A stretch of DNA of 50,386 bases from a virus: positions 1-50,386 of the IMG/VR virus record IMGVR_UViG_3300009509_000028. One strand, written 5' to 3'. A program made the position numbers and the translations under genes. The notes beneath the pieces were generated by a model. The model was not told the DNA's origin and searched no databases. It saw only the letters and a list, made by a program, of their open reading frames with translations. Of this stretch, positions 1 to 50,386 are shown piece by piece. Each line of letters opens with the position of its first letter. Within the stretch, counting starts at the first letter, position 1.

Positions 1-116
1 CACATGTACATGTTGCGCGATTGACGGAGAAGGACTCACGCGAAAAGGTGAGCAAGGTGCTTCGGGCACTGGCTGACCAGATCGAGCACAATATCGCGGG
101 CGGCAGGCTCCACTGA
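1..116 (+). CDS. C-terminal end of an upstream gene (partial)
   Basis: An open frame enters from the left edge and ends at TGA 114-116. The 37 visible residues are mostly helical and charged (TEKDSREKVSKVLRALADQI, then a Gly-rich HNIAGGRLH end). The stop overlaps the next ATG as TGATG, the coupling style used throughout this window, which supports a real gene rather than chance openness. Too little is visible to assign a family. By position it lies upstream of the minor head protein, where a portal or small accessory gene is common, but nothing seen supports the portal specifically. Confidence 0.55.
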   Translation, partial: HVHVARLTEKDSREKVSKVLRALADQIEHNIAGGRLH

Positions 117-1078
117 TGGCGACCTTCAAGAATCGCGCGTTAACACTAGCGACGGTCGGCGTCCTTTCGGGCGTCGCGATCACGCTCGCCACGAACGGGG
201 TCATCCAGCAGAAGGTCGCCGAGCCGAGCGTCATTGTAACGCCTCCCGTTACAGGCGGATGGCGCCCGGGCAGAGCGCCGCGGGAATGGCGCCATGAGTA
301 TCCTCGCCTCTATACGCACGCTGCGTACATCGAGCTAACGCTCGACGGCGAGACCGGCTTCCAGCACATCCGCGCGCCGGCGCCGCGGGACTTCAAGCAT
401 ACCGCAACGCTGTACGTTACGATCGACGGTGCAGCGGAGTCATGGCTGTCGCACCTGTACAGAGCGCAGAGTTCCATCGCGCTGATTCTGGAGTCGACTA
501 CTCAATCAGCACTGGAGCACCTGACAACCGACACGCACGGCGGCGATCTGGTACTGGAGTCCAGCACGCAGTCGCTGTACATGCCGGCGGACGGGACCTA
601 CTACGCGGACGGCGCGGTGGTTCTGGAGATCGCCGGCAGCGCAGACGTTACGTTCGAGAGGGCGCGGCTACCAGATGAACCGGTTCTCGCGGCCCGGGAA
701 TACGTGCACTACACAGACCCGGTCGAGTTCGTACCCGAAGGCGGCTCGATCAGTGCATTCTTCCCGGGTCCGCGGGCCTTCGGGCACGTCGGGACGGCAG
801 AGCTGGAGTTCGAAGCATGGAGCAGCGTCGATTATGCCCCTGTGAGGGCACCAGAGGCTGCACACTGGCACATCGGGTATCTGGACATAGGTCTGGATGG
901 GGGCGCGAATACGGCGCTCTACCATGCCGAGAATCGGTTCCACGGGCACCGGGGGGTGTTCGACGCAGTGGTCGAGCTGGCTTCGTACACAGAGCTGCAG
1001 CATGATACACTGCCGGCGGTGTACGACGAGGATGCGGAAATCCTCTTGTTATTTGCTCAGATGATGGGGGACGAATGA
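116..1078 (+). CDS. membrane-anchored, beta-rich phage protein, unknown function
   Basis: A 320-aa protein that starts at an ATG overlapping the upstream stop. Residues about 7-28 form a hydrophobic segment after a basic start (ATFKNR), so it could be an uncleaved N-terminal anchor or a signal peptide. The rest is beta-strand-like, with several similar strand pairs (IELTLDGE, LYVTIDGA, IALILEST, LVLESSTQ, VVLEIAGS, ELEFEAWS), suggesting a repeated beta-sandwich or jelly-roll surface. I do not recognise a family. It sits directly before the minor head protein, so a minor structural or membrane-associated role is possible, but that is inference. Its last codons overlap the next small gene. Confidence 0.7.
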   Translation: MATFKNRALTLATVGVLSGVAITLATNGVIQQKVAEPSVIVTPPVTGGWRPGRAPREWRHEYPRLYTHAAYIELTLDGETGFQHIRAPAPRDFKHTATLYVTIDGAAESWLSHLYRAQSSIALILESTTQSALEHLTTDTHGGDLVLESSTQSLYMPADGTYYADGAVVLEIAGSADVTFERARLPDEPVLAAREYVHYTDPVEFVPEGGSISAFFPGPRAFGHVGTAELEFEAWSSVDYAPVRAPEAAHWHIGYLDIGLDGGANTALYHAENRFHGHRGVFDAVVELASYTELQHDTLPAVYDEDAEILLLFAQMMGDE

Positions 1079-1227
1079 GCAAGGTCAGAAAAGTGAAAGA
1101 CCCGGCAAGGCTCGGGCGTGCGTGTTACCAGTACGGCTACGAAGGTCGGGTGTATTGCGGCGCGAGCGCACTAGCGCACGCGCAGAAGACTGCACCGAAA
1201 CCGGACAAGCCGAAGAATGGCAGATAA
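1075..1227 (+). CDS. small basic protein (50 aa), unknown
   Basis: ATG 1075 overlaps the previous stop (ATGA), and the frame stays open to TAA 1225-1227, overlapping the start of the giant head protein at 1217. The product is very basic, begins MSKVRKVKDPARLGRACYQY, has two cysteines (about residues 17 and 28) and ends in a Lys/Pro-rich tail. Without it there would be a 138-bp gap in an otherwise gapless operon, and the overlaps on both sides are typical of a coupled gene. No family recognised. Confidence 0.6.
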   Translation: MSKVRKVKDPARLGRACYQYGYEGRVYCGASALAHAQKTAPKPDKPKNGR

Positions 1228-4200
1228 TTTCTCAACCCGCTATGCGAAGGCACTGCTGAAGCACGACATCGACCTGATGCGTGTCGATGCTGGCACGCGT
1301 CGCCAGATTCTCGGAGTCCTGAAAGGGCTGGAGAAGGACGCGATGACGAAGCTGGCGAAGTTCGGCACCATGTCCGGAGCAATCGCCACGCCCACGATCA
1401 AGCAGGCAGAGCTGATCGCGCAGTCGATCGCGCCCACGATCAAGAAAGCGTACACCCAGATGACGGACCTGCTGGGCGACACGATGGTGAAGGTCGGCGG
1501 GCACCAGAGCGACATCGTGCTGACAGAACTCAACCGGGCAGTGACGGTCGACCTCGGACTGAAGAAGCTCGACCTCAACGTCCTGAAGACGCTCCCGGGC
1601 AAGACCATGATCGAGGGCGCCCCGATCGCGCAGTGGTTCAACAAGCAGAGCGAGGACCTGCAGACGAAGTTCCTCAACCAAATGCGCATGGGCATCGTCA
1701 ACGGTGAATCGATTCCGGAGATCGCGCGCCGTGTCAGGGGCACAGCGGCGAACGGATTCAAGGACGGGATCATGCAGGCGTCGCGCTCGCAGGCACAGAC
1801 GCTCACCCGGTCCGCGGTCATGGCATCCGCCAACAAGGCACGGCTCGCGACGTACGCGCAGAACGCTGCAGTCATCAAGGGCATGCAGTGGCTGTCGACA
1901 CTGGACTCCCGGACAAGCGATATCTGCAAGGGACTCGATCAGGAGTCGTGGTATCTGGGCGGCGATCCGATCCCGCCAACAAAGACACCGTTCCTTGGTC
2001 CTCCGCCGGCGCACTTCAACTGCCGCTCGACGCTCGTGCCAGTCACGAAGTCATGGAGCGAACTGACGAAGAACCCGAAGATCAAGAAGAAGCTCGACGC
2101 GTTACCGCCGAGCAAGCGCAGAGGGTTACGCGCAAGCATGGACGGACTCGTGTCCGACAAGCTGGATTACGAGGACTGGCTGTCGATGCAGGACCCGGGC
2201 TTCCAGCTCGACGTGCTGAAGCCGGTCAAGTTCCGCATGTGGAAGGCAGGGCAGATCGACTTCCGTGATCTGGTCGACCAGTCGCACAACCCGCTCACGA
2301 TCGACGAACTGATCGCGAAGTTCGGCTCGCCGAAGATATCACTGGAGGAAGCGCTCAAGCGTGCAGCCGAGACGCAGAACGTCGCGGGCGTGGAGTTCGC
2401 AAGTCCGACGCAGTGGTACAAGGCGTTCGCGGATACAAGCGTTACGCCTGAGCAGATTGTCGACTCGTTCGACGACGTCACACAGGCGAAGCTCTGGGAT
2501 ACCGCCGACAAGCTGAAGGCGCAGAAGACCACATCCTCGATCTACATGAAGAACGGCGAGTGGGACCCGAAGCGCGTCGCAGAAGTGCACGACGACATCG
2601 TCGACGCGTTTATCAACGAGGCAACGATCAAGGCAGCAACGCCGGCAGCCGGCGAGCAGCCGCGGTTCGTCATGCTGGGCGGGCGCGGTGCGTCGGGCAA
2701 GGGCAGTCTCACGACCCCGAAGAGCAAGGGCGGTCTGGGCGTGCTGGACGAGAACAAGTTCATCGTGCTGGACAACGACAAGATCAAGGCGATGCTCCCC
2801 GGGTACGACGGCTGGAACGCGTTCCTGTATCACGACGAGGCAGGCTTCATCCTGAACCGCATCGACGCGACCGCGCGCAAGCACGGACTAAACGTCGTGT
2901 GGGACGGTACGCTGCGCTCGATCAACACCCCGCTGTCACGCATGGCGAAGTACGAGGCTGCCGGTTATCAGACCGAGGGGTACTACATGTTCCTCCCGCC
3001 GCAGAAGGCAGCGGTGCGTACGGTGCAGCGGTTCAAGGGTCCGAAGGGCGACTATTCTGGACGTTTCGTCCCGCCGAAGGTTGTGCTCAGTAACACGGCG
3101 AACGAGGCGGTGTTCGAGGAGCTGTCGAAGAAGTTCACGAAGTGGGAGTTCTACGACAATCAGGGCGCGAAGCCGAAGCTGATCGGCAAGGGCGGCATCC
3201 CGGAAGAGCTGCAGATCAAGAAGCTGCAGGCACAGGTTGAAGAGTACAAGGTCGCGGTGTCCGATGGGGTGAAGCCGAACAAGGCAGCGCAGGCCGCGTA
3301 TGACAGCCTGAGCGCCCCTGAGAAGGCGGCGATCACGACCGAGGTACAGGCAGCCGTCGAGGCGAAGATCGCAGCCGAGAAGGCACTGGAGGAAGCGAAG
3401 GCGCAGTATATCAAGGCAATGCTGGATCGCGTCCCGCCACCACCGAGTGCATCGAAGATCATCAACTCCCTGAGCGATGAGGCATACGGCGCACTGCAGG
3501 AGCAGATCGCAACGCTCAAGCGTGCCGCGATAGCAACCGCAAAGGAAGAGCAGGTACTCGCGCAGCAGATCGCGGAAGCGAAGACAGCGTACAAGCAGGC
3601 GGCGCTCGCGAACAAGGCAGTCGACGACGACACACTGGCAACCCTGCTCAAGGCTCCGCCGGACGAAGTCGCCGCGGTCATGAAAGAGGCCGAAGAGCTG
3701 AAGAAGATCGCAGCCGAAGCTGCGCAGGAGATCAAGGCGGCAAAGGCTGAGTACAAGGCAGCACTGATCGAGGGCAAGGGCGTCTCGAACGCGGTCGAGG
3801 ACATCATCGCCGGACTCCCTGAAGCAGAATTCTCCGCACTGGAGGCGGAGATTAACGCAGCGAAGTCCGCACTCGTTACGAAGAAAGCCGCGCAGGCAGA
3901 CTATATTGTCACGAGCGTGACTGGCGATCTCATGGATGAGAAGACAATAAGTGTATTCAAGTCCCTGTCAGCGGACGAGGTCGCGATCTGGAACAAGCAG
4001 GCAGAAGCCGCGCAGCATGTGCAGGACATGATGATCAAGGCCGATCTGCAGCTGAAGATGAAAGCGATCAACGCCCTGAAGAAAGAGATGGGGGTGCTCC
4101 CGTCTGACCTGCTGCCGGAGGGTATGCTGAAGAAGCTCGTCACGTCCGCCGACGACCTGAAGACACAGGCGAAGGCGAACTACCTCGACAACATCATCAA

Positions 4201-7200
4201 CGGCGCACCGCTCCAGCAGAACACGAAGGACGTGGTCAAGCTGATGCAGCTGGATGATCTGGAAAAGTGGGCGAATGAAGCAAGCGCCGCGCTCAATGCG
4301 AACAAGGCAGCCGCCGCGGACAAGGCAGCGCAGCGTAAACTGGACAAGTACGCCGCGCAGAAGGCCACGATCGAGAAGAAGGCACTGACCTCTGCGAAGG
4401 CGAAGTACGGGCAGGATATCGCGTCCGACCTTGTGGCGTGGGATGATCTGGCGGCTTCCGAGAAACTGGCACTGGTTGACAAAGAAGTCGAGATCGCGAA
4501 GGCGAAGAAGAAGATCACCGACGGGCTAGTCAATTACAAGAAGGCGGTCATCGCCGGCAAGACGCCACCGCCGTCCGCGGTCAAGGCGTTCGACTCACTG
4601 GATGCCGCAGGGCAAGAGAAGGTCCTGCAGCAGATCGCCGAGAAGAAAGGCGTGCCGTTCAAGGCAGCCGCACCGGTCGCGGACGACGAGAAAGTGGTGC
4701 AGCTGCAGCAACTGGTCAACCAGTGGGCAGACGAGTGGATCACTGATTCCGCAGCGGCTGTCAAGGCAAGCGAGATTCTGGGCGAAGACCTGCTCAAGCT
4801 GGAGCCGTGGGAGCTGGCGGACAAGATCGACGATGCGATCGTGAAGCTCAAGGCTTCCGCTCTGAAGGGCAAGCCGCTACCGACGCCGGAGTATGTCGAC
4901 GAGGTTGTGAGCGGCGACATCAACCTGTCAAGCGAGAAGATGGTCGAGATGGCAGCGCAGATCAAGGGCGTGCCACCGAACACCCTGACAACGGACGCGG
5001 CGTTCGACATCCTCGACGATTATGCAGCTACAGCGGCAAAGGTTGCGGCGAAGGAAGCGATCAACGAGGTCGCCGGCGAAGCCGAGCATGTGCTGGAGCA
5101 GCTGATCCAGAGCGACAACATCGGGGCACTGAACAAGGCGAAGTATTTCCTGAACAAGCCGGTCAAGCCGATCAGTTCGTACGCTACGCCCGAGGCACTG
5201 GCTGCCGATATCAAGGCGGTGAAGGGCGAACTCGCGCAGGTCATACAGGACGGGCAGGTATTCAAAGCGTCGAAGAAAGTCGCGCAGGAATTCCTGACAG
5301 AGTACAACAACATCGCGAGCGACGTCTCACCTGATCACCTGCTGAAGCTGGTCGCTCACCAGTTCGATATCACTGACCCGAAGGCGATTGCATTCAACGA
5401 CGCGCTTGAATGGCTGGAAGCGTTCGCCAGCGGCTATACCAAGACCGCAAAGACACTCGGCGAGAAGATCGTCAACGGCGCGGACGCTCTCGGGGCACTG
5501 AAGACGCCATTGAAGCCGCCGGCGCCGGCGCGGGCGGTTGCAGTCAAGATGACGCCGGCGAAGGCCGACGACCTGTACGTGAAGTGGTTACAGGATGCCG
5601 TTACCGACGACGAGCTGATGTCGACCGTCTCGAAGTTCCTCAAGGTTCCGGTTGAGCAACTGACACCGAAGCTCGCATCGAAGTACGTGCAGGCTGTGGC
5701 GGTAGAGGACGCTACCTCCCTGAAGAAGGCGCTCGACGCGATCAAGGCGAACCCAGTCGCGAAGGCGCAGGCTCCGAAGCTGCCAACACCAGCAGAAGCC
5801 GATAAGTTGTACAAGACATGGCTGTCAACAGACATGAACGGCGACCAGCTGATCGCGGAAGTCGCGAAGCTCACGGACTACTCCGCCGGACAGCTGACAG
5901 AAGCGAGCGCCGCAAAACTGCTGCAGACACTTGGTTCCGGAGACAAGAACGGACTGGCGAAAGCGATCGAAGCGATCGAGAAGACAGCACCGAACGCCGC
6001 GAAGAAAGCACCGCCGCGCGTGCCGATTATGGAGGCGACGGTCGAGCAGTACCAGAACAAGGCGGCAGCACTGGCGGCGGACATCGACTCCGGTGCTTTG
6101 CAAGGATACGACGTCATCAAGGCAGCGGAGAAGTTCTTCGGCACCGAAGGCGGCGTATCGAAGGCGGCATACGACGACATGCCGCAGAACATCAAGGACA
6201 GTCTGAAGATCGGATTGCAGTCGGCGCTCAAGAATGCGTCGACTACTCCCTCGAAGGCGAAGAGTGCGCTCGAATCTGCGCAGAAGGTACACCTGAAATC
6301 GAAGATCGAGGTCCTGCAGGAAGCACCGAAGACCGAGCCGCCACCGAAGGTCGTCACCGAGAAGGCGCCCGGTCCGAACATGGACAAGCTGACGAAGGTC
6401 GGACAGCAGGGTGGATCGAATCCGGGCGGCACGTATCAGGACACCGAGACAGGGGTGAAGTGGTACGTCAAGACGCCGGCGTCCGAGGACATTGCACGGA
6501 ACGAAGTACTCGCCGGCAAGCTGTACGAGAAGCTGGGGATCGAGGTCCCGGAGATGTACAACGTAACGCTCAACGGCAAGCCGTCGATCGCGTCGAAGAT
6601 CATCGACGGACTGAGCAGCGACTCCGCGGCGTTACGCGCAGGAAAGGTCGCGAACGCTGCCGAGGGTTTTGTCGCGGATGCGTGGCTGGGCAACTGGGAC
6701 GTGGTGGGCATGGACTTCGACAACCTGCTCGTGAAGGCAGGGCGCGCGATCCGCGTCGACACGGGCGGCGCCCTACGCTACCGGGCACAGGGCGGGCTTA
6801 AAGGTAACGCGTTCGGCAAGACGGTCGACGAACTGGACAGCATGCGCAATGCTGGAACGAACAGGCAGACGGCGTCTGTGTTCGCAGGCGTTACCGATGC
6901 ACAGATGAAAGCCGCGGCGAAGAAGATTGTCGCGCTTACCCGGGACGAGATCGCGGAGATCGTTGTCAAGTACGGACCGAAGGAAAAGGCGGTACAGGAC
7001 GAGCTGATCGACATCCTCGTCGCACGGCAGCAGGACCTGAAGAAGCGGTTCAAGATACGCGCAACGCGCGCGAAGCCGGCGGCGGTCAAGACTCAGGCAA
7101 AACTGTCCGACAAGGACTTCATCGCGGACAGCGAGCTGAAGGAAATCCAGAACGCCCGGGCGAACGGTTACGCGCGTAAGTCGGACGGTCTCAACATCGA

Positions 7201-8824
7201 GGACCAGCAGATTCTGTTCTGGGAAGAGGCAAGCCCGCAGGCGACAGGATTCGCGCCAGATAGAACCGGTGCATTCTTCAAGGTGCGCAACGACGCATAC
7301 AAGGCAATGAACGAGCGCATGCAACCGTTCAGACCGACGGGCGCGATGCGTGCAGCAGAAGAAAACCTCCCGCCGAAGCTCAAGGACGCAATCAACGAGA
7401 CGCAGACGCTGCATAACGCTGTGATCAAGGCGGTGAAAGGTATCGCGACGAACAGCGAGACGCGAGCAGTCGACCTTGAACGTGTTGCTGCTGTGCGTGA
7501 CTCGTGGAAAGCGGCAAGGGATGCGATCGAGACCGCGATCCGGTCCGGCGATATCGATGCCGGCGACCTCGCCAAGTTCGACGCCAAGTACGACCCGATC
7601 CTGAAGGCACTGTCGAAGGCTACAGCGAACGGCGAGGGCGGGGCACAGACATGGGGATGGTCCGGCGGAAACATCGAGGCGATGGCGGTCAAGCGCGTCG
7701 AGAAGAAGGTTGTCGAAGAGGTCAAGAAAGAGGCGCCGACGATCACATGGAAATGGACGAAGGGCGCGTACAACGCCAAGGAAGTCTCGAAGGGGTTCAT
7801 GAAGGACACCGGTCAGCGGCTGCATTTCCGCAGGGCGGGCGAAACGTGGGCGCATTATTTCGAGGCAGAGCTGCCGAACGGTGTACGCATCCGGTACTGG
7901 GATGACACCGCACCGAAGGCGCAGCAGGGCACAGTCGAGATGATCGCACCGAAGGCCGGACAGGAAGGCAAGAACCTGATACAACAGGCACTGGATCAGC
8001 TGGAGATCGATTACACACGACCCTCTGTCGCGGACGACGAAGAGCGTTACCTCCGGCAGCTTCTGTCCTCCGTGGGCAAGAACCCGGACCGCGTTACGCG
8101 TGCCGCGGATCAGGGCAGCCGGATCGAAAGGCTTGCAAAGGCAGCGAGCGAGGAGTACGGTGTAGAGGACATCAGAAAGCTGCCGAACTACAGACCCGCG
8201 GGTACCGAGCGATCTTTCGGGCAGGGCTTCAGGTATTACGAACGCCCGGACCTGTACGCGCCCGACGACCTGAAGTGGATGGACGAGAACGTCTTCGTGC
8301 ACAGTTCTGACGACCCGACGGCGTTCTTCAAGGCGTTGATCGAAGACGGCGGGAACTTCGGCGGCAAGCAGGACGTGTTGCGCCGCGGCAAGGACTTCAC
8401 CGCGCACGGCATGTCGCCTGATGCTGATATGAACAATGGCGGCGGCACGTACGCATACTTCAAGGCACGACAGAAGGGAGCGTCGAACGGCACCGGGTTC
8501 TACTTTGATGGGCGTCTGGTGAGGCGCACAGATTTACGCGCGCACTACGACGACCCGTACGGAAGGATCGAGGAGCACCAGCGGACCCTGTTCAAGTCTG
8601 GCGAGCTGAACAGTTCCGGCCTGAATAGCCGCAGTTTTTACGAGGTCATTTTCAAGAACGGCGTATCGTTGTACGACTACAACTTCCAGCTGCGGCTTGG
8701 CAGTCAGTCGCAGGTCGATGACCTGATCGCATGGACGAAGAAACAAGGCGGGGACTTCGCAAAGGGTCTCTGGCCCGACGGGCGTAAACTGGAAGACGTG
8801 ATCATACTGGGGAGCAGGTACTGA
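1217..8824 (+). CDS. giant polyvalent minor head protein: MuF + zeta-like kinase + HipA-like kinase + C-terminal toxin-like domain
   Basis: A 2535-aa protein. Residues about 150-285 resemble the Mu gpF/SPP1 gp7 minor head domain, with D230-S-R-T-x-x-I-C237 and H266-F-N-C269-R. Residues about 483-640 resemble zeta-toxin kinases: Walker A GGRGASGKGS at 488-497 and DGTLR from D563. Residues about 670-1150 are Ala/Lys/Glu-rich helical repeats, and two ~78-aa repeats begin at T1446 and T1524. Residues about 1724-1880 look like a HipA/PI-kinase fold, with NWD at 1826-1828, N1836 and D1848-T-G-G. From about 2360 an HSS...GMSP...GGGTY segment faintly recalls ADP-ribosyltransferase-like toxins (weak). 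Known MuF polyvalent proteins are packaged and delivered with the DNA; that role here is inference. The usual MuF protein has a few hundred residues. Start chosen at ATG 1217, overlapping the upstream gene. Confidence 0.8.
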   Translation: MADNFSTRYAKALLKHDIDLMRVDAGTRRQILGVLKGLEKDAMTKLAKFGTMSGAIATPTIKQAELIAQSIAPTIKKAYTQMTDLLGDTMVKVGGHQSDIVLTELNRAVTVDLGLKKLDLNVLKTLPGKTMIEGAPIAQWFNKQSEDLQTKFLNQMRMGIVNGESIPEIARRVRGTAANGFKDGIMQASRSQAQTLTRSAVMASANKARLATYAQNAAVIKGMQWLSTLDSRTSDICKGLDQESWYLGGDPIPPTKTPFLGPPPAHFNCRSTLVPVTKSWSELTKNPKIKKKLDALPPSKRRGLRASMDGLVSDKLDYEDWLSMQDPGFQLDVLKPVKFRMWKAGQIDFRDLVDQSHNPLTIDELIAKFGSPKISLEEALKRAAETQNVAGVEFASPTQWYKAFADTSVTPEQIVDSFDDVTQAKLWDTADKLKAQKTTSSIYMKNGEWDPKRVAEVHDDIVDAFINEATIKAATPAAGEQPRFVMLGGRGASGKGSLTTPKSKGGLGVLDENKFIVLDNDKIKAMLPGYDGWNAFLYHDEAGFILNRIDATARKHGLNVVWDGTLRSINTPLSRMAKYEAAGYQTEGYYMFLPPQKAAVRTVQRFKGPKGDYSGRFVPPKVVLSNTANEAVFEELSKKFTKWEFYDNQGAKPKLIGKGGIPEELQIKKLQAQVEEYKVAVSDGVKPNKAAQAAYDSLSAPEKAAITTEVQAAVEAKIAAEKALEEAKAQYIKAMLDRVPPPPSASKIINSLSDEAYGALQEQIATLKRAAIATAKEEQVLAQQIAEAKTAYKQAALANKAVDDDTLATLLKAPPDEVAAVMKEAEELKKIAAEAAQEIKAAKAEYKAALIEGKGVSNAVEDIIAGLPEAEFSALEAEINAAKSALVTKKAAQADYIVTSVTGDLMDEKTISVFKSLSADEVAIWNKQAEAAQHVQDMMIKADLQLKMKAINALKKEMGVLPSDLLPEGMLKKLVTSADDLKTQAKANYLDNIINGAPLQQNTKDVVKLMQLDDLEKWANEASAALNANKAAAADKAAQRKLDKYAAQKATIEKKALTSAKAKYGQDIASDLVAWDDLAASEKLALVDKEVEIAKAKKKITDGLVNYKKAVIAGKTPPPSAVKAFDSLDAAGQEKVLQQIAEKKGVPFKAAAPVADDEKVVQLQQLVNQWADEWITDSAAAVKASEILGEDLLKLEPWELADKIDDAIVKLKASALKGKPLPTPEYVDEVVSGDINLSSEKMVEMAAQIKGVPPNTLTTDAAFDILDDYAATAAKVAAKEAINEVAGEAEHVLEQLIQSDNIGALNKAKYFLNKPVKPISSYATPEALAADIKAVKGELAQVIQDGQVFKASKKVAQEFLTEYNNIASDVSPDHLLKLVAHQFDITDPKAIAFNDALEWLEAFASGYTKTAKTLGEKIVNGADALGALKTPLKPPAPARAVAVKMTPAKADDLYVKWLQDAVTDDELMSTVSKFLKVPVEQLTPKLASKYVQAVAVEDATSLKKALDAIKANPVAKAQAPKLPTPAEADKLYKTWLSTDMNGDQLIAEVAKLTDYSAGQLTEASAAKLLQTLGSGDKNGLAKAIEAIEKTAPNAAKKAPPRVPIMEATVEQYQNKAAALAADIDSGALQGYDVIKAAEKFFGTEGGVSKAAYDDMPQNIKDSLKIGLQSALKNASTTPSKAKSALESAQKVHLKSKIEVLQEAPKTEPPPKVVTEKAPGPNMDKLTKVGQQGGSNPGGTYQDTETGVKWYVKTPASEDIARNEVLAGKLYEKLGIEVPEMYNVTLNGKPSIASKIIDGLSSDSAALRAGKVANAAEGFVADAWLGNWDVVGMDFDNLLVKAGRAIRVDTGGALRYRAQGGLKGNAFGKTVDELDSMRNAGTNRQTASVFAGVTDAQMKAAAKKIVALTRDEIAEIVVKYGPKEKAVQDELIDILVARQQDLKKRFKIRATRAKPAAVKTQAKLSDKDFIADSELKEIQNARANGYARKSDGLNIEDQQILFWEEASPQATGFAPDRTGAFFKVRNDAYKAMNERMQPFRPTGAMRAAEENLPPKLKDAINETQTLHNAVIKAVKGIATNSETRAVDLERVAAVRDSWKAARDAIETAIRSGDIDAGDLAKFDAKYDPILKALSKATANGEGGAQTWGWSGGNIEAMAVKRVEKKVVEEVKKEAPTITWKWTKGAYNAKEVSKGFMKDTGQRLHFRRAGETWAHYFEAELPNGVRIRYWDDTAPKAQQGTVEMIAPKAGQEGKNLIQQALDQLEIDYTRPSVADDEERYLRQLLSSVGKNPDRVTRAADQGSRIERLAKAASEEYGVEDIRKLPNYRPAGTERSFGQGFRYYERPDLYAPDDLKWMDENVFVHSSDDPTAFFKALIEDGGNFGGKQDVLRRGKDFTAHGMSPDADMNNGGGTYAYFKARQKGASNGTGFYFDGRLVRRTDLRAHYDDPYGRIEEHQRTLFKSGELNSSGLNSRSFYEVIFKNGVSLYDYNFQLRLGSQSQVDDLIAWTKKQGGDFAKGLWPDGRKLEDVIILGSRY
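3226..4660 (+). repeat. degenerate tandem helical repeats inside the giant head protein
   Basis: Roughly eight units of about 50-70 residues (protein residues about 670-1150) share a pattern: an A-K-x-x-Y-x-x-A helix start, a G or D turn, a Pro-rich or polar linker, an S-L-S-x-E-type helix cap, then an AAK-rich helix. Clear unit starts read EEYKVAVSDG, AQYIKAMLDR, TAYKQAALAN, AEYKAALIEG, ANYLDNIING and VNYKKAVIAG. This is protein-level repetition with diverged DNA. It probably forms a long helical rod or solenoid linking the N-terminal head domain to the enzymatic domains. Confidence 0.6.
5552..5990 (+). repeat. two ~75-aa tandem repeats in the giant head protein
   Basis: Two adjacent modules begin TPAKADDLYVKWL (residue 1446) and TPAEADKLYKTWL (residue 1524). 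Both continue with a D/N-D/G-D/Q-L motif, a VxKxLxxxxxQLT helix, an ASKYVQ / AAKLLQ helix and a final LxKAxxAI helix. The units align along their whole length, so this is an internal duplication within a helical-bundle module. Function unknown. Confidence 0.65.
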
Positions 8825-9195
8825 TGAATGAGGCACTATCGAAAGCGATCGAGGACCGGGTGCCGATGTACTTCGACGCCGGCGACGGGCGCGACAGGTA
8901 CATGGCGGAGGTGTTCGAGATTCCGGACGGGATCGCGTGGGTCGACCCCGGGTGGCAGGCTGACTTCATGGGGCACCCGGTGCACAAGCTCACCGGGGAG
9001 ATCAAGCAGATCGCCGACTACGAATGGCAGATCGGAGACGTAACGATCGGGCGCACGGTGCCCGGGCTGCAGTCGTGGGGGCAGCGGGAAATCTGGGAGG
9101 ATTACCTGAAAGAGCACCCGGAGACGACCCGGGTAAAGGCAATGCGGGAGGTCGCGAACTTTTTCGAGATGCCGCTCGCGAAAATAAAACCTTGA
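8824..9195 (+). CDS. hypothetical protein (123 aa)
   Basis: ATG 8824 overlaps the stop of the giant head protein (TGATG), so it is translationally coupled. The acidic protein starts MNEALSKAIEDRVPMYFDAG, has a Trp/Gly-rich core and ends in a helical segment with TRVKAMREVANFFEMP. No family recognised. By position it could be an immunity or accessory partner of the polyvalent protein, but nothing in its sequence proves this. Its 3' end overlaps the -35 box of the promoter at 9192. Confidence 0.7.
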   Translation: MNEALSKAIEDRVPMYFDAGDGRDRYMAEVFEIPDGIAWVDPGWQADFMGHPVHKLTGEIKQIADYEWQIGDVTIGRTVPGLQSWGQREIWEDYLKEHPETTRVKAMREVANFFEMPLAKIKP

Positions 9196-9220
9196 CTTTT
9201 ACGCCGGCTTGTGTGACACT
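9192..9220 (+). promoter_or_regulatory. early-type sigma70-like promoter
   Basis: TTGACT at 9192-9197, then 17 bp, then GACACT at 9215-9220. The box sits in TTGACTTTTACGC preceded by an AAAATAAAA tract, matching the promoter repeated at 39883, 41214, 41646 and 48984. It lies just upstream of the gene at 9251, whose start region also carries the CAGAAAGGGAG leader seen at early genes. The -10 is weaker than in the other copies. Confidence 0.6.
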
Positions 9221-9250
9221 GCAGGCTGGACCAGAAAGGGAGAACTGCCT

Positions 9251-9637
9251 ATGTGGGTATTTTTGAATAATGCCATGCTGTCGATCGTGGCAGACATGAA
9301 CGATCGGGACCGGCTGCTGGTGCGGGCGCGCTGTGATGGTGACATCGAGCGGACCTTCCCGGACGCCGAGACGTTCACTGATCCGACGGCAGACTACTAC
9401 TGGCGGGCGTATCTCCCCCGGGACGTGGTCGCGAAGGCGCTCGCCGACAGGATCGAGGACATCGGGTATACTAACTTCAAGAACAGTATCCCGAAGCCCG
9501 ACATGGAGCGGCACGGCGCGTACATTGGGGTCTGGTCGGTCATGAACCGCTACCAGAACAACAACCGTTACGCGCAGGAGTACGCGGCTTCCGCGATCGC
9601 CGATGCGCTCTGGGATGACGAACCGATCGAGGTATAA
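9251..9637 (+). CDS. hypothetical protein (129 aa), early-type expression signals
   Basis: The start at ATG 9251 was chosen because AGAAAGGGAG lies 8-17 bp upstream; the frame could begin at 9209 but that position has no ribosome binding site. The protein begins MWVFLNNAML and is acidic, with a helical C-terminal half rich in Tyr/Asn (VMNRYQNNNRYAQEYAASAI). No family recognised. With the following 64-aa gene it forms a short unit between an early-type promoter and a palindrome, unlike the surrounding structural genes, which suggests an inserted accessory (moron-like) cassette. That reading is inference. Confidence 0.65.
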   Translation: MWVFLNNAMLSIVADMNDRDRLLVRARCDGDIERTFPDAETFTDPTADYYWRAYLPRDVVAKALADRIEDIGYTNFKNSIPKPDMERHGAYIGVWSVMNRYQNNNRYAQEYAASAIADALWDDEPIEV

Positions 9638-9638
9638 C

Positions 9639-9833
9639 ATGGCAAAGTATGACGATGTACTAACGGACGAGCACGGGAAGCCGGTACGGTTCCCGAACGG
9701 CGATCTGATGCCGCTCGAAAAGTTCGACGGGCAGGAGGAGTTCCTGTCCGAAGTTCAGGACATGAGCGACGACCAGTTCAGAAAGGAATTGCAGCGCATG
9801 GGACTGCCGGTCCCGCGCGTTATTCGTCCGTAA
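9639..9833 (+). CDS. small acidic hypothetical protein (64 aa)
   Basis: Starts at ATG 9639, a few bases after the previous stop and preceded by GAGGT. The in-frame upstream codons belong to an overlapping longer reading and lack a ribosome site. The product begins MAKYDDVLTDEHGKPVRFPN and is acidic and helical in the second half, ending PVPRVIRP. No family recognised. It is the last gene before a 127-bp spacer with a palindrome and precedes the DUF115-like gene. Confidence 0.6.
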   Translation: MAKYDDVLTDEHGKPVRFPNGDLMPLEKFDGQEEFLSEVQDMSDDQFRKELQRMGLPVPRVIRP

Positions 9834-9854
9834 CTATTCGCGAATAGCGAATAA
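9820..9854. promoter_or_regulatory. nested palindrome, possible operator or terminator
   Basis: CTATTCGCGAATAG at 9834-9847 is a perfect 14-bp palindrome. It is flanked by TTATTCG (9820-9826) and CGAATAA (9848-9854), which are inverted copies of each other, giving four ATTCG/CGAAT half-sites. No T-tract follows on the + strand, so a protein-binding site seems as likely as a terminator. The remainder of the 9834-9960 spacer is AT-richer and could hold a promoter for the capsid operon; I see only weak boxes (TTGTTT, 18 bp, TAGGCT ending near 9918). Confidence 0.45.
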
Positions 9855-9960
9855 TACCCTCCCGGGAATTGATTAACATTTTCCGGCTTGTTTTTGCTGC
9901 GGTCCCCGCGGTAGGCTCGTCTGCGTTCGTGATTAAGAGCTTACCGAGGGGACTTTTTGC

Positions 9961-10842
9961 ATGATACAAGCGCCGATTGAGCTACCGATACACGCAAGAC
10001 ATCTCAGCATTCAAGCGCAGCCGCAGGGGCAGCGGATCAAATTTGTGAACCCGAACGTCGGGAACTACGACAGGAACATACGGCACGCCGCCTCGCTGGG
10101 GCTGCGGACCTACCGGAAGAACGAACTCCGCAAGGACGGCAAAAAGCCCGTCGTGCTGGTGGTCGGTTCCGGTCCGTCCCTGAAGGACCCGGCTGTGATC
10201 GAGCGGATCAAGGAAGAACACGAGAAGGGCACCATCATCTTCGCGTGCAAGGCCGCGATCAAGGTCCTTTACGATCAAGGCGTAACGCCTGACTACGGCG
10301 TCAGCATGGACCCGGGCGCACACATCGCGAACCCGAACAAGATTTTCAAGGCTCCCGGGATGACGCACATCATCGCGTCGTCAAGTGATCCGGAGCTGTT
10401 CGAGTACCTGAAGGACGAGAATGTGATCATCTTCCATTCTGCCACCGGGTACGAGAAGGAGGTCGAGCTGTACAACACGCTCTTCGAGACACACGACTGC
10501 ATGGGTGGCGGCTACAACGTCGTGAACCGGGCAGTCTCCGCGGCGTTCTTCATGGGCGCCCGCAAGGTAATCCTCGCCGGCAACGACTGCGGATGGCGGA
10601 AGGACGAGGATATGTATGCCGACGGTCCCGCACATCGCGAGGGCGTCGACATGACGGATCACGGCATGGTCGATGGTCGCGAGTGGATGACTCGCCCCGA
10701 TATGCTGGCATCCGGGGTGGCACTGGCGAAGCTCGCCAAAGCTCGACCGCATGCGATCGAGTTCATAGGGGACACGCTACCGAGCAAGCTCGTCGACAAG
10801 GACGACGAGTTCTTGAACAAGTGCGCGTCGTTTGGTAACTAA
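9961..10842 (+). CDS. DUF115 / MAF-like (6-hydroxymethylpterin pyrophosphokinase MptE-like) protein
   Basis: A 293-aa Rossmann-like protein. The strand-loop VVLVVGSGPSL (G69 to L74), then FACKAAIKVL...GVTPDYGVSMDP and later MGARKVILAGNDCGW, are the signature segments of the DUF115 family. That family includes motility-associated (MAF) flagellin glycosylation factors and archaeal MptE. The ribosome site GAGGGGA lies 8 bp before ATG 9961. In phages such genes cluster with glycosyltransferases, as here, so a role in transferring or handling an activated sugar is likely but inferred. It stands between the polyvalent head protein and the scaffold gene. Confidence 0.75.
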   Translation: MIQAPIELPIHARHLSIQAQPQGQRIKFVNPNVGNYDRNIRHAASLGLRTYRKNELRKDGKKPVVLVVGSGPSLKDPAVIERIKEEHEKGTIIFACKAAIKVLYDQGVTPDYGVSMDPGAHIANPNKIFKAPGMTHIIASSSDPELFEYLKDENVIIFHSATGYEKEVELYNTLFETHDCMGGGYNVVNRAVSAAFFMGARKVILAGNDCGWRKDEDMYADGPAHREGVDMTDHGMVDGREWMTRPDMLASGVALAKLAKARPHAIEFIGDTLPSKLVDKDDEFLNKCASFGN

Positions 10843-10862
10843 CAACCCGGAGGGTTGAACAC

Positions 10863-11675
10863 ATGGCATTGAAAGTAGTCTACAAGAAACTGGAAGATAT
10901 CCCCGAGAGCTTACGGGACAATTACAAGCAGGTCGGCGAAGAGTACGTGCTCGACACTGATGACAGCGACTTCAAGTCGCGGATCAGCGAGTTCCGCAAC
11001 ACCAACATCGACCTGAACAAGCAGATGCAACAGCTGCAGGAGCAGCTGAAGGGATTCGATGATGTACAGAAGCAGCTGAAGAGCTTCGAGGGACTGGACC
11101 CGGCGAAGGCTCGCGAGGCAATGGAAAAGCTCCAGATGCTGAACGAGAAGAAGCTGATCGAGGCTGGCAAACTGGATGAAGTACTGGAGCAGCGCACCAC
11201 GCGCATGCGCTCCGACTACGAGGGGCAGATTCAAGCCCTGCAGAATTCCCTCGAACAGCAGATGAACGACACGAAGACATTCAAGTCGAAGCTGACCGAG
11301 GTTGTGATCGACAACTCGTTGCAGGCTGCAGCGAGCAAGGTCGCAAGTGTACGTCCCGGTGCGATGCAGGATATCATCTCCCGCGGACGTTCGGTGTGGT
11401 CTATCAATGACGATGGTACGCCAGTGCCCACTGGCAGAGACGGAAAGGTAATGTACGGCAAGGATGGTAAAACCATGCTTTCCATGGATGAGTGGGCACA
11501 GTCACTGGTAGAGGAAGCCGGCTACCTGTTCGAACAGAGCAGCGGCGGCGGCGCCCGGGGCGGTATGCAGGGCGGCGGGACTAGCTCGAAGGTGGTATCG
11601 ATGCGTGATCAGCAGGCGCTGAACAACAGCATCGAGGACATCGCCAAGGGCAACGTCGAGGTCGTGAGCGAGTAA
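10863..11675 (+). CDS. capsid scaffolding protein (gp20-like)
   Basis: A 270-aa protein with a long coiled coil at residues about 40-140 (NKQMQQLQEQLKGFDDVQKQLKSF, then EALQNSLEQQMNDTK-like heptads). A compact domain with GRSVWSINDDGTPVPTGRDGK follows, then a Gly-rich linker and a short charged tail. Coiled-coil, Gln/Glu-rich proteins directly before the coat gene are the classic scaffold. The tail-proximal segment with the D-G-K-x-x-x-S-M-D-E-W pattern is common in phage gp20/scaffold proteins. SD GGAGGG precedes ATG 10863. The 108-bp gap to the coat gene includes a second copy of the CCCGGAGGGTT leader. Confidence 0.75.
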   Translation: MALKVVYKKLEDIPESLRDNYKQVGEEYVLDTDDSDFKSRISEFRNTNIDLNKQMQQLQEQLKGFDDVQKQLKSFEGLDPAKAREAMEKLQMLNEKKLIEAGKLDEVLEQRTTRMRSDYEGQIQALQNSLEQQMNDTKTFKSKLTEVVIDNSLQAAASKVASVRPGAMQDIISRGRSVWSINDDGTPVPTGRDGKVMYGKDGKTMLSMDEWAQSLVEEAGYLFEQSSGGGARGGMQGGGTSSKVVSMRDQQALNNSIEDIAKGNVEVVSE

Positions 11676-11783
11676 CGACAGGCAGCAAATAGAGCAGTAA
11701 AAGCGCTCGACGTCGGTGACGCCTGAGCAGGCCCGGAGGGTTAAACATCAAACACTTGTTAAAATCAACTGGAGAATATCTCA

Positions 11784-12935
11784 ATGGCAAACACAATTGA
11801 CAACATTCTCGCCAAGATTCTAGCACGTGGCCTTCTGGCTCTGCGTGAGCAGGCTATTATGCCGCGTCTGGTGAACGGCGACTATTCATCTGAAGCTGCA
11901 AGCAAGGGCGACACCATCGACGTGCCGATTCCTTCCGAGGTAACCGCCACGGATGTGACCCCGAGCAACACTCCTCCGACCCCGGGCAACTCACAGCCGG
12001 GCAAGGTGCAGATTCAGCTCAACAACTGGAAGAAGGCCGACTTCTTCCTGACCGACAAGGAAATGGTGGAGATCGAGCGGAACGCTCACTTCATGCCGAT
12101 GCAGATGTCCGAGGCAATCCGCTCTCTGGCGAACGTCGTCAACGAAGACATCCACGCCGAGTATCTGGGTGTGTATGGTCTCACCGGCACCGCCGGCACC
12201 ACTCCGTTCGCATCGACTGTGGTCGACGCCACGAACGCCCGCAAGGTGCTGCACAAGCAGCGTGCACCTCGCACCGAGCGCCGCGGTGTTCTCGACTATG
12301 ACGCCGAGGCGAATGCCCTCGCCCTGTCGCCCTTCGCCGATGCCGAGAAGACCGGCAGCTCCATGGTGAAGATCGAAGGCGAGATCGGTCGCAAGTACGG
12401 CATCGACTGGTTTGCCGATGACGCCGTGGTGACACACACCGCCGGCTCACTGGCTGCGACCGGTGCTGTCGTGGGTTCTACCACTGCAGCTGGTGCTTCC
12501 AGTCTGGACGTCAAGTCCGCGTCCGCCGTCGGTAACGTCCTCGTGGGCGATATCTTCACCATCGCCGGCGACACGCAGACCTACGTCGTACAGGCCACTG
12601 TCTCCGCGATTGCCTCTGGCACCGCGAAGACTCTGAGCATCAATCCGCCTCTGAAGACTGCCGCGACTGCAGCTGCCGCGATCACCATCGTGGGCACTCA
12701 CGTCGTGAATCTGGCATTCCATCGTGACGCCTTCGCCTTCGCGAACCGTCCTCTGGTTGCCAGCACGCAAGACATGGCACTGGGTTCCCGGATCATGTCC
12801 ATGACCGACCCGCAGACCGGTATCACGCTGCGTCTGGAAGTGTCTCGTCAGTACAAGCAGGTTGTGTGGGAGTTCGATATCCTGTGGGGTGCCAAGCTGG
12901 TACGCCCGGAACTCGCAACCCGCATCGCCGGCTAG
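11784..12935 (+). CDS. major capsid protein, P22 coat-like
   Basis: A 383-aa protein starting MANTIDNILAKILARGLLAL, with REQAIMPRLVNGDYSSEAASKGDTIDVPIP, ADFFLTDKEMVEIE and a C-terminal LRLEVSRQYKQVVWEFDILWGAKLVRPELA. This is the pattern of the P22 gene 5 coat family (HK97 fold). A Ser/Ala/Thr-rich segment at about residues 220-305 looks like an inserted surface domain. Position after a scaffold gene and before a strong terminator fits a highly expressed coat gene. SD GGAGA lies upstream of ATG 11784. Confidence 0.8.
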   Translation: MANTIDNILAKILARGLLALREQAIMPRLVNGDYSSEAASKGDTIDVPIPSEVTATDVTPSNTPPTPGNSQPGKVQIQLNNWKKADFFLTDKEMVEIERNAHFMPMQMSEAIRSLANVVNEDIHAEYLGVYGLTGTAGTTPFASTVVDATNARKVLHKQRAPRTERRGVLDYDAEANALALSPFADAEKTGSSMVKIEGEIGRKYGIDWFADDAVVTHTAGSLAATGAVVGSTTAAGASSLDVKSASAVGNVLVGDIFTIAGDTQTYVVQATVSAIASGTAKTLSINPPLKTAATAAAAITIVGTHVVNLAFHRDAFAFANRPLVASTQDMALGSRIMSMTDPQTGITLRLEVSRQYKQVVWEFDILWGAKLVRPELATRIAG

Positions 12936-12959
12936 TCGGTTTACCCGGCAGGCACCATT

Positions 12960-12985
12960 CCCCGGGCTTCGGCCCGGGGCTTTTT
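12960..12985 (+). terminator. rho-independent terminator after the coat gene
   Basis: A perfect 8-bp stem (CCCCGGGC at 12960-12967, GCCCGGGG at 12972-12979) with a TTCG tetraloop is followed by CTTTTT. It lies 25 bp after the coat stop and probably separates high coat expression from the downstream sugar and connector genes. Confidence 0.9.
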
Positions 12986-13013
12986 AATAACGACAGAATA
13001 GAGGGCACAGGTT

Positions 13014-13355
13014 ATGGGTGATTTAGCTACAGTCCGAATCCGTAACAAGCGGAACGGCAAGATCAGGATCATCAACCAGTCGGAGTGGGCACATGATCTC
13101 GGCAAGGGCAAGTACGACGGTTGGACGCTCGACGGCGGCGAGCGCCGCGCGGACTCGCAGGAAGATGTTGTTGAGGCGGCTGTTGCGGCTGAGATGGCGC
13201 GACAGCGTGAAGTCGAGGCTGCCAAACAGCGCGAAGCAGAGCTTGAGGCGGAAGCACAAGCGGAGAGCGAAGCCGAGGATGATGTCGAGGCTGTCGAGGA
13301 GTCTACAACGGAAGAGGTAGACGAGGCACCACGCAGAGGTCGGAGCCGCAGATGA
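13014..13355 (+). CDS. acidic coiled-coil protein in head region (113 aa)
   Basis: Begins MGDLATVRIRNKRNGKIRII, a short beta-rich N-terminal domain, then YDGWTLDGGERRADSQ. From residue about 55 it is an Ala/Glu-rich helix (AKQREAELEAEAQAESEAED), and it ends in the basic tail RRGRSRR. Small proteins of this type follow the coat gene in many phages and may be head-completion or decoration factors, but no family is certain. Its leader GAGGGCACAGGTTATG resembles the early-gene leader GAGGGCACGACAATG. Its stop overlaps the next start (ATGA). Confidence 0.65.
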   Translation: MGDLATVRIRNKRNGKIRIINQSEWAHDLGKGKYDGWTLDGGERRADSQEDVVEAAVAAEMARQREVEAAKQREAELEAEAQAESEAEDDVEAVEESTTEEVDEAPRRGRSRR

Positions 13356-14110
13356 TTATCACATCCTTTAGTCAGAAGGGGTACCACGACTACGGGAAGC
13401 GGTTTATCGAAACATTCTTGCAGCACTGGAAGGACGAGAAGCTGCGGGTCTATTTCGAGCACGGCATTCCATCATCCGCGCCACAGGACGAGCGGGTCGA
13501 GTATGTCGACCTGTATAAGTTCGCCGGGTTCGTGGCCTTCGAGGACGTAATCCGCAACAGCGATCCGTTGTTCTCTGGCGTCATGGCTGCCCCGGATGGG
13601 AAGAAGGTCTACAACTTCCGATTCGACGTGCATCGGTTCTTCCGGAAAGTATTCTGCATGCACCATGCAACCTTTGCCGGCGAGGTCGACGACCGTGTCG
13701 CGTGGATCGATGCGGACGTATACTTCCACGCGGACGTGCCGAACAACTTCCTGCAGACACTGGTGCAGGACAATGTCTATCTCGGCTATCTGCCGCGCGA
13801 GTGGCTGTACCCCGAGACCGGCTTCGTCGCGTTCAACCCGAAGCACCCGATTCACAACGCGTTCATGGAGATGTATCTCGCGACGTACTTCAACGGCAGC
13901 TTCAAGCTGCTGGGCGAGTGGCACGACTGCTACGCGCTGGAGTATCTAGTCAAAATGCTGAACCCGCCGCGCGTCAGTCTTACGGTCGAGGAAAAGTCCG
14001 ACCATCCTTTCAACGAGTCGATTCTAGGCAAGTTCATGGACCACATGAAAGGCCCGGAACGCAAAGCACAGGGCAAGTCACACGCTCACGAACTGAAACA
14101 AACAGCGTAA
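13352..14110 (+). CDS. GT-A-fold glycosyltransferase-like protein
   Basis: A 252-aa protein. ITSFSQKGYHDYGKRFIETFL, an acceptor-like central part and RVAWIDADVYF with a D120-A-D122 (DxD) motif are typical of GT-A enzymes that bind a nucleotide sugar through a divalent metal. A later EWHDCYALEY segment fits the substrate side of the pocket. The start overlaps the preceding gene and the stop is 13 bp before the GDP-mannose dehydratase, so sugar supply and transfer appear co-expressed. Substrate and acceptor cannot be read from the sequence. Confidence 0.7.
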   Translation: MIITSFSQKGYHDYGKRFIETFLQHWKDEKLRVYFEHGIPSSAPQDERVEYVDLYKFAGFVAFEDVIRNSDPLFSGVMAAPDGKKVYNFRFDVHRFFRKVFCMHHATFAGEVDDRVAWIDADVYFHADVPNNFLQTLVQDNVYLGYLPREWLYPETGFVAFNPKHPIHNAFMEMYLATYFNGSFKLLGEWHDCYALEYLVKMLNPPRVSLTVEEKSDHPFNESILGKFMDHMKGPERKAQGKSHAHELKQTA

Positions 14111-14123
14111 CGGAGGGGACACC

Positions 14124-15125
14124 ATGCGCGCATTGATCACCGGCGTCACCGGGCAGGACGGCGCCTATCTTGCACAGCTGCTACTCAGCAATGACTACGA
14201 CGTCGTCGGCGTGTCACCACGCCGCAGCGACGACGGCAAAAACATGTGGCGCCTTGATTCTCTCGGCGTCACTGAGCATCCGCGTTACACCCACGAGACG
14301 TGCGACATTACGTGTTCCGCAAGCGTCACGAGCCTGTTCACGCGTTACGACTTCGACTACGCATACAACCTCGCGGCGCAGAGCTTCGTCGCAGAGTCGT
14401 TCCGTTCGCCGTTCGCCACGTCGCAGATCAATTACTTCGGCGTCCTGAACATTCTCGAAGCGATCAGGCAGATCAGTCGCGAGACGCGGTTCTATCAGGC
14501 GAGCACGAGCGAGATGTTCGGACTGGTCTACGTGGATGGACAGAACGAAGAGACACCGTTCCATCCGCGCAGTCCGTACGGCGTCGCGAAGGCTGCGGCG
14601 CACTACCTCGTGCAGAACTACCGGGAAGCGTACGGCTTGTTCGCGTGCTGCGGGATTCTGTTCAACCACGAGTCACCGCTCCGGGGTCTGGAATTCGTCA
14701 CGCGCAAGATCACAGACGGCGTCGCGCGCATCGTGTCCGGAAAGTCTCAAGTGTTACGTCTGGGAAACATGGACGCGCTGCGCGACTGGGGATATGCACC
14801 CGACTACGTTCGTGGCATGTACATGATGCTGCAGCACGGAGAGCCGGACGATTATGTCCTTGCCACAGGCGTAACGCATAGCGTACGCGATGTTGTGGAC
14901 ATCGCCTTCGGTGTGGTAGGATTGGACCCCGACGAGTTCATCGAGCAGGACCTCGAATACATGCGACCGAGCGACGTGCCGTTACTATGCGGTGACGCCT
15001 CGAAAGCGAAGCGGGTTCTCGGGTGGACTCCGACGGTGGACTTCGAATCCATGATCCGCGAGATGGTGCACTTCGATCTGCAGCGGCATGGTTATGACAT
15101 ACTGACAGAACTCGCAAGGGGATAA
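14124..15125 (+). CDS. gmd: GDP-mannose 4,6-dehydratase
   Basis: A 333-aa extended short-chain dehydrogenase. The NAD(P)-binding G7-V-T-G-Q-D-G13 motif is followed by LAAQSFVAESFRSP, the catalytic-site ASTSEMFG, Y152-x-x-x-K156, ILFNHESPLRG and GNMDALRDWGYAPDYV. These are signature strings of Gmd, which converts GDP-D-mannose to GDP-4-keto-6-deoxy-mannose, the precursor of fucose, rhamnose or perosamine nucleotides. No downstream epimerase/reductase is seen here, so the final sugar is unknown. SD GGAGGGG precedes the ATG. It lies in the head-gene region between glycosyltransferase and methyltransferase genes. Confidence 0.92.
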   Translation: MRALITGVTGQDGAYLAQLLLSNDYDVVGVSPRRSDDGKNMWRLDSLGVTEHPRYTHETCDITCSASVTSLFTRYDFDYAYNLAAQSFVAESFRSPFATSQINYFGVLNILEAIRQISRETRFYQASTSEMFGLVYVDGQNEETPFHPRSPYGVAKAAAHYLVQNYREAYGLFACCGILFNHESPLRGLEFVTRKITDGVARIVSGKSQVLRLGNMDALRDWGYAPDYVRGMYMMLQHGEPDDYVLATGVTHSVRDVVDIAFGVVGLDPDEFIEQDLEYMRPSDVPLLCGDASKAKRVLGWTPTVDFESMIREMVHFDLQRHGYDILTELARG

Positions 15126-15128
15126 TCT

Positions 15129-15755
15129 ATGGCATTACAACAAACAGGCGAGCGACAGATCGCCGAACAACTGGAGCACATCAAGCCGAACCATCGCAAC
15201 CGCTACCAGTTCGCGATCGACATGATCCTCCGGGATATCGGACCACATGCGAAAGTCCTCGACTGCGCATGCGGCGTGGGCTACGGGACCATGATGCTCG
15301 CCGAACAGCTAGAGCATGCGCACGGGTTCGATGTTGAACCGGAAGCGATCGCCGCTGCAATACGCGCTTATCATCTCCCGAACAACACGTTCAAGGTTTG
15401 CGATCTAGGCGATCCGGCGGCGTGGGCAGAGGCAATTGCAGGGGAAGCCTTTGACGCGATAGTTTCGATAGAGACAATCGAACACCTTCAGGACGCGGAG
15501 GACCTGCTTGCGCGCTATGCGGCACAGGTACCGTACTTGATCGCCTCTGTACCGAACCAGACCGTCGTACCCTTCGAGAAGGCTCGTCATCCGTTTCATT
15601 TCAGACATTACACTCGCTCCGAGTTTAGTGAATTACTGCAGCGCCACGGGTTCGAGATTGTCACGTGGGCTACCCAGTACGACAAGATACCCGGCATCGT
15701 CTACGAAGACGCGGACGACGGGATGGGCTTCATTGTCGCGGCGCGCAGAGTATGA
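15129..15755 (+). CDS. class I SAM-dependent methyltransferase
   Basis: A 208-aa protein with motif I VLDCACGVGYGT (residues 43-54), an acidic motif II (HGFDVEPEAI), FDAIVSIETIEHL and a late FRHYTRSEFSELLQRHGF segment. These are characteristic of small-molecule or sugar class I methyltransferases. No nucleic-acid methyltransferase motif (NPPY/DPPY) is visible. It starts 3 bp after the gmd stop and overlaps the next gene, so methylation of a sugar made by this module is the simplest idea, but the substrate is inferred. Confidence 0.8.
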   Translation: MALQQTGERQIAEQLEHIKPNHRNRYQFAIDMILRDIGPHAKVLDCACGVGYGTMMLAEQLEHAHGFDVEPEAIAAAIRAYHLPNNTFKVCDLGDPAAWAEAIAGEAFDAIVSIETIEHLQDAEDLLARYAAQVPYLIASVPNQTVVPFEKARHPFHFRHYTRSEFSELLQRHGFEIVTWATQYDKIPGIVYEDADDGMGFIVAARRV

Positions 15756-16642
15756 CACCTGTCGACGTCAAAGTCTACGTACCCGGCGCGAGTAACGTCG
15801 AGCACACCACCGTGGCAGGCGCCTTCTATGAGGGCATCTGCCGGACGGGCGGGAACGTCGCGGTCGAGATCAGGCCGATCGACAGGTACGTCCCGTCGGA
15901 CGTCGCGGTCCTGTTTGGCGTCGGGAAAAAGGCGGTGCCGATCAGCTGGTTGCGACAGAGGATTATCGACGGGCAGAATCGTGGAACCGGGCAGACGATC
16001 GTGCTGGAGAAAGGCTATATTAAGCGTGACATCTATTACGCTGCCGGCTGGGGCGGACTCAACGGTCGAGCGGACTTCTGCAACAAAAACTCCCCCGGGG
16101 ACCGGTGGTATGCGCTCGATACGTGGATGAACCAGATCGAGCGCCGGTCCTGTGGTGTAGTGCTCGTGTGCGGGCAGGTTCCACACGATGCCAGCGTCCA
16201 GCACATCAATTACCGGCACTGGGTGCAGAGTACCCTCACGGAGCTGTCAGAGAAGCTGCCAGAGGGCGTCAGAGCGGTTTTCCGCCCTCACCCCTTGGCA
16301 CCGGGTCTGGTAGACCCCGTTCCGGGCGTAGAGTTCTCCACACGCAGCCTAGAAGACGACCTGCTCCGGGCGCAGATGGTGGTGACCTACAATTCGAATA
16401 CCGGGGTGGATGCTGCGCTCGCCGGCATTCCGGTGTATGCTGCGGATATCGGCTCGATGGTGTACACTATCGCGAGTCACACTCTCGATAAGCTGTTCAT
16501 ACCACGGTCGAGCGACCAGCTTCAATGGGCAAAGGACATCGCATACGCACAATGGACAATCGAAGAGATGAAGACGGGGATGCCGTGGCGTCACCTGTTA
16601 CGCGGGCGATCGTCCTTACATACAAGGGCGCAGCTGCCGTGA
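15752..16642 (+). CDS. capsule-biosynthesis (KpsS/KpsC)-like glycosyltransferase
   Basis: Start set at ATG 15752, which overlaps the methyltransferase stop (ATGA), giving 296 aa. The FRPHPLAPG segment (R178-P-H-P) and TYNSNTGVDAALAGIPVYA (about residues 213-231) match the donor-binding half of capsule polysaccharide synthesis proteins, including Kdo transferases with a GT-B-like fold. The N-terminal half is less familiar. It ends 91 bp inside the next frame. It is probably a glycosyltransferase of the sugar module; the donor is unknown. Confidence 0.65.
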   Translation: MTPVDVKVYVPGASNVEHTTVAGAFYEGICRTGGNVAVEIRPIDRYVPSDVAVLFGVGKKAVPISWLRQRIIDGQNRGTGQTIVLEKGYIKRDIYYAAGWGGLNGRADFCNKNSPGDRWYALDTWMNQIERRSCGVVLVCGQVPHDASVQHINYRHWVQSTLTELSEKLPEGVRAVFRPHPLAPGLVDPVPGVEFSTRSLEDDLLRAQMVVTYNSNTGVDAALAGIPVYAADIGSMVYTIASHTLDKLFIPRSSDQLQWAKDIAYAQWTIEEMKTGMPWRHLLRGRSSLHTRAQLP

Positions 16643-16962
16643 TTGCCGCGGCTGTTGCCCTGATCAGTTCCGTCGGCGGGGGCTTGTACTTCGTCGAGGA
16701 TCGCTATCTGACAGAGAAGACCGGCGTACCGCGGGAGGAAGCGGTCACGCGAGATACTCTGCAGATGGCAATGGAAACGACTCAGGACTACCTGCTCAAT
16801 CTCCGGATCGAGCAGGCTGAAATGCGTCGACAGCTGCTTGAGCGCGAAGCCACGCAAGGGCACATGTCGCCGGAAGAGCAGAACGCACAGAGGCAGCGCG
16901 AGCTTAACCGGATCGACAAAGAACTTGACCGGTTATATGAACAACGAGACAGGGGACGATAA
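16552..16962 (+). CDS. small membrane protein with coiled coil (136 aa)
   Basis: The start at ATG 16552 gives MDNRRDEDGDAVASPVTRAI, a transmembrane helix at about residues 26-48 (AAVIAAAVALISS core) and a long charged coiled coil to the C-terminus. It overlaps the end of the preceding glycosyltransferase by 91 bp, which is unusually deep for this genome; a later start is possible but would lose the transmembrane helix. No family recognised. A membrane-anchored scaffold or lysis-related role is possible; its architecture loosely resembles the product of 36221. Confidence 0.6.
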   Translation: MDNRRDEDGDAVASPVTRAIVLTYKGAAAVIAAAVALISSVGGGLYFVEDRYLTEKTGVPREEAVTRDTLQMAMETTQDYLLNLRIEQAEMRRQLLEREATQGHMSPEEQNAQRQRELNRIDKELDRLYEQRDRGR

Positions 16963-16963
16963 A

Positions 16964-17440
16964 ATGAAACGAAGAGCTTTTTTATCATTGTTCGGGAAAA
17001 GTGCCGCAGCTATTAGCGTCGCTGCGGTTGCTGCGAACGCGCCGGCGGCAGAGCCGGATATTGAAAAGGCGCGGGAATTCGCCGGGAAGCCGTCGAGCAT
17101 TGTCATTCCCGGGAAGACTGTAACAGTGCAGTCTCCGATAGATAAGGTCGATATGCGTGAGTTCCAGATTGTGAACTTCACGCTCACGCACGAGGACGAC
17201 TTCGGGAAAAAGTCTCGCGCTGTCATATTCGAGGCGTACATCGATCCGCGCATCGATGGACCGCGTCCTGACATCAACTCGTACCGCATGGGCGTCGTGT
17301 ACGACGTGCACGTGTATGATCCGACGACCGGCGAGTTCATTGAACGCTGGCCCGGTGTGCTTGTTGAGCAGACCGTATTCCAGAGTTATGACACGCTTGC
17401 GACTGTGATCTACGAGTTCAAAGAGGTCAACGCACTATGA
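16964..17440 (+). CDS. exported protein with Tat-like signal peptide, unknown
   Basis: The start ATG 16964 is preceded by AGGGGACGAT, one base after the previous stop. The 158-aa product opens MKRRAFLSLFGKSAAAISV, a twin-arginine-like signal (RRAFLS) with an Ala-rich hydrophobic stretch and an APAAEP end suggesting cleavage near residue 29. The mature part is beta-rich and short (IVIPGKTVTV, FEAYIDPRIDGP, VVYDVHVYDPTTGEFI). I do not recognise the family. Export by a phage gene between sugar genes is unusual. Confidence 0.65.
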   Translation: MKRRAFLSLFGKSAAAISVAAVAANAPAAEPDIEKAREFAGKPSSIVIPGKTVTVQSPIDKVDMREFQIVNFTLTHEDDFGKKSRAVIFEAYIDPRIDGPRPDINSYRMGVVYDVHVYDPTTGEFIERWPGVLVEQTVFQSYDTLATVIYEFKEVNAL

Positions 17441-18165
17441 AGCCGCTGCAAATATTCATCGGCTTCGACCCTGCAGAGTCCGCCGCGTACTATACCATGT
17501 GCAACAGCATCCGGAAGCGCGCGACGTTCCCGGTGTCTATAACGCCGCTCGACATTCGCAACCTCTCGCGCATCTTCTGGCGTGACCGTGATCCGCTGCA
17601 ATCGAACGAGTTCTCGTTCGTGCGGTTCCTCGTGCCGTGGCTGTGCGACTATCAGGGCACCGCGGTGTTCATGGACTGCGACATGTTGATCCTCGATGAT
17701 ATCGGCAACCTGTTCGCGCACGCGCAGGATCAGTACGCTGTCAGCGTGGTCAAGCATAACCATGTGCCCGAAGAGGAGGTCAAATATCTCGGCGCTGTGC
17801 AGACGAAGTATCCGCGCAAGAACTGGTCGTCGGTCATGCTATTCAACAACGCGAAGTGCACAGCACTCACGCCTGAGTATGTCGCGAACGCGCCGGGGCT
17901 GGACCTGCACGGCTTCAAGTGGATCGAGGACGAGATGATCGGCGAACTGCCGCTCGCGTGGAACTTCCTTGTCAACTACTACGAGGACCGTCCTGTCGAC
18001 TGTATCTCGAACCTGCACTACACTGAAGGCGGTCCGTATTTTCACGAGTACCGCGATTGCCCGTATGCCGACGTCTGGTGGAAAGAGTACGACGACATGC
18101 GCAACACCGCGCAAGGGGCGAAGCGCTTGACACATTTCAGCGAGGTCGCTGAAAAGGTAGGTTGA
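17437..18165 (+). CDS. GT8-like glycosyltransferase
   Basis: A 242-aa protein. It opens with IFIGFDPAESAAYYTMCNSI, followed by FVRFLVPWLCDYQGTAVFMDCDMLILDDI with the metal-binding D80-C-D82. SSVMLFNNAKC, WIEDEMIGELPLAWNFLVNYY and the late ISNLHYTEGGPYF form the GT8-type glycogenin/LgtC-like core. It starts at an ATGA overlap with the Tat-signal gene. It is the last sugar gene before the connector genes. The donor sugar is likely a UDP- or GDP-sugar; the acceptor is unknown. Confidence 0.8.
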   Translation: MKPLQIFIGFDPAESAAYYTMCNSIRKRATFPVSITPLDIRNLSRIFWRDRDPLQSNEFSFVRFLVPWLCDYQGTAVFMDCDMLILDDIGNLFAHAQDQYAVSVVKHNHVPEEEVKYLGAVQTKYPRKNWSSVMLFNNAKCTALTPEYVANAPGLDLHGFKWIEDEMIGELPLAWNFLVNYYEDRPVDCISNLHYTEGGPYFHEYRDCPYADVWWKEYDDMRNTAQGAKRLTHFSEVAEKVG

Positions 18166-18166
18166 T

Positions 18167-18679
18167 ATGTCCTTTGACGTGACTGTCGGAGGTGCGAACG
18201 CTACGAGTTACACGTCCCTCGCGGAAGCGAGCGTGTTCTTCTCGCAGCGCTTGAACTCTACAGTGTTTACTGCGGCGGCTTCCTCTGTGCAGGAGGTCGC
18301 CCTTATGCACGCGACTCGCACGCTCGACGAGTGGGTCGACTGGAAAGGTGACCGGGTCGATGAGGATCAGGCGTTACGCTGGCCCCGCTACGGTGTCCGC
18401 GATCGCGACGGGTACTCGATCGATTCCGACATCATTCCGAACTGGCTGAAGGACGCGACGGCAGAGCTTGCAATCTACCTGCTCGGCTCAGACCGCACAG
18501 CAGAGCCGGATACGAAGGGCTTCCGGGAACTGCAGGTCGGCTCCCTGAAGCTGGTCGTCGACAAGTCAGATCGCGACTCGGTGACGATGATCCCTGACTC
18601 GGTGATCGCGATCATCGAGTACTACGGAGAGCTTCGGTCGAGGGGCGGATCGTCAGCCGTGAAGCTGGAGCGCGCGTGA
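18167..18679 (+). CDS. head-tail adaptor (DnaT-like family)
   Basis: A 170-aa protein. FDVTVGGANATSYTSLAEASVFFSQR, then ATRTLDEWVDWKGDRVDEDQALRWPR and IPNWLKDATAELAIYLL, match the phage family sometimes labelled DnaT-like ssDNA-binding. By position in many phages that family is the head-tail adaptor (HK97 gp6-like). The order here (adaptor, stopper-like gene, gp10-like gene, terminator-like gene, tube) supports the connector role rather than DNA replication. The start lies just after the preceding stop with AAAAGGTAGG upstream. Confidence 0.7.
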   Translation: MSFDVTVGGANATSYTSLAEASVFFSQRLNSTVFTAAASSVQEVALMHATRTLDEWVDWKGDRVDEDQALRWPRYGVRDRDGYSIDSDIIPNWLKDATAELAIYLLGSDRTAEPDTKGFRELQVGSLKLVVDKSDRDSVTMIPDSVIAIIEYYGELRSRGGSSAVKLERA

Positions 18680-18680
18680 C

Positions 18681-19058
18681 ATGGGACTGCGGGACGTATT
18701 CTCGAAAGCTGCCCAGACTGCTTTCGCAGCTGCGGGCGATGTGCCCGTCGATGCGTACTACTATGCGCATGCGACGGCGGTCTATGATGTTTCGAGCGGT
18801 ACGGTATCCACGGGAACATCGCTGACAGTCGTCTCGATGATCTTCCAGAATTACTCGCAGCACGAGCTGGAAGCAAACAGTATTGAACCATCGGACCAGA
18901 AGGCAATGTTCCCGCAGGCATACTTGTCCGGGGTTGTGCCGAGCGTCAAGGACCACGTGCAGGTCGTCGAGGCCGGCGTCAGTGTTCGGTACGACGTGGT
19001 GAGGAAGACGCAGGACCCTGCTGGCGCCACGTGGGAACTGCAACTACGTAAGCCGTGA
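18681..19058 (+). CDS. probable head closure / stopper protein
   Basis: A 125-aa beta-rich protein beginning MGLRDVFSKAAQTAFAAAGD, with DVSSGTVSTGTSLTVVSMIFQNYS and ending ATWELQLRKP. Its size and position between the adaptor and the gp10-like gene fit a head-closure (stopper) protein. Sequence alone does not identify a family. It starts 1 bp after the adaptor stop and overlaps the next gene's GTG (GTGA), so the connector genes are tightly coupled. Confidence 0.6.
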   Translation: MGLRDVFSKAAQTAFAAAGDVPVDAYYYAHATAVYDVSSGTVSTGTSLTVVSMIFQNYSQHELEANSIEPSDQKAMFPQAYLSGVVPSVKDHVQVVEAGVSVRYDVVRKTQDPAGATWELQLRKP

Positions 19059-19492
19059 CGATTCGGTTCACGACTCTGCCGAAGTTCGAGATGACTCTGA
19101 AAGAGTTCTCGAAAAAGACAGAGATCGCACTGGAGGACGTGATCCGCAAGGTCGCGTTCGACTGCTTCTCCGGAGTCGTGAAACGCACACCGGTCGACAC
19201 CGGATGGGCGCGGTCCTCGTGGAACGTCGCGTTCGTCAACCCGGACACGTCGGTGCCGGACAAGCCCGGGGACGGTGCCGGCGAGGCGGCGGCGATCGCG
19301 AAGAACAACGAGCAGCAGTCGAAGCTGTACGGCGATCTGGGAATCGACAAGATCGTCTGGATAACGAACAGTCTCGACTATGTGCAATACTTGGAGGCGG
19401 GCTGGTCGAAGCAAGCCGGCAAGGGCTTCATGGTTGAGCGCACATTGCAGGATGTCGTGTCCGAGCTGCGCAATATAGTGAGGGGTTTATAG
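19055..19492 (+). CDS. HK97 gp10-like tail completion protein
   Basis: A 145-aa protein starting at GTG 19055, overlapping the previous stop. KRTPVDTGWARSSWNVAF, then IVWITNSLDYVQYLEAGWSKQA and a C-terminal amphipathic helix, are the standard signature of the HK97 gp10/minor tail family (PVDTGxLRxSW, YaxxlExGxSxQAP). The role is joining or completing the tail at the neck. No other start is needed: the upstream sequence is the preceding coding end. Confidence 0.75.
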   Translation: MTIRFTTLPKFEMTLKEFSKKTEIALEDVIRKVAFDCFSGVVKRTPVDTGWARSSWNVAFVNPDTSVPDKPGDGAGEAAAIAKNNEQQSKLYGDLGIDKIVWITNSLDYVQYLEAGWSKQAGKGFMVERTLQDVVSELRNIVRGL

Positions 19493-19897
19493 ATGAGCTT
19501 TTCTACCGTACAACGAGACATCGAGGCACGCCTCGTCGCGAACTGGGGAACGACCCGGATCGACATCAATCCGAACGTGGACTTCCCGGTACCGAGCGAG
19601 CAGGAGAGCTTCATCAAGCTGCGCGTGTTCAACGAGAGCACGAACCGCGTGAACGTCGGGATGCCCGGGTATCACCGCACCCGGGGGACGATCATCATCC
19701 AGATATTCACGCCGCTGAATTCTGGCAACCGGACAGCGCTGTCGTACGGCGACACACTGGGGGACCTCTTCCGGGACAAGCAGTTCAACGGCATCACGTG
19801 CCGGGAGGCGCATGTCGAGGACATCGGGGAGTTCAACGGGCGCTGGCAGACGAACCTCGTCGTCCCGTTCTACTGGGACGGTAAATACACGGCGTAA
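19493..19897 (+). CDS. tail terminator-like protein
   Basis: A 134-aa protein immediately after the gp10-like gene (no gap). MSFSTVQRDIEARLVANWG, a beta hairpin IKLRVFNESTN, the GYHRTRGTIIIQIFTPLNSG strand pair and a final VVPFYWDGKYTA fit the tail-terminator fold (lambda gpU/DUF4128-like). Terminators cap the tail tube next to the neck, and the gene lies just before the tube gene as expected. The assignment is mainly by position and size, with moderate sequence feel. Confidence 0.65.
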   Translation: MSFSTVQRDIEARLVANWGTTRIDINPNVDFPVPSEQESFIKLRVFNESTNRVNVGMPGYHRTRGTIIIQIFTPLNSGNRTALSYGDTLGDLFRDKQFNGITCREAHVEDIGEFNGRWQTNLVVPFYWDGKYTA

Positions 19898-19900
19898 CGT

Positions 19901-20005
19901 GTGCGCACCTCGACAAGAATACTCCACGAGACCCTGATCCGTCTCGCGAAGGGTATGATCAAGGCGTGGGAGCAGTGGCTAAAAGATTCACAGAATTCGC
20001 CTTGA
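19901..20005 (+). CDS. possible 34-aa protein, in frame after the tail terminator
   Basis: A GTG at 19901 opens a 34-residue frame ending TGA 20003-20005, with product MRTSTRILHETLIRLAKGMI then KAWEQWLKDSQNSP. It is amphipathic and looks like real protein; short Leu/Lys/Trp helices of this type occur beside structural genes in other phages, as I recall, but I cannot search. It is in the same frame as the tail terminator, separated by TAA and one codon, so readthrough would join them. No clear SD precedes the GTG. Confidence 0.45.
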   Translation: MRTSTRILHETLIRLAKGMIKAWEQWLKDSQNSP

Positions 20006-20088
20006 CGGGCGCGTTCGGCTTGTCATAGGCTTCACGATACCGGGTTCGCGATCTAGCCTCGTTCAAACGCCTCGCAGATCATAGCCTC

Positions 20089-20115
20089 CCCGTTAACTTT
20101 TAACTTTAACGGGAG
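20089..20115 (+). promoter_or_regulatory. hairpin over the tail tube ribosome binding site
   Basis: CCCGTTAA (20089-20096) pairs perfectly with TTAACGGG (20106-20113) across a 9-nt loop. The right arm contains the GGGAGAG ribosome binding site of the tail tube gene (ATG 20124), so the hairpin would sequester it. Just upstream, TTGACG (20002) and a weak TAGGCT could be a promoter. The remaining sequence 20006-20088 shows nothing else I can name. Confidence 0.5.
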
Positions 20116-20123
20116 AGTCCACA

Positions 20124-21314
20124 ATGTCATTCGCTGATTCCAATCGCGTCGGCTTGAGCTACGCCGAGGAAGTAACCTTCGGCACCGCCCTGTCCGGCCC
20201 AGTAATGCAGCAGCTCAACTTCACTTCTGAGTCGCTGAAATCCAATACCAACACCGTCACGTCCGAGACCATCCGATCTGATCGTAACGTCTCCGACATC
20301 ACCCCGGTGGGCGGTGGCGCTGGTGGCGACATCGGCTTCGAGCTGCGCTACAACGACATCGAGCCGCTGATTGCCGGCGCCCTGCAGAACGCATGGGCGA
20401 CCACTCTGGTCAGCGCCGCGATCGCGTCGGTCACTGCTTCGGCTGCGATTCTGCAGGCAGACTCGTCTGCCCTGAACCACATCGTCGTCGGCAACTTCCT
20501 ACGCATCAAGGGCAACACTGCATCCGCCACGAACGACGGCGACTTCCGGGTCACCGCGGTCTCAACCACTGCCGGCACCACGCGCCTGACCTTGACCGAC
20601 GCGTCGAGCGGTTCCGCTGCAGCGTTCACGACCGAGGTCTTCTCTGGGGCGGGCACTGTTGTTGGGCGTAACATCCGCAACGGCACCACGCCGAAGTCCT
20701 ACTACATCGAGAAGGACTTCGCCGACACTGGCAGCTCGATCGCCCAGTACGCCGGCATGCGTGTCACCTCCATGTCCCTGAACTTCGAGTCGCAGGCGAT
20801 CCTGACCGGTTCGCTGGGATTCACTGGCAAGTCGCAGGTCATGGGTTCCGCAACCATTGCCTCCGCTGTTACCGCCGCATCGACGAACAAGGTGCTGAAC
20901 GCATCGGGTAACGTCGGGCGCGTCTGGGAAGGTGGGCAGGCAGTCACCGGTGTGGCGTTCCAGTCGATCTCTGTCGACTTGAACAACAACCCGCGCGAGC
21001 AGGCGAAGGTCGGCTCCGACGCACTGGTCGGTGTGGGCACGGGTCGTGCCGAGATCACCGGAAACGTGACGGCGTACTTCGAGAACAACACCCTCGTGAA
21101 CAAGTTCACGTCGGGCACGAAGTCGAACTTCCGCTTCCAGATCACGGACAACGACGGCAACAGCTACATCGTCGACATCCCGCTGATCACGTACACGGAC
21201 TTCACTGTCGCCGCCGGCGGTGGTAATCAGGACGTTGTACAGGACGGCACATGGGGCGCTTCGATTGACGCGACTGGTACGTACTCGATCCAGTTCTCGG
21301 CACTCGACGCCTAG
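20124..21314 (+). CDS. major tail tube protein
   Basis: A 396-aa protein: MSFADSNRVGLSYAEEVTFG, FTSESLKSNTNTVTSETIRSDR, GGGAGGDIGFELRYNDIEPL, then a Ser/Thr/Ala-rich insertion and IEKDFADTGSSIAQYAGMRVTSMSL. The ending FEQ...TGTYSIQFSALDA-like beta strands complete it. The start and mid strings match the phage tail tube 2 family used by many siphoviruses. It sits immediately before the frameshifted chaperone and tape measure, the canonical order. Leader GGGAGAG lies 9 bp before the ATG and is folded in a hairpin. Confidence 0.85.
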   Translation: MSFADSNRVGLSYAEEVTFGTALSGPVMQQLNFTSESLKSNTNTVTSETIRSDRNVSDITPVGGGAGGDIGFELRYNDIEPLIAGALQNAWATTLVSAAIASVTASAAILQADSSALNHIVVGNFLRIKGNTASATNDGDFRVTAVSTTAGTTRLTLTDASSGSAAAFTTEVFSGAGTVVGRNIRNGTTPKSYYIEKDFADTGSSIAQYAGMRVTSMSLNFESQAILTGSLGFTGKSQVMGSATIASAVTAASTNKVLNASGNVGRVWEGGQAVTGVAFQSISVDLNNNPREQAKVGSDALVGVGTGRAEITGNVTAYFENNTLVNKFTSGTKSNFRFQITDNDGNSYIVDIPLITYTDFTVAAGGGNQDVVQDGTWGASIDATGTYSIQFSALDA

Positions 21315-21345
21315 TATCATCAACCACACTTGAGAGGATAGTGTA

Positions 21346-21804
21346 ATGGAGTTAAACAAGCTAAAGACCAGCGAGCAGAAGAGTGTTAACGGTGTGTGGG
21401 TCTCGATCGACGACGATACGGACCTGCTCATCGGACGCTACGGCAACCGCAAGTTTCAGAAGGCGCTGAATGCAGCAATGGCACCTTACAAGCAAGCGAT
21501 CAACCGGGGCACACTCAGCGACGCGAAAAGCGATCAGATCATGGTCGACGCTCTCGTCGAGGGGATTCTGCTCGGCTGGAAAGGTATCACGCTGAATGGC
21601 GAGGAATTGCCGTACAGCAAGGAAGCAGCGACGAAGCTGCTTCTGGACAAGTCCATGCGTGACTTCCGCGAGCTGGTTGTCGAACTGTCACAGGACGCGC
21701 AAGCATATCGCGATGAAGAGGTTGCTGAAAACGAGGGAAAGTCCGAGCCTTCGTCGAATGGAACACCGAGTGGGGAGAGCGAGAAGACTTCCTCCGAAGT
21801 CTGA
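21346..21804 (+). CDS. tail assembly chaperone, short form (G-like)
   Basis: A 152-aa zero-frame product: MELNKLKTSEQKSVNGVWVS, then DTDLLIGRYGNRKFQKALN and a helical domain ending SEPSSNGTPSGESEKTSSEV. The V-x-I/L-x-x-x-x-D-F/L-x-I-R-x-R-N/Y-x-x-K pattern is typical of tail assembly chaperones that bind the tape measure. It lies between tube and tape measure. The slippery sequence GGGAAAG at 21735-21741 lies near its 3' end, producing a longer -1 fusion (separate entry). The low-complexity tail after the slip site exists only in the short form. Confidence 0.8.
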   Translation: MELNKLKTSEQKSVNGVWVSIDDDTDLLIGRYGNRKFQKALNAAMAPYKQAINRGTLSDAKSDQIMVDALVEGILLGWKGITLNGEELPYSKEAATKLLLDKSMRDFRELVVELSQDAQAYRDEEVAENEGKSEPSSNGTPSGESEKTSSEV

Positions 21805-22127
21805 CCGATACACTCGGGCACGAACCGGAAGCATTACAGCGGAAGCCGGAGCTGCCGGCTGAGTTAGTCGGGTACGTGGATGCGTTCTACTTGCTCACAA
21901 CCAGCCGGCGGACTTCTGCCCGCTCGATCGGAGGCATACCTTTATCGGAGATCGAGGCATACTGTCGACTCTACGAGATAGACGACATTGACATGATGGT
22001 CCGCTTGATCGTCGCGATGGACAAGAAGTACATCGAGATGAAGCGAGCACAGATAGATCGGGAGATCAAAGCGAATGAATCTTCTCGGGGTACTAGGAAT
22101 AAAGGTCGATCCGTCGGGCGCCGTTAG
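21346..22127 (+). CDS. tail assembly chaperone, -1 frameshift fusion (GT-like)
   Basis: Zero-frame codons run to the slippery heptamer G-GGA-AAG at 21735-21741. A -1 slip continues in the frame that is open to TAG 22125-22127. The fusion is 260 aa: 132 from the G frame, then VRAFVEWNTEWGEREDFLRS and DTLGHEPEALQRKPELPAEL, and a helical tail ending NKGRSVGRR. GGGAAAG is the same heptamer used by lambda G/GT. The extended frame is clearly protein-like and has no ATG of its own near the slip. The end overlaps the tape measure start by 53 bp. Confidence 0.85.
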
Positions 22128-25100
22128 CGGCCTGAAGGTTGTCGACACCGAACTCAAGAAGCTGCCGCGACAGCTCCGAGCTGTCCAGCAGAAAACCGCG
22201 AAGTCTTTCGACGCGATCAAGTCCTCGATCTTCAGCGTCAAGGGTGCGCTCGTCTCCGCGTTCGCCGGGTTATCATTCGGATCAATCATCAGTGAGGGCA
22301 GGAAGTTTGGCGCCGCGATCGGCGACCTGTCCGCGATCACCGGTGCAGTGGGCACCGACCTCGAATACCTCGCAGCGAAGTCTCGCGAATATGGTCGCAC
22401 GACAACGCTGACTGCGCAGGAATCCGCGCAGGCGTTCAAGCTGATCGCGTCTGCGAAGCCTGACCTGCTGGCGAATGTCAAGGCACTCGCTGCAGTAACC
22501 GAGCAGACGATCATCCTCGCGGAAGCTACCGGGCAGGACTTGCCCACGGCAGCCGCGACGCTGGGTGCATCCCTGAACCAGTTCTCGCAGGGCGCGGAGT
22601 CTGCGGCGCAATACATCAACGTCCTCGCCGCCGGCTCGAAGTTCGGCGCGGCATCCGTCGCAGAGGTCTCCGAGGCGCTGAAGTTCTCCGGCACTGTCGC
22701 GAGCGACGCTGGGCTGTCCTTCGAGACAACCGTCGCGGCGATCGAGCAGCTGTCGAAGGTCGCAATCAAGGGCGGCGAAGCCGGCACGGGACTGCGCAAT
22801 GTCATCCTCCGCATGGCAGCCACGGGTGACCGTGATCTGAACCCGGCGGTCGTGGGTCTCTCGACGGCACTGGAGAACCTGAACAAGCGGCAGATGTCGA
22901 CGACCGAACTCATGGAACTGTTCGGTGTGCGCTCTCTTGTCGCGGCGAAGTCCCTGCTGAATAACGTCGAGAGCCTTCGCGAACTGGAGCAACAGGTCAC
23001 CGGCACGAACGTCGCGCTTGAGCAGCAAGCCGCCCGGGTGAACAATCTCGACGGTGACATCAAGGCACTCGGGTCCGCGTACGCAGACCTGAAGATTCAG
23101 ATCGAAGAGTCCGCAGACGCAGGTCTCCGCGAGTTCACGCAGGGATTGACGGAGATGTTACGCTCACTCGTCGACAACTGGGACACGGTCAAGCAGGTCA
23201 CGAAGGCGATCGGGATCATGATCGCGACGCTCGTCGGCGTGCGCACACTGACTCCGATCATGACTGCACTGGGGGCGGTCATCCTCACACTGGGCAAGTC
23301 ACTCGTCACGTTTCGTCTGGGGCTGCTGGCGTCGCAGACGGCTGCGGTCGGTCTAATGGGTACGCTCGGCGCGTTACGTGCCGCGTTCACGTTTCTAGGC
23401 GGTCCTGTGGGCATTATCCTGACGGCTGTCGGTGCACTGGTCGCATGGAACACCGCAACGTCTGAAGCGCAGCATTCCGCGAAGGAACTCTCCGGGGAAC
23501 TGTCGCGACTGGGCGAAGAATACGAGGACCTCGGAAAGGCGCAGCTTGCAGCCGCAATCGTCACGGGTACCGAAGCGCTACGCGAACTGCGGGATCAATC
23601 GATCAGCACGAACGAAGAGATCATGCGGCTCTCTAACGAACTCAGCAAGGAAGAGAAGGGCAGCGCTGCATACGGTGAGATCAGCGAGCGGCTGATCAAG
23701 GCGCGCGGCGAGGCTGCGACACTCCGTGACAGGCTCGCAGAAGGACGGAAGGTACTCGAAGACATGCAGAAGCGTGCCGACAACTTCGACTTCGTCGGTC
23801 CGCAGATCACGCCGGAACAACTGGACGAGAACAGGAATCGCACATTGAAAGAGATGGCGAAGACGCTCAACGATCTGGAAGCGCGCGGCATGGAGGCACT
23901 GAAGAACGCCTTCCCGGAGCAGGCTGAGATCGACAGGCTGAAGCGTGCGCAGGACGAGATCAGGGCGATTCAAAAGATCATGAGCGACGGCCCGGATCAG
24001 ATGCGGAAGGAACTCGCGGAGGCAGGCGTAACGACCGAGAAGCTGAACGCGGCGCACGCGCGGCTGGGCGTGAAAATCGCAGAAGCGCAGAAGGAAATGA
24101 ACAAGATGTCAGCGTCCGCGAAGGCGTACAAGGATGCAAGCGAGAAGCTCGACGAGGCATTGTCGCAGGCAGCGTTCGCCGCGGAGCACGAAGGGCGTGT
24201 CACGGAGCGCTCGAAGATCGAGTACGAACTGGCAGAAGGTGCGCTCAAAAAGTACGCGAACACGAAAAAGGGCGCCGCTCTGATCGACAAGGCTGCCGCT
24301 CTGGATGCCGCGAAGCTCAACGCACAGGTTGCACAGCAGGTCCGGGAACTGACAGCCGCGAACGACATGGCAGCGATCGCCGCACAGAACCACGGCAACG
24401 TGACACAGGTACAGCGCGTGCAGTACGAACTGACCGAGGGCGCGCTCAAGGACCTGAACGACGAAACGCAACGCGCGGCACTGCTCGCACAAGCTGCCCG
24501 GGCGGATGACATCGCACTGACTGTCGAAGCGGAAGCCGTCAAGGATTCGCTCGAACCGTTGCGCGCATACAATCGCGAGATCGAACGACTGACCCGATTG
24601 CACGCCGCCGGCAAGCTATCGCAGGACGAGTTCTCCAAAGCAACGAAGGAAGCGGCGATCGCAAATAATGAAGCCGCCGGCGCGATCCGGACCGGGTTCG
24701 GGCAAGCAATCGCCGACATCACGTCCGGCGCGAAGAGCGCAGCCGATGCGATCAAGGACATGGCGGACAGCATATACAAGACGATCAACGACGCTGTGTC
24801 GAAGCAGCTCGGGGACATGCTGTTCGATTCTATCTTCAACCCGGGGGCAGCCGAGAAGGACAGCGTCGCGGGGTTGAAGAACCTGTTCTCCGGAGCGGGC
24901 ACCGTCAAGGTCGAGGACGTAACGTCTGGACAGATGCCGACTGCGATCACGCCGGCGAATCCGCTCCCCGTTATGAACGTAACCGCTGGCGCTGCGCAGG
25001 GTGCAGACGTCGGCATCCTCGAAGCAATGAAGGGACCGGCAGCGGACCCGACCGCGCAAGTGCAGCAGGCTGCAAGCGAGGCAGCGCAATCGACCGTTAC

Positions 25101-25905
25101 TCAGGCCGCCGCAGAGTCCGCACAGGACGAGGTACAGTCGGGCTTCATGAGTGTATTCGACAAGATTAAAGTCGGCGCTACGGGGCTGTGGGACAGGCTG
25201 GCGACCGCTGGCGGCGATCTCTTCAGCTCTCTGGCTTCGTCCTTGTCGTCCCTGTTCTCATCCAGCGGTGGCGCCGGCGGTGGCGCCGGCGGCTTCGCGC
25301 AGCTGGCAATGTCGTTTTTCGGTGCGGCGCATGGCGCTGACTTCCGGGTCGGTGATCTTCGCAAGTTCGCGATGGGCGGAACCATGCTCGCAGCGGCTGC
25401 CCTTCCGGGGTTCGCCAGTGGCGGCAGCTTCGGCGTCGGTCCGACGCGCCCGGTGGTCTTCAGGGCGACCCCAAACGAGACCGTGACTGTCACGCCGCAG
25501 GGCATGGCAGGCTACGCTTCCGGGGGCAGCTTCCGGGTCGGTGGTTCTGGCGGGATCGACTCGCAGGTCGTAGCGTTCAACGCGGCGCCGACGGACCGGG
25601 TTACGATCACCCGTCCGCAGGATGGTCCGAGCTTCGCACACGGCGGCTCGTTCGATGTGGACACGCTCCCGCGGTTCGCGTCCGGGGGTGTGTATGACCT
25701 TGGCGCTCTGGAGATGCCGCCGCAGGGCGGCGCACAGGCGCCCAGAAGCAACGATTCAGGCGGTAGCAATGCCGGCTACGAGATCAAGGTCACGAACAAC
25801 TTCCAGATCAGTGCACCGAACGGCAAGGTCGATCGTGAATCACAGAACCAGATCGCGGCCCGGGTCGGGCGGTCGATCAATGAGGCGGTGAGGCGCAACA
25901 CATGA
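22075..25905 (+). CDS. tape measure protein
   Basis: A 1276-aa protein. The N-terminal third has the TP901-type core (ITGAVGTDLEYLAAKSREYG, TTVAAIEQLSKVAIKGGEAG, LRNVILRMAA). Residues about 375-462 are strongly hydrophobic (MIATLVGVRTL, GPVGIILTAVGALVAW), as in tape measures that insert into the host membrane. Two ~60-aa helical repeats lie near residues 700-830 (EHEGRVTERSKIEYELAEGAL and NHGNVTQVQRVQYELTEGAL). Gly-rich FASGGSFxVG modules repeat near the end. At roughly 1.5 angstrom per residue, this length implies a tail near 190 nm (estimate). The ATG is inside the GT frame. Confidence 0.9.
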   Translation: MNLLGVLGIKVDPSGAVSGLKVVDTELKKLPRQLRAVQQKTAKSFDAIKSSIFSVKGALVSAFAGLSFGSIISEGRKFGAAIGDLSAITGAVGTDLEYLAAKSREYGRTTTLTAQESAQAFKLIASAKPDLLANVKALAAVTEQTIILAEATGQDLPTAAATLGASLNQFSQGAESAAQYINVLAAGSKFGAASVAEVSEALKFSGTVASDAGLSFETTVAAIEQLSKVAIKGGEAGTGLRNVILRMAATGDRDLNPAVVGLSTALENLNKRQMSTTELMELFGVRSLVAAKSLLNNVESLRELEQQVTGTNVALEQQAARVNNLDGDIKALGSAYADLKIQIEESADAGLREFTQGLTEMLRSLVDNWDTVKQVTKAIGIMIATLVGVRTLTPIMTALGAVILTLGKSLVTFRLGLLASQTAAVGLMGTLGALRAAFTFLGGPVGIILTAVGALVAWNTATSEAQHSAKELSGELSRLGEEYEDLGKAQLAAAIVTGTEALRELRDQSISTNEEIMRLSNELSKEEKGSAAYGEISERLIKARGEAATLRDRLAEGRKVLEDMQKRADNFDFVGPQITPEQLDENRNRTLKEMAKTLNDLEARGMEALKNAFPEQAEIDRLKRAQDEIRAIQKIMSDGPDQMRKELAEAGVTTEKLNAAHARLGVKIAEAQKEMNKMSASAKAYKDASEKLDEALSQAAFAAEHEGRVTERSKIEYELAEGALKKYANTKKGAALIDKAAALDAAKLNAQVAQQVRELTAANDMAAIAAQNHGNVTQVQRVQYELTEGALKDLNDETQRAALLAQAARADDIALTVEAEAVKDSLEPLRAYNREIERLTRLHAAGKLSQDEFSKATKEAAIANNEAAGAIRTGFGQAIADITSGAKSAADAIKDMADSIYKTINDAVSKQLGDMLFDSIFNPGAAEKDSVAGLKNLFSGAGTVKVEDVTSGQMPTAITPANPLPVMNVTAGAAQGADVGILEAMKGPAADPTAQVQQAASEAAQSTVTQAAAESAQDEVQSGFMSVFDKIKVGATGLWDRLATAGGDLFSSLASSLSSLFSSSGGAGGGAGGFAQLAMSFFGAAHGADFRVGDLRKFAMGGTMLAAAALPGFASGGSFGVGPTRPVVFRATPNETVTVTPQGMAGYASGGSFRVGGSGGIDSQVVAFNAAPTDRVTITRPQDGPSFAHGGSFDVDTLPRFASGGVYDLGALEMPPQGGAQAPRSNDSGGSNAGYEIKVTNNFQISAPNGKVDRESQNQIAARVGRSINEAVRRNT

Positions 25906-26759
25906 GCTTCCTAGAAACCCCACGATTCCCCGACGACATATCCTACGGATCGCGAGGCGGTCCTGTGTTCAAGACGGCGATCGCGCGCATGGACTCAGGA
26001 CATGAGCAGCGGACGATCCAGTGGACATACCCGCTGCACGAGTACGACGTCGCGTACGGTGTTCGCGATGACGCAGCTGCATACGCCCTCCTGAATTTTT
26101 TCATGGGTGTACACGGTGCGGGCTACGGGTTCCGGTACAAGGACTGGAGCGACTACAAGTCCTGCTCGATCGCGAGCACGCAGACTGCGTTCGACTGTAG
26201 TGTGGGAACCGGGACAGCCAGTACTACCGTCTTCCAACTAAAAAAGACATACGCCAACGGCACGCTGCAGATGGACAGGCCGATCAAGAAGCCGGTCTCT
26301 GCCACGGTGTCCGTCGCGTTCGGCGGCACAGAGATGCCGGCGGTGCAGTTCACGGTCGCATACGCGAGCGGCACGTTCACCTGTTACGATACCTCCGCCG
26401 TTATCACGAACGTGACGCAGGCGAGTGCGCCAACAGTAACGACTGCCGCATCGCATGGCTTGGCGACCGGCGTGTACGTATACATAACCAGCATCACTGG
26501 CATGGTCGAGCTGAACAACTTGTGGCATCGTGTTCAGGTTACCGGGGCGGCACAGTTCAAGCTGACCAATGTGAACTCCACTGGATACGGTGCGTATGTC
26601 AGCGGCGGGCGATTAAATACATTACCAGTCGGGCAGGTCGTTACCGCGGGCTTCGAGTTTGATGTCCCGGCGCGCTTCGAGTCCGATATCTTTGTCAACT
26701 CGATCGAGGCGTTCAACATGAACAGCGTCGACGCGCGCGTGGTGGAACTCCGCAAGTGA
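25902..26759 (+). CDS. distal tail / DUF2460 family protein
   Basis: A 285-aa protein: MSFLETPRFPDDISYGSRGG, TIQWTYPLHEYDVAYGVRDD, AAYALLNFFMGVHGAGYGFRYKDWSDYK, with a C-terminal GFEFDVPARFESDIF...VELRK. These are DUF2460 (GTA g12-like) signature strings. The family is the distal tail protein at the tail tip. It is longer than the usual ~210 aa because of an inserted beta module near residues 165-235 (VTTAASHGLATGVYVYITSI, TGYGAYVSGG) that resembles small FCCH-like inserts of phage tail proteins. The overlap with the tape measure stop is ATGA. Confidence 0.85.
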   Translation: MSFLETPRFPDDISYGSRGGPVFKTAIARMDSGHEQRTIQWTYPLHEYDVAYGVRDDAAAYALLNFFMGVHGAGYGFRYKDWSDYKSCSIASTQTAFDCSVGTGTASTTVFQLKKTYANGTLQMDRPIKKPVSATVSVAFGGTEMPAVQFTVAYASGTFTCYDTSAVITNVTQASAPTVTTAASHGLATGVYVYITSITGMVELNNLWHRVQVTGAAQFKLTNVNSTGYGAYVSGGRLNTLPVGQVVTAGFEFDVPARFESDIFVNSIEAFNMNSVDARVVELRK

Positions 26760-27838
26760 AGACTGTAACGGCAACGCTGTCAGCACACATGGGAGGCGAA
26801 GTCGTCACCATGGTTTCGTGCTGGAAACTTGTCCGGAAGGATGGTGTAGAGAAGGGCTTCACCGATCACGTGGAGAACCTGACTGTGTCTGGACTGGTGT
26901 ATGAGGCAGAGTCCGGATACACGCCGAGCAACCTAGAGTCGAACGCGAATCTGGCAGTCGACAATCTCGACATTGTCGGCGGGGTTGATTCCGCCGGCAT
27001 CACGGCGTCGGACATCGAGGCGCGCAAGTATGACGATGCAGATGTGTACTTGTTCATGGTCAACTACAAGAACCCGGACGCCGGCAATCTGAAGCTGGCA
27101 CGCGGTAAGCTGGGCAACATCACACTGCACGATAACACGTACATCGCGGAACTGCGCAGCATGACGCAGCAGCTGCAGCAAACCGTCGGGGTTAATTACT
27201 CGCCGCGCTGTCGCGCTAATCTTGGCGACTCGCGCTGCAATGCGCCGATCTATCCTGACACGTGGTCCGCTACCAGAGAATACGCTATCGGCGCGTACGT
27301 TAGCGCGCCGTCCTCGCCCGGTCCGTATATATTCCGTGCCACGTACACGAGTACGTACGCATCGAGCGCGTATTCCAGTTCCGGAGAACCGAGCTGGAAT
27401 CTCGGGATCGGATCGGCGACCGTTGACGGGACAGTCGTGTGGATCACCGAGCACGCATACAACAGGACGGTGGCAGTTACCAGCGTAGAGAGCGCGCGGA
27501 TATTCCACGCCAGTGCCTTGATCTCCGTGCTGTCGCAGCTCGCGCTATCCAGTGCTGTCGCGAGCGGGTACTACGATGGCGGGCTGGTAACGTGGCAGGT
27601 CTCCGCTGTGAACAGCACGTACGCGATGGAAGTCAAGGCATACGCCAGCGGACGCATCGAGCTGCACGAGCCGATGCCGTATGTAATGCAGGTCGGCGAT
27701 GTGTTCCAGATATATCCCGGATGCAAGAAACGGCTGACGGAAGACTGTGTCGGGGAGTTCGATAACGCGGTGAATTTTCGGGGCGAGCCATTCGTTCCGG
27801 GAACGGATCAAATCTCAAAGATCGGCGGTGTAGCATGA
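26756..27838 (+). CDS. tail tip hub, DUF2163/BR0599 family
   Basis: A 360-aa protein starting at GTG 26756 overlapping the previous stop (GTGA). It has TMVSCWKLVRKDGVEKGFTD, YTPSNLESNANLAVDNLDI and RSMTQQLQQTVGVNYSPRC, then RANLGDSRC, and late in the protein CKKRLTEDCVGEFDNAVNF. The four spaced cysteines match the hub family in which related tail proteins (GTA hub, lambda gpL) carry an iron-sulfur cluster; here that is inference from the Cys pattern. Between the Cys pairs an inserted module (AIGAYVSAPSSPGPYIFRA, GEPSWNLG, DGTVVW) resembles a carbohydrate-binding-like insert. Confidence 0.85.
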   Translation: MKTVTATLSAHMGGEVVTMVSCWKLVRKDGVEKGFTDHVENLTVSGLVYEAESGYTPSNLESNANLAVDNLDIVGGVDSAGITASDIEARKYDDADVYLFMVNYKNPDAGNLKLARGKLGNITLHDNTYIAELRSMTQQLQQTVGVNYSPRCRANLGDSRCNAPIYPDTWSATREYAIGAYVSAPSSPGPYIFRATYTSTYASSAYSSSGEPSWNLGIGSATVDGTVVWITEHAYNRTVAVTSVESARIFHASALISVLSQLALSSAVASGYYDGGLVTWQVSAVNSTYAMEVKAYASGRIELHEPMPYVMQVGDVFQIYPGCKKRLTEDCVGEFDNAVNFRGEPFVPGTDQISKIGGVA

Positions 27839-28257
27839 CGCGCGAGGAGTTCATCGCCGAGCTTATGGAGTGGGAAGGCACACCATACCATACGCATGCG
27901 GCTACGAAGCGCGTCGGGTGCGACTGCGTCGGCTTACTTGTTGGCGCGCTAAAGGGTCAGCTGCAACTCAGCAAGGAAGACGCGGCACTGGTCAATACGT
28001 ACGCGGAAGGATTCACTGCTGGCGTACTGGGGAGATGGATGGAGCGGAACTTCGACCGCGTACCGCAACACACGGTCAGACCCGGCGATGTGCTCGTGTT
28101 CAATATCGGCGGTCGCTTGCAACATCTCGCGGTACTCGTTGACCACGACAAGATCATCCATGCACAGCAGTACCGCAACAGGGTCACCGTGAATACCCTC
28201 GCGGACGGGTGGCGCTCCCGCTGGTCCGGTACTTACGCCGTGCGGGGTATGCAGTAA
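27835..28257 (+). CDS. NlpC/P60 peptidase of the tail tip
   Basis: A 140-aa protein beginning MTREEFIAELMEWEGTPYHT. The catalytic cysteine is C31 in GCDCVGLL; likely H97 (RLQHLAVL) and H109 (IIHAQ) complete the triad, the standard NlpC/P60 set. It acts on peptidoglycan peptides, probably locally during DNA entry, as in the GTA g14 relative. It starts at an ATGA overlap with the hub gene and ends in a TAATG overlap with the baseplate gene. Confidence 0.9.
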   Translation: MTREEFIAELMEWEGTPYHTHAATKRVGCDCVGLLVGALKGQLQLSKEDAALVNTYAEGFTAGVLGRWMERNFDRVPQHTVRPGDVLVFNIGGRLQHLAVLVDHDKIIHAQQYRNRVTVNTLADGWRSRWSGTYAVRGMQ

Positions 28258-30194
28258 TGGCAACGCTGGCATTCGCACTGGGCGGTGCAGCTCTAGGTAG
28301 CGCGTTCGGTTCTGCTGCCGTCGGCTGGGCTGTTGGTTCACTTCTTGCGCAGTACCTGTTCGCACCCGGAGCGTCTGGAGAAGGTCCGCGGCTTGATGAC
28401 CTGAAGATAACCGCATCGACATACGGTAAAACGATTCCGCGTGTATTCGGACGCATGCGAGTAGGTGGGAATATCATTTACGCAGAGGACATCAAGGAGC
28501 ACGTCAAAAAGCACAAGACGGGCGGGCTGCTGAGTTCAACAACGTACAAGGAATATTCCTACACCTGCACCTTCGCGATCGCACTATGCGAGGGACCGAT
28601 CTCTGGCGTGCAAAAGATATGGGCGAACTCGACCCTGATCTACGACATGAGCACGCCGAACGGCGGCGCCACGAACCTGATGCCGAGCGGATATGTAATA
28701 TACACGGGCACCGAAACACAGACACCGAACGCCACGTTGCAGGCGATCTTCGGAGATGACATACCAGCTCACCGCGGCATGGCGTACATCGTGTTCCCGA
28801 ACATGCAGCTGGAGAATTACGGCAACCGCATTCCCGCGATAACTGCTGAAGTGGCAGTCGGCAGTAAGCAGTGGCCGAAGGTGTACGACAGTGGGGCGTC
28901 ATACTCATCCCCGGCATTCAACTACAGTCTCGGGATTCAGGTAGCTGACACGGATTTCGCGGCTGCGCGATACAAGGACGGTATCATCGAAGTGCAGTGG
29001 CTGAACAAGCGCTTCAACTCGTACGCGTTCGCCCGTTCCGTGCAGCGGTATGACGTGGACAGCGGGGCACTGCTAACGGAAGACGTATCACAATCCAATA
29101 CGAACGAGCAGCGCTTCGATCTGCGCTCGGCTGCGTTCCGGGTAATCAACCGGACGGATATCTGGGTGTGTGCAAACGATCGCGCTGTCGGTCGACTGTT
29201 CCCGTATCAGTGGATGATCGGGGATCAGCCATTGATTACACAAGCCGCACAGGCATCGACCGGTGTTCAGAATGCGACCATCAACCAGCCGGACCCGAAC
29301 TACATCATCAACGTGGACGGTACCGGAGCGGGATCGTTCGATACAGTGGCGGTATGGACGGGGAACTATATCATCAGCATCGGCGGTCGCGAGGGGTATT
29401 CGCCGGTGTACCTGCAGGCGCATTTCGCGCCCGACGGCACGCGGGCATTGAACCCAGAGAACACCGCGAACGAAGAGATCGAACTGTACCAGACGCCGGC
29501 TCTCGCGCCGACGTGGTGGATCGATGTATCAGACGAGGCCGCCGACAATAACGCGGCCATCCATTTCGGCTGGGATACGGAAATGAAATACCTGTATCTC
29601 GGTTATCGCGACGTTGTCAACTACAACGGATTCACGTCGTTCCCCGGCGTGACCGGTCAGCCGAAGCTGGTGAAGATAAACCCGCACACCGGTGAAGTGT
29701 TGAAGGCGTGGTACTTGCCGACGGGCGGCGCATTCATTTCTAGTTTCATGGTGCACAAGGACAAGTACATCGTGATCTCCGGGACACTGGAACAGCAGAT
29801 TGTGCTCACACTGGACGACAATCCGTACGAGCCTTATACGACATATCAGGTTTACTCTAGCGCGAACCCGGTGAAAGGTTACTGGCCGACACCGATCGGG
29901 GAGCACGGACTGCTGCGCGTGTCGAACGAAGGATACACCGGTGCCTTGTACACACTGGCATCCACACTATCCAGTACGACGGCGGAACTTGATGACGTTG
30001 TTGTTACACTGTGCAGCACTGCAGGAATAGCCGCAGCTGATCTTGAGGTCACCGATTTAGTGGGCACACCGGTAAATGGTTACGCGATCAACCGGCAGGA
30101 GACTACGCGCGCATCGATAGAGACATTGCAGAAGGGTTACATTTTCGACGTCGTCGAATCCGACTGGAAGCTGAAATTCAAGCAGCGGTCCTGA
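28257..30194 (+). CDS. baseplate hub / megatron-like protein, N-terminal part
   Basis: The start at ATG 28257 overlaps the peptidase stop. 645 aa: an N-terminal hydrophobic Gly/Ala helix (ALGSAFGSAAVGWAVGSLLA), then PRLDDLKITASTYGKTIPRV and FGRMRVGGNIIYAED, the core of the phage hub/GTA g15-like family, and a beta-propeller-like mid part. It ends VVESDWKLKFKQRS. In relatives this is followed in the same chain by an ATIPEDDLA-type domain; here that domain is the next frame (30196), so the gene is split. The UCC-UGA-C at the junction suggests a possible +1 frameshift, or an indel. Confidence 0.85.
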   Translation: MATLAFALGGAALGSAFGSAAVGWAVGSLLAQYLFAPGASGEGPRLDDLKITASTYGKTIPRVFGRMRVGGNIIYAEDIKEHVKKHKTGGLLSSTTYKEYSYTCTFAIALCEGPISGVQKIWANSTLIYDMSTPNGGATNLMPSGYVIYTGTETQTPNATLQAIFGDDIPAHRGMAYIVFPNMQLENYGNRIPAITAEVAVGSKQWPKVYDSGASYSSPAFNYSLGIQVADTDFAAARYKDGIIEVQWLNKRFNSYAFARSVQRYDVDSGALLTEDVSQSNTNEQRFDLRSAAFRVINRTDIWVCANDRAVGRLFPYQWMIGDQPLITQAAQASTGVQNATINQPDPNYIINVDGTGAGSFDTVAVWTGNYIISIGGREGYSPVYLQAHFAPDGTRALNPENTANEEIELYQTPALAPTWWIDVSDEAADNNAAIHFGWDTEMKYLYLGYRDVVNYNGFTSFPGVTGQPKLVKINPHTGEVLKAWYLPTGGAFISSFMVHKDKYIVISGTLEQQIVLTLDDNPYEPYTTYQVYSSANPVKGYWPTPIGEHGLLRVSNEGYTGALYTLASTLSSTTAELDDVVVTLCSTAGIAAADLEVTDLVGTPVNGYAINRQETTRASIETLQKGYIFDVVESDWKLKFKQRS

Positions 30195-30195
30195 C

Positions 30196-31629
30196 ATGGC
30201 AACGATAACAATCGATCCCGATGATTTGGCAACGCATCCCTACGGGGAGAGCAAGCCGACCTTGCTGGTGCGTACACGTGCCAACGAGGAAGAGCTGCCT
30301 GTTGCGGTCGAAATCACGTACGCGAATATTAACTTCGATTATGAGAAGGGGCACGAACTGCAGCAGCGCCTGATCACTGAATCGAATCTTCGCATATCAT
30401 TCGAGGTTCCGATCGCGTTCACACCAGACGAAGCAGCACAAGTCGTTGACGTCCTGCTATACAATTACTGGGTCGAGCGCGTCAGCTTCGAGCTGACTCT
30501 GCCGTTCTTCAAGTACTGGAACATCGAGCCGACAGACATCCTCGACCTGACCTTCGAGGGCGTGCAGTACTTCATCCGCGTCACCGGTATCGAGTACGAC
30601 ATCGCGCGCACGATCAAGATACGCGGCGTCGCGAACGAGTCGTCGGTATATACGTCGAATGCCAAGGGCGCACCGGTGCTGCAGTCTACCGCGACGATTC
30701 CGGTGATCGGTCCGACATTCTTCAAGCTGCTGAATCTACCGCCGCTGAGTATGAATGATCGCGACTTTAGCGGGTATTCACTTGTGGTCGGCGGGTACCT
30801 CAGTGGCTGGCGCTCCGCGCAGATTCTGGTGTCGTATGACGGCGGAGCATCGTATGACGTGCTGGCACAAGCTACGCAGTCGTGCGACTTCGGTGTTCTT
30901 GTTAGTGCACTGGCAAGCGCGCCGACTACAACGACGTGGGACGTTACATCGAGGATCAATGTCCGCATGGACAACGGGACCCTGTCAAGCGACACGGACC
31001 TGAATGTACTGGCCGGCGCGAACACGGCATACGTCGACGGGGAGATATTGCGCTTCGCGACGGCGTCACTCTTGGCATCAAGCACGTACAGACTGTCACG
31101 GTTGATACGCGGCGTTCGCGGTACAGACGCGAGCGCTGTCACGCATGCCAAGGGCAACGACTTCGTGATTCTTGACGGTAGCATCTTCCAAGTCGCAATG
31201 GACGATAACTACAGGAACGTGGAGCTGCCGCACAAGGTGGACGCACCCGGCCTGACTCATGTCGCGGTCACCAGTTTCGCCGGCACGTCGCAGGCGCTGG
31301 TCCCGTTCTCGCCGGTGCACGTCAAGGGCACCCGCAACGCGGCGCGGGACCTGACCCTCACATGGATCAGGCGGGACAGGGTGTACGGTGAATGGCAGGA
31401 CTACGTCGACATCGGGATGTCGGAGGCGGCACTTCTGTACGACGTCGAGATCGTGGACGCGAGCGCCAGCGTGGTCCGCACGTATGGCAGCGTCACGACA
31501 GCCAGTAAGGTATACAACGCGAGCGCGCAAACAGTAGACTTCGGTTCTGTACAGAGCAGTGTCACTGTGCGAATATTTCAGCGGTCGGCAGCGGTCGGTC
31601 GCGGTACAGGTAGAGAGGCAACGGTATGA
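30196..31629 (+). CDS. baseplate hub C-terminal part (possibly joined to the preceding frame)
   Basis: A 477-aa protein starting MATITIDPDDLATHPYGESK at ATG 30196, one base after the preceding TGA. The sequence continues as a hub: VEITYANINFDYEKGHELQQ, a middle beta part, RLSRLIRGVRGTDASAV and an Ig/fibronectin-like end. It is the natural continuation of the 645-aa upstream protein, shifted by +1. No good ribosome site precedes this ATG. The junction UCC UGA C would, if +1 shifted, read S-D-M-A-T without a stop and give about 1123 aa in total. Confidence 0.8.
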   Translation: MATITIDPDDLATHPYGESKPTLLVRTRANEEELPVAVEITYANINFDYEKGHELQQRLITESNLRISFEVPIAFTPDEAAQVVDVLLYNYWVERVSFELTLPFFKYWNIEPTDILDLTFEGVQYFIRVTGIEYDIARTIKIRGVANESSVYTSNAKGAPVLQSTATIPVIGPTFFKLLNLPPLSMNDRDFSGYSLVVGGYLSGWRSAQILVSYDGGASYDVLAQATQSCDFGVLVSALASAPTTTTWDVTSRINVRMDNGTLSSDTDLNVLAGANTAYVDGEILRFATASLLASSTYRLSRLIRGVRGTDASAVTHAKGNDFVILDGSIFQVAMDDNYRNVELPHKVDAPGLTHVAVTSFAGTSQALVPFSPVHVKGTRNAARDLTLTWIRRDRVYGEWQDYVDIGMSEAALLYDVEIVDASASVVRTYGSVTTASKVYNASAQTVDFGSVQSSVTVRIFQRSAAVGRGTGREATV

Positions 31630-32636
31630 CGACCCCAAAATTAGGGCTTCCTGAGATCACGGAATCGCAGGCAAGCAAGTACGTCACACACAATCAGGCC
31701 CTGAACGATCTGGATGCCATTGTCCAGCTTTCGGTCGTCGACCGCGATCTGGCTGAACCGCCCGGCAGTCCGGTCGCAGGGAACGCGTACATCATCGCGA
31801 GCGCTCCGAGCGCAGGGAGTCCGTGGGTCGCCGGCAGTGTCGACGACATCGCGTATTATTACCAGAGTTCGTGGTCGTTCCTGACCCCGAGCGAGGGGTG
31901 GCAAGGGTGGCTGCTAGACGAGAACGTCCGCGTCGTATACACAAGCACCGGGTGGGCGGCGACTGATCCATACAAGCTGCCGGTCACTTATGTATCAGTC
32001 GATACCAGTGTGACGAACGCGCAGTCCGCGCAGACCTTCGGAGTACAAACAGCCGGCGCGACCACTATCGTATACCTGCCGGAGGCCAGCACTGTCTCGA
32101 ACGGGTTCGTGACGGCTGTATTCAAAGCAACCGGTGACGGGAATCCCGCCATTGTTAATGGCAACGGTACGACAGTCGACGGCTCGACTACGTTCCGGCT
32201 GCCGTATCAGTACGACTCGATCTATCTGGTATGCGACACGAGTGCGTGGCACAGTATCCAGAAGAGCGTGCAAACCGCGACCGTACTGGCCGGGATAGAG
32301 TTCAAAGGGTACACGGAAACCTTCGTCACGGCGTCCGTGGCGGCGGGTACCACGACGCTGTCCCTTGCAAGTGCTAACGTATTCGACCTGCCGTTGACTG
32401 CTAACGCGAGCGTCGTATTCGGAAACGTCGCGAGCGGCAAGGCGGTATCCGCTACGGTATTCACCCGGCAGGACGCTACCGGAAACCGGACCTTCAATGT
32501 TGTGAACGCCGTGTACGCCAGCGGGCAGGCTTCGACTGTAACCGCTAACGCGAGCGCGGAAGACATGTGGACCTTCGTGACGAAGGACGCCGGCGCAACG
32601 TGGTACGGTTCACGAGCCGGCGGCAAGTTTGCATGA
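31626..32636 (+). CDS. DUF2793 tail protein
   Basis: A 336-aa protein. LGLPEITESQASKYVTHNQA, LNDLDAIVQLSVVDRDLAEP, PGSPVAGNAYIIASAP and EGWQGWLLDENVRVVYTSTGW are the DUF2793 signature, a family found at the tip or fibre base of many siphoviruses and prophages. The C-terminal half is Ser/Thr/Ala-rich beta structure (TTLSLASANVFDLPLT). It lies between the hub and the LamG fibre, so it probably links them. Both ends overlap neighbours by 4 bases. Confidence 0.85.
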   Translation: MTTPKLGLPEITESQASKYVTHNQALNDLDAIVQLSVVDRDLAEPPGSPVAGNAYIIASAPSAGSPWVAGSVDDIAYYYQSSWSFLTPSEGWQGWLLDENVRVVYTSTGWAATDPYKLPVTYVSVDTSVTNAQSAQTFGVQTAGATTIVYLPEASTVSNGFVTAVFKATGDGNPAIVNGNGTTVDGSTTFRLPYQYDSIYLVCDTSAWHSIQKSVQTATVLAGIEFKGYTETFVTASVAAGTTTLSLASANVFDLPLTANASVVFGNVASGKAVSATVFTRQDATGNRTFNVVNAVYASGQASTVTANASAEDMWTFVTKDAGATWYGSRAGGKFA

Positions 32637-35600
32637 TGCGTATATTTAGACCGCACATTTTTGAGTTCGTCGCGAATAGCGCGCGATGGGGAGCCGGCGG
32701 GTACAACCCGAACTATGGAAGCTCACCAGCTCCTGCTGCCGTGCTCACATACGCGAGCGCGATCCTGTTGGACCTGCCCCTGCTGTACTTCACGCTGGCC
32801 GAGGGTTCAGGCACCGCCGCGAACAATCTGGCAAGTACCGCATGGGACGGCACATACAGCGGCGGATATACGCATGCATCCGCACTGGCAAGCACCCTGC
32901 TGGGATCAGTTAATCTGAACGGTTCGAACGGGTACGTCGTTGTCAACACGTCGTCGCCGAACACTGGGGCGAATGCCGTGGTCGAGGCGTGGGTGTACTG
33001 TTCTGCGAGTTCTCCGAACTGCGGCATCATCAGTGATCACTTCCCCGGCTCCGGTGTAATCAAGTACGAACTGGGATTATCACCTACCGCTGCGGACGGC
33101 AAGACCATCCTGACATTCGCGCATTATACCGGGGCTGCATGGTACACGTGCTCGGCTGCGACACCGTTCCCGCTCAATACAGTTCTGCACGTCGTAGGCA
33201 AGGCTCAGGGCAAGGTATTCAAACTGTTCCAGAATGGTGTGCGCATAGCGCGCAGTTCTGTTACGGCATCGTGCGCAACGGGCGGCAACGATGGCATGTA
33301 TGTCGGGAAGCGTCACGACGCTGCAGGTCCGCATCCATACTTCGATGGGAACATATCCGACGTTGCTGTTTATGGATCGGCATTGTCGGACGGTACGATT
33401 CGCGGACACTATGCAATCGGCATCGGGCATCAGAAAGACGACTACGCGTACAGGATAATCGCGGACGGTCCCGAAGCATACTGGAGACTGAACGAGGTAG
33501 CAGGAAGTACCGCATACAGCGAAGTCGGCCTGAGTAATCGCGACGGAGCATACACGGGCGGCGTTTCACTGGGCACCACCAGCCTGATACAGGAGTCCGG
33601 GAATACGGCGGTCCGCTTCGATGGCACAGCTGACTATATATCGATCGCGAGCGCTCCGCATCTAGGGCAGCGCTTCACGCTGGAGTCGTGGGTGTACGCA
33701 TCCGCGAGCACGCCGACGGCTGCAATCATTTCGGAAGTGTATACCGGCGGTGCCGATCCTGTTGCGTACGCGCTCGGGTTCAGCAATACAGTCGGCGCGT
33801 CGTCAGCCACGAACCTGTCGTGCGGGTATTATACCGGCAGCGTATGGGTGGAAGCAACGGATGCGAATGCGTTCCCGCTGGGCGAAACGGTGCATTGTGT
33901 TGGCGTCAAGGAAGCGTCCGCGATAAGCGTATACTTCAACGGGCTGAAGGTCGCGACATCGGCAGCAACCACGAGCGTCGTCACGACCGGAACGGATGGC
34001 GCTGTGATCGGACGCCGGCATACAGCCGACACCGGGACACCTTACGTCGACGGAGTGCTCGATCAGGTTGCAATGTACGCGACGGCAATCACTGAAGAAA
34101 CGGTGCGCGCGCATTACGCGCACGGCAAAGGGTACGCATCATCGACGTATCCGTTCGAAGTGATTCGCGACGGCGCGACGGCATACTGGAGGCTCGACGA
34201 ATCATCCGTTGCAACCATGAAGCGCACGGTGGGACGCGAGACTTACGTCAGCGCGATAAACAGCGGCAAGATCAATCCGCAGGCGTCGGCACTCACGGAT
34301 GCGCTGGAGCTGTGCGCGTACTTCAGCGGCACCGGTGCCGGCAGTACGAGCAATCCAGCACTATACAAGAACGACATCGGAACAGCGTCTGTTCCTATAC
34401 GCACAGCCGAAGCATGGTTCCGTCCGAAAAACTTCAGTAGTAATCGGCACGTCGGATCGATCCACGATATCGATTCGAACCGCTCGCACTTCAGGATCAC
34501 GACCGGGAGGGTGCTGGATATTTATTCCGCATCCGCCGGCGCTGCAGTACTTGCGTGCCCGAACACGATCACGTCAACGACCACGTACCATGCTGCATAC
34601 ACATACGACGGAACGGATTCTGTTCTGTACGTGAATGGCGTGCAGCAGGACGCATCGACCGTGCATCCCGGCGGCATGGACGGATCGGCTGATGTCATTA
34701 TCGGCGGGTACAAGTTCTCCGGCACTGTTAACGGCTCCGCTAACGGATACATCAGCGACTTCGCGGTGTACGCGTCGGCATTGACAGCTACGAAGATCGC
34801 GGAACACTGGGCGCGCGGCAACGGGTACGCAGAGGGGACGCATCCATTCGTGTGCATTCGTGACCTTGCTGTCACGTATCTGCCGTTCGAGGCATTAGCG
34901 TCGGCAAGCGCTACGCGCAGCGTTGTGAACGTGGGGTATGACTATACCGCCGTCGGCGCGACGATCGCTTCAACTCCGCTCGCGGCAATCGGCTCCGCAT
35001 GCTTTCACTTCGATGGCAGCAATGATTACATAAGGTCGATAACTGCGCTCCCAGCCTACACGAGCGGCAGTGCTGAGATGATAATTAAGAGCAGCACCGT
35101 ATCAGCAGGCCAGCGCTTCTTTACATTGAACGCGCAGGTTCCGTACTTCAGGTTCCGGTTAGTTACGGCGTCGACGGTCGGATTCTTGGTAAACGGTACG
35201 GGCGGCACGGAGATCACCGCGGGGATCGTTGCGTCCTCCGTGAACCATATCGTCGGCACTTTCAAGAAGAGCGGCGCGCAACGGCTATACATTAACGGGT
35301 CTGTGGTTGCTAGTGGCACTACGCCGTCCACACTGAACAAGGTATCAGGATCGGACTACAACACCATCGGCGCATCGCGTACGCCGGACGCATGGTACGA
35401 TGGATACATCGATCGCGTATCGATATACGGGCATGCTTTAAGCAGCGCGGAAGTCGCAACGCACTACGAGACCGCCATGCTGTATGACAACGGTACGCGT
35501 TATCCGTCCGCGTCATACCCGTTTGCTGTTATCAACGACGGAGCGACACTGTACGTACGCTTCAATGATGTCGGCGCGTCTGGAACCGTGGCTTCCACGG

Positions 35601-36205
35601 TAGTCGGAACCTTCAATGGTGTATATGTCAGCAGCCTATGCTCCAGTGTTGCGCCGTTAGTTAGCGACGGCACGCACGCGCTAAAGAACACGGGCGGACA
35701 GTTTATAGAGTCCGGTGTTAACTTTGGGGACGTTGACTGCTTCGATCACGCCGGGAACCATTCTATTGAGTGCTGGTTCTCGACAACAGCAGCGCTCGCC
35801 GCTAATAAGCTATGCACGAAGAGTCAAGACGGCACGACATGGATGGAATACGCCCTGCAGCTTAATTCGTCGGGGAATATCGTATACGAGACAAATTCCG
35901 ACGGTACGCCCGGAGGCTATCACGCGCTGACAACAAGCGGAGCATATAACGACGGTGCAAAGTATCACGTGGTTGCAGTACATGATAACGCATCCGACAA
36001 GAAACGCGTATATGTTAACGGGTCCGCGGTTGCTAGTGCAACATGGACGCCGTCGTGTTTCTCGAACGCATCCGATCTGTGCGTCGGATACGGTACAGGA
36101 ACAAATAACTACGCACTAACAGGTACCATCGACGAGTTCGCGGTCTACGCGACAGCGCTAACAGCCGCACAAGTCGCGGATCATTATACGAAGGGAACAG
36201 CATAA
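32633..36205 (+). CDS. tail fibre / adhesin with five LamG-like domains
   Basis: The start at ATG 32633 overlaps the previous stop, giving 1190 aa. Five concanavalin/LamG-like domains of ~230 aa follow each other. Each begins with a YxxxIxDGxxAYWRLxE-type lead (LLDLPLLYFTLAE, IADGPEAYWRLNE, IRDGATAYWRLDE, IRDLAVTYLPFEA, INDGATLYVRFND), continues with W/F-x-x-S or R-F-D-G-x-x-D-Y, then NGxxV/KVA and GRRH/GKRH, and ends xxVAVYxxALxxxxIxxHYAxG. Such folds bind glycans. The position after DUF2793 fits the receptor-binding fibre. The final unit ends HYTKGTA at the stop. Confidence 0.85.
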   Translation: MMRIFRPHIFEFVANSARWGAGGYNPNYGSSPAPAAVLTYASAILLDLPLLYFTLAEGSGTAANNLASTAWDGTYSGGYTHASALASTLLGSVNLNGSNGYVVVNTSSPNTGANAVVEAWVYCSASSPNCGIISDHFPGSGVIKYELGLSPTAADGKTILTFAHYTGAAWYTCSAATPFPLNTVLHVVGKAQGKVFKLFQNGVRIARSSVTASCATGGNDGMYVGKRHDAAGPHPYFDGNISDVAVYGSALSDGTIRGHYAIGIGHQKDDYAYRIIADGPEAYWRLNEVAGSTAYSEVGLSNRDGAYTGGVSLGTTSLIQESGNTAVRFDGTADYISIASAPHLGQRFTLESWVYASASTPTAAIISEVYTGGADPVAYALGFSNTVGASSATNLSCGYYTGSVWVEATDANAFPLGETVHCVGVKEASAISVYFNGLKVATSAATTSVVTTGTDGAVIGRRHTADTGTPYVDGVLDQVAMYATAITEETVRAHYAHGKGYASSTYPFEVIRDGATAYWRLDESSVATMKRTVGRETYVSAINSGKINPQASALTDALELCAYFSGTGAGSTSNPALYKNDIGTASVPIRTAEAWFRPKNFSSNRHVGSIHDIDSNRSHFRITTGRVLDIYSASAGAAVLACPNTITSTTTYHAAYTYDGTDSVLYVNGVQQDASTVHPGGMDGSADVIIGGYKFSGTVNGSANGYISDFAVYASALTATKIAEHWARGNGYAEGTHPFVCIRDLAVTYLPFEALASASATRSVVNVGYDYTAVGATIASTPLAAIGSACFHFDGSNDYIRSITALPAYTSGSAEMIIKSSTVSAGQRFFTLNAQVPYFRFRLVTASTVGFLVNGTGGTEITAGIVASSVNHIVGTFKKSGAQRLYINGSVVASGTTPSTLNKVSGSDYNTIGASRTPDAWYDGYIDRVSIYGHALSSAEVATHYETAMLYDNGTRYPSASYPFAVINDGATLYVRFNDVGASGTVASTVVGTFNGVYVSSLCSSVAPLVSDGTHALKNTGGQFIESGVNFGDVDCFDHAGNHSIECWFSTTAALAANKLCTKSQDGTTWMEYALQLNSSGNIVYETNSDGTPGGYHALTTSGAYNDGAKYHVVAVHDNASDKKRVYVNGSAVASATWTPSCFSNASDLCVGYGTGTNNYALTGTIDEFAVYATALTAAQVADHYTKGTA
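32750..36200 (+). repeat. five tandem LamG-like units
   Basis: Unit starts lie near nucleotides 32750, 33450, 34158, 34845 and 35515, recognised by the repeated lead (I/L-x-D-G-x-x-x-Y-W/F-R-L-x-E/D) and by a closing HYAxGxG or HYxTAM. The DNA has diverged, so this is protein-level duplication. Spacing is roughly 680-710 bp per unit. Confidence 0.75.
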
Positions 36206-36220
36206 CAAGAGGATATAGAA

Positions 36221-36631
36221 GTGGCCGAACCGCAAGATTTAGAAGGACGCATGGCACGACTCGAAGCGACGGTCGATGCCTTCGTTACAACCGTTCGTTC
36301 TCAGTTCGACAACACCAGCGACCAGTTCGAGGTGTTGTACAAGCACATCGACGGGCTTCGCGACGCTATCCAGCAGCGCGACCGCACGCCGTGGGCGAAT
36401 TACCTATCCGCACTTGCGCTGCTGTTCGTTGTCATAGGCTTCGGCGCGCAGGGCTATATCCGGGACCTGTCACGCATCGAGCGCGATGTCGAAGTACTGG
36501 ACAGGAATGTCGAAGATCACTTGATCAACGGGCACAAGGCATCGACTGAGAGTATCGAATCAATCAAGGACTGGATCAGGCGGCACGATGATCGAGCAAT
36601 AACCAGAGGCATGCACGATGAGACACAGTGA
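36221..36631 (+). CDS. membrane protein, holin candidate
   Basis: Starts at GTG 36221, with GAGGATATAGAA before it. The 136-aa product has an N-terminal coiled coil (LEGRMARLEATVDAFVTTVR), one transmembrane helix at about residues 58-80 (ANYLSALALLFVVIGFGAQG) and a C-terminal charged helix. It overlaps the endolysin start, so by position it is a holin or lysis-membrane candidate, though a single central helix with coiled coils on both sides is not a classical holin. It could alternatively be a small XhlA-like or i-spanin-like protein. Confidence 0.6.
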   Translation: MAEPQDLEGRMARLEATVDAFVTTVRSQFDNTSDQFEVLYKHIDGLRDAIQQRDRTPWANYLSALALLFVVIGFGAQGYIRDLSRIERDVEVLDRNVEDHLINGHKASTESIESIKDWIRRHDDRAITRGMHDETQ

Positions 36632-37091
36632 CAGGACACGCGTCGCGGGCGACAACCCGGCGGACATATCGAAGGCGGGACTCGAACACCTGAAGCAGTT
36701 CGAAGGCTGGCGCGATCATGTGTACAACGATGTCGCGGGCTATCCGACGATCGGGTACGGGCACTTGATCAAGGACGGCGAAGAGTTCCCGGACAGGATC
36801 ACCATCGAGCAGGGCGAGGCACTGCTGCGGCAGGATGCAGACATCGCGATCCGTGCTGTCGCGTACAATGTCAAGGTGCCAATAACGCAAGGCATGTTCG
36901 ATGCTCTGGTATCTTTCACCTATAACGTCGGCACCGGCGCACTGCGCAAGTCGACACTGCTGCGACTGCTGAACGATGGCGAGTACATCGATGCAGCGCG
37001 ACAGTTCCCGCGGTGGAACAAGGCAGGGGGCAAGGTCGTTGCCGGCCTGACAAAGCGACGGAATAGCGAGACATGGCTGTTCTGGTCGTAA
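36618..37091 (+). CDS. GH24 endolysin (T4-type lysozyme)
   Basis: A 157-aa protein. The catalytic signature E29-x8-D38-x5-T44 is present in FEGWRDHVYNDVAGYPTIGYGH, with FDALVSFTYNVGTGALRKST and FPRWNKAGGKVVAGLTKRR completing the GH24/T4-lysozyme family. It cleaves the glycan strand of peptidoglycan for lysis. There is no signal peptide or SAR anchor, so it needs a holin-type partner. It overlaps the membrane gene before it and the lipoprotein gene after it. Confidence 0.92.
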   Translation: MRHSDRTRVAGDNPADISKAGLEHLKQFEGWRDHVYNDVAGYPTIGYGHLIKDGEEFPDRITIEQGEALLRQDADIAIRAVAYNVKVPITQGMFDALVSFTYNVGTGALRKSTLLRLLNDGEYIDAARQFPRWNKAGGKVVAGLTKRRNSETWLFWS

Positions 37092-37288
37092 GGTTGTCCT
37101 TGATTGCGGCGCTCGTGGGAGGGTGCTCGTTCAACGTGACGCGTGACTATTACATCGACGCGAGCGGCGCGAGTGTCAATCTCCGAGGGTTAGGCAATGC
37201 CGAAAACAGTTCATTTAATACACGGCTTCAACGAGAACCATCCACTACAGGCGCCGAAGATAACGCGGCTTGTTCCGAGCCTTACTGA
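37073..37288 (+). CDS. small lipoprotein, o-spanin candidate
   Basis: ATG 37073 lies inside the endolysin end. The 71-aa product MAVLVVRLSLIAALVGGC has a short basic/hydrophobic signal and a lipobox-like VGGC with C18. The mature part (SFNVTRDYYIDASGASVNLR) is short and not Pro-rich, unlike Rz1. Its place within the lysis block fits an outer-membrane spanin, but no separate inner spanin is clear. Its 3' end overlaps the hydrolase gene by 92 bp. Confidence 0.55.
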   Translation: MAVLVVRLSLIAALVGGCSFNVTRDYYIDASGASVNLRGLGNAENSSFNTRLQREPSTTGAEDNAACSEPY

Positions 37289-37820
37289 TCTCGGCTATAG
37301 GGTACGCATTCACGACTACGGGCACTGGGACCTTGTCGCGGTGCGCAACAATGCGAACCTCGCGCGCCTGATCTATCCATCAGTAAAGCCCGGGGACACG
37401 CTGGTCGGCTTCAGTAATGGCGCCGCACTTGTCGCGAGACTCGTCGCGCTGGGCGTGCAACCCGGGCGGATCGTCCTGATCCAGCCGGCACTCGGCAACA
37501 AGTGGGAACCGCCGGCAGACTGTAAGGTCGAGAAGGTCACGGTGTTCTGGAATCCGAAGGACAACATCACGACGGTCGGCAAGTGGTGGGGTCGTGTCAC
37601 TGACTTGATGCCGTGGCGCTGGAAAAATCCTCACGGGTGGGGAGAAATGGGGGACACTGGATATCTTGGGTCCTCTCCACTTTTCGAACAGTTCAACACG
37701 CTGGAACCCGAAAAGGTAGCATCAAGGTATCAGCAGATACCGAACCCGGCGTCCGGGCATTCTGGCTGGCAAAAGCCGGAATCTTCCGGGTGGTGGAAAC
37801 TCATCGCAGATTGCGGCTAG
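37197..37820 (+). CDS. alpha/beta hydrolase in the lysis cassette
   Basis: A 207-aa protein. HLIHGF (oxyanion region, residues 6-11), the nucleophile elbow GFSNGAAL with S73, and D122 (NPKDN) with H188 (ASGHSGW) give a likely Ser-Asp-His triad. Strands VLIQPAL and VTVFWNP fit the fold. The substrate is unknown: it may be an esterase acting on envelope lipids or glycan esters during lysis, similar in idea to LysB, but LysB similarity is not shown. The last coding bases contain the palindrome GGTATC-AGCA-GATACC (37726-37741), part of a larger repeat family. Confidence 0.7.
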   Translation: MPKTVHLIHGFNENHPLQAPKITRLVPSLTDLGYRVRIHDYGHWDLVAVRNNANLARLIYPSVKPGDTLVGFSNGAALVARLVALGVQPGRIVLIQPALGNKWEPPADCKVEKVTVFWNPKDNITTVGKWWGRVTDLMPWRWKNPHGWGEMGDTGYLGSSPLFEQFNTLEPEKVASRYQQIPNPASGHSGWQKPESSGWWKLIADCG

Positions 37821-37822
37821 GA

Positions 37823-37941
37823 ATCCTGTTTTAAGCCGCCTGTGGGCGCCTACAGCGGGCGATCTACCTCGAAGTGACGCCAGTGTATGTCCTAGACGGT
37901 CAGACCGCCCTGTAGAGCGCCACAGGAGCCGAGAACAGGAT
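37823..37941. other. nested ~119-nt inverted repeat / structured RNA candidate
   Basis: An outer perfect 8-bp stem ATCCTGTT (37823-37830) pairs with AACAGGAT (37934-37941). Inside it, 37835-37861 pairs imperfectly with 37906-37929; CCTGTGG/CCACAGG, CTACAG/CTGTAG and GGGCG/CGCCC blocks match with few bulges. The ~44-nt loop has no ORF. It starts 2 bp after the hydrolase stop, so it may terminate the late transcript, be an ncRNA, or act as a cruciform. No clear T-run follows. Confidence 0.6.
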
Positions 37942-38165
37942 CATTATGCGCGCGCGTTATGCGGGCAGGTATCACGCGCATCAGGTATCACGTGAAATCG
38001 AAAAAACGCATCGGTCGAAAAAATGAAAAATCGGCTGATACCGTGATGCTGCTGATGCTTTTCGAGAGAGATCAACAGCTTGCAGCAGAAATTCCCTGAT
38101 ACTTTGCTGATACCTGCTGATACCTTTTTCGTCCATAAAAAGGGGCGCGCGCGGCCAGAAAAGTC

Positions 38166-38194
38166 TTGATTTTTGGATCGCGTTCCTGTATATG
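38166..38194 (+). promoter_or_regulatory. possible rightward promoter, antisense to the leftward genes
   Basis: TTGATT (38166-38171), exactly 17 bp, then TATATG (38189-38194) is a plausible sigma70 pair on the + strand. It would fire into the 3' ends of the leftward orphan genes, i.e. antisense. It could make a primer or regulatory RNA next to the repeat cluster. It is short and low-information, hence the low confidence. Confidence 0.35.
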
Positions 38195-38205
38195 CGCGCG
38201 CGCGA

Positions 38206-38253
38206 TGATACGGCACCTCGGAGAGTACGTGCAACCCCCGAGGTTCTGTATCA
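38206..38253 (-). terminator. hairpin at the end of the leftward operon
   Basis: ACCTCGG (38215-38221) pairs with CCGAGGT (38238-38244), extended by TGATAC (38206-38211) with GTATCA (38248-38253), around a ~16-nt loop. The right arm overlaps the TGA stop of the last leftward gene (38251-38253). No T-run follows on the minus strand, so it may be a weak terminator or an RNA-stability hairpin; the arms also belong to the TGATAC family. Confidence 0.45.
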
Positions 38254-38448
38254 CTGCCGGAAGATGATATACGAGTACTGGTGCTTGTCTGGCTGGTTCT
38301 TGCTCAGGTTCACGAGGTAGGTCTGTGCTTCCTCCATTGTTCCGAAGACCATGTGCGTGCGGAGCTGGTTCGGTGGATCGGTGACCACAGTGTACTTGCC
38401 GGCGGGCGTCAGTACGCGGCCTGCTCTCTGCTGGTGCCATGTTGCCAT
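38251..38448 (-). CDS. small orphan protein (65 aa), paralogue of the 83-aa product at 40356
   Basis: Product MATWHQQRAGRVLTPAGKYT, then VVTDPPNQLRTHMVFGTMEE and AQTYLVNLSKNQPDK. GGAGG precedes the ATG by about 10 bases. P-A-G-K-Y-T-V-V and F-G-T-M-E-E-A-x-x-Y-L match CPTGKYTLVG and FDTLAEAIAYV in the product of 40356-40607, indicating an ancient duplication. Last gene of the unit that begins at the promoter 39176. No known family. Confidence 0.7.
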   Translation of the reverse strand: MATWHQQRAGRVLTPAGKYTVVTDPPNQLRTHMVFGTMEEAQTYLVNLSKNQPDKHQYSYIIFRQ

Positions 38449-38450
38449 TG

Positions 38451-38663
38451 TTAGCGGGCCTCCATACGGCGGAGCAGTTCGTCACGTATCTGCACCGGTG
38501 TGTTGAGCGACAGCGTCCATCCGTAGAGTCCCTGTTCTTTGATCTGCTGGACATCGTCGCGTAACGGCGCGAAGTAGTAGTACCGGTCGCGCCTGTTGTA
38601 CTGCAGCTCGTAGCCGAGCGGCAGTAACAGGGCGTTGCAGTTCTTACGTGTTGCTCGTGCCAT
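38451..38663 (-). CDS. small basic orphan protein (70 aa)
   Basis: The start at ATG 38663 overlaps the previous stop (TAATG) with a strong GAGGAGG site. MARATRKNCNALLLPLGYEL is followed by QYNRRDRYYYFAPLRDDVQQ and a helical C-terminus. The LGYEL...RDRYYYFAP pattern could be a small beta-alpha DNA- or protein-binding fold, but no family is recognised. It is coupled to the following 65-aa gene by a 2-bp gap. Confidence 0.75.
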   Translation of the reverse strand: MARATRKNCNALLLPLGYELQYNRRDRYYYFAPLRDDVQQIKEQGLYGWTLSLNTPVQIRDELLRRMEAR

Positions 38664-38968
38664 TACTTCGCCTCCTCGATGACGTCGACGAACGCGGTGA
38701 AGTATCCGCCGAGTGTCGGGGTGCCGTTCACTGGCGGGAAGTACATGCGCCCGAAGTCCTGCTCGCGTACGCGGTTGCCGGCGACGCGCAGGTCGCATTC
38801 GATCTGGTAGCGCTCGACGCCGTCGGGACCGTCGACGATGTCGACGATCGTGCCCTCGACGTAGGATGCGCGCTCGTCTTCACCGAGCAGGCCGCGGCCC
38901 CATGTGGTGCCGGGTTCTGCGAAGTCAAAGCTGCGGACCTTGTCGCCGATCTTGGGTTCTGTTCTCAT
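38663..38968 (-). CDS. orphan protein (101 aa), SH3/KOW-like small beta protein
   Basis: The start MRTEPKIGDKVRSFDF is set at ATG 38968 because it carries the conserved GAGGACACGACCATG leader; the upstream extension lacks one. KIGDKVRSFDFAEPGTT, YVEGTIVDIVDGPDGVERYQ and IECDLRVAGNRV suggest a small beta barrel (SH3/KOW-like), common in early regulators, but this is structural impression only. It is followed by the 70-aa gene. Confidence 0.75.
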   Translation of the reverse strand: MRTEPKIGDKVRSFDFAEPGTTWGRGLLGEDERASYVEGTIVDIVDGPDGVERYQIECDLRVAGNRVREQDFGRMYFPPVNGTPTLGGYFTAFVDVIEEAK

Positions 38969-38984
38969 GGTCGTGTCCTCGTGG

Positions 38985-39134
38985 TTAGATGAAACGATGG
39001 TCAGGGCAGGCGTAGCGGAATCCGCCGAGGAATCGCGCGGGTTCGCCCTTCCTGATAATCCGGTTGCAAATCTGGCACCGGCATGCGCGCGGTGCAAGTA
39101 CTGTGATCGGTGTTGCTTTGCCTTGTGGGTTCAT
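38985..39134 (-). CDS. small zinc-binding-like orphan protein (49 aa)
   Basis: ATG 39134 carries the conserved GAGGACACGACCATG leader. The product begins MNPQGKATPITVLAPRACRC and continues QICNRIIRKGEPARFLGG to end YACPDHRFI. The C-x-C-x2-C and C-x2-H spacing suggests a single zinc knuckle. First gene of the unit driven from the promoter 39176-39204. Function unknown; small Zn proteins of this type in early phage regions often target host enzymes (inference). Confidence 0.75.
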   Translation of the reverse strand: MNPQGKATPITVLAPRACRCQICNRIIRKGEPARFLGGFRYACPDHRFI

Positions 39135-39175
39135 GGTCGTGTCCTCAGTGGTTAGTGATTTGCTTCAGTGATTCC

Positions 39176-39204
39176 AGTATCGGATACCCGTGCATAAAAG
39201 TCAA
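39176..39204 (-). promoter_or_regulatory. early promoter copy
   Basis: Minus-strand TTGACT (39199-39204), 17 bp, GATACT (39176-39181) within TTGACTTTTATGC. It lies just after the stop of the gene at 39208 and drives 39134 leftward. It matches the copies at 39883, 41214, 41646 and 48984, except for one extra base in the spacer and GATACT rather than GATAAT. Confidence 0.75.
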
Positions 39205-39207
39205 CAC

Positions 39208-39483
39208 CTAGTCGAGCAACCCCAGTTCGGCTTTGTTTTCTGCAATATACTTTTTGCACTGCGCGATCTGTCTCTCGTACGCCTTGATGCGCAGTTCGGC
39301 GGCAGCGACCCCTGCCATAGCAGCGTCGCGCTTGTTGTCGCAGTACCAGCCGATACCGCTCTTCCAGCGCGCTTCGCGTCTGCCGTTCGGTGTACCGTCG
39401 GCGATGAACACGGACTTCTCGGTCAGTTTCACAGCGTCGTACTCGATCACATATCCGGTATTGCTTACGAAGTAGGTTTTCAT
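39208..39483 (-). CDS. orphan protein (91 aa)
   Basis: MKTYFVSNTGYVIEYDAVKL, then EKSVFIADGTPNGRREARWK and a C-terminal coiled helix (AAELRIKAYERQIAQCKKYI). Leader GAGGACACGACAATG (one change from the common form). It begins just after a TTCG-loop hairpin (39497-39512), in the unit with the 104-aa gene. No family recognised. Confidence 0.75.
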   Translation of the reverse strand: MKTYFVSNTGYVIEYDAVKLTEKSVFIADGTPNGRREARWKSGIGWYCDNKRDAAMAGVAAAELRIKAYERQIAQCKKYIAENKAELGLLD

Positions 39484-39496
39484 TGTCGTGTCCTCT

Positions 39497-39512
39497 GCCC
39501 CCCGAAGGGGGC
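39497..39512 (-). other. TTCG-loop hairpin in the leader of the 91-aa gene
   Basis: On the minus strand GCCCCC-TTCG-GGGGGC is a perfect 6-bp stem between the stop of the 104-aa gene and the SD of the 91-aa gene. There is no U-run, so it is more likely a stability or processing hairpin than a terminator. Confidence 0.6.
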
Positions 39513-39524
39513 TGTAGCGGTTGA

Positions 39525-39839
39525 TCAGAAGCTCAGGTACATGCCGGTGCCGTTCTCGATGGCGCCCTTCAGCATGTCGTTGTAGATATCGTTGACGCTG
39601 CTGCGGACGATGTAGGTCGGGATTCCCTTGACCTTGCGAATCTGGCCGAATTCGACATCGTAGAGGTCCAGTGCGTTCAGGACTACCCGGACGATGTTCA
39701 CGCTCTTGCTGTTCTTGCCGATGCGGAACTGGACGCCGTTCTCGATTGCCATGAAGTCCTTCGCGCCGGTCATGACGTTCAGGCGGCGGGTGCCTCCGAT
39801 CTGGTTCAGGATGGTGTTGGCGATGGTCAGGTTGCTCAT
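39525..39839 (-). CDS. orphan protein (104 aa)
   Basis: The start at ATG 39839 with leader GAGGACACGACCATG is preferred over the upstream in-frame ATG. MSNLTIANTILNQIGGTRRL, TGAKDFMAIENGVQFRIGKN, SVNIVRVVLNALDLYDVEFG and VRSSVNDIYNDMLKGAIENG look like a small alpha/beta fold. This N-terminal pattern occurs in small phage proteins, but I cannot name a function. Promoter 39883-39910 is directly upstream. Confidence 0.75.
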   Translation of the reverse strand: MSNLTIANTILNQIGGTRRLNVMTGAKDFMAIENGVQFRIGKNSKSVNIVRVVLNALDLYDVEFGQIRKVKGIPTYIVRSSVNDIYNDMLKGAIENGTGMYLSF

Positions 39840-39882
39840 GGTCGTGTCCTCTGGGTTAGTGTTTCCGTGTCTCTTGTATTCT

Positions 39883-39910
39883 ATTATCGACACCCCAGCA
39901 TAAAAGTCAA
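39883..39910 (-). promoter_or_regulatory. early promoter copy
   Basis: Minus-strand TTGACT (39905-39910), 16 bp, GATAAT (39883-39888), within TTGACTTTTATGC and followed by the conserved leader. A second TTGACT lies 23 bp upstream (39928-39933), inside the T-tract of the preceding terminator. A strong sigma70-like match. Confidence 0.85.
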
Positions 39911-39931
39911 GCGTTATTTTGCAAAAAAGTC

Positions 39932-39959
39932 AAAAAAAAAAGGCGGACCGAAGTCCGCC
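39932..39959 (-). terminator. rho-independent terminator of the leftward operon
   Basis: On the minus strand a perfect 7-bp stem GGCGGAC-TTCG-GTCCGCC (39942-39959) is followed by a run of ten T residues (39932-39941). It ends the unit 41175-39981. Its T-run merges with the TTGACTTTTTTGC element of the next promoter. Confidence 0.9.
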
Positions 39960-39980
39960 GAATGATCACGACCAAGTGAT

Positions 39981-40184
39981 TCAGTCTAGCGCATCGTACC
40001 GCCGGCGCCATTCGATGCGACACTCCTCCCGGGTGTGCGTCGTGTAGAAGTCGTCGCGTTCCATGGACGCGGTGACCGCGGCGAACTTGTCGCGAGCGCG
40101 CGGATCGGCGTCCGGGTTGAACGGCGGCGGAGGGTTCCGCCACTGTTCCGTGAATATGCCACAGGGTGCGTACTCGTGCTTCAT
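39981..40184 (-). CDS. small orphan protein (67 aa)
   Basis: The start MKHEYAPCGIFTEQWRNPPP is set at ATG 40184 with leader GAGGACATACGCATG (a variant of the common leader). It continues NPDADPRARDKFAAVTASME and TTHTREECRIEWRRRYDALD. Acidic/basic mixed, two cysteines, no family recognised. Last gene before the terminator at 39932-39959. Confidence 0.7.
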   Translation of the reverse strand: MKHEYAPCGIFTEQWRNPPPPFNPDADPRARDKFAAVTASMERDDFYTTHTREECRIEWRRRYDALD

Positions 40185-40363
40185 GCGTATGTCCTCAGTG
40201 CCCACGCCTCCAGCATCGAGAAGCACCGGTACGGCAGGTCGGCGTTCGTGGATGCCTTGAGCACGTGGTCGACGATGTCGCGGACCAGCATGTCGCGGCT
40301 GAGAACCTGTTCCAGTTCGAGCTGCACCTGTCCCATGCGAATAGATACGGATTCGTTATACAT
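40181..40363 (-). CDS. small orphan protein (60 aa)
   Basis: The start at ATG 40363 is supported by AGGAGGG 8-14 bp upstream. MYNESVSIRMGQVQLELEQV is followed by LSRDMLVRDIVDHVLKASTN, mostly helical with alternating charges, then LPYRCFSMLEAWALRTYA. The stop overlaps the next ATG. No family recognised. Confidence 0.7.
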   Translation of the reverse strand: MYNESVSIRMGQVQLELEQVLSRDMLVRDIVDHVLKASTNADLPYRCFSMLEAWALRTYA

Positions 40364-40607
40364 CGCTGTGCCCTCCTGTGAGCTTGTGTCCGCGGTCCTC
40401 GACGTAGGCAATAGCCTCGGCAAGGGTATCGAAGACGGGCGCCTTGTATGCCTTTGTGACGCCGTTGTGTGTCATTACACGCCCGCCCATGACGTCTGCC
40501 GTAGTCGGCGGAGCGTAGAAGACGAGCAGGTCAGCCGGGAGCGTGCCGACCAGCGTATACTTGCCGGTCGGGCACTTCAGGGTATGGATGCCAAGGTTGC
40601 CGAACAT
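40356..40607 (-). CDS. small orphan protein (83 aa), paralogue of the 65-aa product at 38251
   Basis: MFGNLGIHTLKCPTGKYTLV, then GTLPADLLVFYAPPTTADVM and AYKAPVFDTLAEAIAYVEDR. The GKYTLVG...F-D-T-L-A-E-A-x-A-Y-V framework matches the product of 38251-38448, an internal paralogue pair across the block. GGGAGGG precedes ATG 40607. Function unknown. Confidence 0.75.
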   Translation of the reverse strand: MFGNLGIHTLKCPTGKYTLVGTLPADLLVFYAPPTTADVMGGRVMTHNGVTKAYKAPVFDTLAEAIAYVEDRGHKLTGGHSDV

Positions 40608-40608
40608 G

Positions 40609-40851
40609 TCAAACCCTCCCTGCCCGGATCGTGCGCGCGAGGTCCTGCAGCGCGACGTCGTCGGTCTCGTCCATCGGAAAATCCATCGAAGACGAGCAGC
40701 TCATGTGGTAGACTCCCGCAGCCTTGAGCATCGCGAGGACGAGCGTCCAGTCTTCAGCGCTGCGCACTTCATAGTCAGGTTTGTCAAGGTCCGTGTTCAT
40801 GCTCAAGTAAACAAGGATCGCGTCGTTTCTCAGTGTGATGTATGCTCTCAT
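40609..40851 (-). CDS. small acidic orphan protein (80 aa)
   Basis: ATG 40851 carries the conserved GAGGACACGACCATG leader. MRAYITLRNDAILVYLSMNT, DYEVRSAEDWTLVLAMLKAA and MDETDDVALQDLARTIRAGR: a beta-alpha acidic small protein. No family recognised. It is followed after 1 bp by the 83-aa gene. Small acidic proteins in such blocks can mimic DNA, but the net charge here is moderate and that role is not claimed. Confidence 0.75.
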   Translation of the reverse strand: MRAYITLRNDAILVYLSMNTDLDKPDYEVRSAEDWTLVLAMLKAAGVYHMSCSSSMDFPMDETDDVALQDLARTIRAGRV

Positions 40852-40863
40852 GGTCGTGTCCTC

Positions 40864-41175
40864 TTATCTCAGGTATGCAACGCTGTAGGGTCCGCAGCAG
40901 TTCAGGCCGCTGTCCGCCTTGAAGATGTTGCCGCGGGCGTGCTTCGCCGGCGACTTCCAGCTGGCAGGCTTCAGGACATTGCCGTTCGTCTTGTCGAGGA
41001 AGGCATAGACCGAGGTGCCGACGATGACCTTGACATACCGGCGACCGTTTTCTGCGCGGACCTCGTCCTGTGGGAAGTCAGCCGGCATGGTTGCCTTCCA
41101 GTGTGCGTCGAGCTTGTCAGTCAGGCCGACGAAGAACTTGACGAAGGCGGTGTTGAAGTCGTGGGTCGTTTTCAT
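40864..41175 (-). CDS. orphan protein (103 aa)
   Basis: ATG 41175 carries the conserved leader, 39 bp downstream of the promoter 41214-41241. MKTTHDFNTAFVKFFVGLTD, KVIVGTSVYAFLDKTNGNVL and KPASWKSPAKHARGNIFKAD, ending CCGPYSVAYLR. The KPASWKxPAKHARGNIF segment is shared by small phage proteins in my recollection, but I cannot name the function. First gene of its unit. Confidence 0.75.
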   Translation of the reverse strand: MKTTHDFNTAFVKFFVGLTDKLDAHWKATMPADFPQDEVRAENGRRYVKVIVGTSVYAFLDKTNGNVLKPASWKSPAKHARGNIFKADSGLNCCGPYSVAYLR

Positions 41176-41213
41176 GGTCGTGTCCTCTTTCTGTTTGCGT
41201 TGCTGTTGATTCT

Positions 41214-41241
41214 ATTATCGGCATGCCAGCATAAAAGTCAA
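41214..41241 (-). promoter_or_regulatory. early promoter copy
   Basis: Minus-strand TTGACT (41236-41241), 16 bp, GATAAT (41214-41219), within AATGCTTGACTTTTATGC. The AT-rich sequence upstream (TTTGAAAATAATGC) may act as an UP-like element. It drives the 41175-39981 unit. Confidence 0.85.
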
Positions 41242-41250
41242 GCATTATTT

Positions 41251-41472
41251 TCAAATTACTTTCACTTCGTAGCGTCCGACCGGGTTCGGACCGATGATGT
41301 AGGCGGTATAGTCTTCGCCGTCGTCCCAGAAGGCATTGACCGAGCGCTTCGCGCCGGCGACAGTCTTGAACCCGCGCCCGCGCTTGTCGCTCTCGTTGTC
41401 GTGCCAGAAGCCGACGCCGACGATCTCGGCGAGGGCTGCTTCGGTGTAAGGTAATGTCTTGAACTTGATCAC
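41251..41472 (-). CDS. small orphan protein (73 aa)
   Basis: MIKFKTLPYTEAALAEIVGV, GFWHDNESDKRGRGFKTVAG, AKRSVNAFWDDGEDYTAYII. Start at ATG 41472 with GGGGAGCACCGTG upstream; it is separated by 10 bp from the preceding small membrane gene. The ending GPNPVGRYEVKVI fits a small beta domain. No family recognised. Confidence 0.7.
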   Translation of the reverse strand: MIKFKTLPYTEAALAEIVGVGFWHDNESDKRGRGFKTVAGAKRSVNAFWDDGEDYTAYIIGPNPVGRYEVKVI

Positions 41473-41482
41473 GGTGCTCCCC

Positions 41483-41599
41483 TTAGTACCAAGGATGTGC
41501 GTTGTAGTCGTGGCCGCTGTGGGCGGCTTCGTAGCGCAGCACGATGGCGATGGTTGTGATGACTACTGCGGCGGTTGCGATGGCGAGTAATGTTGTCAT
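41483..41599 (-). CDS. small single-pass membrane protein (38 aa)
   Basis: ATG 41599 carries the conserved leader. MTTLLAIATAAVVITTIAIV is a transmembrane helix, followed by a short tail LRYEAAHSGHDYNAHPWY. It is the first gene of the unit from promoter 41646-41673. It may serve as a small membrane-targeting toxin or host-membrane modulator, but there is no direct evidence. Confidence 0.7.
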   Translation of the reverse strand: MTTLLAIATAAVVITTIAIVLRYEAAHSGHDYNAHPWY

Positions 41600-41645
41600 G
41601 GTCGTGTCCTCTTTCTGTCTTTCTGAATGTAACGTCTATGGTTCT

Positions 41646-41673
41646 ATTATCGCCCGCTACGCATAAAAGTCAA
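41646..41673 (-). promoter_or_regulatory. early promoter copy
   Basis: Minus-strand TTGACT (41668-41673), 16 bp, GATAAT (41646-41651). Another TTGACT lies 23 bp upstream (41691-41696), the same spacing as at 39905/39928. It faces the divergent rightward promoter at 41711. Confidence 0.85.
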
Positions 41674-41710
41674 GCGATATTTAGCAAAAAAGTCAAAATA
41701 ATTTATGGGC

Positions 41711-41739
41711 TTTACTTTTCAGGCACTTACGCGTAGACT
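41711..41739 (+). promoter_or_regulatory. candidate divergent promoter for the helicase operon
   Basis: TTTACT (41711-41716), 17 bp, TAGACT (41734-41739). TTTACTTTT resembles the early-promoter TTGACTTTT. It lies 35 bp before ATG 41774 and downstream of a potential start at 41705, arguing that 41774 is the true start. Confidence 0.5.
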
Positions 41740-41773
41740 TCTGCAGCGAGAAAGTCAGACATACAGGACAGAC

Positions 41774-43366
41774 ATGGAACAGATCGACTACGTATACAAG
41801 ACCGAGCCGTACGCTCACCAGCACGAGGCGTTCATGATCTCGCGCGACGAGCCGAACTTCGCCCTGCTCATGGAGATGGGCACCGGCAAGTCGAAGGTGA
41901 TCATCGACACCGCCGCGTACCAGTACGCCCGGGGCAATATCAACTGCCTATTGATCGTCGCGCCGAACGGCGTCCACAGGAACTGGACGAACAAGGAAAT
42001 CCCGATACACCTCCCGGACTACGTGCAGCACGTGTCGGGATACTGGAACTCCCGGGCACGCGTCGCGGAGAAGCGCGCACTCGACCAGATGTTCGCGCTC
42101 CCGTCTCACGTGATGCGGATCATCGCGATCAACGTCGACGCCTTCCAGACTGACAAGGGCAGGAAATTTGCGCGCAAGGTTCTGAACTCGTTCGCGACCC
42201 TGATGTGTATCGACGAGTCGTCCGACATCAAGACTCCCGGCGCGACGCGCACGATGGCGATCGTGAACATGGGCATTCACGCGAAAATGCGGCGCATCGC
42301 GACAGGGACACCGATCACGCAGGGACCGTTCGACCTGTACAGTCAGTTCGGATTCTTGAGCAAGGACATCATCGGCTTCAGCACCGCGGCGTCATTCCGC
42401 GCGCACTTCGGGGAATACGAGACGATCGACCTGCGCGTCCCGCGACAGACGAAGCGCGGCATGCAGACATCGTTCGAGAACCTTGTCGGATACCGCAACC
42501 TCGACGAGCTGACCGACGCGATCCGTCCGTACACGTACCGCAAGAGGAAGAAGGACTGCCTCGATCTACCGGACAAAATCTACATGGACCCGTACCCGGT
42601 GAAGATGACGACAGAGCAGCGCCGGCTGTACGAAGACGCGAAGACCGAGGTCGTCGTGTACCTGAAGAAACAAGAGGTACCAGACCTGTTCTCCCCGGAC
42701 ATGTCGGACGACGAACTGCTCGACGCGATCACTGGACTCGGCACGAAGACAAAGATCGAAAACGGCTTGACGAAACTGCTGCGCATGCGACAGATCATCG
42801 GCGGGTTCTTCACGGACGAAGCCGGCACCGTGCATCGCGTCCACAAGAAAGAGAACCCACGCATCGCGGCATTGATGCAACTGCTCTCGGAGACCGAGTC
42901 GAAGGTCATTATCTGGAGCTGCTTCGTTCCGGAGATCGAAGAGATACGCGACGCGATCTCGGAGAAGTACGGACGCAAGTCGGTCGTCATGTATTATGGC
43001 GACGTCAGCGATGATGCGCGCGAAGAGGCGAAAGAGCGCTTTCAAGGTGAGCGCACCGTCGACAATCCGGACGGCTCGAAGTCGATCGTCCCGATCCCGG
43101 AGGAAGAGCAGGCGCGATTCTTTGTCGCGAACCCTGCAGCCGGCGGGCGCGGGTTGACATTGACCGCGGGATCATACGTGATTTATTACTCGAACAGCTA
43201 CTCGCTCGACTTCAGACTACAGAGCGAGGACCGGGCGCACCGCATCGGGCAGGATAGGAGTGTAATTTACGTCGACCTTGAAGCCGAAGACTCCCTTGAC
43301 AGCAGCGTGCGGAATGTGCTCTACTCCAAAGAGAGCCTAGCCGATACTGTGCTGGATATGCTCTAA
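41774..43366 (+). CDS. SNF2-family helicase
   Basis: The start is set at ATG 41774 (MEQIDYVYKTEPYAHQHEAF); AGGACAG is just upstream, while an upstream in-frame ATG at 41705 has no ribosome site and overlaps the promoter. 530 aa. Walker A is MEMGTGKSK (about residues 33-41), the DEAH-like box is D147-E-S-S, and GTPITQG and the C-terminal SEDRAHRIGQ complete an SNF2/SF2 dsDNA-translocase core. Such phage enzymes act in replication or recombination. First gene of the rightward module. Confidence 0.85.
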   Translation: MEQIDYVYKTEPYAHQHEAFMISRDEPNFALLMEMGTGKSKVIIDTAAYQYARGNINCLLIVAPNGVHRNWTNKEIPIHLPDYVQHVSGYWNSRARVAEKRALDQMFALPSHVMRIIAINVDAFQTDKGRKFARKVLNSFATLMCIDESSDIKTPGATRTMAIVNMGIHAKMRRIATGTPITQGPFDLYSQFGFLSKDIIGFSTAASFRAHFGEYETIDLRVPRQTKRGMQTSFENLVGYRNLDELTDAIRPYTYRKRKKDCLDLPDKIYMDPYPVKMTTEQRRLYEDAKTEVVVYLKKQEVPDLFSPDMSDDELLDAITGLGTKTKIENGLTKLLRMRQIIGGFFTDEAGTVHRVHKKENPRIAALMQLLSETESKVIIWSCFVPEIEEIRDAISEKYGRKSVVMYYGDVSDDAREEAKERFQGERTVDNPDGSKSIVPIPEEEQARFFVANPAAGGRGLTLTAGSYVIYYSNSYSLDFRLQSEDRAHRIGQDRSVIYVDLEAEDSLDSSVRNVLYSKESLADTVLDML

Positions 43367-43382
43367 ACAGAAAGGCAGACTT

Positions 43383-43736
43383 ATGTCAAGAGGAAAAGTG
43401 TTTGTAGTGCAGGAGCCGGTTCGCCGGAATAAAGTGACTGGGGACTTCGAGCCGGTTTTCGATTTGACTCCGGCAGCGGTTTATGGTGACATAGAAATCC
43501 TTCTGCCGCCCGGGCCTGTTATGCTCGCGACGGCTCCGATGAACGACAAGCTGCGGTACGCGCTGCGCAACTTCTGCGACGACGACTACATCTTGCCGAC
43601 CGGGTCACCGCCGGCTATGCTGGCGGCTGGATTTTACGCGGCATATCATAACCGTGGGCGGTACAAAATATTGCAATGGGATAAACGATCGCGGCAGTAT
43701 ATCGTGATTCCAGTAGACTACAACAGAAAGGGGTAA
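43383..43736 (+). CDS. conserved-looking phage protein (117 aa), unknown
   Basis: Starts at ATG 43383 with CAGAAAGGCAG upstream, 16 bp after the helicase stop. MSRGKVFVVQEPVRRNKVTG, then PVMLATAPMNDKLRYALRNF and RYKILQWDKRSRQYIVIPVD. This protein resembles a type found beside helicases in many phage replication modules, but I do not know its function. Basic C-terminus. Confidence 0.75.
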   Translation: MSRGKVFVVQEPVRRNKVTGDFEPVFDLTPAAVYGDIEILLPPGPVMLATAPMNDKLRYALRNFCDDDYILPTGSPPAMLAAGFYAAYHNRGRYKILQWDKRSRQYIVIPVDYNRKG

Positions 43737-43739
43737 CAC

Positions 43740-44297
43740 ATGGAAACATTCGAGGACTTTGAAGATACCTTCGAAGATGTTGCGGACGTCACCGACAACG
43801 AGCTGGCGAACGTCGCGGCACTGGCGAAGCTGCAGCTGAAATTGCAGAAGGAAGTCGAGGCGGCTGACGCAGCACTCAAGGTCGCGAAGGCGCGACTGCA
43901 TAAAGTACAGGCGGTCGACCTCCCGGAACTGCTCGCATCGATCGGCTTGTCGACTATTGGACTCGCGACTGGTGAACAGATCGAGATCACCGAGGACATG
44001 TATGCGAGCATCTCGGCGAAGAACAAAAAGCCGGCTTGCGCGTGGCTGGTAGAGCACGGGCAGGAAGCGCTTGTCCGGAGGATACTGACCTATTCCTTCG
44101 GACGCGGTGAGGCGGAGAAATATAGCGCACTGGTCGATGTTCTCAAGGACGCGAACATGCTGGAGTTCAAGACAGAAGAGAACGTCAACACCGGCAGCGT
44201 CAAGTCCGCGATCAAGGAAATGCTGGCGGATGGTGTCGATGTTCCGCTCGACCTGTTCGGTGTGCACTTCGAGAAGAAAGCAAAGATAACGGTTTAA
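43740..44297 (+). CDS. hypothetical replication-module protein (185 aa)
   Basis: CAGAAAGGGG precedes ATG 43740. The acidic, coiled-coil N-terminus (METFEDFEDTFEDVADVTDN, AKLQLKLQKEVEAADAALKV) is followed by a globular part (SIGLSTIGLATGEQIEITED, PACAWLVEHGQEALVRRI) and a SVKSAIKEMLADGV segment. The size and context (before an SSB-like gene) resemble phage accessory replication proteins, without a named family. Confidence 0.7.
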   Translation: METFEDFEDTFEDVADVTDNELANVAALAKLQLKLQKEVEAADAALKVAKARLHKVQAVDLPELLASIGLSTIGLATGEQIEITEDMYASISAKNKKPACAWLVEHGQEALVRRILTYSFGRGEAEKYSALVDVLKDANMLEFKTEENVNTGSVKSAIKEMLADGVDVPLDLFGVHFEKKAKITV

Positions 44298-44353
44298 CGC
44301 CCGCGAGCTGGCCCGGGTTTCAAAGGTCGGCAAACATCTGGAGAAAGTAGCAC

Positions 44354-45208
44354 ATGACTACAAAGAACCAAACAGCAGCAGAAGACATCAGCAATGCTCC
44401 GGCAGTGAAGGCTAACACGGCGATATCGACGGACGTCGTGAACTTCGAGGACGATATCGGCGGCGGTTTTGAAGACGCCGACGTCGACAGCTTTGCTGTA
44501 CCGTTCCTGCGCATCCTGCAGAAGGGATCGCCACAGTGCGACGAAACGAAAGCCGAATACGACGAGGAAGCGAAGCCGGGGCAATATATCAACTCCGCTA
44601 CACTTGAGCGTTACGACGGCAAGACCGACGGCGTGCCTGTTATTCCGTGCCATTTCAAGCGCTCGTTTATCGAGTGGAAGACGCGCGAGAATGGCGGCGG
44701 CTTCGTTGCTGAACATGATGTCGCAGAGGGCGTCAAGCTCCTGCAGACATGTCAGCGCGACATGAAGAATCGCGACATCTTGCCGAACGGCAATCAGCTC
44801 GTCGACACACGGACGCATTTCGTCCTGATCGTTAACGAGGACGTCGGTGTAGCGATGCCCGCGGTTGTCAGCATGCAGAGCACGCAGACGAAAAAGTCAA
44901 AGGCGTGGATGACCGGCATGCAGAACCTGCTGAAGCAGCGCGCGGACGGTAGCATGTACAATCCCGCGATGTTCGCGTCGATCTTCCGGCTGCGCACTGT
45001 AGCCGAGAGTAACGATCAGGGCAGCTGGTACGGTTACCGCATCACGCATGATCGCTATATTGACCCGGCGAACCCGGCAGAGGCGGTGATGTACAAGCAA
45101 GCGCGCAAGTTCCGCGACGACATCCGTGCCGGAGCGGCGACTGTCAAGCATGACGACGTCGAAGGCGGCGTTGCTGGAGAAGCGGCGAGCGAAGACATCC
45201 CGTTCTAA
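44354..45208 (+). CDS. ssDNA-binding-like protein with SSB-type tail
   Basis: A 284-aa protein. There is a Ser/Ala-rich acidic start and a central beta domain (SFAVPFLRILQKGSPQCDET, GQYINSATLERYDGKTDGVP, MNLLKQRADG-like helices). The C-terminal tail HDDVEGGVAGEAASEDIPF ends in EDIPF, like the acidic DDDIPF tail by which bacterial SSBs recruit partner proteins. The fold is not proven to be OB. The tail and the position before the primase are the best evidence for a single-strand DNA-binding or recombination mediator role. Confidence 0.65.
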   Translation: MTTKNQTAAEDISNAPAVKANTAISTDVVNFEDDIGGGFEDADVDSFAVPFLRILQKGSPQCDETKAEYDEEAKPGQYINSATLERYDGKTDGVPVIPCHFKRSFIEWKTRENGGGFVAEHDVAEGVKLLQTCQRDMKNRDILPNGNQLVDTRTHFVLIVNEDVGVAMPAVVSMQSTQTKKSKAWMTGMQNLLKQRADGSMYNPAMFASIFRLRTVAESNDQGSWYGYRITHDRYIDPANPAEAVMYKQARKFRDDIRAGAATVKHDDVEGGVAGEAASEDIPF

Positions 45209-45235
45209 ACATAACAAGGGAGGCAGGCAGAGGCG

Positions 45236-45255
45236 GGGACCGTTCACGCGGTCCC
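45236..45255 (+). other. hairpin upstream of the primase start
   Basis: GGGACCG (45236-45242) and CGGTCCC (45249-45255) form a perfect 7-bp stem with loop TTCACG, without a U-run. It lies between the SSB-like gene and the primase start at 45266 and could modulate translation. AGAGGCGG upstream may serve as the ribosome site if the hairpin folds. Confidence 0.5.
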
Positions 45256-45265
45256 TGTCCCTACG

Positions 45266-46804
45266 ATGGCAGAAACAGAAAGGACAACAGCTGCCCGCAT
45301 GATGGACCTGTTCGCAGGTCTCGACCGTGCGTATGGCAAATACACCCTGAACGGTGAGGTCAACGAACGCGGTAAGGCTGGCGGTAACGCCTACACCGCG
45401 AGCGGCCTTGCCGACGAACAGGTATGGCAGGACCACCTCGACGGGCGGGACGGTGTCGGCATCGTTCCTATTCGCGACGATGGTACCTGCGTTTGGGGTT
45501 GCATAGATGTTGACATCTACAACCTCGACGTCGAGGCGCTGAGTCACCGCGTCGTCAAGAATAATCTCCCCCTGATCGTGTGCCGCAGTAAGTCGGGCGG
45601 CGCGCACCTGATGCTGTTCATGAAGGAAGCGACCTCCTGCAAGGTGGTACGTCGCGCCCTGTTGATCTGCGCACAGATTCTCGGATATGAGGGTTGCGAG
45701 ATTTTCCCCAAGCAAGAGAACCTCGCGACAAAACAGGACACCGGCAACTGGCTGAACATGCCGTACTTCGACGCGGACCGCACGACCCGGTACGCTGTGA
45801 TCGAAGGCGCGCCGATAACGTCGATCGAGGACTTCCTGCAGATCGCAGAGAATGCGAAAGTATCAGAACAAGAAATCGCGAAGATAAAGGTACCCGAACA
45901 TGAGCTACTCGAAGAGGCGCCGCCATGCCTGCAGGTACTGGCGCGAAATGGTATACCGGAAGGCGGGCGTAACGACTCCATTTTTTCATTCGGCGTTTAT
46001 GCGAAGCTCCGCTATGGCGAGGAGCAGGAAAAGTGGGAGCCGCAGCTCGACACACTGAACGAAAAGCTGTGCCACCCGCCGCTGCCGCGCAAAGAGATGA
46101 ACACGATCATCAAACAGCTCGGCAAAAAGGACTACTTCTACCGGTGCGAAGTTCCGCCGCTGTGCAACCACTGCAACAAAGACCTCTGCCGGCATCGCAA
46201 GTACGGCATCGGCAATGGTGGCGGATCGGATGACCCGGGCGTACTGATCGATGGGATGACGAAGATCGACACCGAGCCGCCGATGTGGATTATGTCGGTG
46301 AACGGTATCCGCATGCAGATGGAGACCGCGGAGTTTATGTCGCAGCCGCGATTCAAAAAGCGCGTGATCGAATCGCTGACCGTTATGCCGACAACGATCG
46401 GCACGAAAGCGTGGGACAGGTTGATCGGGCGGCTGTTAAAGGAAGCCGATATCATATACGCACCGAAGGATGCCAGCCCGCGCGGACAGCTGTGCTATTA
46501 CATCGAGCAATTCTGCACGACGAAAGCGCAAGCGCGCGCTCGCGACGAATTACTCATGGGCAAGCCGTGGACCGAGGACGGTGTGACGTATTTCAGGTCA
46601 ACGGACTTTTTCAAATATCTGGAGCAGCAGAAGTTCCGCGCGTACACAGGTCCGCAGATTTTCGCGACACTGAAGGACGAATTCGCGATCACCGAGAAAC
46701 AGTTCAAGATCAAGGGCAAGTGCGTACGCTGCTGGTCTGTCGCGGAGTTCGTGCAGCAGGATAGTAAGCACGCGCCGGCAGCAATACCCGAAGTGCCATT
46801 CTGA
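45266..46804 (+). CDS. archaeo-eukaryotic-type (TOTE-like) primase
   Basis: A 512-aa protein from ATG 45266 (an in-frame ATG at 45299, after CAGAAAGGAC, is an alternative). GCIDVDIYNLD with D81/D83, S110-G-G-A-H114 and GCEIFPKQ...DTGNWLNMPYFD match the AEP catalytic core of the TOTE-type domain. A PriCT-like middle part follows, then a C-x5-C-x2-C-x4-C cluster (about residues 294-308) as a zinc site. The end AIPEVPF resembles an SSB-type tail, like its neighbour's EDIPF. It likely makes primers for replication. Confidence 0.8.
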   Translation: MAETERTTAARMMDLFAGLDRAYGKYTLNGEVNERGKAGGNAYTASGLADEQVWQDHLDGRDGVGIVPIRDDGTCVWGCIDVDIYNLDVEALSHRVVKNNLPLIVCRSKSGGAHLMLFMKEATSCKVVRRALLICAQILGYEGCEIFPKQENLATKQDTGNWLNMPYFDADRTTRYAVIEGAPITSIEDFLQIAENAKVSEQEIAKIKVPEHELLEEAPPCLQVLARNGIPEGGRNDSIFSFGVYAKLRYGEEQEKWEPQLDTLNEKLCHPPLPRKEMNTIIKQLGKKDYFYRCEVPPLCNHCNKDLCRHRKYGIGNGGGSDDPGVLIDGMTKIDTEPPMWIMSVNGIRMQMETAEFMSQPRFKKRVIESLTVMPTTIGTKAWDRLIGRLLKEADIIYAPKDASPRGQLCYYIEQFCTTKAQARARDELLMGKPWTEDGVTYFRSTDFFKYLEQQKFRAYTGPQIFATLKDEFAITEKQFKIKGKCVRCWSVAEFVQQDSKHAPAAIPEVPF

Positions 46805-46986
46805 TGCACAAGTGCAAGTTCGAGAAGCTGGGCTTCAGGACTAGACACATCGGGACGGTCGATGGTATGGTGTACTGGATGTGCACGCAATGCGGCGCAG
46901 TATGGTCAACCACAGACAGAAAGGGAGAAAGCGATGGACCCGATAGGATTCACGACGGGCTTCATGCTCGGCAGCTCAGGCGATAG
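46804..46986 (+). CDS. small zinc-ribbon-like protein (60 aa)
   Basis: ATG 46804 overlaps the primase stop (TGATG). MHKCKFEKLGFRTRHIGTVD is followed by MVYWMCTQCGAVWSTTD, a Cx2C knuckle with another Cys early in the chain. The C-terminal half overlaps the next gene by 53 bp in a different frame and may be unstructured. No specific function. Confidence 0.65.
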   Translation: MHKCKFEKLGFRTRHIGTVDGMVYWMCTQCGAVWSTTDRKGESDGPDRIHDGLHARQLRR

Positions 46987-47146
46987 CTATCAGGAGACAC
47001 AGACGTGCGAGTGCGTCTGCCCGGATAAACCGCCACGCGAGCCTATGGCGCGAGAGGATGTTCTCACTGCTATCGGCGTCGCGTGCATCTGCATCGCCGC
47101 GCTGTTTATATTCAACAGATGGATGAACTCGGGGATCGAGAAATGA
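46934..47146 (+). CDS. small Cys-rich membrane protein (70 aa)
   Basis: The start at ATG 46934 has CAGAAAGGGAGAAAGCG upstream. MDPIGFTTGFMLGSSGDSYQ, TQTCECVCPDKPPREPMARE, then a transmembrane helix VLTAIGVACICIAALFIF and a short basic end. Three cysteines before the helix could bind metal or acylate; no family recognised. It ends in an ATGA overlap with the next gene. Confidence 0.7.
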   Translation: MDPIGFTTGFMLGSSGDSYQETQTCECVCPDKPPREPMAREDVLTAIGVACICIAALFIFNRWMNSGIEK

Positions 47147-47475
47147 TCGAGAAAATTACAATCATATTGACCGAGGGCGGCGCGGAGATCATCAACGCGC
47201 ACGACGCGAAATATGGCGGGCGCACTGACTACGTATGCGGCGACGAGATCGTGACGGACATGTGGACCGCGATGCAGATATTCGGGCACAACGGCTGCTT
47301 CACGATCAAGCCGGCGGACACCGGAATGCAAAGCGGCGTCGCATGGGAGAGAGGGTTCAGTGATTACGCGCTCGGTCTCAAGGAACCGCCGGCGGACATC
47401 CCGGAGCATCTGCGCAGAGAGTGGCAGAAGGGCTGGAAGAAAGCACTGCGGGAAGCTGAAGGGTGGAACCGGTGA
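47143..47475 (+). CDS. hypothetical protein (110 aa)
   Basis: ATG 47143 overlaps the previous stop. MIEKITIILTEGGAEIINAH, GGRTDYVCGDEIVTDMWTAM, FTIKPADTGMQSGVAWERGF, and a C-terminal RREWQKGWKKALREAEGW helix. The WxxG...W pattern and the TIKPADTG loop suggest a small enzyme-like or regulatory fold, but no known family. It lies just before the UvrD-like helicase. Confidence 0.7.
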   Translation: MIEKITIILTEGGAEIINAHDAKYGGRTDYVCGDEIVTDMWTAMQIFGHNGCFTIKPADTGMQSGVAWERGFSDYALGLKEPPADIPEHLRREWQKGWKKALREAEGWNR

Positions 47476-47487
47476 AGGTCGTGCTCT

Positions 47488-48975
47488 ATGGCTAGGACTC
47501 GCGACATGACACTGATCCTCGGAGGACCGGGGACAGGAAAGACGACGCGACTGATTAACATCGTGGCGGAGAAGCTGGAGCAGGGCATCTCGCCGGCGCG
47601 TATCGGGTTCGTGTCATTCACCAGAAAGGCAGCTAGAGAGGCCGCAGAGCGCGCATGCGCCCGGTTCGGTCTGCAGCCTTCGTCGTTGCCTTACTTCCGG
47701 ACGTTGCACTCTCTGGCGTACGCTCAGGCGGGCGTACGGCAGGCGGAGGTCATGGGACGCAAGGACATGCTCGCCTTCGGTGAACTGGTCGGCATGAACT
47801 TCTCCGCGTACATCTCGATGGACGGACCGATGGTTGCCGGCGGCGAGGGCGACAAGATGATGCAGATACTGGCGTATTCGCGCGCGACGTGTAAGACGCT
47901 GGAGGAAGCGTGGCACGAGACCGGTGAGGGTGTGGAATGGTTCGAGCTGCAGTACTTCGCCGAGAGCTTCGCGAACTTCAAGCGCGACATGTACAAGATC
48001 GACTTCGACGATATGCTTGATCGTTACGAGCAGAACTGCAACCCGGTCGATCTGGATGTCGTGATCATCGACGAAGCACAGGACCTGTCCGCGCGACAGT
48101 GGCAGCTTGCGCGTCACGCGTTCAAGTTTGTCCCGGAGATTTACATTGCCGGCGATGATGATCAGGCGATCTACCGGTGGAGTGGCGCCGATATCGAGCA
48201 CTTCCTGCGACTCAGCAAAAACCCGGAAGTATTGCCGCACAGTTACCGGTTACCGCGGGAGGTGTACGACCTCGCGAACAAAGTCTCCGGGAAGATCGCG
48301 CACAGGTACGCGAAGAACTGGACATGCGCAGAGCACCGCGGCGACGTGATACGCACGAATGCCTTCGACGACTTCGACTATGGTAATGGCAGCTGGATGA
48401 TCCTCGCGCGCAGTCACTTCTTCCTGAACGACTTCAAGGAAGAGGTCAAAGCGTCCGGGCATCCGTTCCGCACGAGCAGCGGTTCGTCTCTCGATGCTGA
48501 CGAGGTTCGCGCGATCCTGATCCACGAGCGTGTGCGCAATGGCAAGGACGTTTCTGCCGAAGACGTCGTGCACCTGAACAAGTACCTCGGGCACAATCGA
48601 TTCAAGCCCGGGGCACTCGACGAGACTCAACGCTACGCGCAGAAGCATATCGCGCAGATGGGATACGCGTTCGAGGCACCGTGGTATGACGCGCTGCTGA
48701 CAATCGGCGACGCGGATCGACAGTACTATCAGGCGGTCCTGCGCAACGGGCACAAGCTCAACGAGGAGCCGTCGATCTACATCGGAACGATCCACAGTGT
48801 CAAGGGCGGCGAGGCTGACAACGTGGTACTGATGACCGACATCTCGTACCGCACAAGCCGCGGTCTTGAGATGTCCCCGGATGACGAGCACCGGGTATTC
48901 TATACCGGTCTGACCCGGGCGAAGCAGAACCTGTACATTCTCGACCCCACGACACAGGAAAGTTATGACCTGTAA
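47488..48975 (+). CDS. UvrD-like SF1 helicase
   Basis: A 495-aa protein. The Walker A GGPGTGKTTRL is at residues 12-22. DEAQDLS (about 195-201), GDDDQAIYRWSGAD (about 221), TIHSVKGGEADNVVLMTDI (about 434) and YTGLTRAKQNLYIL (about 471) are the SF1A UvrD/Rep motifs. It unwinds DNA 3'-5' in replication or repair. It is shorter than UvrD (~720 aa), as for compact phage/mobile-element versions. The gap before it is 12 bp; after it the early promoter begins. Confidence 0.9.
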   Translation: MARTRDMTLILGGPGTGKTTRLINIVAEKLEQGISPARIGFVSFTRKAAREAAERACARFGLQPSSLPYFRTLHSLAYAQAGVRQAEVMGRKDMLAFGELVGMNFSAYISMDGPMVAGGEGDKMMQILAYSRATCKTLEEAWHETGEGVEWFELQYFAESFANFKRDMYKIDFDDMLDRYEQNCNPVDLDVVIIDEAQDLSARQWQLARHAFKFVPEIYIAGDDDQAIYRWSGADIEHFLRLSKNPEVLPHSYRLPREVYDLANKVSGKIAHRYAKNWTCAEHRGDVIRTNAFDDFDYGNGSWMILARSHFFLNDFKEEVKASGHPFRTSSGSSLDADEVRAILIHERVRNGKDVSAEDVVHLNKYLGHNRFKPGALDETQRYAQKHIAQMGYAFEAPWYDALLTIGDADRQYYQAVLRNGHKLNEEPSIYIGTIHSVKGGEADNVVLMTDISYRTSRGLEMSPDDEHRVFYTGLTRAKQNLYILDPTTQESYDL

Positions 48976-48983
48976 AATAATGC

Positions 48984-49011
48984 TTGACTTTTATCCGTGG
49001 CTGTCGATAAT
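48984..49011 (+). promoter_or_regulatory. early promoter copy on the + strand
   Basis: TTGACT (48984-48989), 16 bp, GATAAT (49006-49011), within AATGCTTGACTTTTATCC. The leader then reads CAGAAAGAGGGCACGACAATG to the DUF932 start, closely matching the leftward GAGGACACGACCATG leader. The same module as on the minus strand, so one factor set probably reads both. Confidence 0.85.
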
Positions 49012-49053
49012 AGAAGCGTAACATTCATTCACACACAGAAAGAGGGCACGACA

Positions 49054-50028
49054 ATGGCAGCACAAATAGATACCAGTAACAACCGCCACAATATCGCATT
49101 CATCGGGGAAACCCCGTGGCACGGTCATGGCGAACGCCTCGAACCCGGTGCGGGTCTCGACGTATGGTGCGAAAGGGCAGGACTCACGCACAACGTGATC
49201 AAGGTGCCGACCTATATCGACGGTCCAGACGGCGAGAAGCTGGAGGTCGCAGGATCGAAGGCGCTGGTCCGCGACGATACGTACAAGGTCCTGTCGATGG
49301 TGGGCAATGACTACAAGATCGTGCAGCCGCGCGAAGTCATCGAGTTCTACCGCAGCCTCGTGGAAAACGAAGGCATGCAGATGGAAACCGCCGGCAGTTT
49401 GCAGGGCGGGCGCAAGGTGTGGGCACTGGCACGCACAGGCGAGGAAGCGAGCATCAAGGGACGCGATGTGGTCCGGCAGTATGTTCTCTTCGCGACAGGC
49501 TACGACCGCCGCATGGCGAGCGCAGTCGCACAGACCGCGATCCGGGTAGTCTGCAACAATACCTTCTCGCTCGCGATCGGTGAGAACGGTGAACGCGCTG
49601 ACGTTCGTGTGCCGCACTGCTCTGTGTTCAATGCCGACAAGATCAAGGCACAGATGGGGCTGGAGACGAACGCATGGAGCGAGTACATCTACAAGGCTCG
49701 CACCATGGCTGACCGCAAGGTAACGCCCGACGAGATGATCAAGTACTTCGTCGAGCTGTTCTATGGCAGGATGGACGAGGTCGATCTGACGAACAAGCTG
49801 GTCGAGCGCAAGCTGGCGAAGATCGTCAACATCTACCAGCACGCTGTCGGTCAAGACATCCTCGGCGCAGCGAACACCGCGTGGGGCTTGCACAACGCAG
49901 TTACCCGGTTCATGGACTACGAGAACGCCGAGCGCTCTGCCGGTGGTCGCTTGAACAACGCATGGTTCGGCAAAGGCGTCGCCGTCAAGCAGAAGAGCTT
50001 CGACATGGCGCTGAAGCTGGCGGCGTGA
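49054..50028 (+). CDS. DUF932 family protein
   Basis: The start at ATG 49054 carries the early leader; the upstream in-frame ATG at 48997 lies between promoter elements. 324 aa: IAFIGETPWHGHGERLEPGA, LVRDDTYKVLSMVGNDYKIV, FYRSLVENEGMQMETAGSLQ, ARTGEEASIKGRDVVRQYVL, TAIRVVCNNTFSLAIGENGE match DUF932, a phage/plasmid-like family. Members are widespread near replication genes; the precise role is unsettled. Expression from an early promoter fits an early function. Confidence 0.9.
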   Translation: MAAQIDTSNNRHNIAFIGETPWHGHGERLEPGAGLDVWCERAGLTHNVIKVPTYIDGPDGEKLEVAGSKALVRDDTYKVLSMVGNDYKIVQPREVIEFYRSLVENEGMQMETAGSLQGGRKVWALARTGEEASIKGRDVVRQYVLFATGYDRRMASAVAQTAIRVVCNNTFSLAIGENGERADVRVPHCSVFNADKIKAQMGLETNAWSEYIYKARTMADRKVTPDEMIKYFVELFYGRMDEVDLTNKLVERKLAKIVNIYQHAVGQDILGAANTAWGLHNAVTRFMDYENAERSAGGRLNNAWFGKGVAVKQKSFDMALKLAA

Positions 50029-50386
50029 TTGCCTATCTCGTAGACCTCCGCAACATGACGGTGATCGGGAAGTACAACTCGATCACCGTCGCGAAGGCGG
50101 CACGCGACCGGGTCGAGTACCCGGTCGAAGTCGTCACTGCGACGCGGATCGGATTGCGCAAGCTGCCGGCAGCTGAACTGACCGTGCTGCTGATCAATAT
50201 CCAGCAATACAAGGGGCGCTGCGCGGAGAAGGTCATGAAGGCAATGCGCAGAGTACCGCGCGACATAATCGTGCTGCGCGTATGTCAGGCACTGCGCGAT
50301 GCGGACTGGAGCAACAGGTTACAGGTCGAGGTGCGCACGAAACGACTCGAACCGAAGAACGAGATCAAGCCGGCACGCCGCAAGTC
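50025..50386 (+). CDS. hypothetical protein, cut by the window end (120 aa visible)
   Basis: GTG 50025 overlaps the DUF932 stop (GTGA) and the frame is open to the window edge. MIAYLVDLRNMTVIGKYNSI, TVAKAARDRVEYPVEVVTAT, RKLPAAELTVLLINIQQYKG and CAEKVMKAMRRVPRDIIVLR are consistent with a real basic protein. The VGKYNSITVAKAARDRV-like opening resembles small phage proteins, but I cannot name a family. The 3' end is missing. Confidence 0.6.
   Translation, partial: MIAYLVDLRNMTVIGKYNSITVAKAARDRVEYPVEVVTATRIGLRKLPAAELTVLLINIQQYKGRCAEKVMKAMRRVPRDIIVLRVCQALRDADWSNRLQVEVRTKRLEPKNEIKPARRK

What the first reader, a model, noticed from the sequence alone, without database searches (positions are those of the whole stretch)
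1217..8824. 2535-aa polyvalent MuF head protein combining two kinase folds, long repeats and a possible toxin domain
One chain holds a MuF/Mu gpF-like head domain, a zeta-toxin-type P-loop (GGRGASGKGS, residues 488-497; DGTLR from 563), ~480 residues of helical repeats, two ~78-aa repeats, a HipA-like kinase core (NWD 1826-1828, N1836, D1848) and a C-terminal HSS...GMSP...GGG segment that may be toxin-like. MuF polyvalent proteins are known to carry effector domains thought to enter the host with the DNA. Two different kinase-type domains in one MuF chain with a long spacer looks unusual.
Basis: partly seen in the sequence, partly recalled or inferred. Interest (0 to 1): 0.78.

Follow-up and report, generated by a model that had tools for sequence, protein, structure and literature searches.

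The report
Phage head protein carrying three enzyme cargoes
One huge viral head protein is a virus-assembly domain with three swappable add-ons, two kinase-type enzymes and an unclassified ending that usually comes with its own small partner gene, which suggests that many phages carry enzymes in their heads for injection into the cell.

Summary
The 2535-aa ORF (1217-8824) is intact: MuF head domain, zeta-type P-loop kinase, Ala/Lys-rich spacer with one true 78-aa duplication, HipA/CtkA-like kinase, and a conserved C-terminal domain (CTD). Active-site residues of both kinases are conserved (K1752, D1828, D1848 in 123/123 kinases; K495, D519, D521, D563 in 22/22 zetas).

All 36 non-redundant complete CTD genes found by a CTD query in IMG/VR carry the kinase, and 35 carry MuF. 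Phages with 73-84% identical coat proteins have MuF alone, MuF–zeta, MuF–kinase–CTD or all four, so everything after about residue 440 looks like exchangeable cargo. The kinase is followed by the CTD or by a canonical ADP-ribosyltransferase (at least 8 switches on its tree). The downstream 123-aa gene belongs to a family next to 41/78 CTD genes and 0/51 kinase–ART or zeta genes: candidate immunity or packaging partner.

Best read as a stacked MuF polyvalent effector. Zeta plus kinase in one chain is rare (window and one relative). The CTD fold is unresolved; ART-like is only suggested. Virion packaging and targets are inferred.

The parts
1217..8824 (+). Whole gene: 2535-aa MuF protein (includes stop)
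   Evidence: same four-domain order in L014 (2392 aa)
1217..2536 (+). MuF / head-morphogenesis domain, residues 1-440
   Evidence: PF04233 E 2e-11; phrog_241 E 1e-93; matches short MuF proteins of Vibrio phages and same-coat relative L267
2537..3196 (+). Zeta-type P-loop kinase domain, residues ~441-660 (Walker A K495; D519, D521; D563; R601, R605, R616)
   Evidence: PF06414 E 4e-19; 1gvn E 2e-8; conservation in 22 relatives
3197..5506 (+). Ala/Lys-rich low-conservation spacer, residues ~661-1430
5507..5977 (+). Tandem ~78-aa duplication, residues ~1431-1587
   Evidence: score 122 against shuffled 30 +/- 5
6374..7057 (+). HipA/CtkA-like kinase domain, residues 1720-1947 (K1752, E1763, D1828, N1836, D1848)
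7028..7984 (+). Region joining kinase and CTD: MID segment (~1938-2050), helical and beta parts to ~2256; KIN-to-CTD spacing is conserved (median 293 aa)
7985..8803 (+). Conserved C-terminal domain (CTD), residues 2257-2529 (H2362, R2389, S2400, D2404, R2437, D2439, D2446, E2476, K2480, D2521, R2523)
   Evidence: no Pfam or PHROG match in this region of the window protein
8824..9195 (+). 123-aa 'S' gene overlapping the MuF stop codon: conserved CTD-specific small partner (candidate immunity or packaging protein)
10863..12935 (+). Head context: scaffold protein (10863-11675) and P22-type coat protein (11784-12935)

Best explanation
The protein is a MuF-type minor head protein that carries a stack of exchangeable effector modules. 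The N-terminal ~440 residues are the head domain used by short MuF proteins (shown by homology). The rest is cargo (shown as optional and exchangeable by comparing relatives). Module 1 is a zeta-type P-loop kinase. Module 2 is a HipA/CtkA-like protein kinase coupled at conserved spacing to a C-terminal domain. The downstream 123-aa gene makes a protein matched to that C-terminal domain. Inferred steps: the chain is anchored near the portal, is packaged in a few copies and enters the cell with the DNA. The zeta module would phosphorylate a small nucleotide-type substrate, the HipA-like kinase a host protein, and the C-terminal domain would act as a further effector, possibly an ADP-ribosyltransferase-like enzyme, because it takes the place of a canonical ADP-ribosyltransferase in sister proteins. 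The small partner would protect the producing cell from the C-terminal domain (slightly favoured) or help load it into the head.
For: Domains. Active sites conserved: K1752, D1828, D1848 in 123/123, E1763 in 117/123, N1836 in 105/123 kinases; K495, D519, D521, D563, R601, R605 in 22/22 zetas. Same-coat relatives carry MuF alone (L267, coat 77% identical), MuF-zeta (L238 74%, L265 78%), MuF-KIN-CTD (L047/L264 75%) or MuF-zeta-KIN-CTD (L014 83%). The CTD is linked to the kinase in 36/36 viral and most bacterial-contig genes found by a CTD query, and to MuF in 35/36. The KIN tree needs at least 8 switches between CTD and ART endings; shuffled labels need 27 on average. The S partner lies next to 41/78 CTD genes and 0/32 KIN-ART plus 0/19 zeta genes (Fisher p 3e-12, relatedness not corrected); it also follows the CTD in phage Pan1, which lacks the kinase, and lies on the opposite strand in L036 and L263. 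A kinase-ART homologue is annotated 'phage particle associated protein' in the Yersinia phage fHe-Yen8-01 record. Published: MuF proteins as head components and carriers of effectors (PMC5512222, PMC9503650, PMC5576092).
Against: No virion proteomics or activity exists for this protein. The CTD has no significant match to any known fold or ART profile. The window's CTD deviates at four nearly invariant positions (F2415 for T, K2416 for R, Y2475 for N, V2477 for T), so it may be altered in activity. A different small-partner family of the KIN-ART genes is marked particle-associated in fHe-Yen8-01, which fits a packaging role as well as immunity. No integrase or resolvase was found in the window, whereas MuF toxins were reported as limited to temperate phages (PMC5576092).
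Confidence: 0.66

Rival explanations
1. The C-terminal modules are structural or morphogenetic: the kinase and CTD modify or fold phage head or tail proteins during assembly, and the small gene is a chaperone.
For: The genes sit in the head module. The KIN-ART partner protein is recorded as particle-associated in fHe-Yen8-01. KIN-CTD spacing is conserved.
Against: Phages with the same coat and scaffold proteins do without KIN, CTD and zeta (L267, L238, L265), and Vibrio phage MAR10, with a 48% identical coat, has a MuF gene of only 1119 bp. The ending switches repeatedly between CTD and ART.
Confidence: 0.14
2. The modules act in the producing cell late in infection or in a lysogen, for example to exclude other phages, rather than being injected. 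Benler et al. proposed such a role for a HipA-family kinase encoded between portal and capsid genes in 'Gratiaviridae' (PMC8008677).
For: Same genomic position between portal and capsid genes; HipA kinases are known as regulatory toxins; a possible immunity gene implies exposure of the producer.
Against: The kinase is fused to a head-binding MuF domain in most CTD genes, which favours virion residence. MuF carriers of effectors are widely interpreted as injected (PMC5512222, PMC9503650).
Confidence: 0.12
3. The zeta domain is a relic or has a non-toxic role in this context (for example nucleotide or cell-wall precursor handling during DNA entry), and only the kinase-CTD unit is an effector.
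For: All 22 MuF- or phage-linked zetas have D at the position where the TA zeta and PezT sequences have E in the EGT motif. Zeta with KIN in one chain is rare.
Against: P-loop K and the acidic and arginine residues are invariant in the family, and zeta identity between window and L014 (53%) is as high as that of MuF (56%) and kinase (60%) while spacers fell to 25%, so it is under constraint.
Confidence: 0.2

Closest known systems
MuF polymorphic toxins of temperate phages (Jamet et al. 2017, PMC5576092; Apk2 work, PMC12226406)
   Same: N-terminal MuF domain, long C-terminal extension with toxin-type domains, gene in the head module, small ORF immediately downstream.
   Different: Three effector-type modules instead of one; a HipA-like kinase and this CTD are not described there (no occurrence of 'kinase' or 'zeta' in that main text); no integrase found here. 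The authors' Ct_MAD domain derives from the COG2369 C-terminus; no direct comparison was possible.
Polyvalent proteins of phages and conjugative elements (Iyer et al. 2017, PMC5512222)
   Same: Many effector domains in one virion-type chain; zeta-like kinases fused to MuF are stated there.
   Different: The polyvalent kinase family described there has a conserved histidine and aspartate with an insert between them; the present kinase has N-W-D ... D-N ... D-x-G-G and is HipA/CtkA-like. 'HipA' does not occur in that text.
Cyanophage PSS2 MuF-zeta protein
   Same: MuF followed by zeta in one 923-aa chain.
   Different: No kinase or CTD in that ORF; an ART-type match lies in the next, overlapping ORF.
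Pseudanabaena phage Pan1 head morphogenesis protein
   Same: MuF plus the same CTD and MID segment, and the S-family gene downstream.
   Different: 927 aa; kinase and zeta are missing.
Kinase-ART proteins of Yersinia phage fHe-Yen8-01, Pseudomonas phages Jeremy, Dolphis and Touem01, Aeromonas phage ST4 and others
   Same: Same kinase family (39-48% identity in the aligned part), large chain, effector at the C-terminus.
   Different: No MuF domain detected; canonical ADP-ribosyltransferase instead of the CTD; a different small partner family.
HipA / CtkA / HipT kinases
   Same: Predicted fold and catalytic residue pattern.
   Different: A ~230-aa domain inside a head protein; low identity (10-17% in structure matches); only N4-terminal parts of HipA_C are matched by sequence.

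Membership tests
MuF polymorphic toxin | N-terminal MuF domain | tested here: met
   PF04233 E 2e-11, above cut-off; phrog_241 E 1e-93
MuF polymorphic toxin | C-terminal extension with a toxin-type domain | tested here: met
   Zeta_toxin PF06414 69 bits against a cut-off of 22; the CTD itself remains unassigned
MuF polymorphic toxin | Gene in the head/packaging module | tested here: met
   Scaffold and coat genes downstream; the portal side is not in the record
MuF polymorphic toxin | Small ORF (<150 aa) directly downstream, proposed immunity gene | tested here: met
   123 aa overlapping the stop codon; its family is specific to CTD genes; immunity function not tested
MuF polymorphic toxin | Carried by temperate phages | tested here: inconclusive
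   No PF00589 or PF00239 match in the window, L014 or L047 records, which may be fragments; CTD relatives lie in assembled bacterial genomes, but prophage borders were not mapped
MuF polymorphic toxin / polyvalent protein | Packaged in the virion and injected | not testable with these tools
   Only indirect: homologue recorded as particle-associated
Zeta toxin (epsilon-zeta type) | P-loop kinase core above the family cut-off with catalytic-type residues | tested here: met
   note D563 where zeta and PezT have E
Zeta toxin (epsilon-zeta type) | Cognate epsilon-type antitoxin gene | not tested
   No epsilon profile was searched; the S gene follows the CTD, not zeta-only genes (0/19)
HipA/CtkA-type kinase | HipA-like kinase fold | tested here: met
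   AlphaFold2 pLDDT 93; Foldseek best hits CtkA 3akl (E 1e-5), HipA 4pu4/4pu5, HipT-type 8ezr; hhalign to HipA_2 probability 97
HipA/CtkA-type kinase | Pfam HipA_C above the curated cut-off | tested here: not met
   Window E 0.037, 14 bits against 30.5; 54/73 members match weakly, best E 1.2e-5. Hence 'HipA-like', not filed as HipA
HipA/CtkA-type kinase | ATP-binding Lys, catalytic Asp, Asn and metal-binding Asp | tested here: met
   K1752 123/123, D1828 123/123, N1836 105/123, D1848 123/123
HipA toxin-antitoxin system | HipB-type partner gene | not tested
   No HipB profile was searched; the adjacent S gene tracks the CTD instead
Polyvalent-protein kinase of Iyer et al. 2017 | Histidine and aspartate active-site pair with an insert between them | tested here: not met
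   The family has N-W/H-D at this site; definition from PMC5512222
ADP-ribosyltransferase (for the CTD) | Match to an ART profile | tested here: not met
   No Pfam ART in 30 members; hhalign to ART and DarT not significant
ADP-ribosyltransferase (for the CTD) | ART fold | tested here: inconclusive
   No significant Foldseek hit; DarT only at E 0.83. Control: DarT against canonical ART is also missed by hhalign, so the profile negative has little weight

The most novel reading that the evidence does not exclude
The CTD is a new family of phage-delivered toxin, working together with a virion-borne HipA-like kinase and neutralised by a dedicated small immunity protein (S family). It would define a widespread three-part MuF-kinase-CTD plus S system in phages of many bacterial phyla, of which the window is a version that adds a zeta kinase.
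Probability: 0.38. Interest if true: 0.78.

Novelty: new variant of a known kind. Interest (0 to 1): 0.62.

Why it matters
It turns a hard-to-read giant protein into a testable parts list. Related phages with the same head but different MuF tails form natural experiments for what each module does. The constant pairing of a HipA-like kinase with the CTD, and of the CTD with one small gene family, points to an unstudied set of virion effectors present in many environmental phages and in contigs from Desulfobacterota, Gammaproteobacteria, Verrucomicrobia and other genomes. HipA-like kinases are known mainly as bacterial toxin-antitoxin enzymes; their use as part of a head protein, if active, would be a new way in which phages modify host proteins at the moment of infection.

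Tried and rejected
Full-length query in IMG/VR found nothing, because only domains are conserved; domain alignments were used instead. PDB sequence profiles for kinase and CTD gave only weak, unrelated hits. Assigning the CTD to ADP-ribosyltransferases was tried by Pfam, hhalign against canonical phage ART, hhalign against DarT, and Foldseek against PDB and BFVD: none significant. The model used also held two non-CTD parts, which weakens the Foldseek test, and a control showed that hhalign misses even DarT against ART, so the ART reading is neither shown nor excluded. Searches for Tox-ART-HYD1 and ART-PolyVal genomes gave too few sequences. An early 'MUF-CTD without kinase' class disappeared when the kinase profile was refined and was dropped. 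The impression that any small downstream ORF marks CTD genes was rejected as non-specific: KIN-ART genes also have one (26/32), but from a different family. Membership in the Iyer 2017 polyvalent kinase family was considered and rejected on the active-site pattern.
Full report
Check of the observation. The ORF at 1217-8824 encodes 2535 residues without interruption. The window is a virus record of 50,386 bases. Pfam finds Phage_Mu_F at residues 151-273 and Zeta_toxin at 472-625, both above their cut-offs; PHROG 241 covers 1-421. The 78-aa duplication is real (score 122 against 30 +/- 5). The long spacer is Ala/Lys-rich and poorly conserved rather than clearly repetitive. Nothing in Pfam, PHROGs or NCBIfam covers residues 660-2535 of the window protein.

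The kinase. Residues ~1720-1947 match large proteins of Pseudomonas, Aeromonas, Morganella, Enterobacter, Yersinia and Gordonia phages at 35-48% identity. In IMG/VR, 370 stretches encode relatives. An AlphaFold2 model from 73 sequences has pLDDT 93, and its best PDB matches are H. pylori CtkA, Shewanella HipA and Legionella HipT-type kinases among general protein kinases. HipA_C is matched by 54/73 members, weakly. Profile-profile alignment with HipA_2 gives probability 97 and E 9e-11, while the same profile against DarT gives nothing. In 123 non-redundant domains K1752, D1828 and D1848 are invariant, E1763 is E or D, and N1836 is N (105) or Q (18). This is the pattern of an active enzyme, not of a pseudokinase.

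The zeta domain. It matches zeta toxin 1gvn (E 2e-8) and PezT. In 22 relatives the P-loop lysine K495, D519, D521, D563, R601 and R605 are invariant, and R616 is kept in 21. The D at 563 replaces the E seen in the two toxins. MuF-zeta fusions exist in cyanophage PSS2 and in L236-L238 and L265, and were noted in the literature (PMC5512222). Zeta together with the HipA-like kinase was seen only in the window and L014.

The C-terminal domain. Residues 2257-2529 define a family: 192 IMG/VR stretches and 38 bacterial-genome contigs from Desulfobacterota, Ectothiorhodospira, Endozoicomonas, Verrucomicrobia, Armatimonadota, Chloroflexota and others. Among non-redundant complete genes found by the CTD query itself, 36/36 viral ones have the kinase and 35/36 have MuF; among the bacterial-contig genes the tally lists 15 with the kinase and 13 with MuF. 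Invariant or nearly invariant polar residues include H2362, R2389, S2400, D2404, R2437, D2439, D2446, E2476, K2480, D2521 and R2523, which fits an enzyme. The window departs at four near-invariant positions. Some of these proteins already sit, without a function, in PHROG 6577.

What the CTD could be. In sister proteins the kinase is followed by a canonical ADP-ribosyltransferase (PF03496), and L034 is MuF-kinase-ART. On the kinase tree of 100 sequences at least 8 switches between the two endings are needed, against 27 for shuffled labels. This suggests functional equivalence. The order of predicted elements and the H...E pair are reminiscent of ARTs, but this is my reading. Foldseek and hhalign give no significant support, and the control shows that hhalign cannot see even DarT against ART.

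The partner gene. The 123-aa ORF at 8824-9195 overlaps the MuF stop codon. Its family lies next to 41/78 CTD genes, 0/32 kinase-ART genes and 0/19 zeta genes without CTD (Fisher p 3e-12, relatedness not corrected). A broader profile covers 61 of 74 first-downstream small ORFs of CTD genes. It follows the CTD in Pan1, where the kinase is missing, and in L036 and L263 it lies next to the CTD gene on the opposite strand (the coordinates were converted by hand). Kinase-ART genes have their own small partner family (21/26), unrelated by profile, and in fHe-Yen8-01 that partner is recorded as particle-associated. Immunity is therefore slightly favoured, with packaging or chaperone function a real alternative.

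Modules and their exchange. The coat protein query found relatives with different MuF genes: L267 has a 386-aa MuF alone (coat 77% identical), L238 and L265 have MuF-zeta (74%, 78%), L047/L264 MuF-kinase-CTD (75%), L014/L262 all four (83%); more distant L276, L290 and L293 (55-59%) have MuF-ART. Vibrio phage MAR10, coat 48% identical, has a MuF gene of 1119 bp. Between window and L014, MuF, zeta and kinase are 56, 53 and 60% identical, the CTD 31% and the spacers about 25%. So the head function needs only the first ~400 residues and the rest looks like beads of cargo on a flexible string.

Mechanism. Shown: the domains, the conserved active sites, the exchange of modules and the specific partner. 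Inferred: packaging, injection, substrates and toxicity. Published work places MuF proteins in heads and interprets MuF-fused enzymes as injected effectors (PMC5512222, PMC9503650, PMC5576092). A HipA-family kinase between portal and capsid genes was reported in 'Gratiaviridae' and interpreted as protection against other phages (PMC8008677); I could not compare it directly.

Novelty. MuF toxins, polyvalent proteins and MuF-zeta fusions are known. I found no description of a HipA-like kinase inside MuF proteins, of the CTD family or of its partner in the papers searched; subscription papers and supplements were not available, so this is not proof of absence. I class it as a new variant of a known kind.

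Noticed in passing
window 9961-10842: MptE-like (PF01973) gene between the MuF region and the scaffold gene, conserved in same-coat relatives (31-73% identity) but absent from the short MuF-scaffold-coat block of Vibrio phage MAR10.
   Followed up: partly
window 9209-9637: Small ORF with a clear counterpart in L014 downstream of its S gene; similar ORFs follow other CTD genes (seen in translations).
   Followed up: no
window 116-1078: 320-aa ORF without any family match, with homologues just upstream of MuF in L014, L236, L265 and L267.
   Followed up: partly
window 14124-15755: Nucleotide-sugar epimerase-like (phrog_540) and methyltransferase-like genes placed among the structural genes.
   Followed up: no
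window 43383-45205: Three neighbouring genes matching cyanophage Pam3 gp32, gp33 and gp34 families.
   Followed up: no
window 41705-48975: SNF2/helicase-like (41705-43366), primase-like (45266-46804) and a UvrD/RecD-like helicase that matches several superfamily-1 helicases in separate pieces (47488-48975).
   Followed up: no
L057:5752-11667: Protein with two kinase domains of this family in tandem.
   Followed up: no
L071, L079, L082, L092: A second, ~500-aa gene with the same kinase at its C-terminus directly downstream of a kinase-ART gene.
   Followed up: no
L009:988-10857 (Actinomycetia phage DSL-LC01): 3289-aa protein with both the kinase and a CTD match but no MuF domain detected.
   Followed up: no
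L007, L010 (Gordonia phages Forza, Phendrix): The kinase is near the N-terminus of a protein encoded directly after the portal gene; in Forza an annotated ADP-ribosyltransferase follows as a separate gene.
   Followed up: no
L012:4795-9295 (cyanophage PSS2): MuF-zeta gene followed by an overlapping ORF with an ART-type match, as if the effector had been split off.
   Followed up: no
L003-L011, L049-L092 loci: Kinase-ART genes are followed by a separate conserved ~160-aa family (21 of 26), recorded as particle-associated in Yersinia phage fHe-Yen8-01; a NUDIX or phosphatase gene often comes next.
   Followed up: partly
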